Assembly (NCBI RefSeq): GCF_037975245.1
Contig: NC_092571.1
Coordinates: 10,673,917 to 10,737,916 of the forward strand
DNA length: 64,000 nucleotides
Direction of reading: 5' to 3'
DNA from: Apostichopus japonicus
Lineage: Eukaryota > Echinodermata > Holothuroidea > Aspidochirotida > Stichopodidae
Each line of letters begins with the position of its first letter. The stretch's first letter is position 1. The notes below the pieces were generated by a model that searched no databases, was not told the origin of the DNA, and saw nothing but the letters and a program-made list of their open reading frames with translations. Below, piece by piece: positions 1 to 64,000 of the stretch. The translations under genes were made by a program, and so were the position numbers.

Positions 1-1771
1 TCAATCCAACATTCCCTCATTGAGATAGAGCGTACCCAAGCAAGTGTCACAGACACACACACACACATACACACACAAACCTGACTACATAGGTTCCTTT
101 TGCTTAAGCAAGGAACCAAAAAATACGAAACACATACAATTGCTATTTTCACCAATTACTTTATTTCAGATTTAGCGACGGACGTATTCTTAAAAATCGG
201 TAACATCAATCATCCGTCACAGTAACATTCATTTACACGTTTTAAAACTTACAAATAAAATAGTACTGTAGGGTACACATGAGAGTTGTTCAAGCCTGTT
301 TGTCTCTATTTCAACTTAACAAATTGAATTCATGATTTTGAAATGATATACATCTATGTTATTTAATTCAGTTGTCATGATTGCTTTAACTTTCAATAGC
401 ACGTAACTGCCTGTAGTTTACAACTGGCATTCAGGCATTCTGCTAAATTAGGGCGTGGCTGGGGACCCTCATTACCTTATTGAATCAAAAGCTGATGTGT
501 TGATTCATTGTCAATATTGGACAGCGGTTTTCATGTATTTAATACTAGTTATCTGATAGTTAGCTCCCGGGTAATATTGCATACTCAACAATTGAATTCA
601 TGATTTCGAAAGGATATACATCTATGTTATTTCTATTCCAGTTAACAGTATATATAATGATATTGCAAAAGCTATGAATGAAATCACTGATTAGAAATTT
701 CTAAAATAGTACATTCTGCAAAAATATTCTTTGGATAAAACTGACCATACTTGATTGTAGATACATGATTGGGTGGTCTCTACCTTATTTTAAAATAACT
801 CTCATCACCTGTGTTGGTATATTGATACTATCATACAAAATCAATCACCATAGTCAACATGTTAAAAACAAAATATATCAAATTTGGAAGCAAAGAGAAC
901 ATGATCTGTTCCACAAGAAGAAACATGAACAAGAACTAAGTTAATTAAAAGCAAAGCCATTACGTAGTTACCATACATGACAGAGATAAACAATATCCAC
1001 ACACAGCTTACAAATACCTTTCCGCATTTGAGATATGTCATAGCCTGAATGGCTGTAAATTTCATAATGAATTTCGGTGTGTTTTTCTTTCGATACTTTC
1101 ATGTTGAATGTATACACAGTACATTCACAGAAGACAATACCAACATTAGGGTAAAAAGTTGAAAATATAAATATCTTAGCATAATGGAGCAGTGACAAGA
1201 CCAACCTCTATTAAATAAAATGAAGAAAACATTCAAAATATAGAACAGTTGTGATTCAATGATAGTTTGACCGAATCAACTGAGAAATATTCAAAAATGA
1301 AATCACAATTGATCAAGTTAAAACAAGTGTTAGGTTATTCAATGATATTTTGACCATATCAAAATAAGACCACAATCGATCAAATTCAAACAGGCTTTAA
1401 AAGTGCTTCAATTATAATTTGACCAAATTAACTGAGAAAGGTATTTTATCCCAGACAATGAAAATGTCCAGCAAATAATTCATGACCCATTATATAATGA
1501 ACCACCAAGGTACATAGGTTGACCAAATATGCATTTTTATGAAATCAATTACAGCAAAGACTGTTATGATATATGATGGATAAAAAATATTTTACATTTT
1601 GTTTCAAGTTGGTTTTGTACATCTTCGGTTAAAACATTTTCTTTTAGTGCATTTTCAGCAAATTAGTTATAGACTATGGTATCATAGATGGATTTGTGTT
1701 GCTTAAACACTTTTGTATTCTGTTTGTAAATGAGATCTCCAAGTACAACATAGGTCTAAAGATATCTTATA
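1..1771. other. 3' flank of the CAD gene, no gene recognised
   Basis: AT-rich sequence downstream of the CAD stop codon on the minus strand. It begins with an interrupted CA/AC microsatellite (about 50-80). It presumably holds the 3' UTR of the CAD gene. Minus-strand AATAAA-type hexamers occur (for example near 160-165), but none can be assigned as the used polyadenylation site. The short open frames here show no family features and are treated as chance. Confidence 0.5.
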
Positions 1772-1961
1772 TTAAGATAGGAACACCTGTGTCATGTCTA
1801 CTCTCAGTTGATGGTCCTTTTTATCATGGCATTCTGTGCAAACCAATTTCAAGTTTTTCATCGTAAAGAGAAGCTCATAAAAGTAATCCAAGTTAACCTT
1901 CCTAGAAGAATCCTTGATAGCTTTCTCCAGTTGAGGCAAAACTTCTCTACCTTTCTCAATC
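1772..1961 (-). CDS. DFFB: CAD exon 6 (catalytic core, second half, and stop)
   Basis: The CCACAG acceptor joins in phase 2. The exon encodes RIEKGREVLPQLEKAIKD, DYFYELLFTMKNLKLV and CTECHDKKDHQL, carrying His299, Lys301 and His304 of the active site, then RVDMTQVFLS and TAA. A GT dinucleotide within ACACAGGTGTTC could be a further donor, so the extreme C-terminus is less certain than the rest. Confidence 0.9.
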
Positions 1962-4900
1962 CTGTGGGTGGCAACAAGAACAGTTTGCAAATCATTTTAG
2001 AAGTATAAGATAAGAGCACTTCATACTACTTGTGCTAATACTGTAATGTAAATGAACCTGAAAAAAGGAAAAGGGAGCATTGTGAGTAACAGCAGATTTC
2101 CCAACCACCATTCATCTTATCCTCTGTCTTCTTATTACCCTTCACCATTACAGGAGTCCCTTAAACAATATCACGACTTTCATAGTCAGTACTCTAGAAA
2201 TAGATACATATTGCTCCTGTGAAAGGCAAGTATTAATGTAACTTACATTGTAGAGCTTGTACAGTACTTATAAGAAGATAATTATCTTTATTTGTATGCA
2301 GTTGCTAGGAGACATCCATAGTTGTCATGCTACAGTAATAGACTGTATATAGTAATAAGATGGTTAGGTTTCTGTTGTCTTTTGTTTTGGCATGTGCATG
2401 GTTCCAATTTCCATTTAATATATATATACAGGTAAATGGGAAAAAAAAACAATCCTCTTCTGAAGGTTTACAAGACAATGAACCGCCATCTTTAACAAAA
2501 CCAAAACATTAAACATTTAAGACCTAAAAACCTTAACCCATTATTAAGATAAGATTGTTGACATAGAACTTAAATAAAATATCACATCACTGAGATATTC
2601 ATGTTTGTGACTTGAGACAGCTCAATTATTGTAACCAATTGATGCACAGTTCACAAAATACCATTCACTTGAAACCTTGAAAGTGATGATTGAGTGTTGA
2701 AGATTGGACTTTCACAGTCCCATATGATTTCAGCTGTCCTTTACTTCACTTTAATGCTTCTGAGTGTCAGATAATCTGATGAACCAGACTGATATAGCAC
2801 TCATCAAGCTACCAACAATTTATAGCCCTCAAAATGACACTTGGGAGATATTGATAGATATGAAGATTCTTATTCTAGCAGTGTGTCATTCAGCAGGTAC
2901 TAGTACAGAGGGGCAAAACACTGCTCATGGGAATCTGTATACTGTAGATCTGAAGAGGCCTGTATGCTTCACTATATGGAAATCTTGTAACCAGGAATTA
3001 AGATGATGGGAGAGAAGCAAGACACTTTGTGCACAGGCCAGCAGGACACACCAAAACTCACTGGTTTGGGTATTTACGAACGACGATACTTACCTGTCTC
3101 CTACAACACTAACGCACATTTCCTAGTCTACCTAGACGCCACTGGTATAATTTTAGCACTGTGCCCCCGGTGACCTCTCCCATAGGTCACCGCGCACCCT
3201 CTCTTCCTTCCAGATTTGCCCCATTCCGCTGTGGTCGTGAAACCGCAGCGGGGAGGCCCGTGTCGGGTGGGAGAACCCACCCGAGAGGGATGCGAAAAAC
3301 CACGCCGAAGCGATCGTGATCTGCTTAAAGGATGAAAGATAGTGTGAACCAAAGCAATAATACGATGCACGAGGCACTCACCTGGTGAAGGTTAGGTTGA
3401 GAGCGTAGATGTCGTGGTTCGTTCGGCGTCCGGACTGGATGGATATGTCCTTGGTGGATATGTCCGGATGAGTATGTCCGGCTGGATATGTCCGGGTGAG
3501 CATGTCCGCATTGATATGTCTGGTAGGATATGTCCGGATGGATATGTCCGGTTGGAGGTGTCCGGTATATCCGGGTCTGTCCGGCTGTGATCCAGCACAT
3601 ACTATAGATAACTTATGAGAGAAATATGATCTACCAGTATTGAATGACAAGCTTGATTGTTTTACTGTTGGCGTTGTGTCGGGCTCCTGAGTTCCGCACG
3701 TGGCGGAGGGAGGTGGGTGAGACAGGTAAGTATCGTCGTTCGTAAATACCCAAACCAGTGAGTTTTGGTGTATTTACTTCACTCCTCTCTTACCTGTCTC
3801 CTACAACACTAACGCACAGAGTGGCACTGCTACGATGGTGGGAGGCCCAACGGGCGGGACCTGCCCGCCGGAACGCCCAACACCGTACGGCCAAACGTCG
3901 ACTCCGAAGCGACCGTGTCCGTTAGGTAGGACGCGACGAAAGTCGAGGGGGTTTCACACGAGGCCGCCCGGAGGATGTCATCCACCGGGACCCCTTGGAA
4001 CAGGGCCTTCGATGCCGCCTGGCCTCGAATGTCGTGGGCCCTGACCGGTTGGTCTGTCTCCGCATGGAGGCGAATTGCCTGCACCAGCCATCTGCTGATC
4101 GTTTCTTTAGAGGCAGCCGAGTGAGGGCTTGTAGGTAGTATAAATAGGGCCTGTGATGATCTCAGGTCCTTTGTCCTATGTAAGTACCATTTGAGTGCCC
4201 TCACCACAGTTTGTCCTCCGCAGTGTCGGAGGTCAGGGACAGTTTCGGGAGGAAGATGTCCCCTGGTATGAAGGCAAGCGTCTGGTTCTTAGCAAGGAAC
4301 CTGGGGTCCGGAACCAGACGCACGCCTTGGCTGTCAAAACGGATGTGTCCTTCTGCTGTGGACAATGCGTGCAGGCAACTCCTCCTCCTGGCGGAGGCAG
4401 AGGCCACCAAGAATAGTGTCTTGACGGTGAGGTCCCTGAGTAGGGATGAGCCCATTGGCTCAAAAGGTGGACGGGCTAAGTGATGGAGCACGCCATTGAT
4501 ACTCCAAGCTGGTGGAAGCTTACGATGCATGGGCCTGCGGTTGGCCATACCCTTGAGGAGGGCCGATAGGCGCGGGCAGGTGCCTACCGATGACCCATCC
4601 GGGAATCCCGAGTGGATCGCTGCGATAGCCGATCTGTAATTTCGAATGGTGTTCGGTTGTTTACCCTCTTCAGAGGAGCATGAAAAAGTCAGCTAGTTGT
4701 GCCGGAGAGGTAGTATCCGGACGGACCTGTAAACGGGAACACCATTCGAAGAATCTTGCCAGTCGGGAATCGTAAGTGTGGACGGTGCTTGGCCGCCTGG
4801 CTGACGCTGCCATGGCGGCAGCGTCTGGAGAAAAGCCGCTCGCTCTGAACCGAGCCCGGACAACGGCCACGCAGTCAGGTTCAAGGACCGTAGATGAGGT

Positions 4901-7900
4901 AGGCTGACTCGGGTCCGGCCCAAGCTCACTAGGTGGGGTGAGTCTGGAAGACTGCGTGGGGTTCCTGCTAGTAGGTCTAGTAGCATTGGAAACCACGTTA
5001 GTCTCGGCCAGTAGGGCGCGATTAGTAGTAGCCGTGTTCGGGATAGGTTCAGTTTGAGTAGCACTTTCTGTAAGAGGCAGAGGGGGGGGGGGAGGCGTAC
5101 GCCTCCATCCCCTCCCAGCTGATCGAGAACGCGTCCGACGCCCACGCCCTGGGGTGGAAGGTCCAAGTGCAAAATACTGGGAGCTTGGCATTGGTCGCCG
5201 AAGCAAACAAGTCGATGTTCGGAGTCCCGAACGGGCGGAACAGGTTCCGGCAGGTGGTTTCCTGTAAGGACCACTCCGTTGGGGTCTGGGCCCCCCTGGA
5301 CAGGGCGTCCGCCGTTAGGTTCTCCCTGCAATGTGCGAGGCTCTTAGAGAGATGTCGTTGTCTCGGCACCAGAGCAGGAGGTCCCATGTCGCGGCACACA
5401 GTGATCGGGACTTCGTCCCCCCTTGCCTGTTGACGTAGGCCACTACCGTGGTATTGTCGCAGAAGGCTGTCACGGCGTGGCCCCGAAGGTGACACTCGAA
5501 GTGGTGGAGGGCTCTGGATAGTGCCTCCAACTCGAGCGCGTTGATGTGGGCCTGTCGCCAGGTTGGCTCCCATTCCCCCGAAATTGTCAGATCGTCCAGA
5601 CACGCTCCCCAGCCCTGTAAGGAAGCGTCTGAGGAGATAGAGATTAGAGACGTTTGTTCTCGGAAGGGGCGTCCCTGAGCCCAGTTCTCCTTTGTGAGCC
5701 ACCACGAAAGGTGGGCCGTGTCGAACCCGTTCAGGGGTACTCGCTTGTCGAGTACGTCCCGCTCCTGGTCGTAGTGTTCTAGTAGGTGTATTTGGAGAGG
5801 TCGCATTCTGAGACGGCAGAATGGTACCACGTCCACCAGACTGGCCATGAGGCCGAGGGCTCTCATCTAAAGTCTGGCCGGGGAGGACCGCCTGTTGAGT
5901 AGGCGGCGAACTGTTTGTTGGGTGTTGGTGACCCGTTCGGAGGACGGTCTCACCCAACCAGTGTGAAAGTCTAGAATTGCACCCAGAAATTGAATGGTCT
6001 GGGTCGGGATGAGATGTGATTTTTCCCTGTTGATCACCCAACCGAGTTGTTCGAGGCGTTCTGTTGTGCGATCTAGGTTGAAGAGTGCCTCTTGGTGCGA
6101 CCTCCCCGTGACGAGCCAGTCGTCGAGGTAAGCATATAAGGTCACTCGGCTTCGGCGTAGGTCTGCGACCACCGCGCCCGCTATTCGTGTGAAGACTCGC
6201 GGTGAGGTCGATAGGCCAAAGGGTAGTGCCACGAAATTGTAGGTTTTTCCTTTGTACGAAAATGCTAGGAAGTTTTGAGACTCGATTTCGACGGGAATGT
6301 GGAGGTATGCGTCTTTGAGGTCGACAGATGTCACCCACATTCCCTTCGCGAGGTTCGGTATAACTATTGCGAATGTCTCCATGCGGAAATGAGTTGGCCG
6401 GTTTTAAGTTGAGGATTGGTCGCCATGACCCGTCCTTTTTTGGTGTTTAGAAAGAAGGACGAGTGGAAGAGTGGTCCCTCCCCTTCCGTCGCCTCCACTA
6501 TTGCCCTCTTTGTCATTAGCGCATGGAGCTCGCTTTCGAGGGCGATTCTTTGGCCCAGGTCGGTGGGGACTGGGGTGTCCTTTCCGCCCCCCCCCTCTGG
6601 GGGAGTCCGAGAGAACTCGATGGGGTATCCCCCGGGTCCATCTCTTTCCAGATGTTCCGGAATAACTGGAGCCTCCCCCCTACCGCCGGGTACGCTGTAA
6701 CCGTGGTAGGGTGGGTTGATCGTCTCGACGCGGTCGCTCGTCCCGGGAGAGTCTGCAGTATCTCTGCCCCTGAGGGGAGCGTCTTGGTGACCTGTCTGGT
6801 CTCCCGCCCCTGTAGGATTTGGAGGCGTTGCCGCTGCCCCGCTTCCAGTAAGCGGGGCGTTGTGCCCTACCCCATGGGGGTCTCGATTGATCTGGGCGTC
6901 TGTAAGGGCGTGACTGTCTATCACCCCTACGAGTATCCGGGCGGGAGAAGCCCGACTTTGACAGGGTCTCTCGCCGTTCTAATTCCTGCTTGACGGTTTC
7001 ATCGAACTGATCGTCGAAAAGATCCTCTCCCAGGATGGGGAGGTTCGCCAGTTTCTCTTTAGATTCTCCCGCTGGCCAGTTTACCACTGCCAGTACGTTT
7101 CGTCGGCGGGTTTCCACCGAGCGGATCGCTATTCTTGCGAATTGGTCGTAGACCAGCCTGGCTAGTGGGCCCAGGAGCCACAGTATCTGCGCGGCTTCGC
7201 GATCTTGAATTTGATCCGGGTCTTCTGGCAGCTGCTGGTGATGTCGCATAAGGACTTCAGCTGCCAGAAGGAAGGTTGACGCGAATTTCCTCCCAACTCG
7301 GGACGACTGGTCGAGCTCGAACAGTGTATTCTCGAGTCGCTTACGGTGTGGGTCCTTAAAATTTCCACCTGTCAAACCCTGTTCCGCCTGAAGGCGGTCA
7401 GTCGCGTCCCGCGTGATCGAAGGCGGGTGGAAGAGGTTCTTCCAAGTATCCTCCGGCACACGGAGTGCTTTGTCCTGCTTTGCAGGGAAGGCTGTCCACC
7501 TCCGTTGTTTCTGTAGAAATTTGACCCGTTCGAAGCAGAGCGGGTCTACAGGGATGGAGGTGGAATCGTCCTCCGGCGCCTCGTTAGTCGAGCGCAGTTT
7601 CGACGATGACTTTGGGGCCGAGGGTCCCGCTGGGGAGTCCTCGAACCCCAACCGTTGCTTGAAGATGTTCGCGACTTTCGCGATGAGGCCGGGTGGTAGG
7701 GTAGTACCCCGCGGTTCCACCTCCTCTTCCGATTCTGATTCGGGGAACCGGTTGCCTTGAAGTCTTCGAGGCGGTCCCCGAGTTCTGAAAATGCTTCGGA
7801 GGCCTGAACCTTCAAAGTATCTGGGTCCGGAGTGATAGAGGACAGATTCCTCGGGACCCGTGGAGGCACGGTGCCTAATTGGACGGGATATTCCCGTACT

Positions 7901-10900
7901 GCCGGAGGGATATCGGCTACAGATTCCGCCCGGTCTGGGACCGGTTGTATCGTCGCGGGGGTCAAGTGTTGGACTAGCGGCGATAGGACTGAGGTGAGCT
8001 GCGAAAGTAGCCACGCACAGTCGGCGGAGGGAGGTCCTGTGGGCGGTGGCGGTGCCTCCGTAGACCTACGACGTCTCTTTCTCCTAAAGCCTGTGTCCGA
8101 GTCCGGTGAAGACTCATCGGGGACTGACGACGGACGACGCACCGGCGAGCGGCTACGTGTCCCCGGCTCCTTCGAAATTGACGCAGACCTGACTGTCTGG
8201 TCTTGAGGGTCGGAGGGCACAACAGAGGCTCCCGCAGTGGGAGCGGCCCTACCCTTAGCAACCGAGTTAGCTTTCGGTGCCTTCCCCTTGGCTCTGTTAT
8301 AGGTCTTTGGCTTGACCTTAGCCTTAGGGTTCGAGAGATTCTCAGATCTCGGAGTTGTCTCTGGATCGGTGGTCCGCGGGGTTCGCGGTGTAACCTCCGG
8401 AGGTTTGTCATGGACCGCGGACTGCGGAGCAGTTTGGTCAGGAGCCGGAGTTGGCGACGAGGGTGGAAGGTGGTCCAGCTGGAGCTGCAGGCATTGACGC
8501 TTAGCTTCCAGCCAGGCTTCCGTCTCTTTCCAGTTAGCCTGCGTGAAGGTCACGCAGATGGAACAAGGGTCCCGCCGAGAGCAAGATCTGCACTGCGGGC
8601 ATAGTGCGTGCTCGTCCCAGGCACGCCCGGGACGAAAAAGTGATCACGTTGCAATTTTGATTGAAGTCCTCCCGTCCTTAGACATCCTGAATTCCTATAC
8701 TGTAGGAGGAGAATAAGTCGGGAGAAAAAAATAATACGAAAACCGCGAAAAGAGCGGTTTGAAAAACGAGACCTACACACAGAGTTTCTCTGAAACAAAA
8801 CAAGAATGTGAAGGTCTAAACTCCCCCAAAGGGAGCTCCCGGGTGGCTGTAAAAACCCCCCAAGTACTTCCCGTGGAACTCCAAGGGTAAAGAGAACACG
8901 GGGGAAAAGAACCTAGACAAGTAAAAATCAACAAAAAATACGTGAATAGGTCTTAGTGGTACCACACGTAAGTGCAGTGTACAGGTGTCTCGCACAACCC
9001 GTACACGTGTGAGGTACCGTAATGCAAAAATGAGGCGAGATCCTAGTTGTTAAAAGAGGCAGAAAAACTGCCGAAAACAAGAGGATACTTAGCGGAACTT
9101 GGGGAATCCTGTAGAAAACTTTGTCAAGAACCTTCGTCGTTCAAGAGAAGCCGGATACCAGCAAGCAAAACTCAGTTTGGCGTTAGAGAAAACGGAGCTC
9201 GAAAGACACGCGTTTTCCTTCGGAATGGTAAATTCGGAAGGAAGAGAGGGTGCGCGGTGACCTATGGGAGAGGTCACCGGGGGCACAGTGCTAAAATTAT
9301 ACCAGTGGCGTCTAGGTAGACTAGGAAATGTGCGTTAGTGTTGTAGGAGACAGGTAAGAGAGGAGTGAAGTAAATCCTATTGTATCAAGAGGGCAAACAC
9401 GTACTGTAATATGTACACAGTGTACAGTAGAACGTTATGCTTTATCCTATCATGATTGCAATCCAGACATATGTACTGCATTGTACAGTTCAAAGCTTTG
9501 TGTCATTTCAAAAATGATGAATTTTTCAGTATTTTACCAAAATGTTTACATTTATTACTAATCAACTGACGGAATTCTCTAGGTAAAAATACTGTAGATG
9601 CACCACATCAGTAACCAAGAGCTTAATTACTGATCAAATTTTACAAGATAATAATCAATAGGTGACATTTCGGAAATTTCCACATCTTCTGTGATATGTA
9701 GACAGAAGTGCCAAGACCATAAGAGACAGGTGGGAAGGGCAATGAGACGGGGGGGGGGGGGAGGGTGACTATCAACAAGACTGGAAGCAGCATTTTGGGG
9801 TTATTCAGCCACTTGCAATAAGTTAACCAACTTTTCCATATTGCATTCAAAATAGAATGGCAAATGGTTCATGAGACAGTTTTCTAGATCTGTAGTTTCA
9901 CCCAACAAATGTTTACTTACAGTAGTCAGCAATTTAAAATTTGACCAGATTCGAAGAACTTTTTTTTCCTGTTTCTAGTAAGTTAATCACATCAGAAAAT
10001 CAGTTGGTTTGCAGTATATTTGAACTTCCAGATTTCTTCTTGCTGGTTGATTTGGTCCAAAATGGATCAAAGGCAAAGAAGCAAAGAATTGATATGACAG
10101 GTACTTAAAAATGGTGGTACTCACCGATGATCAAGATTCCAGAAACTGAATAATTTGCAATATCCTCGATTCAAGTAAGGGTTAATGTGATTGTTGGAGT
10201 CGCAGCTATCTTCATTGTATGCTCCTTTGCAGTCAAACTTCCCATCACGGTTGCAGAGTTTCTCATTCCCCTCATCATACCTGTCAAAGCGCTTGTCATA
10301 GTAACTATTTTCTGTTAGCTTACTGCTGAACTTTTTTATCACATCCCTTTTTTTCTGTTTCATCTCTTCGTCATCGTTCTTCTGAACTAACTTTTCTCTT
10401 GTCTTAAAATAAAAAGAAGACAAATCAAATAACAATTGATATGATTGTCTTTTATCCTATGATTTTCTTTATGCTTCAATAAAATTCGGTGGTACAAGTT
10501 TTTGATGCTACTGTACCATTATGCTAGATGCTACAATTCATGAAAATTGACCCCAGAAAGTTAAACATTAAACTGAAATAGGTTAACTTATATACCAGAG
10601 AATTTTACATGATAACATTTAAGTGAAGTGAAATAAATACATAAATAAACAAGTACATTGTAGCATTAGCTGAAAATTGTATTTGAATTTTGGTTTATTC
10701 AAACTCACATCACTCAAATAACTTTTAGTCCTGGTCTTTGCTTTATATCTCATAAACTGGGATTTGGTTTTATACTTTCCATCGACATCTTGAAGATAAA
10801 AAGAAAACAATCACTGTAATGGCATGATGAAATTATTAGTCTCATTACACCACTTGTAAACCTTTTCATTTTCATTTCATTAACGTAAATTACAACAAGA

Positions 10901-13900
10901 CAGCCAGCAGGTGGAGTGATAACTTGCCATTTGCTATGAGAACAGCTAGTGTGATTGTCTACTTTTGATTGCAAACAAACTTTCACCTCCAGACATGACA
11001 GTTGACCTCTGGTACTCACTAAGGTGAATCTAATGAAGTTCACACGTCTTTAGGTTTTGAGTAAAATGTGCTGACAACGGTTTCAGACTTGTGACCACAA
11101 AAGACTTTGAACCTATATGAATACCAATATGGGTTCTTTTATTCAATAAATTGTATGAAGTGCATCCAAGCTTTGCTTTTGATGTAATTGAGCTTGCAAG
11201 GTTTTGTATAGTTGAACACTGATTCATAAGCTTAAACGACCTATGAACTCTATAATAAGGCAATGTAATTACTAACCGTGGAACTATATACTGAATTTGA
11301 AGCTGTTTCAAGCTTCGTTTTGTAATGAACCATGATTGGTTTTCAGACTTTGACCTCAGTTGATCTCAAATGACATTTGACCTCCACAATAATCAATAAG
11401 GATCTTTTACTCACCAAAGGGATCCACACAGCAAGAATGAACTTAATTCAAGCCTTACTTTGTGTCTTATAGTGCTCACAAGGTTTTCGGACTTTGAACT
11501 CTGCTGACCTCAAATGACCTTTGACACTCAGTCATTTCCACAGGGTTTTTGTACTTACTAAAGGAGATTAACATACCAAGTATGAACCTCATCCAAGCCT
11601 CAAATTGTGACTTATCGTGGTTACAAGTTTTGCAGACTATGACATCTGCCAACCTAAAATGATCTTTGACCCTCAGTAATATTAACAAGGTAGTTTTACT
11701 TACCAGGGGAAATTGACATTGCAAGTACGTACTGCAAGCACACTTCACTTTGTGAGTTATTGTGCTAAAAAGCACAAGGGTCACAATAGATACACATCGC
11801 ACAGATAAAACACAACTACGGAAAGAGAGCATTTTGGTTTGTAAATGCCTTTCAACCCTCAAAACTAAGATAGCTATTGCAATTCTGACACCAGATTCTG
11901 AACCATTAGGTTGCAACTTATGTAATAAAAGTTTATTATCACCCAAAATTTTTCAATCAAAGTGGCAGCATTTTCAGTGAAAATATGGTATTGTGCACTA
12001 CTTTTCAGAGGATCATAACGTCTGAAACTCTTGGGTTACAAAGCTTTCTGTGACATTGTGTATAATGAAACATTTTGCGGAGTTTTACGAACCAGAATAG
12101 CTAGCTCATCTGAGGATGTTAGTTTGCATGAAATTTACCCAGTCACTTGAGCTTTGACTTCTTTCTAAACTGGTCTGGTAGGTTGTTATAATGCAATGAC
12201 TACAATGTCCCAGTTAAGTATTAAACAAACCCCATTACATCAGTATTTGCATCAGAAACAAGTTAACCAGACCAGTTTTGCAACAGGTTACTTTGGATTA
12301 AATATAATTCTACCATTCAAAGAAGGAAATGTAATTGTCATATTCTAGTTAAATCAGCTGAGTATAAGTTTACAAATAGAAACATAACACAATGAATGCA
12401 GTACTGTATGTCTCTACCCATCAACATACAGTTCATTTAAATCTATAAGAAATTTCACAAGTCCACTACAATTCTGACCTTTGAACCATTTGTCATCGTC
12501 TTTTCGATCTTCCGCCATGTTGCCGCCAATTCCTTCGTTCAAATCTTGTATCAATTTTGCTCGTTTGGGATTGTTTTTCAAATAGTCTGTCAATATGTCA
12601 GGCTGGCTACTGTGGCATTCTTCCAAGCTTTTAAAAAGATTGTTGACTGTGTCTGTAATGAATGGAAGTTGATAAATTAGAACCAGATATCATTTAGAAA
12701 CATGTATTTTACTTTGACAGGTGAGAATGGTCATGACAGATTAGGGCAAATTCAATCTCACCTTCATCTGCTCTCATATTTCTTTAATCTTAAATATTAA
12801 CTAGAGAAACTTATATTTCACATCACTGCACCTTTATTTATTACCTGGAATAAATTAGTGTAGGTCAAATATGCAAAACTATGAATTTGAAATGCAGATA
12901 TTCAAAGGCGGCCTGCAGTTCCCCATTTTATTATCATCAAGTTAAAAGAATTTTCTGGTGACAACCCAATGTGAAACTTACATCAGAGAGAAACTATTAC
13001 ACACTGCTGACTGAACATCTCATCTCAATATCTTGCCCCTAACTTGAGATATGAACAAATTCATTGAATGTAACGTATTTTGACTCCCTACACTGTCAAC
13101 TATTGTACACACCAGGAAGGCGGTTCACCATACTGTAGGTGGTCTGTGATATGTCATTTGGAAAAATGCTCTTCAAAAGCTTTACTGAGGATATAACTAT
13201 CTTCTTGTTGATTTATCCTTGATATGATTGCTTCGAGCTCTGTCTAAGTTTGCAGAAGAAATATACTGTATGTCTCACTACTCATATTACAGCACAATTA
13301 AAGCTAAATTCATGCTTCATGACCCACCCACCCACCCACCCCTATCTCAAGCAGAGTAGATGATATATTTGTGTTTATGCCAAGAGTTAATTCAGAAGAG
13401 TGGTACTTAATTCATTGTTAACACCAGAATCCTATATTCTAGAAACTGCTAAGAGGATCTATCTAGCTCACTGATAAAATGCTCAACTTTGAACCACTTG
13501 TGCTACAACGACATACATTTTCCTTTCCTAATGTAATCATGTGAGTGTCAGATAGATACCACCTGACCATTTGTTTCAATTGTGCATACAGTTTCTGTAG
13601 TGTTTCTTTCAAATTTTGTAAAAAATTGGTATCGTGTGATGTCAACAAGTCCGATAAACTCAAGTCAGGTCAGCTCACAAATCATTGCAAAGGCAAGTCA
13701 AGTCACAAGCCAAGAAAACTTTGACTCAAGTCTAACTCCCCCCTAACCAATATTTCACCACAATTATGCTAACAGAAGTTACTTAAAGTAATGTACTTTG
13801 GATTGATTCAATGTAACTTAACCTTTACAAGTTGACATAGAAAAAAAATGATCAAAATGTCCAGGGTAAACTTTTAAGGATTTTTCTGTGGAAAACCAAG

Positions 13901-16900
13901 TCTTAATTAACCTGTGGTTGCTCAAAGAAATGAATGACCACTGTTTATATGGTATTAGTGATGTACAGTACTGATTTCGCTTAACTCCCGTTAAAATTTG
14001 TTAAAAGGAAAATAACCGAATTTCCACGTTTTGTCATCGAAATTCCCCGATTTTTATCGAAATTCCCCGAATTTTAACGATTGGTTATTTCAGTCATTTC
14101 CTTCGTGGAATTTTCAACGATACGTTGAAATTCTTTTTTAAACGAAATAGAAGGTCAATGTGTGGTTACGCGAAACGTCGGAAAACGAGCAACTTCGTTT
14201 ATTAGTATTGATTAGACTTTGGAACAGTCGTTTGAAGGCAGGAATTTTCTCAAGAGCATTCCTGTACTTGCATGAGTAGTGACACTCAAAGAAACATGTA
14301 GTGAAACTGACGGGGGACGTTTTCTAACTGTGATCCCAAACACAGTGACATAAGTCTTAACTTCGCCAGGACGTAAGAGAGAATGCAGTCAAAGCTATGT
14401 ACCACGAGGCACCCTTCCAGATAAATTAGAGTGCTGTTTAACCATTTAAATAACAATGAATGGACATATAAACTTGGTTTACTTGCAGATTACGAAAAAT
14501 AGTTATTTTTTAGAGATGTAAATTTGGTTTTTTATTAGAGTTGGAGTATGAAACTTTGTTTCTGAGCGAAAACATGTAACTTGAAGCAAAATAAAGATGC
14601 CCCGCCCATTCTGCGAGGACGCTTCCATTTTTCAAAAAGGCGTTTTCTCTTTTTATTTTTTCTATTTTGTTTACTTTTAAACATGAAAATTATTTTAAAA
14701 TATGTAAAGAACTTAGTAATGTACTGCAAACTATCTATAAAAACAAAAAACGATGTTTTAGGCATGAATAATGTGTTAAATATAACTAAAGTAGTAGGCC
14801 AATAGTCATGAGCTCATGATGATAGTGTTGTCAATTCGTTTTCTCAGTTTATATTTGCGACATATCACCCGTGTACATCGATCAATGGCATGGTGAAAAC
14901 CCCGTGTGAAAATATGTTGACCCCAACAGACGCAAATGGCCATTCTAGAAAGTACCGTCATAACATTAACAACACAAGGCCAGTTTGCTCTCTCAGGTCC
15001 GCACGTGTACAGCCATTTTTTCACACATGATATTATGCTGTGCATGCATTGCGGGCGCGATTGCGGCAAACATAAAAAAAAATGAATGAAAATGAAAAAC
15101 TTACGATATTTTTTCACAAATATTGATGCTTAGATAAGTGCTTCCTCACAATCAACGAGCCGCCCTAAAATTCGCTCCGCTTACGGAAAAACTTCTATAT
15201 ATATCAGGTGCGTATCCAGGGGGGGGCGTTGGGGGCGCGCGCCCCCCGGGTAAGAAAAAGAGGAGAGAAAAAAAAGAGAAGAAAAAAGGGAAAAGGAGGG
15301 GGAAAGAAAAGGAGGAGAGAAAGGATGGGAAAAGAAGAAGAAAAAAGAGAGAAAAAGGAGAAAGGGAGGGAGTAGAAGATAGCTAAGACTTCGGGAAGAG
15401 AAAGAGGAACAGTCATAGTTAAAGCGCTGATCCCTATTATATACACAGGGTAGCCAGTGACAGATCAAGGATTACGGAGGGGGTGTGCGCCTCACCCTAC
15501 CCCTTACACCAACAACTCCATTTTTGACGTTTTTTCCCCCTCTCTCACTAATGTATATAAATACTATATATGGTCTATCATAACGCGCGTGTGTGTATGG
15601 ACGCCTTAAACAATTGTACAATTGTGCTATATGGAACCAACTGTGGCTGGTCTTGAACTCGACGGGGTCGTCGGGAACATGACGCATTTCGGGAAGGGGG
15701 CGACCGCCCCCCCCCCGAGCAAATTTTCTTTATGACATCGCTAGTAATTTCAAAATAGACAATGCTTAGGTGCAACTTACAAGGCCTGGGAAGTGTCATT
15801 TCCAGCGATCTGGGAGGCATTTTCGGCCAAAATTTTTCTTGTACGCTTCGCGCCAACTCATGGTGGCGCTTCGCTTAGATAGTTTGCATACAGGCTTCGC
15901 CCCTCCCTTGGCAATTACTCGCTACACGCCTGTTCGAATTTGTAAAGCAAAGAGCAGATATAACATCATATCAGTGAGCATTGAAATGCCTGTTCCACGA
16001 TGAACAGCCTCAAAACTGTCTATGTGTGTAGTCGAAGGCGTAGCCCAATTGGATTTGGGGCTGTAACGACTTGCCCGAAAAAAAAGCCAACATTTTTCGC
16101 GCGCTTTGCGCGCGTTCAACATATCGATGCCAATATCATTGACATTGCATGGCATCGTGTACCTTACGGTCCGTGAAAGTAGCACAGTATACCGCCGGAT
16201 GCTAATGTAAACAACCAAATGTCTTATCATGTAGATGGAGAAAAAGCATACAGATCCATTTATGTCAAACTCTCTTTTACAGTAGTAATGTCGGCCAATC
16301 TTAGAACTTTATTTTAATTACCAAGGAGATAATTTTTAAGCTATTCATTGCTATTTATTTTTCTCTCAGTAGGTGCCCGAAAAAAATGGGAAAAAAATTG
16401 GTTGCGGGGCGGGGGGTGGGGGCTGCAGCCCCGCCTCCTACGGGACCTACGCCTATGTGTGCAGTGTTCGGTTTCGATATACCTGATATCGGAAATATCT
16501 GCTATTTTTCATTTCCTTCAACGAAGTTTTATATAGCCATAATAAGAGGTTTTAATATTTGTACACCAATAAATTAACTGTGTCTGAATTTTCCAAAATT
16601 TCCTCACCAACATTCTTCATCATACTTTCCTCTACTCGTGCAATTTGTACCTGTCTATTAGGGGTTGAAGGAGGTTTTTCCCTATTGGTTGTCCATAGAT
16701 TGAATTTTGTGCAACATTATGGGTATGTTTTGAAGTGATTTTTATTCACGAGAAATGTGAATTTTCAAATTCTCAACAAATAATGGGCTTAAAACCTTGA
16801 AAAGTGGGGCTTTCGGATATTGTGGGCCGTGACGTAGAATCGCCTACAAAAGCAATGATCCATAGGACATGCAATGAGGTCGAACATGATGTGTGACTGG

Positions 16901-19216
16901 TGACAATCTTCAAAAAGGTTATGGATGGAAAAAAAACTTTTGGGAAATACTTGGTTCTCAGGCAAAAGTGTACATTTGGTTGGTCAATTTCAAGCCCGAG
17001 AAGTGTCATTTCCGGTGATCTGGGGGGTATCAAAACCAGAAATTTTCTTGTACGCTCCGCGCCAACCGATGGTGGCGCTCCGCTTAGATAGTAATTCGCG
17101 CCCCCCGGGTTAGAAAATCCTGGATACGCGCCTGTATATAACAAATGGAAAAACCCGAGTTTTTACACACATAATTCCCACTGACATTGGTCACAGAACA
17201 TAAGTAGGTCATTGACATTCGAACTTGGCAACTTGCCCAAGTTCATCGCACCATGGGAACGACACAACACATTGAACATGATGTTATATTCTCCCGCCAT
17301 CTGGACGCCGAGTGTAATATGCAAATTATGAATGGTACTGCGCAGCGTGGTTAAATCTTAACCTATTGCGACACAAATTTTGGGAGGCTGTTGTTTGAAG
17401 TAACTTTTGTATCAAATGTAAGGTACTGTATCATGTATGTGACACAAGAGAAAGAAAATGAAATCGGAGGCTGCTCGAACCAGTTTCAGCTTGATTTTTA
17501 CAACCCATCGCACAACACGTGCGTGCGTAATTTGTTTTCTTAACATGACTTTTAATGAGTAAGTAGGAAAGGTGTTTAAGTTTGCTAATTTATGCGAGTT
17601 TTTGTTTAAAATCTTGTGATTGATAGACAAATATATTGTTTTTTTTCTTCAAAAGTTACGACGTTGCCGAAGGCCGAGTTATATAAATTCAGTGATCTGA
17701 ACTTCTGAAGACCACGAATACTGATCATGTGTGTTAGGCAATTATTATTACACGAAAGGTTCGCAATATTATTGGGCCTAATTAGTAATTAACATACATT
17801 GATCGTTGTCTTGCTGCCTGAATTGCTACCAGCTGGAAAAGAAAACCTTAATTATTGTACTCATAACGTCCTATTTTCATTAAAAGTCCAGTAACGGTGC
17901 GTCGAAAAAGCCGCAATCGGGAAACGGCGTTTAACCGACCGGCAGGCGATACGGTGAAACGGTTAGCGAAATATCTGATAGGTCACACCCTTATTTAAAC
18001 ACACACAACAAAACGCCCTTATTCAATGAAAATATACTGAAAACCATATCGCAAAAACACAAAATCGCTTATAACTCGAAAACGGAAGGAGACATCGACT
18101 TTTGTCGGCTGTATAGGGATTTCCTAAACCGAATTTTGATGCGCTCTATCCACCTGTGTCATTTACGAGCTTCTCTGACGTAAGCTGCAGTACGTAATTT
18201 CTCTGTACCAGTTCCGCGAAATTTATTTACGCAGTAAACATCGTTCATTATGTTTTCTTTCACAACGAATATTCAAAGTTGTGCTCCACACGCTTCACAG
18301 ATATTATGTCGTTCATTTTCAATTCTACTTTAAAATTACATTTTCGAACGATGCATTGCATGCCTTATCAAGCATTCCTGATTAGTAAAACTAAGGAAGG
18401 ATATTCAAATATATATTATTTTCATTTGACATGATTTTATGAGTTGTTCCACTTGAAAAACGTTGATAAAACTGAAAAACAAAACATTTACTTCTCATGT
18501 GACGCATACCGGGAGACTCATAAAAACTTCCCCTACTCATTAAAATAAACTTATACATGCCGTTAGGCCAGTTGAAAGCCGTCAGGCCAGTTGAAAGCCC
18601 TCCCCAGTAATGTTTGATCAGCTCTTCCCAATATACAATACTCAAATAAGCAATGAAAATATATTCATTTTCCACAGAAATCTACCCAACGTGGGCCCCA
18701 AGTCACTGCTTTATTTTCTTAGTAGTCATGGAAACAATTGTTTGCAACTCTCTTGCTGTCCAGGTGTTTTCAAGTTTTATTAATAGCACGACTTTTGATT
18801 GGTTCATTCAAGATAAACTTTCTATCCCTGCTGGATTGTTCTACTTATATATATATATGAATGAATATTTGGTTTTCAATTAACTAAGTAACAGATAACA
18901 TCCATTCCATTACGAACAGTAGGGGTAAAATAATGTTTGCTTCTAGAGGCAGCCAGCCATGAAGGTTCTGCAGTGCTAAACCCCCCACGAAGATAAATAC
19001 TATGCTAATTAACATAAGGTAGGCGTGAATTTGACAAAGCCAAGTTTAAGATTGGACTAAACCTTTCAAAAAAGTTTGGCGGTGGGGATATCCAGGGTAG
19101 GGAATGCACATGTAAGCAGCATACTACAGGTGGCCCAGACCCAGGCTGCGACCTTACCAGGGCAGTCCATCTGCTTTCGCGGGTAACTTACAGTAACAGG
19201 TTAGGGGGAAAATCAC

Positions 19217-19249
<33 letters not shown>

Positions 19250-22200
19250 GTGCATTGATGTCGGGGAGATTTTTTGGACGGAATGCGCTCTCAGAAAAGT
19301 TTGAAAATGAGTGCGGTTCTGTAGTAAACGGTACTGTAGTACGTCAAGTAACAGGAATTTATTGGGAATAAAGATCTCTTTAATATCCAGCTACGACTGT
19401 TTCATTGTTGATATTTTTTTCTTGTTTTTTTCTGACACTGCGTTCCTTGGTGAGTTAACTTAAACTTATCCTAGTTTAATACTAGCCTATAACTTAAGAG
19501 TCATAGAATGTGCTTGTTACGATCGACCAAGACTAGTTTTTATTATCCTAGCCAAATCATTTTTCAAACAACTAGTACAGAACTTACTCCGTCTTATATA
19601 CAATCACACTTTTGCAACGTTTGTAATATTCCTCGGCAACTTCTGGTAGAGTCTGAAAACGGCTGTAGTTACACTAAGGATTCTACACAAGTCACAACCT
19701 TGATATGTCTAGAATTGCCTTTGCGGTTTTTGATCGCGATAACTTTCGTGGAAATTTCGTTGAAACTTTGTTGACAACCGTGCCCGCAGTAGTCTAAATC
19801 TTGTCAACGAAATTAACCGATTTTCAACTTTTTTTATCGATTTTTAACTTTTGTTATCGATCGTTGATTTTTTTTCAACGGGAGTTAAGCGAAATCAGTA
19901 CTGTACAGGTTTTGCAAAGTGATAAGAGAATGATGACAATTTGTCATTTCATCTATTTTGCAGTATTACTGTAAGTTTAAAGTACAATGCAATCTGAATT
20001 TAACATTTACAAAACTGTAAAACTAACAACCTCCTACTTATATATGATAATGATGTCACTCACTGCTACTGTATTGGTTGTATAATAACCACCATGGACA
20101 TAAACATACTGTAATGAGGCCTAATTCCCATTTACTTATAGGATGATGATGTTACTCACTGCTTCTGTATTGGTTGTATCATAACTACTGTACCATGGAC
20201 AGAACATAATGTAATCAGGCCTAATTCCCATTTACAGTACTTATAGGATGATGATGTCACTCACAGCTACTGTATTGGTTGAATAATGACCACCTTGGAC
20301 ATAACATAACTGTAATCAGGCCTAATTCCCATTTACTTATGGGATGATGATGTCACTCACTGCTACTGCATTGGTTGTATAATGACCACCATGGACATAA
20401 ACATACTGTTATCAGGCCTAATTCCCATTTACTTATAGGATGATGATGTCACTCACTGCTACTGTATTGGTTGTATAATGACCACCTAGGACATAACATA
20501 CTGTAATCAGGCTTAATTCCCATTTACTTATAGGATGATGATGTCACTCACTGCTACTGTATTGGTTGTATAATAACTATCATGGACATAAACATACAGT
20601 AATCAGACCTAATTTCCATTTACTTATACTGTAGGATGATGATGTCACTCACTGCTACTGTATTGGTTGTATAATAACCACCATGGACATAACATACTGT
20701 AATCAGGCCTAATTACCATTTACTTATAGGATGATGATGTCACTCACTGCTACTGTATTGGTTGTATAATAACTACCATGGACATAACATACTGTAATCA
20801 GGCCTAATTACCATTTACTTATAGGATGATGTCACTCACTGCTACTGTATTGGTTGTATAATAACTACCATGGACATAACATACTGTACTGTAATCAGGC
20901 CTCATTCCCATTTACTTATAGGATGATGATGTCACTCACTGCTACTATATTGGTTGTATAATAACCACCAGGGACATAACATACTGTAATCAGGCCTAAT
21001 TCCCATTTACTTATAGGATGATGATGTCACTCACTGCTACTGTATTGGTTGTATAAAAACTACCATGGACATAACATACTGTAATCAGGCCTAATTCCCA
21101 TTTACTGTACTTATAGGATGATGATGTCACTTCACTGCTACTATGGTTGTATAATAACTACCATGGACATAACATACTGTAATCAGGCCTAATTACCATT
21201 TACTTATAGGATGATGATGTCACTCACTGCTACTGCATTGGTTGTATAATGACCACCTTGGACATAACATACTGTAATCAGGCCTAAATCCCACCTACTT
21301 AAAGGATGATGTCACTCACTGCTACTGCATTGGTTGTATAATAACTACCATGGAGATAACATACTGATACCAGGCCTAATTACCATTTACTTATAGGATG
21401 ATGATGTCACTCACTGCTACTGCATTGGTTGTATACAGTAATAACTACCATGGACATAACATACTGTAATCAGGCCTAATTCCCATTTACTTATAGGATG
21501 ATGATGTCACTCACTGCTACTGTAATTCCAAAACTTACTGGTTTGGATATTTACGAGTGACGAGCTTACCTGTCTCCTCACAACCTTAGCACCTCATTCT
21601 ACCGTGCCTATAAAGTCCTGGTAAATAAATAACACTGTGCGCCCTCTATGACCGGACCCCCCTTCCGGTCCCTCCTCCTTTCTCATGAGACCATTCCTAA
21701 AGAGTGGCCTCACGGACACGGGAGTGGGGGTGGCAAGGTCTGGCCACCCCCAACGACTCCCGTCGAATTAACTTCCCAAAGTGAACCCCTAACAAAAATT
21801 CACTGACGCCTTCCTAGCAGGGGGGAGTGTAACCCTCCCCGGCGCAGCGGGAAGGGGGGACACTCTCCTGAACCCTGCAGGCGGAACTACCCCTTAAACT
21901 AACAAGGAGCCTAAAGGTTTACGGTCCGCCACTTGTTACCTTTAGACCAACTTAGGTGAGAACGTAAGTGGAAGACTATGTACGCAAACGCATACGAAAA
22001 CACCTAGGTACACTCACCGATAGACCTAGTCGATGGCTCTCTGGTGGAAGGTGGATCTGTCTATCTGGTGTGAAGCTCGGAGTCGTGAGTCAAGTCGAGC
22101 GACCGCTCCTCCGTCCGGCTGTGTCCCACCACCCTCTCGGGGGAGGGAGGCGGGAATGGAGACAGGTAAGCTCGTCACTCGTAAATATCCAAACCAGTAA

Positions 22201-25200
22201 GTTTTGGAATATTTACTTCGCTCCTCGCTTACCTGTCTCCTCACAACCTTAGCACCGAGTGGCACTGCCCGATGGTGGGAGGCCCGAGGGGTGGGACCTG
22301 TTACCCACCGGACCTCGCATCACCGCGCTACCAAATGCCGCTTCGGCGTGTAAAGTGTCGGTCAAGTAGCAGGCGACGAACGTAGTTGGAGTTCTCCACG
22401 CTGCTGCTTTGAGTATGTCCTCTATCGGGATGCCGGCGAATAGGGCTGTAGAGGCCGCGACCCCTCTGACGTCGTGAGCCCTTGGTCGGGAGGTCCCCGA
22501 TGTGAACGGGCGTATGATCTCTACTAGCCACCTGGATAGAGTGTCTTTGGAGGCCGCTGCGTAGGGTGGCCGTGGTATGATGAAGAGAGAAGTTGATTGT
22601 CTTAACTTTTCTGTCTTGCTCAGGTACCACTTCAGTGCCCTGACTGGACACCATCGTTTGTCCTCGGCTACTGATGACATGGTCTTAATTTCCGGGATGA
22701 AAATGTCTCCTGGCAAGAAGGTCAAGGTCTGGTTCTTTGCAATAAATGACGGGTCTGGAACCATCCTTACCCCGTGGCCCTCAAATCTGATGTGATTCTG
22801 CTTGGTGGATAGGGCGTGGAGGCAACTCCTCCTTCTTGCTGACGCAACTGCGACGAGGAAGAGTGTCTTTTTTGTGAGGGCAGCCAGGGAGGCGTTAGCC
22901 ATTGGTTCGTATGGTGGTCCTGCCAGGGCATGTAACACTGTTGAGAGTCCCCAGGAGGGGGCCAGCCGTCTGATCTGTGGGCGACGGTTCGCCATGCCTT
23001 TGACGAGTTGTGCAATGTACGGGTTATTGCTCAGTGTGGAGCCATCTGGGAAGCCCTGGTGGATGGCGGCGATGGCCGACCTGTAATTCCTGATAGTGGA
23101 GACTTGTTTCCCTTCTCCAAAGAGTGAGAGGAGGAAGTCGGCTATCTGTGTCACAGAGGCAGCAGGCAGCAGTATCTGTCTCGGTCGGCACCATTGGTCG
23201 AACTTCCGCAGACGGGAATCGTAAGTCGCTGCGGTCGTTCCCCTTCTAGCGTCGGCTGCCATCGCGGCAGCTGCTTCTGAAAAGCCTCTCTGTCGTAGGG
23301 AAGACCGGACAGCCTCCAGGCAACTAATTGTAACCCCTTGATGTCTGGGTGGGAGAGAGTTCCCTGTCTCTGGGACAGTAGGTGGGGCTTGTCCGGTAGA
23401 CTCACTGGGACGTCCATGAGGAGCTGAGGGATCTCGGCGAACCAGGGTCTGCGAGGCCAGAACGGGGCTATTAGTGTGAACCTGCCCTTGGAGTTCTGAA
23501 TTTTTCTGAGGACTTGTCCGATCATACACAGCGGCGGGAAGATATACGCCTCCATGCGGTCCCAAGAGAGGGACATTGCGTCCGTGTGGTAGGCCAGGGG
23601 GTGGAATCGTCTGGAACAGAAGGTCTGGAGTTTGTTGTTCTTGTGTGTTGCGAACAGGTCTATCGTGGGCTTGCCGAAGATCGAAAAGATTCTGTCGCAG
23701 GTCTCCTGTTCCAGAGACCATTCGTTGGGGTCTATGTGCCCCCTGGATAAGGCGTCCGCCATCACGTTGAGCTTGCCCGCGATGTGGGAAGCCCGTAGGA
23801 TCGTACCGGAGTCCTCGGCCGCTGTTATCACCTCCCACGCGAGTCGGCACAGTCTCTCTGAGTGGGTGCCCCCCTGCCGATTGATGTAGGCCACCACTGT
23901 CGTGTTGTCGGTGAAGATTGTGGTTATCGTTCCCTGTACGTGGTCGTTGAAAACTTCCAGGGCTCTTTTGACCGCCATCATCTCTAGGATGTTGATGTGG
24001 AGAGATCTTTCTGTTTGGGACCACGTCCCCCATGCTGTGCGATTGCTCCAATGAGCTCCCCATCCGGACAGTGACGCGTCCGTCGTTATCGATGTCATTG
24101 GTAGCTGTATCGCAAAGGGTACCCCTGAACTCCAGTTGTTTGGGTCGAGCCACCATCGAAAGTGTTGGGTGACCTCCTCTGACCTGTAGATGAGCGTTGT
24201 TTTGTCTGGGTCTGTAGGGTCTGCGGACCTCAGGAGGTGCAGTTGCAGGGGTCGCATGTGTAGCCTGCACAGTCTCACTATATCGACGAGGCTGGCCATG
24301 AGTCCCAGGGCCCGGAGCCATGTCCCCGTTGGTGACCCCCGGTGTACCAAGATCTGTTGTGTGGTCGCCTTGACTGCCGCGACTCTTTCTTCTGAGGGTC
24401 GGGCTACCCCGGTGGTGAAGTCCAGTATGGCCCCGAGGAACTGGATCGTCTGGGAGGGCGATAGTCGTGATTTCTTCTGGTTCACGATCCAGCCCAGTTC
24501 TTGAAGGGTCTGGAGCGTTTTGTGGACGTTGTTGGTTGCTTCCGATAGGCTGTTCCCTACTACCAACCAGTCGTCTAGATATACGTAGAGGGTGACTCCT
24601 CTTTTTCTGAGGTAGGCGACTACTGCTCCCGCGACTCTCGTGAAGGTTCTGGGAGCCGTGGCTAGGCCGAATGGGAGCGCCCGGAACTGGTAATCTTGTT
24701 CTGCGTACCGGAACGCTAGGAATCGTCGGTGTTCTCTGTGTATCAATATGTGCAGGTAAGCGTCCCGTAAGTCTACGGTCGCCGCCCACATGCCCTTTCT
24801 GAGTAGGGGTAATATTAAGTTTAAGGTCTCCATACGGAAGTGTTTTGGTCTGATGTGTTTTGTGTTCAGGGGTTTTAGGTTTAGGATGGGACGCCAGGAG
24901 CCGTCCCGTTTTTTGGTCAGAAAGAAGGAGGACCGGAAGAGCGGTCCCGTCTCTTCCGGAACTCTTGTAATTGCCTGCTTGGCCAGCAGGGCCAGAATTT
25001 CCCCTTCTAGGGCTAAGCGTTTGACGGGGTCCGTGGGTGTGAGTGTCTGCCTTCCTCCGCCCCCGAAAGGTGGGCTGGAGGAGAATTCTATTTTGTACCC
25101 GTGTCTGACTGTGTCCAACACCCACTTGTCCCCGCCAATAAATTCCCATTGCTGGGAGAAGTTTGATAGTCTCCCCCCCACCGGCGGAATGGCCGCGGTG

Positions 25201-28200
25201 AGGTGGGCACCCCTAGGGCCGGGCGGCGAACGCTGGTCGGATGGAGGAGCGGTCACTGTCCCGTCTGGTCGACGTCGAGCCTCTGCCTCCTCTGGGGGCC
25301 CAGGGGCGGGTCGGACGGAAGGCTGCCCCCCGGCTTCTGCCTCTGAGAGCTCCTCTGCTCATAGATTTGGCGGGTGCTGCTCTCGTTCCTCTAGGTGCTC
25401 TGCTCTCCCTCGGGCGGAAGGGTCTGGTTCTCTGGGTAGGTGGGGGTCGGAATTCTGATTTGGCCAGAGTCTCCCTTCGGGCCACCTCTTCCTGCAGTTT
25501 CTTTTGGAAGCAGCCCGCGAAAAGGTCTTCCCCGAGGATTGGTAGTTCCAACATTCTGTCCTTAGCCTCCGTCGAAGGCCAATGGATGGCGGAGACGATG
25601 TTTTGTCTACGGGCCTTTACGGACCTGGTAGCGATCCTTGCAAATTGATCGTACGCGAGCCTGACGAGGGGGCCCAGCAGCAGGAGGAGCTGGCCCGCTT
25701 CGTCCCTGGATACTTGGCTGCTGTCCTCAGGTAGTTGTTGGTGGTGTCGCATGAGGACTTCGGCTGATAGCATTAGTACCGATGCGAACTTCATGCCCGA
25801 ACGGGCTGCCATGTCTACCTCTACCAAGAGCTCTTCTAGCTTCCTCTGGTCCGGGGTCTTGAACACGTGTGTGGATGAGGCCCCTTGTTCGGCTTTTAGC
25901 CTCTCCTTGGCCTCCTGGGGGATGGTTGGAGATCTAAATAGATCCCTCCAGGCCTCGTCAGGTACCCTGACCGCTCTATCTGCCCTGGCCGGGAAGGCCG
26001 TCCACTTGGTCTTGTTGGCAATGGCCTCAAATCTGTCATAGCAGGTTGCGTCTACTGGTACGGTAGTTTTGGGCTTATATGACGCTTCGCCGGTCGCTGT
26101 CAATTTTGATACCCGGCCCGCCTTCTGCGGTTGCGTCTCGGGTTCCTCGAACCCCAGGTGTCGTCTAAATATGTCTGCCGCCCGTGTTATTAGCTCCTGT
26201 GGGAGGGCTCCTCCTGTCACGGGCGCCTCCTCCGGTTCGTAATTGTGGCCAAAGCTGTCCTCCATAGGATCGTAGTCGAGAGGATCTGGATCTATGGGCT
26301 CCCCTTCGTCCTCCAAGCCGGAAAGATTCACCGACGCTCTGCAATCCAGAGCGTCTGGGTCCGGGGCCGGTTGCGGGGTCATGGTCGGTACGGGGCTGGT
26401 AGGGCCCGGTGCCACGTCGGCTACCGTGGACGTCCTTTGCTCCAGCAGGGGCCGTAGCAGGCCGGTGAGTTTAGATAGCCAAGCTGGCTCCTCTTCCTGG
26501 TGCCGTCTCGGGGACCGGCGCCTCCTCTTGGATCTTCTGTATCCATCGTCGGAAGAGTCCGAGGACTCGTCGGAGATTGGAGAGTATCTCTTCCTCTCCC
26601 TCCGTCTTGGGGATTTTGTATGCGACCCCGATCTCTCCCTTCTGGGTCGGCGGGAGGACTCTCTCTCCCTGCTTTCTCGGGCCGGGATCTCCGTCGGAAC
26701 CCGCCTCTCCGGCTCCCTGTCCGGCTCCCTGGAACGGGACCGGCTCCGTCTCCGCGTCCCCTCGGTTACTCTCTCTTTTGGACCCGAGCCTCCCACGGCC
26801 GGCAGGCCGCGCTCTGTGGGTTTGTTTAGCTGCGGCCCGGACTGAGACGGAGTCTCCAGTCCGGCCGAGCTGTGCCTCTGCTTCGGAGGTCTTTTCTTGG
26901 CAGGAGCCTTGCCTTTGCTCCTGCCCTTCCCTCTGGCCGTAACTGATCCGGACGTAGCCGGGGCCGTTAGGGGAATTCTTTCTCTTTCTCTTTCCTCTCT
27001 CTCTACCTCTTTCTCTCCTTCGGCCCTCTCCTGGCCACTCTCCTCCACCTCTCTCTCTACTACTCCCTCCTCCTCTCTATCTCCCGTTATTCCTGGAACC
27101 TCCGGCGCCCCGATTGCGCTCGGGATCGAGTCCAGCCTTCCCTGGAGCTTGCTACGTAAGCCCTCAAGCCACAGGTCGATGTCCTGCCACTGAGCTGGTG
27201 TAAACTTAATACACACCAGGCAGGGGTCTCGTCGAGTGCAGGATCTGCATTTCGGACAAAGGTCGTGTTCGTCCCAGGCTCTGCCTGGGCGAAACATAGA
27301 GCAGTTGATGCACTTCAATGGATTGCGTGACATGCTGAATAACTGGATTAAGGAAGATTACTTCTTAGTGATAAATGAACAACAATAGAAGCTTAACGTA
27401 AGAAGGGAGAACTAGGGAGGGAATTAGGCTTAGGTGGAGCGTAGCGTAACCTAGCAACGGTAAACAAGGTAACGCTACGGGGTGGCCTAACAAGAAAATG
27501 CAAGCTGAAACGAAAATGAGAGAGCGAGAAATACATACAAAAAGAGTGAAATATGAATCCCCAAAAGGGGGACGAGAGAAAACTAATTGGGGGGAAGCCT
27601 CTTTGCTTTGTTGCGAGTAAACAAGCTATGAAAACACACTAACAACAACACGCCTCAGCGTGGGGAGGAATAGGGCGGGAACCTAGGCAGTTTCGCGGAA
27701 CTGCTAACCCCGCCGCAAACCAACCCGAGGAGGAACGCACTACGAAAACAGTCCCCAAAACCCTCCCTTTTTGACAAAAAGGATACTTATCGGTCAGGAA
27801 AGGACTGTCAAACTTCTAAAGATCCGAAGCTAAAAAACTTCCGGCGATCGTCGAAGAAAACCAAGACAAATTTCCAAGGAAACTATCCACAAGAAAAATA
27901 TGCGTGTAGGCACTTGGAATGGTAGAATGAAAAAGGAGGAGGGACCGGAAGGGGGGTCCGGTCATAGAGGGCGCACAGTGTTATTTATTTACCAGGACTT
28001 TATAGGCACGGTAGAATGAGGTGCTAAGGTTGTGAGGAGACAGGTAAGCGAGGAGCGAAGTAAATTTGGTTGTATAATAACCACCATGGACATAACATAC
28101 TGTACTGTAATCAGGCCTCATTCCCATTTACTTATAGGATGATGATGTCACTCACTGCTAATGTATTGGTTGTATAATAACTACCATGGACATAACATAC

Positions 28201-31200
28201 TGTAATCAGGCCTAATTCCCATTTACTTATAGGATGATGATGTCACTCACTGCTACTGTATTGGTTGTATAATAACCACCATGGACATAACATACTGTAC
28301 TGTAATCAGGCCTAATTCCCATTTACTTATAGGATGATGATGTCACTCTCTGCTACTGTATTGGTTGTATAATAACCACCATGGAAATTAACATACTGTA
28401 ATTGGGCTTATATAATTCCCATTTACTTATAGGATGATGATGTAATTCACTGCTACTATATTGGTTGAATAATGACCACCTTGGACATAACATACTTGTA
28501 CTGTAATCAGGCTTAATTTCCATTTACTTATAGGATGATGATGTCACTCTCTGCTACTGTATTGGTTGTATAATAACCACCATGGACATAACCTACTGTA
28601 ATCAGGCCTAATTCCCATTTACTTATAGGATGATGATGTCACTCTCTGCTACTGTATTGGTTGTATAATAACCACCATGGAAATTAACATACTGTAATCA
28701 GGCTTATATAATTCCCATTTACTTATAGGATGATGATGTCACTTCACTGCTACTATATTGGTTGAATAATGACCACCTTGGACATAACATACTGTAATCA
28801 GACCTAATTTCCATTTACTTATAGGATGATGATGTCACTCACTGCTACTGTATTGGTTGTATAATAACTACCATGGACATACAGTAACATACTGTAATCA
28901 GGCCTAATTCCCATTTACTGTACTTATAGGATGATGATGTCACTTCACTGCTACTATATTGGTTGTATAATAACTACCATGGACATAACATACTGTAATC
29001 AGGCCTAATTTCCATTTACTTGTAGGATGATGATGTCACTCACTGCTACTGTATTGGTTGTATAATAACCACCTTGGACATAACATACTGTAATCAGGCC
29101 TAATTACCATTTACTTATAGGATGATGATGTCACTCACTGCTACTGTATTGGTTGTATAATAACCACCTTGGACATAACATACTGTAATCAGGCCTAATT
29201 ACCATTTACTTATAGGATGATGATGTCACTCACTGCTAATGTATATATTGGTTGTATAATAACTACCATGGACATAACATACTGTAATCAGGCCTAATTA
29301 CCATTTACTTATAGGATGATGATGTCACTCACTGCTAATGTATATATTGGTTGTATAATAACTACCATGGACATAACATACTGTAATCAGGCCTAATTCC
29401 CATTTACTTATAGGATGATGATGTCACTCACTGCTACTGTATTGGTTGTATAATAACTACCATGGACATAACATACTGTAATCAGGCCTAATTTCCATTT
29501 ACTTATAGGATGATGATGTCACTCACTGCTAATGTATATATTGGTTGTATAATAACTACCATGGACATAACATACTGTAATCAGGCCTAATTCCCATTTA
29601 CTTATAGGATGATGATGTCACTCACTGCTACTGTATTGGTTGTATAATAACCACCATGGACATAACATACTGTACTGTAATCAGGCCTAATTCCCATTTA
29701 CTTATAGGATGATGATGTCACTCTCTGCTACTGTATTGGTTGTATAATAACCACCATGGAAATTAACATACTGTAATTGGGCTTATATAATTCCCATTTA
29801 CTTATAGGATGATGATGTAATTCACTGCTACTATATTGCTTGAATAATGACCACCTTGGACATAACATACTTGTACTGTAATCAGGCTTAATTTCCATTT
29901 ACTTATAGGATGATGATGTCACTCTCTGCTACTGTATTGGTTGTATAATAACCACCATGGACATAACATACTGTAATCAGGCCTAATTCCCATTTACTTA
30001 TAGGATGATGATGTCACTCTCTGCTACTGTATTGGTTGTATAATAACCACCATGGAAATTAACATACTGTAATCAGGCTTATATAATTCCCATTTACTTA
30101 TAGGATGATGATGTCACTTCACTGCTACTATATTGGTTGAATAATGACCACCTTGGACATAACATACTGTAATCAGACCTAATTTCCATTTACTTATAGG
30201 ATGATGATGTCACTCTCTGCTACTGTATTGGTTGTATAATAACCACCATGGAAATTAACATACTGTAATCAGGCTTATATAATTCCCATTTACTTATAGG
30301 ATGATGATGTAATTCACTGCTACTATATTGCTTGAATAATGACCACCTTGGACATAACATACTGTAATCAGACCTTATTTCCATTTACTTATAGGATGAT
30401 GATGTCACTCACTGCTACTGTATTGGTTGTATAAAAACTACCATGGACATAACATACTGTAATCAGGCCTAATTCCCATTTACTGTACTTATAGGATGAT
30501 GATGTCACTTCACTGCTACTATGGTTGTATAATAACTACCATGGACATAACATACTGTAATCAGGCCTAATTTCCATTTACTTATAGGATGATGATGTCA
30601 CTTCACTGCTACTGCATTGGTTGTATAATGACCACCTTGACATAACATACTGTAATCAGGCTTAATTCCCATATGATGATGATGTCACTCACTGCTACTG
30701 TATTGGTTGTATAATAACCACCTTGGACATAACATACTGTAATCAGGCCTAATTTCCATTTACTTATAGGATGATGATGTCACTCACTGCTACTGTATTG
30801 GTTGTATAATAACTACCTTGGACATAACATACAGTAATCAGACCTAATTCCCATTTACTTATAGGATGATGATGTCACTCACTGCTACTGCATTGGTTGT
30901 ATAATAACTACCATGGACATAAACATACTGTATCAGGCCTCATTCCCATTTACTTATAGGATGATGATGTCACTCACTGCTACTGCATTGGTTGTATAAT
31001 AACTACCATGGACATAACATACTGTATCAGGCCTCATTCCCATTTACTTATAGGATGATGATGTCACTCACTGCTACTGCATTGGTTGTATAATAACTAC
31101 CATGGACATAACATACTGTAATCAGGCCTAATTCCCATTTACTTATAGGATGATGATGTCACTCACTGCTACTGTATTGGTTGTATAATAACTACCATGG

Positions 31201-34200
31201 ACATAACATACTGTAATCAGGCCTCATTCCCATTTACTTATAGGATGATGATGTCACTCACTGCTACTGCATTGGTTGAATAATAACTACCATGGACATA
31301 ACATACTGTAATCAGGTGCGTATCCAGGGGGGGGGGCGTTGGGGGCGCGCGCCCCCCGGGTAAGATAAAGAGGAGAGGAAAAAAAAGAGAAGAAAAAGGG
31401 AAAAAAAGAGGGGAAAAGAGGAGGAGGAGAGGAAAGAAGGGAAACGAAAAAGAAGAAAGAGAGAAGAAGGAGAAAAGGAGGGAGTAAAAGAAAAACGCGA
31501 AGACACCGGGTAGAGAAAGAGGAACAGTGACATCATTACAGCGCTGAAGGGTAGCCAGTGACGGATCAATGATTTCGTAAAAGTGTGCCTCACCCTACCC
31601 CCTTACACCGACAACTCCATTTTTTTGACGTTTCCATTTTCCTCTCTCACTAATGATCTATATATATACTATATATGGTCTATCATAACGCGTGTGTAGA
31701 ATTGTGCTATGAAACCAACTGTGGCTGGTCTCCAACTCGACCGTGTCGTCGGGGAACATGACGCATTTTGGGATGGGGGCGACCGCCCCCCCCCCCCTTC
31801 AGCATTTTTTTAAATGATATCGCTAAGTAATTTCAAAATAGAAAGTGCTTAGATGCAACTTACAAGGCATGGGAAGTGTCATTTCCAGCGATCTGGGAGA
31901 CATTTTCGGCCAAAATTTGCTTGTATGCTTCGCGCTAACAAATGGTCCTGGGTAGTGCCATTTCCAGCGATCTGGGAGGCATTTTCGGCCAACATTTTCT
32001 TGTACGCTTCGCGCCAACCTATATATGGTGGCGCTACGCTTAGATAATTTGCCTACAGGCTTCGCCTCTCCCTTGGCAAATTCCTCGCTACGCGCCTGTT
32101 CGAATTTGTAACGCAAACAGCAGATATAACATCATATCAGTGAGCATGAAAAGGCGTTCCAGGATGAAAATCCTCAAAACTGTCCGACTTGCCTGAAAAA
32201 ACAAGCAAAAATTTTCGCGCGCAAAGCGCACGTTCAACGTGTCGATGTCAATATCATATAAGCAAGCATCGGTTATTACATCGCATGCTATCATGTACCG
32301 TATGGTCCGTTCAAATTGCGCAGTATACCGCGGGATGCTAATGTAAACAACGACATGTCTCATGTAGATGTATAAAAAGCATGGAGGTCCAATTATGTCA
32401 AAAGTTTCTTTTACATTAGTAATGGCGAATTAGGGGCTGCACCCCCGCCGCGCAGTGGTGGAGCGTCCATATGGTCAGGGGGGCGGATGCCCCCCCTGAC
32501 GGACTCAAATGGATTGCTGGCGCCTTTTTCAGCTCTTTACCACTTTTTACTTATTCGTGATTATTGACTTTTTAATTGCGCTCTCATCTACTTATTGACA
32601 TTTGTCACATTTTGTTGGTGTAATATGGCGATGACACCCTATTCTTCGTTTATCTGCAAATTAGCCAGGCCCTGAAAGGGTCATTTCCGGCGATCTAGGG
32701 AGCATCTTTACTCAAAAATTGTCTGTGCGCTACGCGCCAACCAGTGGTGGCGCTCCGCTTAGATAGTGTCAAAAGCGCCCCTACAGACCATTCTCGCCTC
32801 TCCTGACCAATATCCCTAGCTCGCCACTGCCGCCGCGCCTCCTACGCCTATGTGTGTAGTGTTCGGTTTCGGAAATATCTGCTATTTTTTCATTTCCTTC
32901 AACCAAGTTTTATAATAGCCGTTATAAGAGGTTTCAATATTTCTACACCAATAAATTAACTGTGTCTGGATTTTAGAAAATTTCTGACCAACATTCTGCA
33001 TCACACTTCCCTCTACTCGTGCAATTTTGACCGGTCTGTTAGGGCTTGAAGGAAGTTTATCTATATTGGTTGTCCATAGATGAAATTTTGTACAACATTA
33101 TGGGTAAGTTTTGAAGTGAGTTTATTCACGAGAAATGTGAATTTTCAAATTCTGAACAAATATGGGGCTTAAAACCTTGAAAAGTGGGGCTGACGGGTAT
33201 TGTGGGCCGCGACGTAGAATCACCTACAAAAGCAAAGACCCACAGGAGATGCAATCAGGTCGAACATGATGTGTGCCGGTTTGACAATCTTCAAAAAGGT
33301 TATGGATGGGAAAAAAACTATTAGGAAATACTTGGTTCTCAGGCAAAAAGTGTATATCTGGTTGGTCATTTCAAGCCATAGAAGTGCCGTTTCCGGTGAT
33401 CTGGGGGGTTTCAAAACAAGAAATTTTCTTGTACGCTGCGCGCCAACCGATGGTGGCGCTCCGCTTAGATAGTAATTCGCGCCCCTCGGGTTTGAAAATC
33501 CTGGATACGCGCCTGGTAATCAGGCCTAATTCCCATTTACTTATTAGGATGATGATGTCACTCACAGCTACTGTATTGGTTGTATAATAACTATCATGGA
33601 CATAACATACTGTAATCAGGCCTAATTCCCATTTACTTATAGGATGATGATGTCACTCTCTGCTACTGTATTGGTTGTATAATAACCACCATGGACATAA
33701 CATACTGTACTGTAATCAGACCTAATTTCCATTTATTTATAGGATGATGATGTCACTCACTGCTACTGCATTGGTTGAATAATAACCACCTTGGACATAA
33801 CATACCGTAATCAGGCTTAATTCCCATTTACTTATAGGATGATGATGTCACTTCACTGCTACTGCATTGGTTGTATAATGACCACCATGGACATAACATA
33901 CTGTAATCAGGCCTAATTCCCACCTACTTAAAGGATGATAATGTCACTCACTGCTACTGCATTGGTTGTATAATGACCACCTTGGACATAACATACTGTA
34001 ATCAGGCCTAATTCCCATTTACTTATAGGATGATGATGTCACTCACTGCTACTGCATTGGTTTTATAATGACCACCTTGGACATAACATACGGTCATCAG
34101 GCTTAATTTCCATTTACTTATAGGATGATGATGTTACTCACTACTACTGTATTGGTTGTATAATAACCATCATGGACATTAACATACTGTAATCAGGCTG

Positions 34201-37200
34201 TATTCCCATTTACTTTTACTGTAGGATGATGATTAGTGACGATTTGCAGTAATACTGTACAGATTATACAGGGCCTAAATTTGGTACTGTCACTTAAATC
34301 ATGTGGGTTCTTTCACTGATGTTTCTTAACTGACTTCTCATCTGTTCCAGTTCATAATGTCAACTAGCAGAACATTTATCCAGAGGGCCTTCTCTTGGGC
34401 TGGCAAACAGTAAGAAACACTGGTATTTAGCAAGTCAATAGTCAGAATGTCCAGGCACAATGATGCAACTGACTGGGTTTAACTAATTGACATTTGTTTC
34501 ATATCTTTAGCTCAGTGTTCAGTGTGTGTATGTTAATTTGACCAGGGTTACAAAATGCCATGCTACTATATAGCAATATAAAAAAAAAAAAACATTACGT
34601 TGCACTTACGTTCACCATATCTAAACTTGAAGATCAGTACTGTGTTTGGGTTTAAGGATTGAAAGTTGTCTCTGTCAACTTTTTTGTCACCCTCGAGGAT
34701 GATTTCTTCAATCTGAAATAAGACATTCAAACTGTGAATAACTCACAACTTCATTGATTGTACATGTAAATAGGCTATTGTTTCCATTAAGCATACTATA
34801 CAACATTTCAGGTCATGATCACATTGAGCTATTAAATTTTACATCATAATTACAGTCTGGTTCAATGCATCCAGCTTCAAAAAATTACATCTCTTGCAAA
34901 GTTTGGTTAAAATTGTTGCAATTTTATTGGGAAAAATAAAAATACATAACTACATAACTACATAAATAAATGAAAACACAGAAGGCTAATAGTGATTCCT
35001 TGCCTTATAAGTTTTTAAATTGTATGGAATGACCTGATTGATAGAGCAACTGAGGAAAATGTGTCCTATTTAAGTTAAGCACCAGAACATCAGCAAAGAG
35101 TTCCAGACACAACTTGACCCTTGGCAAATTATGTGATATCCTTCTGAGAGTTGTTGACAAGTGGCAGTCATTAATGGAAGAGCAAAACCCTCTCAGCCAC
35201 TTAAAAAAGCAACTTTCAAATCGTGGGGACAGTTTGTGACATAGAAAAGCCATTCATCAATGAAATGGTGCTGAAAGTTTAAACAATGATCTGAGGGGGA
35301 TACCAATTCTCCTAATTTCATTTTGGCACTTTCCCAGGATTTGCAGATATTTTGAGTGATGAATGTTTCCTCTGAAATGGGGGGGGGGGGGGTAGACGAC
35401 TAGTTTTTTACATCAATTTCAGATTTCATTGTAGCTAAATAGCAGAATAGGTAAACTGAAAACTTGGACATACTAAAATGAAACAAAAAGCTAGCAGTAG
35501 TGGTAGGCATATAATCCACCTGATGGGAAGTTATTCTGATCTTTTAAATTATTCCCAAAGCTTAAGTTGACAGTTTCAAGCGTTTTAAAGATATATTCAG
35601 TAAAATACCTCAGTAAGAGACACTCTGGTAAGGATGTCTGTAACATTCGAGCAAATATGTAACGGTCATCTGAGATGACCAAAATCAGCTTTGGCTGTTG
35701 TCTTGACAACGACCAGTCATTAACATAAAGTTCAGATTTCATTGTAGCTACTGTAGTGTTCAACCGATTAACCTAATCGGAATCGGAATCGGTACGAATA
35801 TTGCATAATCGGTACATAATTGGAATCGGTAAAAATTACGTGGAATACCAGTTATGTCATACCGATTATTAAAAAACATATGGAAGGTGAAAATATCATT
35901 ATTCAAAAACATATGGAAGTTGAAAATATCAACTGATGAATTAGGTTTGTTCTTTTACTACGAAATATTAAAAAAAGGCACCCCCTATACGTCTTTCACA
36001 ATGTAATTTCATCAAATTAGGCTGCCGTGGTCGCCGATTTTGCTTCCCTCGTGGTTATTGACTTTTTCATATTTCTTGGCACAGTAAGCATAGCAGCAAT
36101 AGCAATTTCGCAAATTCAGGAATGTGCTGGACAGGGTAGGAAATAAGCGGGGGCGACGGACGATTCGCCCTCGCAAGTGCTAAAAAGCCCTCCTACTGTA
36201 AAGCACAATTACGAGTGCGAAAAAGAAAAATGAAATATAACAATATCGCCCTCGTTATATCAGGTGTCTGTGTAAAATTAATTGTGACATGCGTTTGCTT
36301 TAGCTAGGAATTGCAGTTGCATCGCGAATCGCGCAAACAGTTTTCTCACATCCCGCATCAAATTTGAAGCAGTGCGAGAGGGTCGCGCACAATCACCGGG
36401 AACTTCCCGTGGTAAATTACGGCCTGCAGTACCAGCGAAAATAACCTAAAATCCTCACAAATCTCCGACCACATGATAGCCTTACTTCACACTAAATCAA
36501 CTGCATGGAAATATAAACTTGACATCTGTTTATTCGCTCTAGTTGTGTCGCAAATAAAAACTAAAAATATCCACGGAAACTGCAATCTAACGTAATCTAG
36601 TGTGGTTGTTAGCCTAACAACCACACTAAGTCAATGGGAAATGTAGCCTAACCATCGGTTTGCAAAAAAAAAAAAAAAATTGCGTAGCTTAGTTTACAAC
36701 TTTCAATTTGCTGGAAATCGGCATTTGTTTGGAAGGTAATGTAAGTGATATGTCTTATAGAGGGAATGTTATATTTTATATTGGAGTAGTTTCTAGTTGT
36801 TATTATTTCTTTACATCGATCTGGTATTACATTTTAGAGTAATTTTAAACAAGTTACGATGGTACAATTTGCTTTTCAGTTTGATTGGCCTAAGCTTACA
36901 CATTCTAATAGAACCTGAATGGAGTTATATAGGTAACGCATAGGTATGTTTAACTTCAAGTTCGTAACATTTCTATTTGTTCATAAACGGTATCATACTG
37001 AAAATAAGTACAAAATTATGTCGGAATGAAGGCAATATGTCATTAAAATTTACACTTTGGTAAAGATTGAAGATGGATGGTTTGTCTGAGATACTTTTTG
37101 AGATGGATATTTTGAGTAACTATTCTTAGCCCATATCAAGCCATTAACAGGTGACATTCACGTCGAGGTGGTTAGGCCATTCGCTTAGCACAGTGCTGAC

Positions 37201-38403
37201 TAGGTAGGATGTCATATCTCCGTATTTTGGAAATTTCCGAGAAACTCCAGAGGTAATTTGGTACATACAAAATGATACCTTAGAGCCTTGTATAACAACG
37301 AAGCAAAAGGAAACAGGGGAAAATCACAACAATAATTGTTTCTGTCAAACTTTATTGCCGATTTCGTATAAACAGGATATTTTCTCATCTTCAAATAATC
37401 GGAATCGGAATCGGTACGATTATGAAAAAAATAATCGGTAATCGGTATTTTCTGTTCTGCATAATCGGTTGAACACTAATTGTAGCTAAATATCACAAAA
37501 AGGACAATGAAAAAATTGGTACCAGCTTCTTCACTAATTTGGAGATACTGAAATAAGATAAAAATAGTCCACCTTATCCACCTGATAGCAAGTTTTACTT
37601 GCCCAAGTACGGTGTTCTATTCACCAAACCTCTACATCTCTCGACTATTACGTAATATTTTGTGTGACTATGTTTGGCCATACTGCAAATTGTTCAGCTT
37701 CAGCTACTTCGTCCATGTTTGAACATGATTGGCTTGTTGAACCCTCGTGATTTTGTGTTATGTAATTAGTCCTTTCCAGTGTCCATTTGGTGTATACATA
37801 TGTACATTGGGCGCACACGAAGAAAGGACTACCGGCGTTGGTTGCGTAGTATATTTTACATGCCAGATATTTAGTGCTTCTGAAATTACTTGTACCTTGT
37901 GAAATGGTATAAGTATAACTTTATATTTTAAGTATTACAATTTGTTCTAGGGACCAGTTGGAGTGGTTTTCGATGTTCTTGATGTTTAAACGGCTAAAGA
38001 GGTATGTTGGTAATGGTCTTACTTTGCTATTTTGCTACATCGCTTTCTAACAACCAAACTTGTTGTTCAAACAAATGAAAGGTAAAACCTTGTTTTCCAG
38101 GGACAACTAGAAAAATCCCCCCAAATCCCCTCCCCCCCCCTCCGAATATTCTTGTTGTTTCCACATGAAATGAAAACTATTTTACTTTATTGCATATTTG
38201 AGGATACAAATGCTGTCTACCAATGCAGGTAACAATGCTATTGTACATTCTGCAATGAGCCAACTTATTCAACCAACCTCTTCCTCTCCTAGCCCCAAAC
38301 GTTTGCGGCCTTCAACTACCAGTTCCTCAAAGGTCTCTGCTTTTACTTCATAAATCCTGTTATCTCCACTTTTCTGTACTTGGTATGGTGTCTTCGTGGC
38401 CAT
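1772..38403 (-). CDS. DFFB: Caspase-activated DNase (CAD, DNA fragmentation factor 40 kDa subunit), six exons
   Basis: Six minus-strand exons join in phase: 38403-38278, 34712-34610, 12652-12479, 10788-10709, 10402-10125 and 1961-1772. They predict 316 aa (human DFFB is 338). The product is the apoptotic nuclease that cuts internucleosomal DNA in the nucleus; in known animals the chaperone-inhibitor ICAD (DFFA) holds it until caspases release it. Exons 1-2 (residues 1-76) are a CIDE-N protein-interaction domain. Exons 3-6 are the nuclease domain. Visible catalytic signature: HINPYLNR (His233), WNLDHRIEK (Asp252-His253) and CHDKKDH (His299, Lys301, His304), spaced as in vertebrate CAD. The Cys-rich CNRDGKFDC segment and DYFYELLFTMKNLKLV are also family-typical. 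All junctions are GT/AG; the exon 1 donor (GTTGGT) is weak. Oddity: the C-terminus lacks the basic tail that acts as a nuclear signal in vertebrates, so a further 3' exon is possible. Identity is recognised from memory of the family, not from a search. Confidence 0.93.
1962..3047. other. CAD intron 5, part between exon 6 and the DIRS element
   Basis: AT-rich intronic DNA with no recognisable coding or RNA feature. It includes a short ATATATA stretch and an A-tract near 2440-2450. Heptamers TACTGTA occur here, the motif treated in the footprint finding. Confidence 0.6.
3048..3215. repeat. Left inverted terminal repeat of DIRS element A
   Basis: The inner part (about 3091-3215) is the reverse complement of 9231-9353. 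The outer 43 bases are unique to this end and are copied in the internal complementary region. A short perfect hairpin (GGTGACCT with AGGTCACC) lies at about 3170-3192. Confidence 0.9.
3420..3595 (+). repeat. Minisatellite of GGATATGTCCGG units inside DIRS element A
   Basis: About ten degenerate 15-18-bp units with core GGATATGTCCGG lie between the left terminal repeat and the internal complementary region, in the 3' untranslated part of the element. Units vary (GAGTATGTCCGG, GAGCATGTCCGC and others). Open frames across it are low-complexity translations, not genes. Confidence 0.85.
3718..3820. repeat. Internal complementary region of DIRS element A
   Basis: The segment reads as the left-edge reverse complement up to about 3771, directly followed by the right-edge reverse complement from 3772. 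This is the circular-junction template expected for DIRS replication through a circle. It repeats CTTACCTGTCTCCTACAAC from the terminal repeats. Confidence 0.93.
3830..4880 (-). pseudogene. Tyrosine recombinase of DIRS element A, broken
   Basis: Fragments in different frames (about 4880-4670, 4548-4201, 4207-3830) together cover the recombinase. Recognisable parts are SARRRSCLHALS with the first catalytic Arg, HDIRGQAAS (the HxxR box) and SYLTD with the nucleophile Tyr. Reading is lost near 4670 and again near 4205, just before the VRALKWYL segment, by small indels. The Trp of the AAAWRTP motif in element B is Cys here (AASCETP). The strand transferase that would integrate the circle is therefore non-functional in this copy. 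Confidence 0.88.
4800..6925 (-). pseudogene. Reverse transcriptase-RNase H of DIRS element A, broken
   Basis: The reverse transcriptase core is at 6382-5867 (SVDLKDAYLHIPV, ALPFGLSTSP, catalytic YLDDWL). RNase H is at 5866-5315 (SSDASLQGWG, FCDNTTVVAYVNRQGG, ASHIAG). There is a frameshift near 6380, an in-frame TAG at 5867-5869 where element B has Trp, a frameshift near 5320, and a further break around the G-run at 5081-5092. The N-terminal region runs from about 6925. In the family this protein copies element RNA to cDNA; this copy cannot make it whole. Confidence 0.88.
6680..8690 (-). pseudogene. Gag-like protein of DIRS element A, broken
   Basis: A Cys-rich N-terminus (PGRAWDEHALCPQCRSC, then DPCSIC) is read from about 8640 and continues into a basic, RS-rich region (frame ending 7546). 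It switches to another frame near 7755, in which the conserved C-terminal domain (RRWTAFPAKQDKALRVP, EVLMRHHQQLPEDPDQ, GPLARLVYDQFARIA) runs to 6680. Element B has all these parts in one 706-codon frame. An upstream stop close to the zinc-ribbon start and the frameshift show decay. Confidence 0.85.
9231..9375. repeat. Right inverted terminal repeat of DIRS element A
   Basis: Reverse complement of about 3091-3215, then a unique outer edge ending GAAGTAAAT at 9375. The outer edge is copied at 3772-3800. It contains the partner hairpin GGTGACCT/AGGTCACC. Confidence 0.9.
9376..10124. other. CAD intron 5 remainder
   Basis: AT-rich intronic sequence with a 14-base G-run near 9750 and several TACTGTA/TACAGTA heptamers (for example near 9403 and 9590). 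No gene is seen. Confidence 0.6.
10125..10402 (-). CDS. DFFB: CAD exon 5 (catalytic core, first half)
   Basis: The acceptor is TTTTAAG and the donor GTGAGT. The 278 nt encode a charged helix (TREKLVQKNDDEEMKQKKRD) followed by the most conserved CAD block: LCNRDGKFDCKG, the HINPYLNR motif with catalytic His233, and FSFWNLDH with Asp252 and His253. It leaves in phase 2 and is completed by exon 6. Confidence 0.95.
10403..10708. other. CAD intron 4
   Basis: A 306-bp AT-rich intron between exons 5 and 4. No internal feature is recognised. Confidence 0.8.
10709..10788 (-). CDS. DFFB: CAD exon 4
   Basis: Eighty nucleotides between a TTCAAG acceptor and a GTGAGT donor encode VDGKYKTKSQFMRYKAKTR and the start of the following helix. 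The order FxSKxxxxRYxxxxRxxSYL matches the same place in vertebrate CAD. It joins exon 3 in phase 1 and exon 5 in phase 0. Confidence 0.9.
10950..11760. repeat. Degenerate tandem repeat of about 150-170 bp in CAD intron 3, rich in TGACCT half-sites
   Basis: Four to five diverged copies share the order TTTTACT(C/T)AC, a conserved run around CAAGNNTGAANNT, then AAGGTTTTC(A/G)GACTTTGA followed by TGACCTCAAATGACCTTTGAC. The last part has TGACCT spaced as direct repeats, the complement of the AGGTCA nuclear-receptor half-site. Open frames here (minus strand, 11476-11946 and others) follow the repeat and lack domain features. Confidence 0.6.
12479..12652 (-). CDS. DFFB: CAD exon 3 (helical linker before nuclease core)
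   Basis: The acceptor is TTACAG. The exon encodes 57 full codons including the segment ending DDDKWFK, equivalent to the PPWFEG segment of vertebrate CAD. The donor is GTCAGA after AAAG, phase 1 to phase 1. Reading on past the donor meets a stop within about 65 bases, supporting the splice. Confidence 0.88.
12653..13965. other. CAD intron 2, 3' part
   Basis: AT-rich intronic DNA. It contains a short CCCA microsatellite near 13322-13342 and scattered TACTGTA heptamers (13132, 13266). No gene is recognised. Confidence 0.6.
15205..17134. mobile_element. Non-autonomous TIR element, CAGGYGCGTATCC family, copy 1
   Basis: Left end CAGGTGCGTATCCAGG, right end the complement of CAGGCGCGTATCCAGG, with 5-bp target duplications TATAT (15200-15204, 17135-17139). 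After a G-run and a GGGCGCGCGCCCC palindrome comes a 130-bp purine tract (15250-15375), then non-coding sequence with two copies of a module containing GCGCCAAC...GGTGGCGC. No transposase frame is seen. TIR type and length resemble hAT-like elements, but a 5-bp duplication is not the usual 8, so the superfamily is open. Copies 2 and 3 are at 31313 and 52486. Confidence 0.82.
15250..15375 (+). repeat. Purine-only tract of the CAGGYGCGTATCC family
   Basis: More than 120 bases almost entirely A and G on this strand, repeated in the sister copies at about 31365-31500 and 52535-52690. It creates Lys/Arg/Glu-rich or Ser/Phe-rich translations that are not genes. Triplex-prone composition is inferred from the sequence. 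Confidence 0.85.
19904..20035. other. CAD intron 2, spacer before the satellite
   Basis: Short AT-rich sequence between the mariner-type element and the first satellite monomer. Nothing else is recognised. Confidence 0.5.
20036..21524 (+). repeat. 95-bp satellite array, segment 1 (about 15-16 monomers)
   Basis: The consensus monomer starts AGGATGATGATGTCACTCAC and contains TATTGGTTGTATAATAAC, CATGGACATAACATACTGTA and ATCAGGCCTAATTCCCATTT. Monomers differ by a few substitutions and by exact TACTGTA/TACAGTA insertions at TA. The array is cut at 21524 by DIRS element B and resumes at 28066 mid-monomer with no base lost or gained. Confidence 0.95.
21525..21690. repeat. Left inverted terminal repeat of DIRS element B
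   Basis: From about 21566 to 21686 it is the reverse complement of 27925-28047. The outer 41 bases are specific to this end. A hairpin GACCGGA/TCCGGTC lies after CACTGTGC, in the same relative place as the unrelated-sequence hairpin of element A. Confidence 0.92.
22160..22256. repeat. Internal complementary region of DIRS element B
   Basis: Reverse complement of the left edge (ending 22210) abutting the reverse complement of the right edge (from 22211). It gives GAAGTAAAT joined to ATTCCAAAAC on the coding strand, precisely the circle junction predicted from the two genomic ends. Confidence 0.95.
22249..23340 (-). CDS. Tyrosine recombinase of DIRS element B
   Basis: About 360 residues ending at 22249. 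The N-terminal core-binding part includes AATYDSRLRKFDQWC and TIRNYRSAIAAIHQGFPDG. The catalytic part has VASARRRSCLHALS (first Arg), PVRALKWYL, HDVRGVAAS (HxxR), AAWRTP, and CYLTD with the Tyr nucleophile. This is the DIRS/Ngaro recombinase layout. It integrates the circular DNA form by recombination and so leaves no target duplication. The frame is open upstream to 25149 (966 codons), but residues before about 23340 are an overlap with RT-RNase H in another frame and do not look like protein. The true start is therefore uncertain; the C-terminal tail overlaps the RT frame by roughly 190 bp at its start. It is in the same frame as gag. Confidence 0.92.
   Translation of the reverse strand, partial: QGVTISCLEAVRSSLRQRGFSEAAAAMAADARRGTTAATYDSRLRKFDQWCRPRQILLPAASVTQIADFLLSLFGEGKQVSTIRNYRSAIAAIHQGFPDGSTLSNNPYIAQLVKGMANRRPQIRRLAPSWGLSTVLHALAGPPYEPMANASLAALTKKTLFLVAVASARRRSCLHALSTKQNHIRFEGHGVRMVPDPSFIAKNQTLTFLPGDIFIPEIKTMSSVAEDKRWCPVRALKWYLSKTEKLRQSTSLFIIPRPPYAAASKDTLSRWLVEIIRPFTSGTSRPRAHDVRGVAASTALFAGIPIEDILKAAAWRTPTTFVACYLTDTLHAEAAFGSAVMRGPVGNRSHPSGLPPSGSATRC
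23151..25256 (-). CDS. Reverse transcriptase-RNase H of DIRS element B
   Basis: 701 residues, uninterrupted. Reverse transcriptase spans about residues 100-310: KRDGSWRPILNLKPLN, TVDLRDAYLHI, ALPFGLATAPRTF and the catalytic YLDDWL at about 226-231. RNase H spans about 390-505: TTDASLSGWG, INILEMMAV, FTDNTTVVAYINRQGG, ASHIAGKLNVMADALSRG, giving the D-E-D-D carboxylates. A tail of about 195 residues follows. No protease or methyltransferase is seen. It starts 44 bp inside the end of gag in a different frame, so translation by frameshift or re-initiation is likely. The protein copies element RNA to cDNA in a cytoplasmic or nuclear particle. Confidence 0.95.
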   Translation of the reverse strand: MTAPPSDQRSPPGPRGAHLTAAIPPVGGRLSNFSQQWEFIGGDKWVLDTVRHGYKIEFSSSPPFGGGGRQTLTPTDPVKRLALEGEILALLAKQAITRVPEETGPLFRSSFFLTKKRDGSWRPILNLKPLNTKHIRPKHFRMETLNLILPLLRKGMWAATVDLRDAYLHILIHREHRRFLAFRYAEQDYQFRALPFGLATAPRTFTRVAGAVVAYLRKRGVTLYVYLDDWLVVGNSLSEATNNVHKTLQTLQELGWIVNQKKSRLSPSQTIQFLGAILDFTTGVARPSEERVAAVKATTQQILVHRGSPTGTWLRALGLMASLVDIVRLCRLHMRPLQLHLLRSADPTDPDKTTLIYRSEEVTQHFRWWLDPNNWSSGVPFAIQLPMTSITTDASLSGWGAHWSNRTAWGTWSQTERSLHINILEMMAVKRALEVFNDHVQGTITTIFTDNTTVVAYINRQGGTHSERLCRLAWEVITAAEDSGTILRASHIAGKLNVMADALSRGHIDPNEWSLEQETCDRIFSIFGKPTIDLFATHKNNKLQTFCSRRFHPLAYHTDAMSLSWDRMEAYIFPPLCMIGQVLRKIQNSKGRFTLIAPFWPRRPWFAEIPQLLMDVPVSLPDKPHLLSQRQGTLSHPDIKGLQLVAWRLSGLPYDREAFQKQLPRWQPTLEGERPQRLTIPVCGSSTNGADRDRYCCLLPL
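25213..27333 (-). CDS. Gag-like structural protein of DIRS element B
   Basis: 706 residues from ATG at 27333. Residues 7-46 form a Cys-rich zinc-ribbon-like motif (KCINCSMF, CPKCRSC, CLVC). Residues about 90-270 are highly charged with Glu/Arg and Arg-Ser repeats. Residues about 400-640 are the conserved domain shared with element A (KTKWTAFPARADRAVRVP, AEVLMRHHQQLPEDSSQ, GPLVRLAYDQFARIATRS). The tail is Arg/Gly/Pro-rich and presumably binds RNA. The start codon is chosen because it lies directly before the Cys motif that is also present in element A. The role as a capsid-like protein is inferred from position. Confidence 0.88.
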   Translation of the reverse strand: MSRNPLKCINCSMFRPGRAWDEHDLCPKCRSCTRRDPCLVCIKFTPAQWQDIDLWLEGLRSKLQGRLDSIPSAIGAPEVPGITGDREEEGVVEREVEESGQERAEGEKEVEREERERERIPLTAPATSGSVTARGKGRSKGKAPAKKRPPKQRHSSAGLETPSQSGPQLNKPTERGLPAVGGSGPKERVTEGTRRRSRSRSREPDREPERRVPTEIPARESRERESSRRPRRERSGSHTKSPRRRERKRYSPISDESSDSSDDGYRRSKRRRRSPRRHQEEEPAWLSKLTGLLRPLLEQRTSTVADVAPGPTSPVPTMTPQPAPDPDALDCRASVNLSGLEDEGEPIDPDPLDYDPMEDSFGHNYEPEEAPVTGGALPQELITRAADIFRRHLGFEEPETQPQKAGRVSKLTATGEASYKPKTTVPVDATCYDRFEAIANKTKWTAFPARADRAVRVPDEAWRDLFRSPTIPQEAKERLKAEQGASSTHVFKTPDQRKLEELLVEVDMAARSGMKFASVLMLSAEVLMRHHQQLPEDSSQVSRDEAGQLLLLLGPLVRLAYDQFARIATRSVKARRQNIVSAIHWPSTEAKDRMLELPILGEDLFAGCFQKKLQEEVARRETLAKSEFRPPPTQRTRPFRPRESRAPRGTRAAPAKSMSRGALRGRSRGAAFRPTRPWAPRGGRGSTSTRRDSDRSSIRPAFAARP
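27925..28065. repeat. Right inverted terminal repeat of DIRS element B
   Basis: Reverse complement of the left repeat over about 120 bp, then an outer edge ending GAAGTAAAT at 28065. The 590 bp between gag and this repeat is leader sequence with no ORF of interest. Confidence 0.92.
28066..31312 (+). repeat. 95-bp satellite array, segment 2 (about 34 monomers)
   Basis: Continues the monomer interrupted by DIRS element B. It contains variant monomers with CATGGAAATTAACATACTG and GGCTTATATAATTCCC that recur in the same order at an offset of 1377 bp (for example 28380 and 29757; 28250 and 29627), showing a block duplication of roughly 14.5 monomers. It ends at the element starting at 31313. Confidence 0.95.
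31313..33515. mobile_element. CAGGYGCGTATCC family element, copy 2, inside the satellite
   Basis: Termini CAGGTGCGTATCCAGG and the complement of CAGGCGCGTATCCAGG, with 5-bp target duplication GTAAT (31308-31312, 33516-33520). The uninterrupted monomer reads ACTGTAATCAGG, so the duplication is directly verifiable. It carries the G-run, the GGGCGCGCGCCCC palindrome, a purine tract and four copies of the GCGCCAAC/GGTGGCGC module. At 2203 bp it is the longest copy here. No transposase frame. Confidence 0.88.
33516..34225 (+). repeat. 95-bp satellite array, segment 3 (about 7 monomers)
   Basis: Resumes at GTAATCAGGCC after the TIR element and degrades towards 34225. The last monomer has a TACTGTA insertion at 34217-34223. 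Confidence 0.93.
34226..34609. other. CAD intron 2, 5' part
   Basis: AT-rich, with an A-run near 34579-34592. It ends at the exon 2 donor. No further feature is seen. Confidence 0.55.
34610..34712 (-). CDS. DFFB: CAD exon 2 (second half of CIDE-N)
   Basis: A TTTCAG acceptor precedes 34712 and a perfect GTAAGT donor follows 34610. The 103 nt encode IEEIILEGDKKV followed by NTVLIFKFRYGE, which aligns with the CIDE-N core (acidic turn, then a hydrophobic final strand). It is entered in phase 0 and left in phase 1, matching exons 1 and 3. Too short for a typical ORF scan. Confidence 0.9.
34713..35748. other. CAD intron 1, 3' part, with a diverged local duplication
   Basis: AT-rich. Words around CAGATTTCATTGTAGCT occur at about 35423 and 35731 and again beyond the hAT-like element at 37479, suggesting an old local duplication. 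There is a G-run near 35379-35392. No coding feature is recognised. Confidence 0.5.
35749..37478. mobile_element. hAT-like TIR element, non-autonomous, with a footprint in its left terminus
   Basis: The right terminus read inward is TAGTGTTCAACCGATTA. The left terminus is the same except that the initial TA reads TACTGTA. The 8-bp target duplication ATTGTAGC is at 35741-35748 and 37479-37486. An 8-bp duplication plus a TAGTG end fits hAT. Subterminal repeats of AATCGGAATCGG are on both sides. The internal 1.6 kb has no transposase-like frame. Confidence 0.8.
37479..38277. other. CAD intron 1, 5' part
   Basis: AT-rich sequence up to the exon 1 donor. A C-run lies near 38130-38141. No gene is recognised. 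Confidence 0.55.
38278..38403 (-). CDS. DFFB: CAD exon 1 (start codon, first half of CIDE-N)
   Basis: The ATG at 38403 opens 42 codons beginning MATKTPYQVQKSGDNRIYEV, followed by donor GTTGGT at 38277-38272. It ends in phase 0, which fits exon 2. The residues align with the basic first strand and helix of CIDE-N domains. This ATG was chosen because it is the first in frame and sits where family members start. The donor is a non-consensus GT. Confidence 0.85.
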
Positions 38404-41400
38404 TCTAAAAATAAACGAGAAACATACAGGTATATCAAATGTTCACCCATGTTTCCTCTGTTGATAGTATCATTGTGTCTGTGCTGCAGTTTATATGTAT
38501 ATGAACAGTACGCTCCATTAGAGGGCCTGTAGGTAGTCTAATGTTGACGCAACAGATATTTGGCCAAAATATTTGGCCGCTTACATTATTATGCCATCGT
38601 TTAGTCTTTGCAATTTGACTAACTGTTCAAAATTCAATGTTAACATGAACACTTTCTACATTTTTACTGAAGAATGTTAGCTACATAAAACTCTGCTATG
38701 TATTATGAACACTCATTGGATATGACAGATTTTTACAACACAGATCATAACCCCCCAAAACTAACAATTTTCCAAATGGGAGGGGGACACCCCCTCCCCT
38801 TAGACCCCTCCCCCATTTCAGTCACCACTTCCAGATCCGTCGGCAAATCAAATTTGACTTGAAATGTGCACCAGATTGCATCTAAGGACGTTTCAAAACT
38901 AAAAATTTTCCAAATGGGAGGGGGACACCCCCTCCCCTTAGACCCCTCCCCCATTTCAGTCACCGCTTCCAGATCCATCGGCAAATCAAATTCTCCACCC
39001 CCCCCAACAAAAAACCTTCGCTACGCCCCTGAATGTTAAGTTTAAAGGTTTTCACTGAAAGTTTTCAAATCGAAGAGAAAATGTCCCATCATATTTTGTT
39101 AACACCGCACAGCACATGAGAACTTTCCATAGGGCTTTTACTTCTTTATATCAAAAAGGCAAACCCTTTTACACAGTTCCCATTGAGCTTGGTCACTGAC
39201 AATTTACTAGTTTTACAATTTAAAGTTAATCGGTATTGCCCGAAAATAATGGCCACGCAAACAGGCATTTCGATGGCATTGTAAAAGAAAAGTGATACAC
39301 ATGCACTGAGAAATGTAATACTTTTTTTAGTATATATACCCTACAGTGACTGTGAATAATATTGAAAGCCTCTAGGACAATTTACTTTAGATCATATCAA
39401 TTATTCAGTCAATATTGTCAAGCTTTAAAACTTCATTTTTTCTTCAATTTCGCCAAGGTAGTACTTTCATCATATAAAAATATACCATGGGCTATTGTGA
39501 ATATTTGTAACATTGATGTTATACTGTAGTTGTGCAGGCTACCTACAGAGCAAACAGGCCTACTGGCAAACTGGCCTTTCAGTCTTGAGCCTTGGCAGTA
39601 ATTACTACAGTAGAACACCCTGCAACTCAAAAGTAACACAGGAAATACCTGGCTTCACAGCGAGCAACGTTGATACGGTAAATATTCGGAAAGTTTTCCA
39701 GAACAACACAACATGTGTATGTCATTATTCCATACGAAGTACTGAAGATCTTTATTCTGGAAAAAATGCTAATTAAAAGTCCAATCAATTCACCATGGAG
39801 TGGCTCAGCTAAATTAGTAGCCAAAGTTTGATACAGTCCAAGATGCACAAGTTTAGCACTTGAGAAAGACACAATGCATGTTTATTTCATACATTTCACA
39901 TTGTATTAAAGATTGAAAGCATGTACCAAAGGGGTTATATGTTGACGCACTTGGTGACTTTATGACAATTTACATTAAGGCCTAGGCCGCCTAGCTTTAT
40001 ATATCTATAGGTACTTGTACCATACCACACTTAATGTACTGTACGTCTGCCTGAAAAGTCATTTACAAAAATAGTCCTACCGTTGATCTAATGGAGTGAC
40101 TTATGTTTAGTCATCATTGTTGTTATGCTTTGATGTTGAAGAGGAAGAAATAAACTACATGGGGGTAAAGCAAGTGTTCACAGAGCCTGACAGAGAAAGC
40201 TGGCAGATGGGTTGGGAGCACTGTTGCATCTTCTAGCTCCAAATCTAAACATCACGGTGGCAAGAACTTAATGTGCTATGATAGCCATCAGCTACAGTAT
40301 CCTACTGTAGGTGGGTAGGTTGTGTCAATTGAAAACTACTATATATCTATATATAGATGCTGTAGCAGTAATGGAATGTGACAAATTTATTGTGTAAGTT
40401 AGTGGAGCAATGAATTGTTGTACGCCGCCTTTTTAGGCAAAAGCAAATTATGGGCTAAGATGCTTAGTACATGTATGCTAAGCTGACATTCCACTTTCAG
40501 GAAAGACCTTCCATGATTTTATGAGTATTAAAGGGTATGAAGACTTGCGCACAAAGAAACTTCTGATGCCCGTAACCAGGCTGACCTAGTTTCGAATGAG
40601 GTAAACAGAAGTGGTAGACACCAGGTTCCTTTATCAGAGGTGGCACACGGTTTGGGGCGAGTCTTCAATGCCTTTAAGGTGAAACGTTGACATATAGACC
40701 TGTGATTGCAGGGATATAGATTGTTGGGCTCCTTTTGTCACAATGAAAACTTTTTTATACATGCTTAATTATTGTGAATATTTGTGATGGCTTGGCGGCT
40801 ACCAATGATAAACAAAGGCCTATTTGCATGGTCCTAATCAGCCATGTGCTTGACACTAGCTTCACTAAGCTTGCTAACCAATGCACTGCATATATTTTGT
40901 TGTTTGGATAGCACTAAACTTGGGGTAAGTTTATTAAAAACATGAGATGTGGTTGTTCCAGTCTAGAAAACATAGGCCTAAGCCAAGTATACTAATAAAA
41001 AGCAATTGTAGAATACCCCAAAACTCACGCTTCTTGGGAACGACAATATATTGTTTATTATTGGGAATCCTTGTCATAATTTGTAAGATTCAAGAGTTGC
41101 TGCGAATGCTGTAATTAAGCACTAAATATGTTAATGATAAGCTTACTACTTTCATCAATTATTGACTACGGATGAATAATACCTGTAGGTGAGTAGCCTA
41201 TACTAGCCTAGGCTCAATGAAAACTAGGGTCTTGAGAGTCCCTAAACAAGCATTGAAAGTATTGTACAGGCCAAGCTTGTTGGCCACTGACAAGCCTACG
41301 TGATGTGTCTATGATTTTTGTACCTGAATTTTACTTGAATCCGACTAGTCCTGAACTGGGGCGGCGTGCACTACTCTTATTCAGATATTTTACCTATTTA

Positions 41401-41629
41401 AGTCGATGGGTGATCGATGAACCGCAGATCTCGCTTCTATGGATACAGAACGGTATGTGAAAATAGGGGAAAAAATAAACCAAGTGATTGCTAGGAAAAC
41501 TATCTATAGGTAACAGATCGCTGCAGCGAGCTGTTTCGTGGCTCAAATGTAATTTCACGTACTTCCGGGTATGTATGTATGTATGTATGTATATGTGATC
41601 TTCCCGCAAGCAGGAACTCGCGAAAGAAG
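38404..41629. other. CAD upstream region, no gene recognised
   Basis: Contains the 5' flank and presumably the promoter of the CAD gene, but no clear TATA box or initiator can be assigned. Short open frames (for example near 39433-39872) lack domain features. TACAGTA and TACTGTA occur close together at 40293 and 40303. A TATG microsatellite lies at 41570-41596. Confidence 0.5.
38750..38995. repeat. Two tandem copies of a roughly 140-bp G/C-biased repeat
   Basis: The word TTTCCAAATGGGAGGGGGAC and the following CCCCTCCCCTTAGACCCC recur at an offset of about 140 bp. Just downstream, GCTACGCCCCTG at about 39019-39030 looks like a right transposon terminus of the CAGGGGCGTAGC type. The left terminus was not found. 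The duplicated 79-codon minus frame is a by-product. Confidence 0.65.
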
Positions 41630-41804
41630 CCATGGAGACCCACCTGAAGTTAGCAGGATATTCTGCTGGCAGGATATTTGGTTGAAGCAGGGTTGCCAGT
41701 TTTCCGGATACATTGTCGGTCAAATTGAGACCAAAAAAAGACGCCAAATTTGTATTTAATATATTTTTAGGTAATTGAACTTTTGTGTATGCATACATGA
41801 CCGA

Positions 41805-43856
41805 TTACAGCCAAATTGCATAACCTAAACATATTTATGCCGGATCAAACATACTGGATTTTGATAGATGCGACCCCTGGCCCCGTATCAGGACACATCT
41901 TCACCATCTCATTGCCGTCCTTATGCCCAAAGAGGGCCCTATTCTCTGGATAGTCGTAATATCAGTATTGTAATAAGACTGTCTAATTATAGTCAAATTG
42001 CATAGACTGAACATATTTATGCCGGACCAAACATACTGGATTTTCATAGATACGACCTCTGGCTCCCTAACAGAATACACTTTGACCCCCTCATTGCCGT
42101 CCGTATCCCCATAAAAGGGCCCTATTCTCTGGATAGTCGTAATATCAGTATAGTACTAAGACTAGTTAATTACAGTAAAATTGCATTAACTGAACATATT
42201 TATGCCGGACTAAACATACTGGATTTTCCTAGATAATCTCCACGGCCCCGTATCAGGAATGATTTTGATCCCCTCATTGCCGTTCGTATGCCCAAAGAGG
42301 GCCCTATTCTCTCGAAAGTCGTAATATCAGAATTGTACTAAGACTGGCTAATTACAGTTAAATTGCATAAACTGAACACATTTATGCCGGACCAATCATA
42401 CTAGTTTTGGATAGATACCGTCCATGGCCCCGTATCAGGAATGATTTTGACCCCCTCATTGCCGTCCGTATGCACAAAGAGGGCCCTATTCTCTCGATAG
42501 TCGTAATATCAGTATTGTACTAAGACTGGCTAATTACAGTCAAATTGCATAGACTGAAAATATTTATGCCGGACCAAACATACTGGACTTTGATAGATAC
42601 GACCGCTGGCTCCCTAACAGAATACATTTTGACCCCCTCATTGCCGTCCGTATGCCCAAAGAGGGCCCTATTCTCTCGATAGTCGTAATATCAGTATTGT
42701 ACTAAGACTGGCTAATTACAGTCAAATTGCAATAGACTGAAAATATTTATGCCGGACCAAACATACTGGACTTTGATAGATACGACCGCTGGCTCCCTAA
42801 CAGAATACATTTTGACCCCCTCATTGCCGTCCGTATGCCCAAAGAGGGCCCTATTCTCTCGATAGTCGTAATATCAGTATTGTACTAAGACTGGCTAATT
42901 ACAGTCAAATTGCATAGACTGAACATATTTATGCCGGACCAAACATACTGGATTTTGATAGATACGACCCCTGGCTCCCTAACAGAATACATTTTGACCC
43001 CCTCATTGCCGTCCGTATGCCCTAAGAGGGCCCTATTCTCTCGATAGTCGTAATATCAGTATTGTACTAAGACTGGCTAATTACAGTTAAATTGCATAGA
43101 CTGAACATATTTATGCCGGATCAAACATACTGGATATTCATAGATACGACCTTTGGCTCCCTAACAGAATACATTTTGACCCCCTCATTGCCGTCCGTAT
43201 CCCCAAAAAAGGGCCCTATTCTCTCGATAGTCGTAATATCAGTATTGTACTAAGACTGGCTAATTACAGTCAAATTGCATTAACTGAACATATTTATGCC
43301 GGACCAAACAAACTGGATATTCATAGATACGACCGCTGGCTCCCTAACAGAATACATTTTGACCCCCATATTGCCGTCCATATCCCCAAAGAGGGCCCTA
43401 TTCTCTGGATAGTCGTAATATCAGTATTGTGCTAAGACTGTCTAATTACAGTCAAATTGCATAGACTGAACATATTTATGCCGGACCAAACATACTGGAT
43501 ATTCATAGATACGACCTCTGGCTCCAGTAACAGAATACATTTTGACCCCCTCATTGCCGTCCGTATCCCCAAAAAAGGGCCCTATTCTCTCGATAGTCGT
43601 AATATCAGTATTGTACTAAGACTGGCTAATTACAGTCAAATTGCATTAACTGAACATATTTATGCCGGACCAAACAAACTGGATTTTGGTAGATACGACC
43701 TCTGGCTCCCTAACAGAATACATTTTGACCCCCTCATTGCCGTCCGTATCCCCAAAATGGGCCCTATTCTCTCGATAGTGGAAATATCAGTATAGTACTA
43801 AGACTGGAAAATTACGTTCAAATTGCATAACCTAAACATATTTATGCCGGACCAAA
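41805..43856 (+). repeat. 182-bp tandem array, left arm (about 11 units)
   Basis: The unit contains ACAGTCAAATTGCATAGACT, ACATATTTATGCCGGACC, AAACATACTGGATTTTGATA, CCCTCATTGCCGTCCGTAT, GAGGGCCCTATTCTCTCGA and GTCGTAATATCAGTATTGTA. Units occur about every 180-184 bp. The open frame at 43457-43795 simply runs through two units. Confidence 0.95.
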
Positions 43857-44500
43857 TATTTGCACAATGCTGCATCAAACTGCTCCAACGTATAATAAAG
43901 GGGATTTTGAAATGCAGCGTTTGGTCAAGACAAATTGGTGGAAACACGGTATACCATGTCCCCACCACTGAAAAAGTTGGTGGGGACGCGTCCCGCTGTC
44001 CCCAACAGGATCTGCGCCCATGTATATAACACCCGCGCATATATTAGCACCCAACAAAGATTGGCTAATTGTTAAAGTCTGCATTCAGGTGCGTCGCTAG
44101 AACATTTTCTATGGGTGTAGGGTATAATTTTGCCGACTGAACTTGAGTTATGTGCCGACAAATCCGACAATGCGCGAATCGCCAACAGAGCGCGAAGCGC
44201 GACGTCGACAACGTGGGTGCGGGATTCGGTTCTAGCACCACTGGTGGAGTTCCTGGGCGAAGGTAACACAGAACGTGCGTCATACGACAAATGAAAACGC
44301 GCGGAGCGCACTTAAAATATTCATTATATATGCACGAAAGGGATATAAAAAGGTACACATTAATTGGTTCATACATACATACATACCAAAAAAGACAAAG
44401 CGAGCGAAGCGCGCACAAATTTTCGGTATATTTGCACGAAATGGGTATGTACAGGAAAATAAAAAGTAAATGCACATGCTAAAAGATAAAGTGTGCCGAC
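43857..44500. other. Centre of the foldback-like unit, unclassified repeats
   Basis: From 43857 unrelated sequence follows the last array unit. A CAGGTGCGTCGCTAGA word at about 44087 resembles a TIR-element terminus. The next 400 bp has several palindromic CGCGAAGCGCG-type words (near 44190, 44300, 44400), typical of non-coding elements in this window. No complete element could be delimited. Confidence 0.45.
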
Positions 44501-44502
44501 TG

Positions 44503-44696
<194 letters not shown>

Positions 44697-44986
44697 GGAT
44701 ATATGATTTAGAAATCATATATGACCCCCATGGAACTATATACAAAGGTTATCAAATTTCACACAATTTTCAAATCTATTCGTGTGTGTGGCTGAGTTGT
44801 CCTCGGTGCCAATGTGACTTTGGTGGTTAGATGTCTTCATGGCTGAGCTATCTCATGTGCCGGGATGTCCTTAAACCCCATGTTGTTACGGTTTCAATTG
44901 TAGGCCCTACTCCAGTTAAAACGCATCAACATTGACATCATCTACAGAGTAGGGAAGGTTGACCTAACAAAATGAAACATCCTGAC

Positions 44987-45898
44987 CAGTGGCGTAGCCA
45001 GGATTTTGTGTATGGGGGGGGGGGGGGCAATATGCAGGACTATCTAAGCGGAGCGCCACCATAAGTTGTCGCGGAGCGTACAAGAAAAGTTGAGGTTTTC
45101 AAGGTCCCCAGATGGCAGGAAATAGCACTTCCAGGGCTTTGTTAGCCCTGTCAATATCATCATCATTATGTGTTTTGGGGGTTTACAGGGGCGATTTCTT
45201 ATCATTTATTCCACAGGTACCCACAATTATAAATTGCAACAAGGCTAATCCCACCATGAAAGGGATAAGTCCAGCTAAGCCCTTCCCGAGGACACTAACT
45301 CGAGGGCTGCCAACTCTCCAACCTAAGAGGGTTGCCAATTGTAACATCGGCCAGGGCTGGCAATTTCGAATAGTCTGTCAGAACGTATTCGATTCGACTG
45401 TTTGCTCGAGCACACATTCACTCCAGTAATCCACGGTGTGCCGTTTGCATATATAGACAGAATTATCACGCACGGTTAGCACCCCATCGCAGCAATGACT
45501 TATGATTATGAATGAGTCATCACAAATCCACCGAAACTTGAAAGTGTGAACAACTTTCGCCTATAAATAGACCTGGGGGACTTCCGTTGCAAAACCGTCA
45601 GTTCAGCCGCGCGATGCTGTGCCTGTCTAGTCTTTCCTGTAGCGTTAGTGATATGAATGTATCCTACGAAGTCTAATCTTAGCGTCTGTGTGGTAGCCAA
45701 ATGAATGAGTGTATCGAATCTGCTGGTCCAGGGCCGGGCTATGGCACGGGTCTGTGCCTAGCCTGTGGGCTGCACCTTGGCCAGCTGACTGTTGCCAGTT
45801 AATGACCTCGCATTGCCAGAAACTTAAAAATTTTCCGACATCCGTGAAGGGGGGGGGGGGGGCATGGCCCAATGGCCTCCCCCCTAAATACGCCCCTG
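44987..45898. mobile_element. Small hAT-like non-autonomous element
   Basis: The left end is CAGTGGCGTAGCCAGG; the right end read inward is CAGGGGCGTATTTAGG. Flanks ATCCTGAC (44979-44986) and ATCCTAAC (45899-45906) match in 7 of 8 positions, an 8-bp target duplication typical of hAT. It contains G-runs near both ends and one copy of the AGCGGAGCGCCACC module at 45041-45090. The 912 bp has no transposase frame. Confidence 0.75.
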
Positions 45899-45906
45899 AT
45901 CCTAAC

Positions 45907-47934
45907 AACTCCTGGGTGACTTAAAGCATTATGCAATTCATACAGAATATCAGTGTCCATAGTTGCAGAACAGATTGAGCGTGAAAGCGTATCAAGGGGA
46001 ATGTTCTCTTTGCCAGGGCGATAGATGATATCAAAGACATAGCAAGATACTGGACAGTTCCATCCGCCAACGCATTATTTTCTCATTCCAGTTGGTTAAA
46101 TTGACGTGACCTATAACTGTAGGTTTTAACCAACTAGAATGAGTAAACACAACAAGCACCGTGGTCGAAGGTGAACACATTTAAATCCTGACTGTGGTCC
46201 AGGGAGCATATGATAATATAATATAATAATTATAGTTTCCTAATTGCATGATAGACAAAATAATATCAACGTATTGTAGCGGGAATATAAATCTTTACGT
46301 TATTTATAAGGTTAAGGCTACGTGTAGCTAGAAAAGTACTCAAGTACCGTATAAGTAGTGTAAGCAATGACATAAGGAGAGAGTGGAGTCGGCAGTTCAA
46401 ATGGTCATTGAAGGCCGGTTATTGGGCGCATATGCAACAAGTTGACTTTGGTTGTGGTCGCTCGTAGACAAATTCAGATCGAACCTGCTGTTTTAGAAAG
46501 AGGTACTGGCAACATTTGGGAGCACTCATCCAGATGGGCCCGTGGATAATGTGTGACCGGCATGATGTAACTGGAAATTATAATGCAACCAAAGGTATAG
46601 CTTACCAAGTGGTGGCCAAGGGCATGTCCCTACTAGATGCTCACAGCAACCTCGCTACTTTAAAGGGTATTACGTCATATACAATAAAACATAGTGATAT
46701 GATGTTACTGGTTTATGGCCCGGTTGTTAATTATGCCATTAAATATAAGTAGTTTTTTATCCTACATTCTACATGCGTGTCGTTAACTGTGTACATATTG
46801 AAGTATATCATGTAGTATAGACAATTATAGCCTAGCTTATAAATGTTGCGATAGTATCGTGTATTTGGACCAATTTATTTATGTATTATAGACCATTTGC
46901 CCAGATAGTATGAAACAACAAAACTTCGTGAGCATATATACTGGTACTCCAAGGTTTAACTTATGAGGTCTTTATTAAACCTATGGTAGTTTTTACTGAA
47001 AATCAAGGTAAGCCATTTCGACAAATCAGCATAAATTACCAATCACAATGTAAGTAAGTACTCAGAACTTCAGATCTATAACCAGAAAGAAGAGGTCAAA
47101 ATAAAGGAAACGAATCCTCATTATTTTTTAAAATTAATTTTATGCACAGATCTGGCTTGCTCTTAAAAATTGGTCCCGTTTGGCGTTTACATGACCCTCT
47201 AAACCAATTTATGCTGAATAGCAATACTGCACGATTTTTAGTTTTCTATAATACTAAAGATCTTTAAAAGAAGTCATAGTGTATTTCCAATGTGTTTCCC
47301 AAATGATCACCAAGGCAGTTATATTTTGTTCAATGTTGACTGTTAGCACCTATTGAGCTATACCCAATTCCATTATGAAGTACGTTAGGGCAAATAATAT
47401 AGTGAGGCGATGCAATTAAAATGAGACCATATCTGCCTATAGCATCTACCACCACCACGACGAGATGAATTTTATGTTACCATATCCCTGACCTTAAATA
47501 GCACCCGTTCAATGTCCCACCGTTGGGCTCCACGAAAGTTACTTAAGTTAATAAGATAAATGGATGAATAAACAATACAAAGAGATAAATTACTTGTATA
47601 TTTGTTTCTCACATTTTTTTAATCGGTGTCGAAGGCGAACTGGCGAAAGGAATCTATGTAGTCATGATGGTGTGTGTGTGTGCGTGTGTATGTCTGTGAC
47701 ACTGCTTGTAAACACGATAAGTAAAGAACGCAAATATCTACAATACCTGGCATGTATGTTGCCCATATTGTTCTTAGTGCTGTTCCAAGGTCATTTGGGG
47801 TCAACAGAGTCAAACAATGAAAACCTTGTAAACACGTGAACTTGATAAGACAAGGTCATTAGAGGCTCATATTTGGTATGTAAGTTATGAAAAATTTGGA
47901 TGTAATCGGCAGCCGCTCTTAAGTTACATTTATA
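45907..47934. other. Centre of the foldback-like unit, right part
   Basis: AT-rich sequence without recognised genes. The 78-codon plus-strand frame at 46516-46752 has no domain features. A TG microsatellite lies at about 47670-47692. Confidence 0.45.
46081..46142. repeat. Near-perfect 19-bp hairpin
   Basis: CTCATTCCAGTTGGTTAAA pairs with TTTAACCAACTAGAATGAG across about 22 bases, with one mismatch. It could be the remains of a small palindromic element or a structured RNA. Nothing else supports a microRNA. Confidence 0.6.
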
Positions 47935-50900
47935 CTATTATAACCATCTTGGAAAGAATGGAGCCTTCTTTAGGGATATAGACGGCAACGAGGGGGTTGA
48001 GCTGTTCCGTATAGGGGGCTATAGGGGTCATATCTATCAAACTCCATTATATTGGCTCCGGCATAAATATGTTCAGGCTATTCCATTTGGCTGTAATCGG
48101 CCGCCAATCTTAGATTTTTACTTATATTACCACTATCGAGAGAAAAGGGCCTTCTTTGGGAATACGCACGGCAATGAGGGGGTAAAGATGTGTCCTGATA
48201 CGGGGCCAGGGTTCGCATCTATAAAAATCCAGTATGTTTTGTCCGGCATAAATATGTTGAGGTTATGCAATTTGGCTGTAATCGGCCGACAATCTTAGAT
48301 TAAAACTAATATTACCAATATCGATAGAATAAGGCCCTCTTTGGGAATACGGACGGTAATCAGGGAGTCAAAATGTTTGCTGATACGGGGCCAGGGGTAA
48401 AATCTATAAAAATCCAGTATGTTTGGTCCGGCAAAAATATGTTGAGGTTATGCAATTTGCTTGTAATCGGCCAGTCTTAGTACCATACTGATATTTCCAC
48501 TATCGAGAGAATAGGGCCCATTTTGGGGATACGGACGGCAATGAGGGGGTCAAAATGTATTCTGTTAGGGAGCCAGGGGTCGTATCTATCAAAATCCAGT
48601 TTGTTTGGTCCGGCATAAATATGTTCAGTTAATGCAATTTGACTGTAATTAGCCAGTCTTATTACAATACTGATATTACGACTATCTAGAGATTAGGGCC
48701 CTTTTTTGGGGATACGGACGGCAATGAGGGGGTCAAAATGTATTCTGTTACTGGAGCCAGAGGTCGTATCTATGAAAATCCAGTATGTTTGGTCCGGCAT
48801 AAATATGTTCAGTTAATGCAATTTGACTGTAATTAGCCAGTCTTATTACAATACTGATATATCGACTATCTAGAGAATAGGGCCCTCTTTGGGGATACGG
48901 ACGGCAATGAGAGGGTCAAAATGTATCCTGTTAAGGAGCCAGGGGTCGTATCTTTCAAAATCCAGTATGTTTGGTCCGGCATAAATGTGTTCAGTTAATG
49001 CAATTTGACTGTTATTAGCCAGTCTTAGTACAATTCGATATTACGACTATCTAGAGATTAGGGCCCTCTTGGGGGATACGGACCGCAATGAGGGGGTCAA
49101 AATGTATCCTGTTAGGGAGCCAGGGGTCGTATCTATGAAAATCCAGTATGTTTGGTCCGGCATAAATATGTTCAGTCTATGCAATTTGACTGTAATTAGC
49201 CAGTCTTAGAACTATACTAATATATCGACTATCGCGAGAATAGGGCCCTTTTATGGGGATACGGACGGCAATGAGGGTGTCAAAATGTATTCTGTTAGGG
49301 AGCCAGGGGTCGTATCTATGAAAATCCAGTATGTTTGGTCCGGCATAAATATGTTCAGTTAATGCAATTTGACTGTAATTAGCCAGTCTTATTACAATAC
49401 TGATATATGGACTATCTAGAGAATAGGGCCCTCTTTGGGGATACGGACGGCAATGAGAGGGTAAAAATGTATCCTGTTAAGGAGCCAGGGGTCGTATCTT
49501 TCAAAATCCAGTATGTTTGGTCCGGCATAAATGTGTTCAGTTAATGCAATTTGACTGTTATTAGCCAGTCTTAGTACAATTCGATATTACGACTATCTAG
49601 AGATTAGGGCCCTCTTGGGGGATACGGACCGCAATGAGGGGGTCAAAATGTATCCTGTTAGGGAGCCAGGGGTCGTATCTATGAAAATCCAGTATGTTTG
49701 GTCCGGCATAAATATGTTCAGTCTATGCAATTTGACTGTAATTAGCCAGTCTTAGAACTATACTAATATATCGACTATCGCGAGAATAGGGCCCTTTTAT
49801 GGGGATACGGACGGCAATGAGGGTGTCAAAATGTATTCTGTTAGGGAGCCAGGGGTCGTATCTATCAAAATCCAGTATGTTTGGTCCGGCATAAATATGT
49901 TCAGTTAATGCAACTTGACTGTTATTAGCCAGTCTTAGTACAATTCTGATATTACGACTATCTAGAGATTAGGGCCCTCTTGGGGAACACGGACCGCAAT
50001 GAGGGGGTCAAAATGTATCCTGTTAGGGAGCCAGGGGTCGTATCTATGAAAATCCAGTATGTTTGGTCCGGCATAAATATGTTCAGTTAATGCAATTTGA
50101 CTGTAATTAGCCAGTCTTATTACAATACTGATATATCGACTATCTAGAGAATAGGGCCCTCTTTGGGGATACGGACGGCAATGAGAGGGTCAAAATGTAT
50201 CCTGTTAAGGAGCCAGGGGTCGTATCTTTCAAAATCCAGTATGTTTGGTCCGGCATAAATGTGTTCAGTTAATGCAATTTGACTGTTATTAGCCAGTCTT
50301 AGTACAATTCGATATTACGACTATCTAGAGATTAGGGCCCTCTTGGGGGATACGGACCGCAATGAGGGGGTCAAAATGTATCCTGTTAGGGAGCCAGGGG
50401 TCGTATCTATGAAAATCCAGTATGTTTGGTCCGGCATAAATATGTTCAGTCTATGCAATTTGACTGTAATTAGCCAGTCTTAGAACTATACTAATATATC
50501 GACTATCGCGAGAATAGGGCCCTTTTATGGGGATACGGACGGCAATGAGGGTGTCAAAATGTATTCTGTTAGGGAGCCAGGGGTCGTATCTATGAAAATC
50601 CAGTATGTTTGGTCCGGCATAAATGTGTTCAGTTAATGCAATTTGACTGTTATTAGCCAGTCTTAGTACAATTCGATATTACGACTATCTAGAGATTAGG
50701 GCCCTCTTGGGGGATACGGACCGCAATGAGGGGGTCAAAATGTATCCTGTTAGGGAGCCAGGGGTCGTATCTATGAAAATCCAGTATGTTTGGTCCGGCA
50801 TAAATATGTTCAGTCTATGCAATTTGACTGTAATTAGCCAGTCTTAGAACTATACTAATATATCGACTATCGCGAGAATAGGGCCCTCTTTGGGGATACG

Positions 50901-51935
50901 GACGGCAATGAGAGGGTCAAAATGTATCCTGTTAAGGAGCCAGGGGTCGTATCTTTCAAAATCCAGTATGTTTGGTCCGGCATAAATGTGTTCAGTTTAT
51001 GCAACTTGACTGTTATTAGCCAGTCTTAGTACAATTCTGATATTACGACTATCTAGAGATTAGGGCCCTCTTGGGGAACACGGACCGCAATGAGGGGGTC
51101 AAAATGTATCCTGTTAGGGAGCCAGGGGTCGTATCTATGAAAATCCAGTATGTTTGGTCCGGCATAAATATGTTCAGTTAATGCAATTTGACTGTAATTA
51201 GCCAGTCTTATTACAATACTGATATATCGACTATCTAGAGAATAGGGCCCTCTTTGGGGATACGGACGGCAATGAGAGGGTCAAAATGTATCCTGTTAAG
51301 GAGCCAGGGGTCGTATCTTTCAAAATCCAGTATGTTTGGTCCGGCATAAATGTGTTCAGTTAATGCAATTTGACTGTTATTAGCCAGTCTTAGTACAATT
51401 CGATATTACGACTATCTAGAGATTAGGGCCCTCTTGGGGGATACGGACCGCAATGAGGGGGTCAAAATGTATCCTGTTAGGGAGCCAGGGGTCGTATCTA
51501 TGAAAATCCAGTATGTTTGGTCCGGCATAAATATGTTCAGTCTATGCAATTTGACTGTAATTAGCCAGTCTTAGAACTATACTAATATATCGACTATCGC
51601 GAGAATAGGGCCCTTTTATGGGGATACGGACGGCAATGAGGGTGTCAAAATGTATTCTGTTAGTGAGCCAGGGGTCGTATCTATCAAAATCCAGTATGTT
51701 TGGTCCGGCATAAATATGTTCAGTTTATGCAATTTGTCTGTAATTAGACAGTCTTAGCACAATACTGATATTACGACTATCGAGAGAATAGGGCCCATTT
51801 TGGGGATACGGACGGCAATGAGAGGGTCAAAATGTTTCCTGCTACGAAGCCAGTGGTCGTATCTATCAAATTCTAGTATGTTTGGTGCGGCATAAATATG
51901 TTAAGCTTATGCAATTTGACTCTAATTAGCCATGA
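47935..51935 (-). repeat. 182-bp tandem array, right arm (about 22 units), with higher-order structure
   Basis: Same unit as the left arm, on the opposite strand. Three monomer variants recur in order. One has AACTATACTAATATATCGAC and CGCGAGAATAGGGCCC, one ACAATTCGATATTACGAC and GGGGGATACGGACCGC, one ACAATACTGATATATCGAC. Near-identical multi-unit blocks recur at about 49000, 49550, 50280, 50640 and 51370. Confidence 0.95.
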
Positions 51936-52319
51936 TAATTTCATGATAAACCGTTATAACTTGTTATTAAAAATGATCACTTGACCACCCATCATATGAA
52001 TCAGTGCTACGATTTATTTGAAACAGTACACAAGTTAGTGTTTTCTGGGGTTTTATTCTTGCAAATCTAGCGTTTATTTGTCACATGTCGCTGGTCACCC
52101 TGGCAAAAAATGTTTTCCCATTGACTTTGTACACGCTACAACTCCCAAATTTCCACGTTGACTTTGTACACAGAATATCCTGCTAGCAGAATATCCTGCT
52201 AACTTCAGGTGGGTGCCATGGAGGCTTGTAGACTCGCAAGCTGACCGAACTGATTCTATATTACAGCCCAGTCCATTACAAGCTGATGGCACGATTGGAT
52301 GGTAATAACAATGTTTTGG

Positions 52320-53159
<840 letters not shown>

Positions 53160-53208
53160 ATATATATATATATATATATATATATGCGCAGTCTCAACGG
53201 AGTAGAAA

Positions 53209-53821
53209 TTGATCAAATATGCATACCTTACCAAAGAAAATGACAATATCACTGTGCAGTCCGAATGTAAATATATTGAGGAGAAAGTGATATTGAAATG
53301 TATGCATAATATATCTGCACCGTATAATAACAGCAGATTAGTGTGTAATAAGAATGGCAGTGACAAGGACTACTGCATCTCAACTCCAAATATTACTGTA
53401 TACGAAGATTTACAAGTAACGGTAGAGCCTCAGACTGTAAATGTTATTGAAGGAAAAAACTTCAGTCTTACATGCAGTACATTTCCTCGAATACAAGCAT
53501 CAATCGAATGGGATTTATCTGGAAACCGAAATGTCATTTCTAATGCCAACTTGTCTCAATCATCTAACGGATATGAGTCGATAATGCTTACCATTAGCTT
53601 TCAAAATGAAACAAAATTGAAAGATAAATATTCGATCAAATGCAGAGTAATCGCAGAATCAAAGAATATAACTTAGATGGTCACCATTCACCGAACCATT
53701 GAAGAAGAATATCGTAAAATATTAACCGTTATTATACCATTTATACTCACTTTAGTGGTTATATTTGGAGTCATTTATGTAACTTTGCACAGTATAAAGC
53801 TCACAGGTGTCGCAGAAAGAT
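53209..53821 (+). pseudogene. 3' part of an Ig-domain transmembrane receptor gene, broken
   Basis: A frame of 155 codons has an Ig-like repeat start (ECKYIEEKVILKCMHN ... LVCNKNG) and a second Ig-like domain: VEPQTVNVIEGKNFSLTCST, then IEWDLSGN, then YSIKCRVIAESKNIT, with several Asn glycosylation sequons. It ends in TAG at 53674-53676. The same frame then continues with VTIHRTIEEEYRKILTVIIP and a hydrophobic stretch (FILTLVVIFGVIYV), a plausible membrane segment, ending at 53821. A TGG to TAG change would explain the stop. Further tail-like codons (KEIDDIDG) lie in another frame. There is no signal peptide; the 5' side abuts a transposon and a TA repeat, so it is truncated or is the last exon of a gene not in view. 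Confidence 0.6.
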
Positions 53822-54303
53822 AAAGAAATTGACGACATTGATGGAATTGGTGGAAGAATTAACGTCAATGAGAAGATTGAGATGCAAATCTCATAAAATG
53901 ATTCTGACCTCGTACACAATACAGTGCACGAGACTCAGTCGTAGAACTTTTTGAAGGCAAACATGTTTTATAACACCAAAGTGAAAGGTATAAGATCGTG
54001 AATATTAGGAAACATGTAAGTAACAAATGTTCGTTGATGTTGGCTAGAATAATATGCCTTTAGTTGTGTATTGTATTTGTCATTTTCAGCGCTTTTGTTG
54101 GATATGGTTGAGGTTTCGATTGACATACTTTGACAATAAGTGCAAAATTCATTGAATTGCATTTGAATTATTCCGATGGTGTTTGCAATAGGAATACATC
54201 CAATCAGCAGCTGTATTACACTGAGATTTAATTTTAAAACTGAAAACAAAACAGAAGATCATAGAAATCGAACCACCGAAAGACCGTGTGATACACCAAA
54301 GTA
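53822..54303. other. No gene recognised
   Basis: AT-rich sequence between the Ig-receptor remnant and the CACTGCAAAAACT terminus. A short acidic reading just after 53822 may be the frameshifted tail of the receptor. Confidence 0.4.
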
Positions 54304-54382
54304 CACTGCAAAAACTCGGGTGTTAAATTTAACACCCATGGTGTTAAATTTGTATTCTTTTTGGAGTGCATATTCCTTTTCT

Positions 54383-54679
54383 TTACACCACAAAGGGTGT
54401 TAAATTCATTATCTTTGGTGTTGATATTGTTACTCTGGTTGGTGTAAAACTAACACTAGCTGAATTGATTTTAACACCAAAAATGGTGTTATTTAGATCT
54501 TCCCACTGATGTTGAATTGCAAGTTTTTTATCCAATCCAGACAGTGTTAATTCTGTTTTTTTGTATAACACCTTTCCAAGGTATCCCCCAAGTCTGGGCT
54601 GGACAATACGCATAAGCAATAAACAACAGATAAAAACCATAGATGCCATTTTCAGTGTGTTACACGTTTTTATATTCAT
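54383..54679 (-). CDS. Small secreted-protein-like frame, unrecognised
   Basis: 98 codons with an internal Met followed by ASMVFICCLLLMRIVQP, a plausible signal peptide, then KVLYKKTELTLSGLDKKLAI and a Thr/Ser-rich end NLTPFVV. The 3' half overlaps the GTGTTAAAT/AACACC repeats near the element terminus, so it may be a chance frame or a terminal exon. No family is recognised. Confidence 0.25.
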   Translation of the reverse strand: MNIKTCNTLKMASMVFICCLLLMRIVQPRLGGYLGKVLYKKTELTLSGLDKKLAIQHQWEDLNNTIFGVKINSASVSFTPTRVTISTPKIMNLTPFVV

Positions 54680-55661
54680 CTTGGAAGCATCAGTTGTACA
54701 GAAAACACCTTATCAAGTGCATAAACAAGAATGAACAAAAGCTTTTCTAACATGAACTGATTAGAAACTTATTTTGTAATGAAGATAAATCAGATCATTA
54801 TGCTTGCATATTATAAATGCTTAAAGTTAATATTGTACCTTTGTTTCAAACTGATAAACACATGCATGGAAACCAATGGTGTAACGCTTTAATACCCTGA
54901 TGTATGTATAAAATGTGTACACTGTGTATTCATATCTTTACACTTAAACTATAACACAGTGTTACTTTGATAATTATATGTTTGAACATAACTGAACCAT
55001 TAGCAATCACATAACACTGATTAAAAGGTAATTTGTAGCATGTTCTCTAATATTCTAGCTGGCGAAACAAGTTAATCACTGTTCACAGATAAAACAATTG
55101 TTGGAAACGAACACTGACTGGGTTACTTCAGTCAAAAAATGTGCAAAATTAACTCATTGAAAAATTATGTGCCTTGGACAGACATAAGTGTGATGATCAC
55201 ATCTGGATTGACTCCTCAGTAATGACAGTGGTTTGAAGTCAACAAGTTCACTGGTTTTCCTGACAACAGTCTGCTGCGGTACTGCCTCTTTCACAGCACA
55301 TCCATGAAACAATGGTTTGTAAAACAGTGTGCTCCAAACAAAACTCTAACGAAGTTTTGTATGGTGGAGTATAAGGATCGCGAGATACAATGTCTCAATG
55401 TAACAAGGAAAACGTGGTGAAAATGACTGATTGAAGGTCAATTTTGACCGAAAATTTTAGGTCACTCGCAAATTACAAGAATGTGTAAAAATGAGAGTGC
55501 GACAGTCGGAAAATTTAAAGTGCGACAGTCGCAACCCCCCACACCCCCCTCTAGCGATGTACATGCCCATGACAGACATATCTCCCCCGTACACTTGTAA
55601 ATGCATGCAATCCACAGTCTAATTGCATACATGACACCAGTCAGAATACTTTTTGTCATAC

Positions 55662-55875
55662 TCGCAAGGCCTGGAGTAATCTTGAATTGTCGAAATTCCT
55701 CTATTATATGCGCTGTTGAATTCATAGCATTGACCATGTTTCTCCTCACTAATAGAGTATTTCTCATCTTCTCAAAGACCAAATTAGAATCCGTAGATAC
55801 AGCAGGGGTATGTTTCATCCAGTTTACATCTGCTGTAGTGTTATCTTCAGATTGTAGGTTATCAGACACAGCAGG
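55662..55875 (-). CDS. CIDE-N gene, sixth exon, part after the MITE
   Basis: Codons PAVSDNLQSEDNTTADVNWM to FRQFKITPGL continue the protein on the far side of the MITE in the frame expected once a 3-bp duplication is counted. A GTATGA donor at 55661 is the likely exon end. Later exons were not identified. Confidence 0.72.
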
Positions 55876-55878
55876 TAA

Positions 55879-57780
55879 CCCTTACCAAACACGAATATAT
55901 TCGATAAGTATTCGATAAGTATTCAAAGATTTCCTTAGTATTCAGAAAATCTACCATATAACACACAGTACAAAATAAGTATTCGAATACTAATACGAAT
56001 AACTATAAGCCTTCGTCAGAGCCGAATTATGTAAATGAGTTAAGTATTCGAATACCTGTTAGGTATTCGAATAGGTATTCGAATAGCTCTTTGAATAGCT
56101 ATTCGAATAGGTATTCGAGTAGCTTTTGGAATAGCTATTTGAATACTTAGCTCATTTACATATAAGTATTCGCTCATTTAAATAATTCGGCTCTGACGAA
56201 TACTTATAGTTATTCGAATACTTATTCGCTAGTATTCGAATACTTGTATGCTAATTAGTTATGTTATGAAGGCTTAATAGGTTTCTGAATACTTACTTGA
56301 ATACTTATTGAATACTTGTATGCTAATTAGTTCCAAGTAAGGAGAGTTAGGAATTTGGCCAGCTTGTTGTCCTAGCTTCTTGATTAAATCTGCTATTAAA
56401 AGTTGAATAACATTCACAAGGAATAAATATCTATTTGAAATGGAGTATTAAGCACAGAATACTAAAACAGTAGGTCTTATGAACATGATCGATGAAATTT
56501 TGGAAACGCTTCAGCTATTAAATCCTCCGCGGTATATTTCAAATATTTTTGCGCTGTTCAAAGTGTAAGGGTGTTAGCCACTGAAAACAAATGATTGTTC
56601 TTGATCAGAGAACTCTGGGTTTGGTTGGAAGACCAAACACAGAGCAGATACATCAAAACTGGAAAACTCAACCGGATTGGATCAAAAGAAATTATAATTA
56701 TGAATAACAAACAATATTCAGCTGATCTGGGCCCAGTCAAAGAATTAAATAAAATAACTTACAGTCGTGAGGTCACACCCAAATGTTAAAGTAAATACAC
56801 TTAATTTAAAAGTCTGTTCTGGTGAGTTGGCCTGCTGGTGACATCAAGTATTCTACGACATCATATCTTCCACGACATCAGATATTCCACAACATCAGAA
56901 ATAGTTAAACACAATAAATGGTATTATGAATGTCCGATCCCAACAAAGTATTATCCTTCAATTTATAAGCAATGGTGTCGCAGGGTATCCTTCAGTAAAA
57001 TAATGTCAATATCCTCTGTAGTAAAATAATGTCCTTTATAAGAAATGGTGTCCTGGAATATACTTTATTGTAAAATAATATCCTTTATAATAAAATAGTG
57101 TCCCAGACTGTCAGTTGAATATCACAACTTCCATAAAATGATAAGGACTACAGTAACTTGAACTATGTAAATTAAGGTTTAAAACAAACTATCCAGCCAT
57201 TAAACTATCTTTCTCTTCTTTTGCAACTGCCTTGCTCAGATACTTATAGCCAACTGCCTAACTCCTTATACCCCTCACAAAACTCCCTTTGTTACTAAAA
57301 TATACACACACAGACCCCATTTCCTGTGAGAGCTAATTTCTAGGAAGAACAAGATAGTTGCCTAGCAACCTAGAAGAGGTAGAAGTGTAGAGGTTTTAAT
57401 CCACAAGACAACATACAAATATACTGTACAAATGTATAGCCCCTCTGTTCAGTGGACAATGCACCTAATAAACAAGTAAAACTATGGTACAAAACAAAAC
57501 TTTATGTAAGAGCTGACCATCTTACAAAAGGAAATAAGTATTCGAATAGGCATTCAATGAAATAGGTGTTCGAATACTTATTGGAATAGCTATATTTAGC
57601 ATTCTCTAAGCATTCGAAGGAAAGAAGTATTCGAATACCTATTGGAATAGTTATTTTAAGTATTCAATTAGTTATTCTAAAGTCTGAATGCTTAAATTTT
57701 TGAAATACCAACTATATAGCTATTCGAATACTTAGCGAATACTTAGCGAATACTTAATAGTTATTCGTGTTGGGTAAGGG
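55879..57780. mobile_element. Harbinger-like MITE rich in TATTCGAATA palindromes
   Basis: Termini CCCTTACC(A/C)AACACGAATA in inverted orientation at 55879 and 57780, with 3-bp target duplication TAA at 55876-55878 and 57781-57783 (TWA is the PIF/Harbinger signature). The ends are made of TATTCGAATA palindromes, with an internal hairpin pairing about 56001-56039 with 56173-56216. The central 1.1 kb has no transposase frame. It sits inside an exon of the CIDE-N gene. Confidence 0.82.
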
Positions 57781-57783
57781 TAA

Positions 57784-57933
57784 TGCCCTTTTAAGCATGG
57801 GGTCTCCATCTTGCTTGCAGGCAGGGTCCTTTGGAGTTATGTCTGATTGTTCAGAATGACGTTCTCCTCTATTGACGTTTTTTATCCTTGCTGCAAGGAA
57901 TCCTGTATTGGTTCTTTCATCATAAAAAGCTTC
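57784..57933 (-). CDS. CIDE-N gene, sixth exon, part before the MITE
   Basis: After a TTTTCAG acceptor, 50 codons from EAFYDERTNTGFLAARIKNV to DPMLKRA. The frame is then broken by the MITE, reading a few foreign codons before a stop at about 57754. Confidence 0.82.
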
Positions 57934-58554
57934 CTGAAAATAATAATGAAATGTACTTAGCACTAGCTGTGGTTCATTTTATGTACCACTATCTATTTGG
58001 AGACTTCTTAATAGCATTTCCCAAGTTAAGCTGTAGGTTGAAAATTGCTAGGAGTTTTCATAGACATCTTTACCATCAAAAACACTCTCAGAAATTATGA
58101 GTACGTGGCAGTAATTTTAGTTTGAACTAGCAAAACTACAGCGCTTATACAAGAGACCTTTAACCACAACTTCCTCTATTTCTACTGAAGTCATGGGCAT
58201 CTAAAGGAAGAATTGCAAAGGGGGGGGGGGAGATGAAATGTTTTCCATGGCAATGTCCAGTTCCAAATCATGCAACATTTTAAGTGAGAAAAAAGTTCTC
58301 CTCTTGCCCTGGAAAGATCATGATACCTATAATGTAAAATTTGACTGGCCCTGTATTAGACAAACCATTTCCCCTCCTATACATGTATGCCATTTCCCTG
58401 CATTTAATGTTAAACTATTATACTGCAGAACAACTGTTTTGAAGTATAGTTCCAAAATTTACGATAATGTCCCTATGACAGCGAGTGTTTAATCCACAAA
58501 ACCCTTGGTGGGGGTCTTGGGTCCTCTTGCAGTTTATTTAAATTAATTACTTAC

Positions 58555-58648
58555 ATGACCTGTTGGTGTGTATGGGTCTTGAAGGTTTTCAAACAGGTTG
58601 ACAATACCAACTGCATATTTTCTTTTTGTGACCGTAGGTGGAGTCCGT
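58555..58648 (-). CDS. CIDE-N gene, fifth recognised exon
   Basis: An ATCACAG acceptor and GTAAGT donor bound 94 nt encoding RTPPTVTKRKYAVGIVNLFE and NLQDPYTPTGH. The reading joins exon 4 in phase 2 and exon 6 in phase 0. Confidence 0.85.
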
Positions 58649-59513
58649 CTGTGATGGTAGATGTAGGGGGAAATAAAGTGTAATATAGTGTAATATTATA
58701 TTATATTATAATAAAGTGTAATATCAGTGTATTAGATGTTTGCCTTACTAAATGAGTGATTACTTAAAGGCCCTTTTCTCTCACCCCAAATCTGCCATAA
58801 ACCTGCAATACTGGTCAGTTCAAATGTTATGTATGTCTTAAAAACAACAATGGACCAATGCAGAATTTAATAACCTGGGCCTTGAAATTCTCTTGCACAG
58901 AGGAGAAAAGGGTCTTTAAAGGAGTTCAGCTATCTGCTGTCTAGGTCAGAGCTCCCAAATATAACATGCTTTGAACTAGGAAAGTTTCTAACATAATGAA
59001 ATTGAACTGCCAGGGTTAGCCCAACTAAGTTTGTGTACACAATTTCAATAACCTGTGTCTTTCAGCATATGGTATTGTCTGTGGAGAATATTTAGAATGA
59101 AAAGCAATACCTGGTGTTCAATGGTTAATACTGTCCTTGAAAGGAAACACATTTTTTTATATTATTGTGCTAGTTTGGGGCCAATGCAGCAGATCTTTAA
59201 GGCTAAGTTTACAATGGATCTCCAGCTCAGGATCAGATCTGACAAAGCAACAGACAACTCATTCTGTAACGGGAACATACCAATTAGCCTGGTTGAAAAT
59301 TTACACAAGTGTGGCAGTCAGAAATTGCTACTGCCACACTCCAATTTTCCAACTATCTTCATGGGTTGACCATCTAAATGTTTCATCAATGGAGCACTTA
59401 CATACTTACAACAAGTGTCAATTAATCGATGTTCATAGACATGTTAAAGTTTTAAACATTTCATTGCAGCAATCATGATTTTCTATGTTTACAACTACAA
59501 AAATAAAACTTAC

Positions 59514-59650
59514 CCATGTACTTCCATCATGTTAGCAACTACAATGTTTACCAACAATCTCCTGGACAATCTCCTCAGACACTTTTGGGCTCTGTATTCA
59601 GCTAAAACAGTGGCTCCACTTGCACTTTTTTGAAGAACTGCCCTTATGAG
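59514..59650 (-). CDS. CIDE-N gene, first exon of the uncharacterised domain
   Basis: An ATTAAAG acceptor and GTAAGT donor bound 137 nt encoding LIRAVLQKSASGATVLAEYR and RRLLVNIVVANMMEVH. This amphipathic helical segment resembles the start of the conserved region in uncharacterised multi-copy animal proteins. Leaves in phase 2. Confidence 0.82.
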
Positions 59651-60296
59651 CTTTAATAAAGTGTAGAAAAAAATACAAGGATACTTGAAAGTTGTAATGA
59701 ACTTTAGAGATTCATATTCAGTGCTTTTGTAACATAAATTAGTAAAAGACCTACATTCTTTTTATTTTAATATTAGTATTATTGTTTTATAATGTCCTCT
59801 GTAATCCTAAATTGGATACCCAAAGACCATTCCAAATCCAGAGATCACTTCTACAGGAGATATTCCCAGCATCAAAACATCAGTCCCACTTATTTTACCA
59901 CCAAATCCATTCATATTTTACATTGGTGACACCCACCTCAACCCATAATGTTTAAGGCTACATCAATTTGTTAGGTTATTGACTGTTCAGAATCTTGCAA
60001 GTTAATAGCAAATATGAAACATCTCAAAAGTAATATTTCTGTTCAGTCAAGATGTCAAACCCCAAATCCAACACCAATGTATGCTGCTTCTTGAGTTGTT
60101 TTATGCTATATCCAAAGTCTTTGGGAGCAATGTGGATTCAAGCATTATCAATAAATACAATACATTTTCACAAAGATTGTTACATGCTAAGGAGGATACC
60201 AAAACTTGCTAATTGGAGCAAATGTTTTGCCAAGTTTCAGGTTTCCAATTAATGGTAAGCACTTAACATTAAAAGAAATTTTTAAATGTGATTTAC

Positions 60297-60460
60297 CTCA
60301 GCTGCCTCGTTTGTTGTTACTTCTGTTTCCCTAAATCTTTTCATGGGAGGTGCAGAACTGGTGGAGGGAAGATTAGCATGATATTGAGTATCATCTTCCT
60401 CAGAAATTACATCAGTATCTGAATTGCTGTCTATTTTAACCCTTGCAGCTGCTGGAGATA
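60297..60460 (-). CDS. CIDE-N gene, acidic linker exon
   Basis: A TTTATTTAG acceptor and GTAAAT donor bound 164 nt: SPAAARVKIDSNSDTDVISE, then a Ser/Pro segment and MKRFRET. It is low-complexity and presumably disordered, and keeps the reading frame from exon 2 to exon 4. Confidence 0.82.
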
Positions 60461-61136
60461 CTAAATAAAAGAAAATCTGCTGTTAAGCACATATAGCTAG
60501 AGGTAGGTGAACACATTTCTTGTAATGAATAGGAATGTGCATTTTCGAACAATCCATGAACTGATACCCGGTCAAATATTTCAATCGGTTAACCAGTAAT
60601 CAATCCTACAACCACACAAAAAATGGCAATTAATGTAACACATTGATTTCAAAACTTCACAGAACTAGTCATAAGAACCAGACATTAAAACTGCCGCAGC
60701 GCTGCTACCCCTTAGTTGCAATTAAGTCTTATATGTTTTGCTGTACTTGCATATATATATATATACCCTCACTACATGAGATATTTCTTCAAATCTTCTG
60801 TGTTTTACGTTTGGGAATTGCCTAAATTATGGAAAAAACAATACAACGCTGATGAACTGCAGTAAAAATTCAACGTTCAACCCTTGTTATCTTGACCATA
60901 TGATCGCGACTGCCACTGTATAAACTATGCTTACACACTACTCACAATGTGGTATGGAAAGTAAACAAAATTCCCAATTTGGAATGCTGGGGATCAGTGA
61001 GCCAGTCTGAGGTGTTATCCACCAAACGAGGCGAAAAACAACAACAAATGTCATTTTTGAGGGACCTCTGGGATCTTCTCTGTGACAAAAGGTATAGGCT
61101 TATTCCTTCTTAAGGAAATGTTGTCAGAGATCCCAC

Positions 61137-61260
61137 CACACTAATTTACATACATTACACACTAATTTACATACATTACACACTAACTTACATACATTAC
61201 ACACTAACTTACATACATTACACACTAACTTACATACATTACACACTAACTTACATACAT
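61137..61260 (+). repeat. 22-bp tandem repeat, about 6 copies
   Basis: The unit ACACTAACTTACATACATTAC is repeated with one variant (ACTAATTTACATACATT) in the first copies. It lies in the intron just downstream of the second CIDE-N exon donor. Confidence 0.92.
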
Positions 61261-61332
61261 TGGGAACACATCTGGTTATTCATGTAAGCAGAGTATTTTG
61301 CATTGTCTGGAGCTTCCTTATTTGCCACTTAC

Positions 61333-61476
61333 CCCACTTTTCACCTCTCTTTAACACCATGATTGCTGTGTTTGGCTCCATTTCAAGGAGAGGTACAAGA
61401 GAATCTTCATCAAACTCTGCTCCATCCTCTCTATCCACAAGTATCACATCTTCAGCAATTTTGAATTTCTTCTTTG
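61333..61476 (-). CDS. CIDE-N gene, second half of the CIDE-N domain
   Basis: A GATACAG acceptor and a perfect GTAAGT donor bound 144 nt encoding KKKFKIAEDVILVDREDG and the run to TAIMVLKRGEKW. The EDG turn and the MVLKxGEKW end are the family signature. Phase 1 in and phase 1 out match the neighbours. Confidence 0.88.
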
Positions 61477-61569
61477 CTGTATCATATATGAAAGAAAATA
61501 CAATAAACCAGCAAGTGTCATACGCATTAAATTTAACAGCCCTTGACCTTGTATCATTAAATTTACTCC

Positions 61570-62990
61570 CTTAAGCTGGCCTGCACAGAGAGCGTCATGT
61601 CTAACTCATGCTCAAAGTCATTTTTCTCAGCAAATTGCATGTTTGCAGGATAGTGAATACAAACAGAAACATAGTGACAAAATTTTGGGGCTTCATTTGT
61701 CTGAATTTGTAATTCAAATGGCGACCAACTGCTGATTTATTATGAATTTGCCCTAACGAGGCAATTAGCCAACATTAAATGGTAATAAAACTACCATGTA
61801 GACTGCAATACATTCACCGTACACATGCCTTGCAGAAAAAGCCTACAGTAAAATCATATAGACCTGCAGTACAAGGTTTCCTTTTGAAATCAAGATTGAC
61901 ATTGTAAATATGTAATGAAGTGCTTCAAAATTATCTACTTTTTTGCCTTCTAAGCATGTACGCTAGACATATGCTTCCTTTCGCAGTCAAAAGTTGGCCA
62001 AAACCAACATAACAAACAAGCTTTACATAGTTTCTTTTAATCTAAGATATGCAGTCTGTCATCAAGTGGCAATATTGGAAATCATATAAGGCCTATCACA
62101 TATTTGGTCTTTGTGTAGGCTAAATCTGCATCAAATGTTCTTGTGGATTATTGAGGGATGCAAACTACTAGGCATGAAATTTGATGCCCTGTGGCTTTCC
62201 AGTGTAACAATTTCATTTAAGCCTACTAGTACTAATAATAAAAAAGTCTATTCGTGAACACAGAGATTATTAGACATGCTCAACAGCAAGAGATTCAATG
62301 CAACTTATTTATTATGTCTTTTGACAGCAGCTTAACGCAGCACGAAACGATTGAGAACCCACCTCAAAATTATATTGCCTGCATTATAATCAGTGTGATG
62401 ATGAGTGTGAGGCTATTTAAGGGCCTTAGTCTAGTTTTGTTGGTGGCCAATAGAACTGTAGGCCTAATTTACAGTAGGGCGTCCTTATTAAGTTAAACTA
62501 GCTGGGGTGTAAACTATACATATAGGCTAGGTCAAGTCGTCGACGACCGTTTGAACTGGGCTAGGCTACATCATACATGCATTATATTCGAGACTATGTA
62601 GTATGGAGTAGGCCTATGGTATCACTATCACTCTCCATTTCACATTGAATTAGTAAAAGGGAAAGAAGTACTCTAATTTAAAAGTGATACATATAATAGT
62701 GATACACAGCCCTGTTCAAGGGAAAATAGTAATTGAACTGCCAGTTCTATAGGCCTACGCAATGATATATAACGTTACAAATGATCTATAGGCCTAGGCT
62801 TTGGGCCTCTAGAGGCTATAGGGCCTTCGGCCACAATTAGCCTAGGCCTAAGTTACGCAATAGGCTTCCGGTAGGCATCTGCCTATGATGAAGTTATGAA
62901 AGGCAACCTTCCCTTGCCTCCGTAGTTTGCCTATCCTTTCACGAGAAAGTTAAAACCTATAGTCTATACACAGATTATCTCCAAAAGAAT
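61570..62990. other. Intron of the CIDE-N gene
   Basis: AT-rich intron with many GGCCTA/TAGGCC words between 62450 and 62900. The 80-codon frame at 62254-62496 has no recognisable domain. Confidence 0.5.
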
Positions 62991-62996
62991 GCATAC

Positions 62997-63117
62997 CTGT
63001 TTCAATCAAATCTCTGAATTCCTTGAACACCACAACTTTCCTTGCTTCATTTTGAAATAAACGAACATTTTGCCCCCTTCGTTTGCACCTCGTCTGCTTT
63101 GCGCAACTTTGGCTGTA
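62997..63117 (-). CDS. CIDE-N gene, first recognised exon (5' edge unresolved)
   Basis: In the chosen frame NVRLFQNEARKVVVFKEFRD leads to LIETG and donor GTATGC at 62996. It is the first half of a CIDE-N domain. The frame stays open to about 63155 without an ATG, so the true 5' exon boundary or an upstream start exon is not known. Confidence 0.65.
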
Positions 63118-63424
63118 ACAGCTTCGCCGACGATATCGATATGATAATTACTGCCACTACTATGGACCAATTAGGAGTCCCGGTTTCTATGACATAATGT
63201 ATTTACGCGTTAAGGAGAGTAACTTGGAAAGGGATTGGCTAAAACTTCTACCTGAACGAGGTTGAAGGTCAGATTGCATTCTCTTTGGCGTCAAATCAAC
63301 ACTGAATTCAACACCGAAAAGCTAAATCCAAAATGTTAACACTGCAGTTTTTGCAGTGTATATATAATGTCAGAACACCGTTGTCGATATTAACTTTTAT
63401 GTAACATCTAGCTGATAGGACAGG

Positions 63425-64000
63425 CAGGGACGTCGCTAGAGGGGGTGGATGGGGGTGGCATAGGCGTACGGGACCATTTCAGTTTGGGGGCAGAACTTTT
63501 TGTGCCCGAAAGTTCCCGTGACACTATCTAAGCGGAGCGCCACCATCGGTTGGCGCGTAGCGTACAAGAAAATTTTGGGAACACAATGCCTCTCAGATTG
63601 CCGGAAACGGCACTTCTGAGGCCTTGCAAGTTGCATCTAAACATTCTTTATTTTAAAATAAAAGGTTTTAGAAATTTACACTTCCCAAAAAATTTGGTAT
63701 ATTAGAAGAAGAAAAAATGGTAACATCACTTTGAAGGGGAAAAATGGGACATTATATTTTTTAAGCTCCTATTTAGTTACCTTATTTATTATTTTAACAC
63801 AGTACTCAGCTACCTCCAGAAAAACAAACATTGTTCAACGACACGTAAGCGGGATAATGTCGCTGTGTCGGGTGAGACTGCAATTTGTCTCACAAAAAAA
63901 GTATAAAATATAACAAAGAATATGATAAATCCGTACTTCTATGCTTGTAGGCACCCCCCCCCCCCACCATCCATGAAAAAGAAAATGTTTCTTCTATATA
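63425..64000. mobile_element. Partial hAT-like TIR element, right end outside the window
   Basis: Starts with CAGGGACGTCGCTAGAGG at about 63425, followed by a G-rich run. It carries the shared module AGCGGAGCGCCACC with GGTTGGCGC at about 63528-63560 on the strand opposite to the CAD-intron copies. A C-run near 63955-63970 may mark an internal end. No second terminus is seen before the window ends. Confidence 0.5.

Follow-up and report, generated by a model that had tools for sequence, protein, structure and literature searches.

The locus and its second copy

The stretch of DNA analysed here, hereafter the window, comprises 64,000 nucleotides of the Apostichopus japonicus genome (GCF_037975245.1, NC_092571.1, 10,673,917-10,737,916, forward strand). 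It contains a 95-bp satellite array that is interrupted twice, and beside the array a transposon-like element that ends in CAG (Table 1). In one of the two interruptions, a DIRS-like retroelement, reverse transcriptase and RNase H are recognised by Pfam and an integrase-type domain falls under the Pfam cut-off. A scan of the window against Rfam at gathering thresholds listed no entry. The locus is present twice in the genome: a colinear second copy lies 3.4 Mb from the window, and represents either a doubled block of the chromosome or else two haplotypes assembled next to each other.

Table 1. Features of the window; "footprint" denotes TACTGTA or TACAGTA where related sequence has TA.
Feature	Position	Strand	Remarks
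CAG-ended element, 5.9 kb	13966..19903	.	27-bp perfect terminal inverted repeats, TA duplication
95-bp satellite block 1	20041..21524	+	footprint alleles 20186 (CTG), 20233 (CAG), 20627 (CTG), 20882 (CTG), 21103 (CTG), 21434 (CAG)
DIRS-like retroelement	21525..28065	-	interrupts 95-bp array; missing from second copy's array
95-bp satellite block 2	28066..31316	+	footprints 28880 (CAG), 28916 and 30481 (CTG, copies of one haplotype); duplicated TACTG at 28098, 28293, 29668
Dispersed repeat family insertion, ends near GCGTATCCAGG	31317..33514	.	interrupts 95-bp array; missing from second copy's array
95-bp satellite block 3	33515..34240	+	footprint 34217, common to second copy; duplicated TACTG at 33703
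Plain TA in window	2319..2320	+	second copy TACAGTA
TACTGTA footprint	2940..2946	+	second copy plain TA
Plain TA in window	10532..10533	+	second copy TACAGTA
Plain TA in window	11114..11115	+	second copy TACTGTA
TACTGTA footprint	13264..13270	+	second copy plain TA
Plain TA in window	35401..35402	+	second copy TACTGTA; borders length-variable stretch
TACTGTA footprint	35749..35755	+	second copy plain TA
TACTGTA footprint	36194..36200	+	second copy plain TA
TACTGTA footprint	39522..39528	+	second copy plain TA
TACAGTA footprint	39606..39612	+	second copy plain TA
Plain TA in window	40089..40090	+	second copy TACAGTA

Insertion alleles in the 95-bp satellite

The original prediction held that near-identical monomers differ by exact replacement of TA with TACTGTA or TACAGTA, which are a single site read on opposite strands. 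When the monomers were aligned, the 5-bp insertions at TA proved to be exact, and graded substitutions were not found. All of the insertions listed beforehand (the six in block 1, 28880 and 34217) are present, and further ones occur at 28098, 28293, 28916, 29668, 30481 and 33703. In the clearest monomer pair, 95 of 95 sites are alike and the sole difference is an inserted TACAG; the closest monomer without the allele has 0/95 differences for 21397, 1/95 for 28825 and up to 7/95 for 34124. The insertion at 34217 was placed as TTTAC by the aligner, and reads as TA to TAC[A/T]GTA with one adjacent base altered. Insertions of other lengths in the array are of 1 bp, 4 bp (TATA-type, with TATA inserted at TA at 29242, 29341 and 29535) and 6 bp (TACTTG).

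The window array holds seven distinct 5-bp TA to TAC[A/T]GTA alleles. Over both copies, the clear alleles by position in the monomer alignment are 37 CAG, 44 CTG, 44 CAG, 55 CAG, 86 CTG, 86 CAG and 92 CTG (four CAG and three CTG), and a further two, 60 CTG and 24 CTG, are possible duplications rather than footprints. As positions 44 and 86 each show both forms, at least two events took place at each. The satellite had been proposed as a recorder of independent events; this agrees with the several TA sites and both forms observed, but certain insertions go back to a single event, for 21103, 28916 and 30481 have the same allele and the same nearby variants. The insertion described as two in a row at 20882 is present but ambiguous, a tandem duplication of TACTG being equally possible. 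Among aligned monomers some footprints are private to one copy, with 20233 and 21434 missing from the monomers of the second copy, and at the footprint sites of the array most monomers have plain TA. The array edges were considered as degenerate monomers and rejected, their similarity being no greater than that of shuffles. A search of viral and prokaryote contigs for an exact 21-base stretch of the monomer gave no hit.

Comparison of the two copies outside the satellite

We found that every 5-bp indel between the window and the second copy in the non-satellite alignment (11/11, under each of three gap schemes) is a difference between TA and TAC[A/T]GTA; only the 5-bp class was examined for footprints, so that this uniformity is partly a matter of ascertainment. 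The alignment spans 14,847-14,858 bases with 280-299 substitutions (1.9-2.0% divergence). Six of the footprints are in the window and five in the second copy. Their density is thus 11 in 14.8 kb, or about one per 25-27 substitutions. By a rough estimate, a random 5-bp insertion would fit the footprint form with a probability of about 2e-4. The 5-bp class also exceeds the neighbouring indel lengths (11, versus 6-7 of 3 bp, 7-8 of 4 bp and 2-5 of 6 bp). Seen from the heptamers, 23 in the window could be compared, of which 17 are identical in the second copy and six are plain TA there. Elsewhere in the doubled block, a stretch of 8,381 bp (1.26% divergence) has two 5-bp indels, one a TACTG footprint and the other a change in a G run; the footprint rate is much lower there.

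The CAG-ended element family

The element at 13966-19903, which itself holds a nested insertion at about 15203-17140, had been noted as ending in CAG beside TA. It is a true TA insertion, as the second copy keeps the empty TA site. TA-CAG...CTG-TA junctions were found in 10 of 10 sampled relatives, and the family ends are 97-100% and 98-100% identical (40 copies scored per end, including the window's own); this is a young, repeated family of CAG-ended elements of 3.8-4.4 kb. The element and its relatives have the TA target-site duplication and terminal inverted repeats of IS630-Tc1-mariner transposons, and the terminal repeat may resemble that of Drosophila pogo. The 11 footprints lean towards [A/C]TA[G/T] flanks (19/22 sides, P = 3e-4), as do 11 insertions of the element family (16/22 sides, P = 0.02; baseline 0.487 in both cases). 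No other CAG-ended element with good inverted repeats was found in the window, apart from an inverted pair of 182-bp satellites, and a 20-base element end was not found in viral contigs. None of the PF01498, PF13358 and PF03184 matches listed genome-wide lies inside the element, every first-look candidate having been scored.

Heptamer counts and the spread of footprints

The window has 128 heptamers, most of them intrinsic copies, because the monomer consensus contains two TACTGTA. Outside the arrays the predicted enrichment was borne out: there are 30 heptamers, versus 6.5, 9.5 and 10.2 in shuffles preserving 2-, 3- and 4-mers, and 0 of 300 shuffles reach 30 in each case. Genome-wide, TACWGTA occurs 361,456 times, the reversed-pattern control ATGWCAT 208,554 times and TAGWCTA, a TA-bounded palindrome of the same composition, 75,078 times; the controls differ in count, and therefore the size of the excess varies with the control. 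The genome-wide count was rejected as a count of footprints. One heptamer-rich locus (L059, C1:39250-39950) is a pentanucleotide microsatellite of TACAG/TACAT type, and the two most heptamer-rich loci in our sample (L013 and L016) are rich in GTAC words with G...C flanks, the reverse of what the proven footprints show (47/108 sides). In the word comparison the "cold" set wrongly took in L029 and L030 and lacked L001-L008, and only the enrichment at L013 and L016 is drawn from it. As two of the heptamer-rich loci seem to be of another nature, raw heptamer counts differ from footprint counts. The remaining 18 sampled loci hold 75 heptamers versus 35.1 expected, and 15 of the 18 exceed their own expectation; another TA-bounded word, TAGCCTA, shows an equal ratio of enrichment in the sample (52 versus 16.9).

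At the rate seen between the two copies, many TACWG gaps would be expected in pairs of dispersed repeats. The 182-bp satellites show no 5-bp insertion in 6,008 aligned bases, and the repeat copies and 145-bp array inside the window show no footprint-type insertion. In L030, a short third array, 479 bases were aligned; no 5-bp insertion occurs there, and its two 5-bp deletions are of a different kind. Among 226 dispersed-repeat pairs (36,778 columns, 3,656 mismatches) there are four 5-bp gaps, none of them TACWG, a result that counts against a uniform process. A very active, excising mariner family in the genome had been proposed. The exact 5-bp scars at TA, both in the satellite and in the two-copy comparison, favour this proposal, as does the CAG-ended, TA-inserting neighbour; an even spread through the genome is at odds with the 182-bp satellites, the dispersed repeats and the 8.4-kb stretch.

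Discussion

We observe exact 5-bp insertions at TA, in CAG and CTG forms, as private and as shared events, with a young transposon family beside the array. We are highly confident that these insertions were left in the germline by the excision of cut-and-paste DNA transposons that begin with CAG and duplicate TA. A copy would land at TA to give TA-CAG...CTG-TA; transposase would then cut the element out with a 3-nt stagger, as the form of the footprint suggests, and end joining would retain one terminal triplet (CAG or CTG) flanked by the two TAs. Copying of the satellite would have multiplied these scars, as would the doubling of the block that carries the entire locus (or the assembly of two haplotypes next to each other), and fresh scars would later have arisen in both copies. 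In unique sequence, we infer that plain TA gave rise to the footprint.

The insertions might instead have arisen by template switching or slippage, a polymerase jumping at TA microhomologies and copying CTGTA from a monomer TACTGTA, with no need of a transposon. Each monomer does hold two such words, the doubled TACTGTACTGTA alleles are tandem TACTG duplications, the position-24 allele in L029 could be CTA plus a TA duplication, and TATA insertions at TA occur as well. However, the monomer word is CTG, yet CAG forms make up four of the seven clear array alleles, and all 11 two-copy events fall outside the satellite. The two-copy comparison largely refutes this process for private sites in unique sequence, and as a general explanation we regard it as extremely improbable. 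A composition or motif effect, in which cryptic TACAG-type pentanucleotide repeats or a regulatory word raise heptamer numbers with no footprints involved, is only slightly less remote. The microsatellite, the GTAC-rich loci and the like enrichment of TAGCCTA speak for it, and it probably accounts for part of the genome-wide heptamer count; private, exact 5-bp insertions are beyond its reach, however, and the excess in the other 18 sampled loci persists.

That the footprints are genuine but stem from other families than the one to which the 5.9-kb element belongs, such as a Tc1-like or pogo-like group now at low copy number, is nearly an even possibility. Transposase-type ORFs occur elsewhere in the genome, with 45 matches to PF13358 and 25 to PF01498, these being long and Tc1-like, and 33 to DDE_1; the PF01498 and PF13358 matches hint that parts of C11 may exist three times. 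Against this, the CAG-ended family is young and repeated and has the same target lean, and TA-flanked CAG terminal repeats were not found around five transposase loci (L035-L038 and L060), a small part of the matches. The source of the excision footprints may well have been the 13966-19903 family or a related one. Of the Tc1/mariner reading, the excision scars are well founded, and Tc1/mariner as their source is a candidate, the transposase ORFs not being linked to them by element ends.

Sleeping Beauty, a Tc1/mariner element, is described as leaving TAC[A/T]GTA, a 5-bp insertion with either middle base (PMC4378557, PMC3432063), the form seen here in all 11 unique-sequence 5-bp indels and in the array alleles; its footprints are experimental, from cultured cells and tumours, whereas those of A. 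japonicus are natural, inherited and copied in a satellite and a doubled block. For Sleeping Beauty-like elements, footprints of 0-3 or 0-4 bp are also reported (PMC7913693, PMC9976928). Stowaway footprints in Triticeae genes are likewise natural, inherited, Tc1/mariner-related and read as a history of loss, but they vary, with 1-4 bp of terminal repeat left at a single intron site, unlike the uniform 5-bp class (11/11) at many sites in A. japonicus (PMC1925063). Excisions of DNA transposons were similarly read by comparing two related rice genomes, where 8 of 94 were "perfect", leaving the target duplication only, and the rest had deletions or filler; this contrast is partly ascertainment, as messy excisions escape our 5-bp test (PMC4423477). 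In the C. elegans germline, homologous recombination is described as repairing such breaks and restoring the element, and the clean inherited footprints in A. japonicus point to another outcome (PMC13148408).

At this locus, scars outnumber surviving insertions of the same type by about 10:1 (11 scars, one insertion seen). The chances are evenly balanced that footprints are a leading class of short indel between the two copies, with germline excision breaks often sealed by clean end joining and not by templated repair. Excision is usually invisible after the element leaves; near-identical monomers and a doubled block allow its traces to be counted, oriented and scaled to substitutions. The satellite monomers and the duplicate locus seem to form a legible record of the many departures of a TA-inserting element that begins with CAG, and the satellite and doubled block could yield rates of excision, fidelity of end joining and choice of target in a natural germline.

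Probable excision footprints between two copies of the locus

One 95-bp satellite monomer was used as the query against the assembly (671.6 Mb, 35 contigs) holding the window, C11:10673917-10737916. Elsewhere on C11, the window's own contig, it matches a short array at 10.84 Mb and a second array at 7.30 Mb whose flanks are both the same as those of the window array. A 25.6-kb stretch taken around the latter is colinear with window positions 1-41639; it lacks 3048-9375 (a DIRS-like element) and a 5.9-kb element at 13966-19903, and has two private insertions. The copies align over 14,847-14,858 non-satellite bases in five segments. The choice of gap costs moves the substitution count between 280 and 299, and individual segments diverge by 0.8-2.7%.

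Within these segments, all 11 of the 5-bp indels between the copies oppose TA to the heptamer TACTGTA or TACAGTA (TACWGTA; seven CTG, four CAG). The result is the same under three gap schemes; with alternative segment edges it is 10 of 10, the dropped indel being one that borders a variable stretch. Comparison of 23 window heptamers with the second copy shows 17 that are common to both and identical. In the first 1.6 kb of the aligned arrays, insertions at 20233, 20882 and 21434 are private to the window and one, at window position 21201, to the copy.

Positions of satellites, footprints and other insertions (window positions unless stated)
Feature	Positions
95-bp satellite, three blocks	20041-21524, 28066-31316, 33515-34240
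182-bp satellite arrays, two, opposite orientation	41804-43856, 47955-51932
TACWGTA in window, TA in second copy (6)	2940, 13264, 35749, 36194, 39522, 39606
TACWGTA in second copy, TA in window (5)	2319, 10532, 11114, 35401, 40089
Array-monomer insertions: TATA at TA, or 6-bp TACTTG/TACCTG	29242, 29341, 29535, 28408, 28493; L029 (second copy):1923

Equal-scoring matches at C11 6.718 and 10.113 Mb are offset by 3.394 Mb, nearly the same as the window and its copy (3.385 Mb), and their surroundings can be aligned over 8,381 bp at 1.26% divergence; doubling is thus seen at two places on C11, about 0.57 Mb apart. Two 5-bp indels separate this further pair, one a TACTG footprint and one a G-run change. 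The scar rate is uneven across the block, at 11 in 14.8 kb for the first stretch and 1 in 8.4 kb for this one. Matches to PF01498 and PF13358 at C11 4.22, 7.34 and 10.92 Mb suggest that some of the block may be present three times; stretches at about 4.2, 6.7-7.3 and 10.1-10.9 Mb of this single chromosome are doubled, possibly tripled. The second copy could be a segmental duplication or could reflect haplotypes assembled side by side. A 1.5-kb piece of L016, one of the sampled genome stretches, matches nothing but itself over its full length, and therefore the assembly is not simply diploid. Both readings are possible, and the footprint argument is independent of the choice between them.

Footprint alleles in the 95-bp satellite

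The blocks of the window array are separated by another DIRS-like element (RT and RNase H above the Pfam cut-off, an integrase-type domain below it) and a dispersed repeat, both absent from the second copy's array. We parsed 60 monomers, partial ones included, of which 54 are near full length; their mean pairwise difference is 6.4%. Aligned to the monomer consensus, they carry seven distinct 5-bp insertion alleles converting TA to TACWGTA; 34217 is an eighth placement, of the same form with one adjacent base altered. Monomers 21397 and 31054 are alike at 95 of 95 sites, inserted TACAG being their sole difference. Monomer 28825 carries two footprints and otherwise departs from 20730 at one site in 95. 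The remaining footprint monomers show at most 7 differences in 95 from their nearest footprint-free monomer. These are the exact 5-bp insertions at TA claimed by the original prediction, and the opposite of the graded substitutions that it named as refuting evidence.

The second array has alleles of its own at monomer positions 24 (CTG, ambiguous) and 44 (CAG); unambiguous array alleles comprise three CTG and four CAG. The doubled allele at position 60, TACTGTACTGTA, may be a tandem duplication, and that at position 24 may combine a CTA and a TA duplication. Two distinct TATA insertions at TA in the window array, and 6-bp insertions of TACTTG (window) and TACCTG (second copy), fall outside the canonical scar explanation and are possibly other scar types.

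No footprints were seen in the other repeats compared, which does not fit the excision reading. The 182-bp satellites show no 5-bp insertion in 6,008 aligned bases, and TACWG-type 5-bp indels were found neither between repeat copies inside the window nor in 226 dispersed-repeat pairs (3,656 mismatches) from the sampled stretches. The longest of these pairs all belong to one family, and TA density is lower than in the two-copy segments (56 vs 82 per kb); these biases are insufficient alone to explain the zero.

Heptamer abundance

With tandem arrays and the 5.9-kb element's own ends taken out, the window holds 30 heptamers, against 6.5-10.2 in shuffles preserving 2-, 3- or 4-mers (30 reached in 0 of 300 for each scheme). 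CAG/CTG shows by far the strongest TA-TA association of all TA-NNN-TA classes (30 vs 9.8 expected, P = 3.6e-9; AAA second, P = 4e-4), and is again top in a sample of 20 stretches totalling 200 kb (159 sites vs 66.9, P = 2.5e-29). There GCC/GGC (TAGCCTA/TAGGCTA) ranks second (52 vs 23.4, P = 4.7e-9), with equal ratio enrichment; expected values for these 52 sites span 16.9-23.4. Tandem-repeat masking leaves 129 heptamers against 46.5 (maximum of 100 shuffles, 65), and removing the two richest stretches leaves 75 against 35.1, with 15 of 18 exceeding their own expectation.

The dispersed heptamers of L013 and L016 (23 and 31 per 10 kb) were not counted as footprints, because their flanks are mostly G...C, unlike those of proven footprints, and GTAC words are elevated in general there, with many GTAC/TGTACA. 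Genome-wide, TACWGTA occurs 361,456 times, the reversed pattern 208,554 and TAGWCTA 75,078. Microsatellite accounts for part of the first count; a pentanucleotide microsatellite of TACAG/TACAT units at C1:39250-39950 raises heptamer counts. The mouse genome is about four times larger than this one. A passage of PMC4378557 puts its TACWGTA count above 300,000.

A candidate source family

The 5.9-kb element has perfect 27-bp inverted repeats starting with CAG and TA at either side, and the second copy is continuous through a single TA at its empty site. First-look candidates numbered 162 for its left 100 bases and 217 for its right 100 bases; the 40 scored in each case are 97-100% (itself included) and 98-100% identical. 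Ten plus-strand relatives of 3.8-4.4 kb, chosen for pairing ends, all have TA-CAG...CTG-TA, in flanks unlike one another. Given these identities and termini, the element belongs to a young, repeated family.

Footprints lean towards [A/C]TA[G/T] flanks (19 of 22 sides; baseline 0.487), as do 11 family insertion sites (16 of 22); the lean is weak among heptamers of 18 other loci (85/150) and absent from control palindromes (146/294). This common lean weakly ties the footprints to the family as candidate source.

Among the matches listed, none inside the element is to a Tc1-type or DDE_1 domain. At C9:37.37-37.46 Mb, units repeat about 5.7 kb apart, most with a 384-aa Tc1-like frame (PF01498 + PF13358). 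The same kind of ORF lies in L035 (C18:9847500-9855000), where nearby ORFs give an impression of Rep/helicase of a small DNA virus. Two further transposase-match loci, L037 and L038, have ORFs of 643 and 669 aa and resemble each other at 98% across 5.9 kb or more; the ORF of L037 has DDE_1, a Tc5-type HTH and a PHD finger; TA-flanked inverted repeats were sought in both stretches and none was found.

Proposed excision mechanism and rate

Cut-and-paste excision would leave 3-nt overhangs, which end joining would close with CAG or CTG retained; excision of this family with a 3-nt stagger would yield exactly the observed scar. TACWGTA scars made in experiments, and footprints that arose naturally in plants, are already known. 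Among the open-licence papers listed by our literature searches, none was seen to use a satellite or a doubled block as an excision record. We counted clean 3-nt scars only, so that irregular scars, which passages of PMC7913693 and PMC9976928 describe for related elements, would be missed. Between the copies there is one footprint per 25-27 substitutions, and one surviving insertion of the 5.9-kb element's type in the compared stretch. This would fit elements leaving much faster than the copies diverge.
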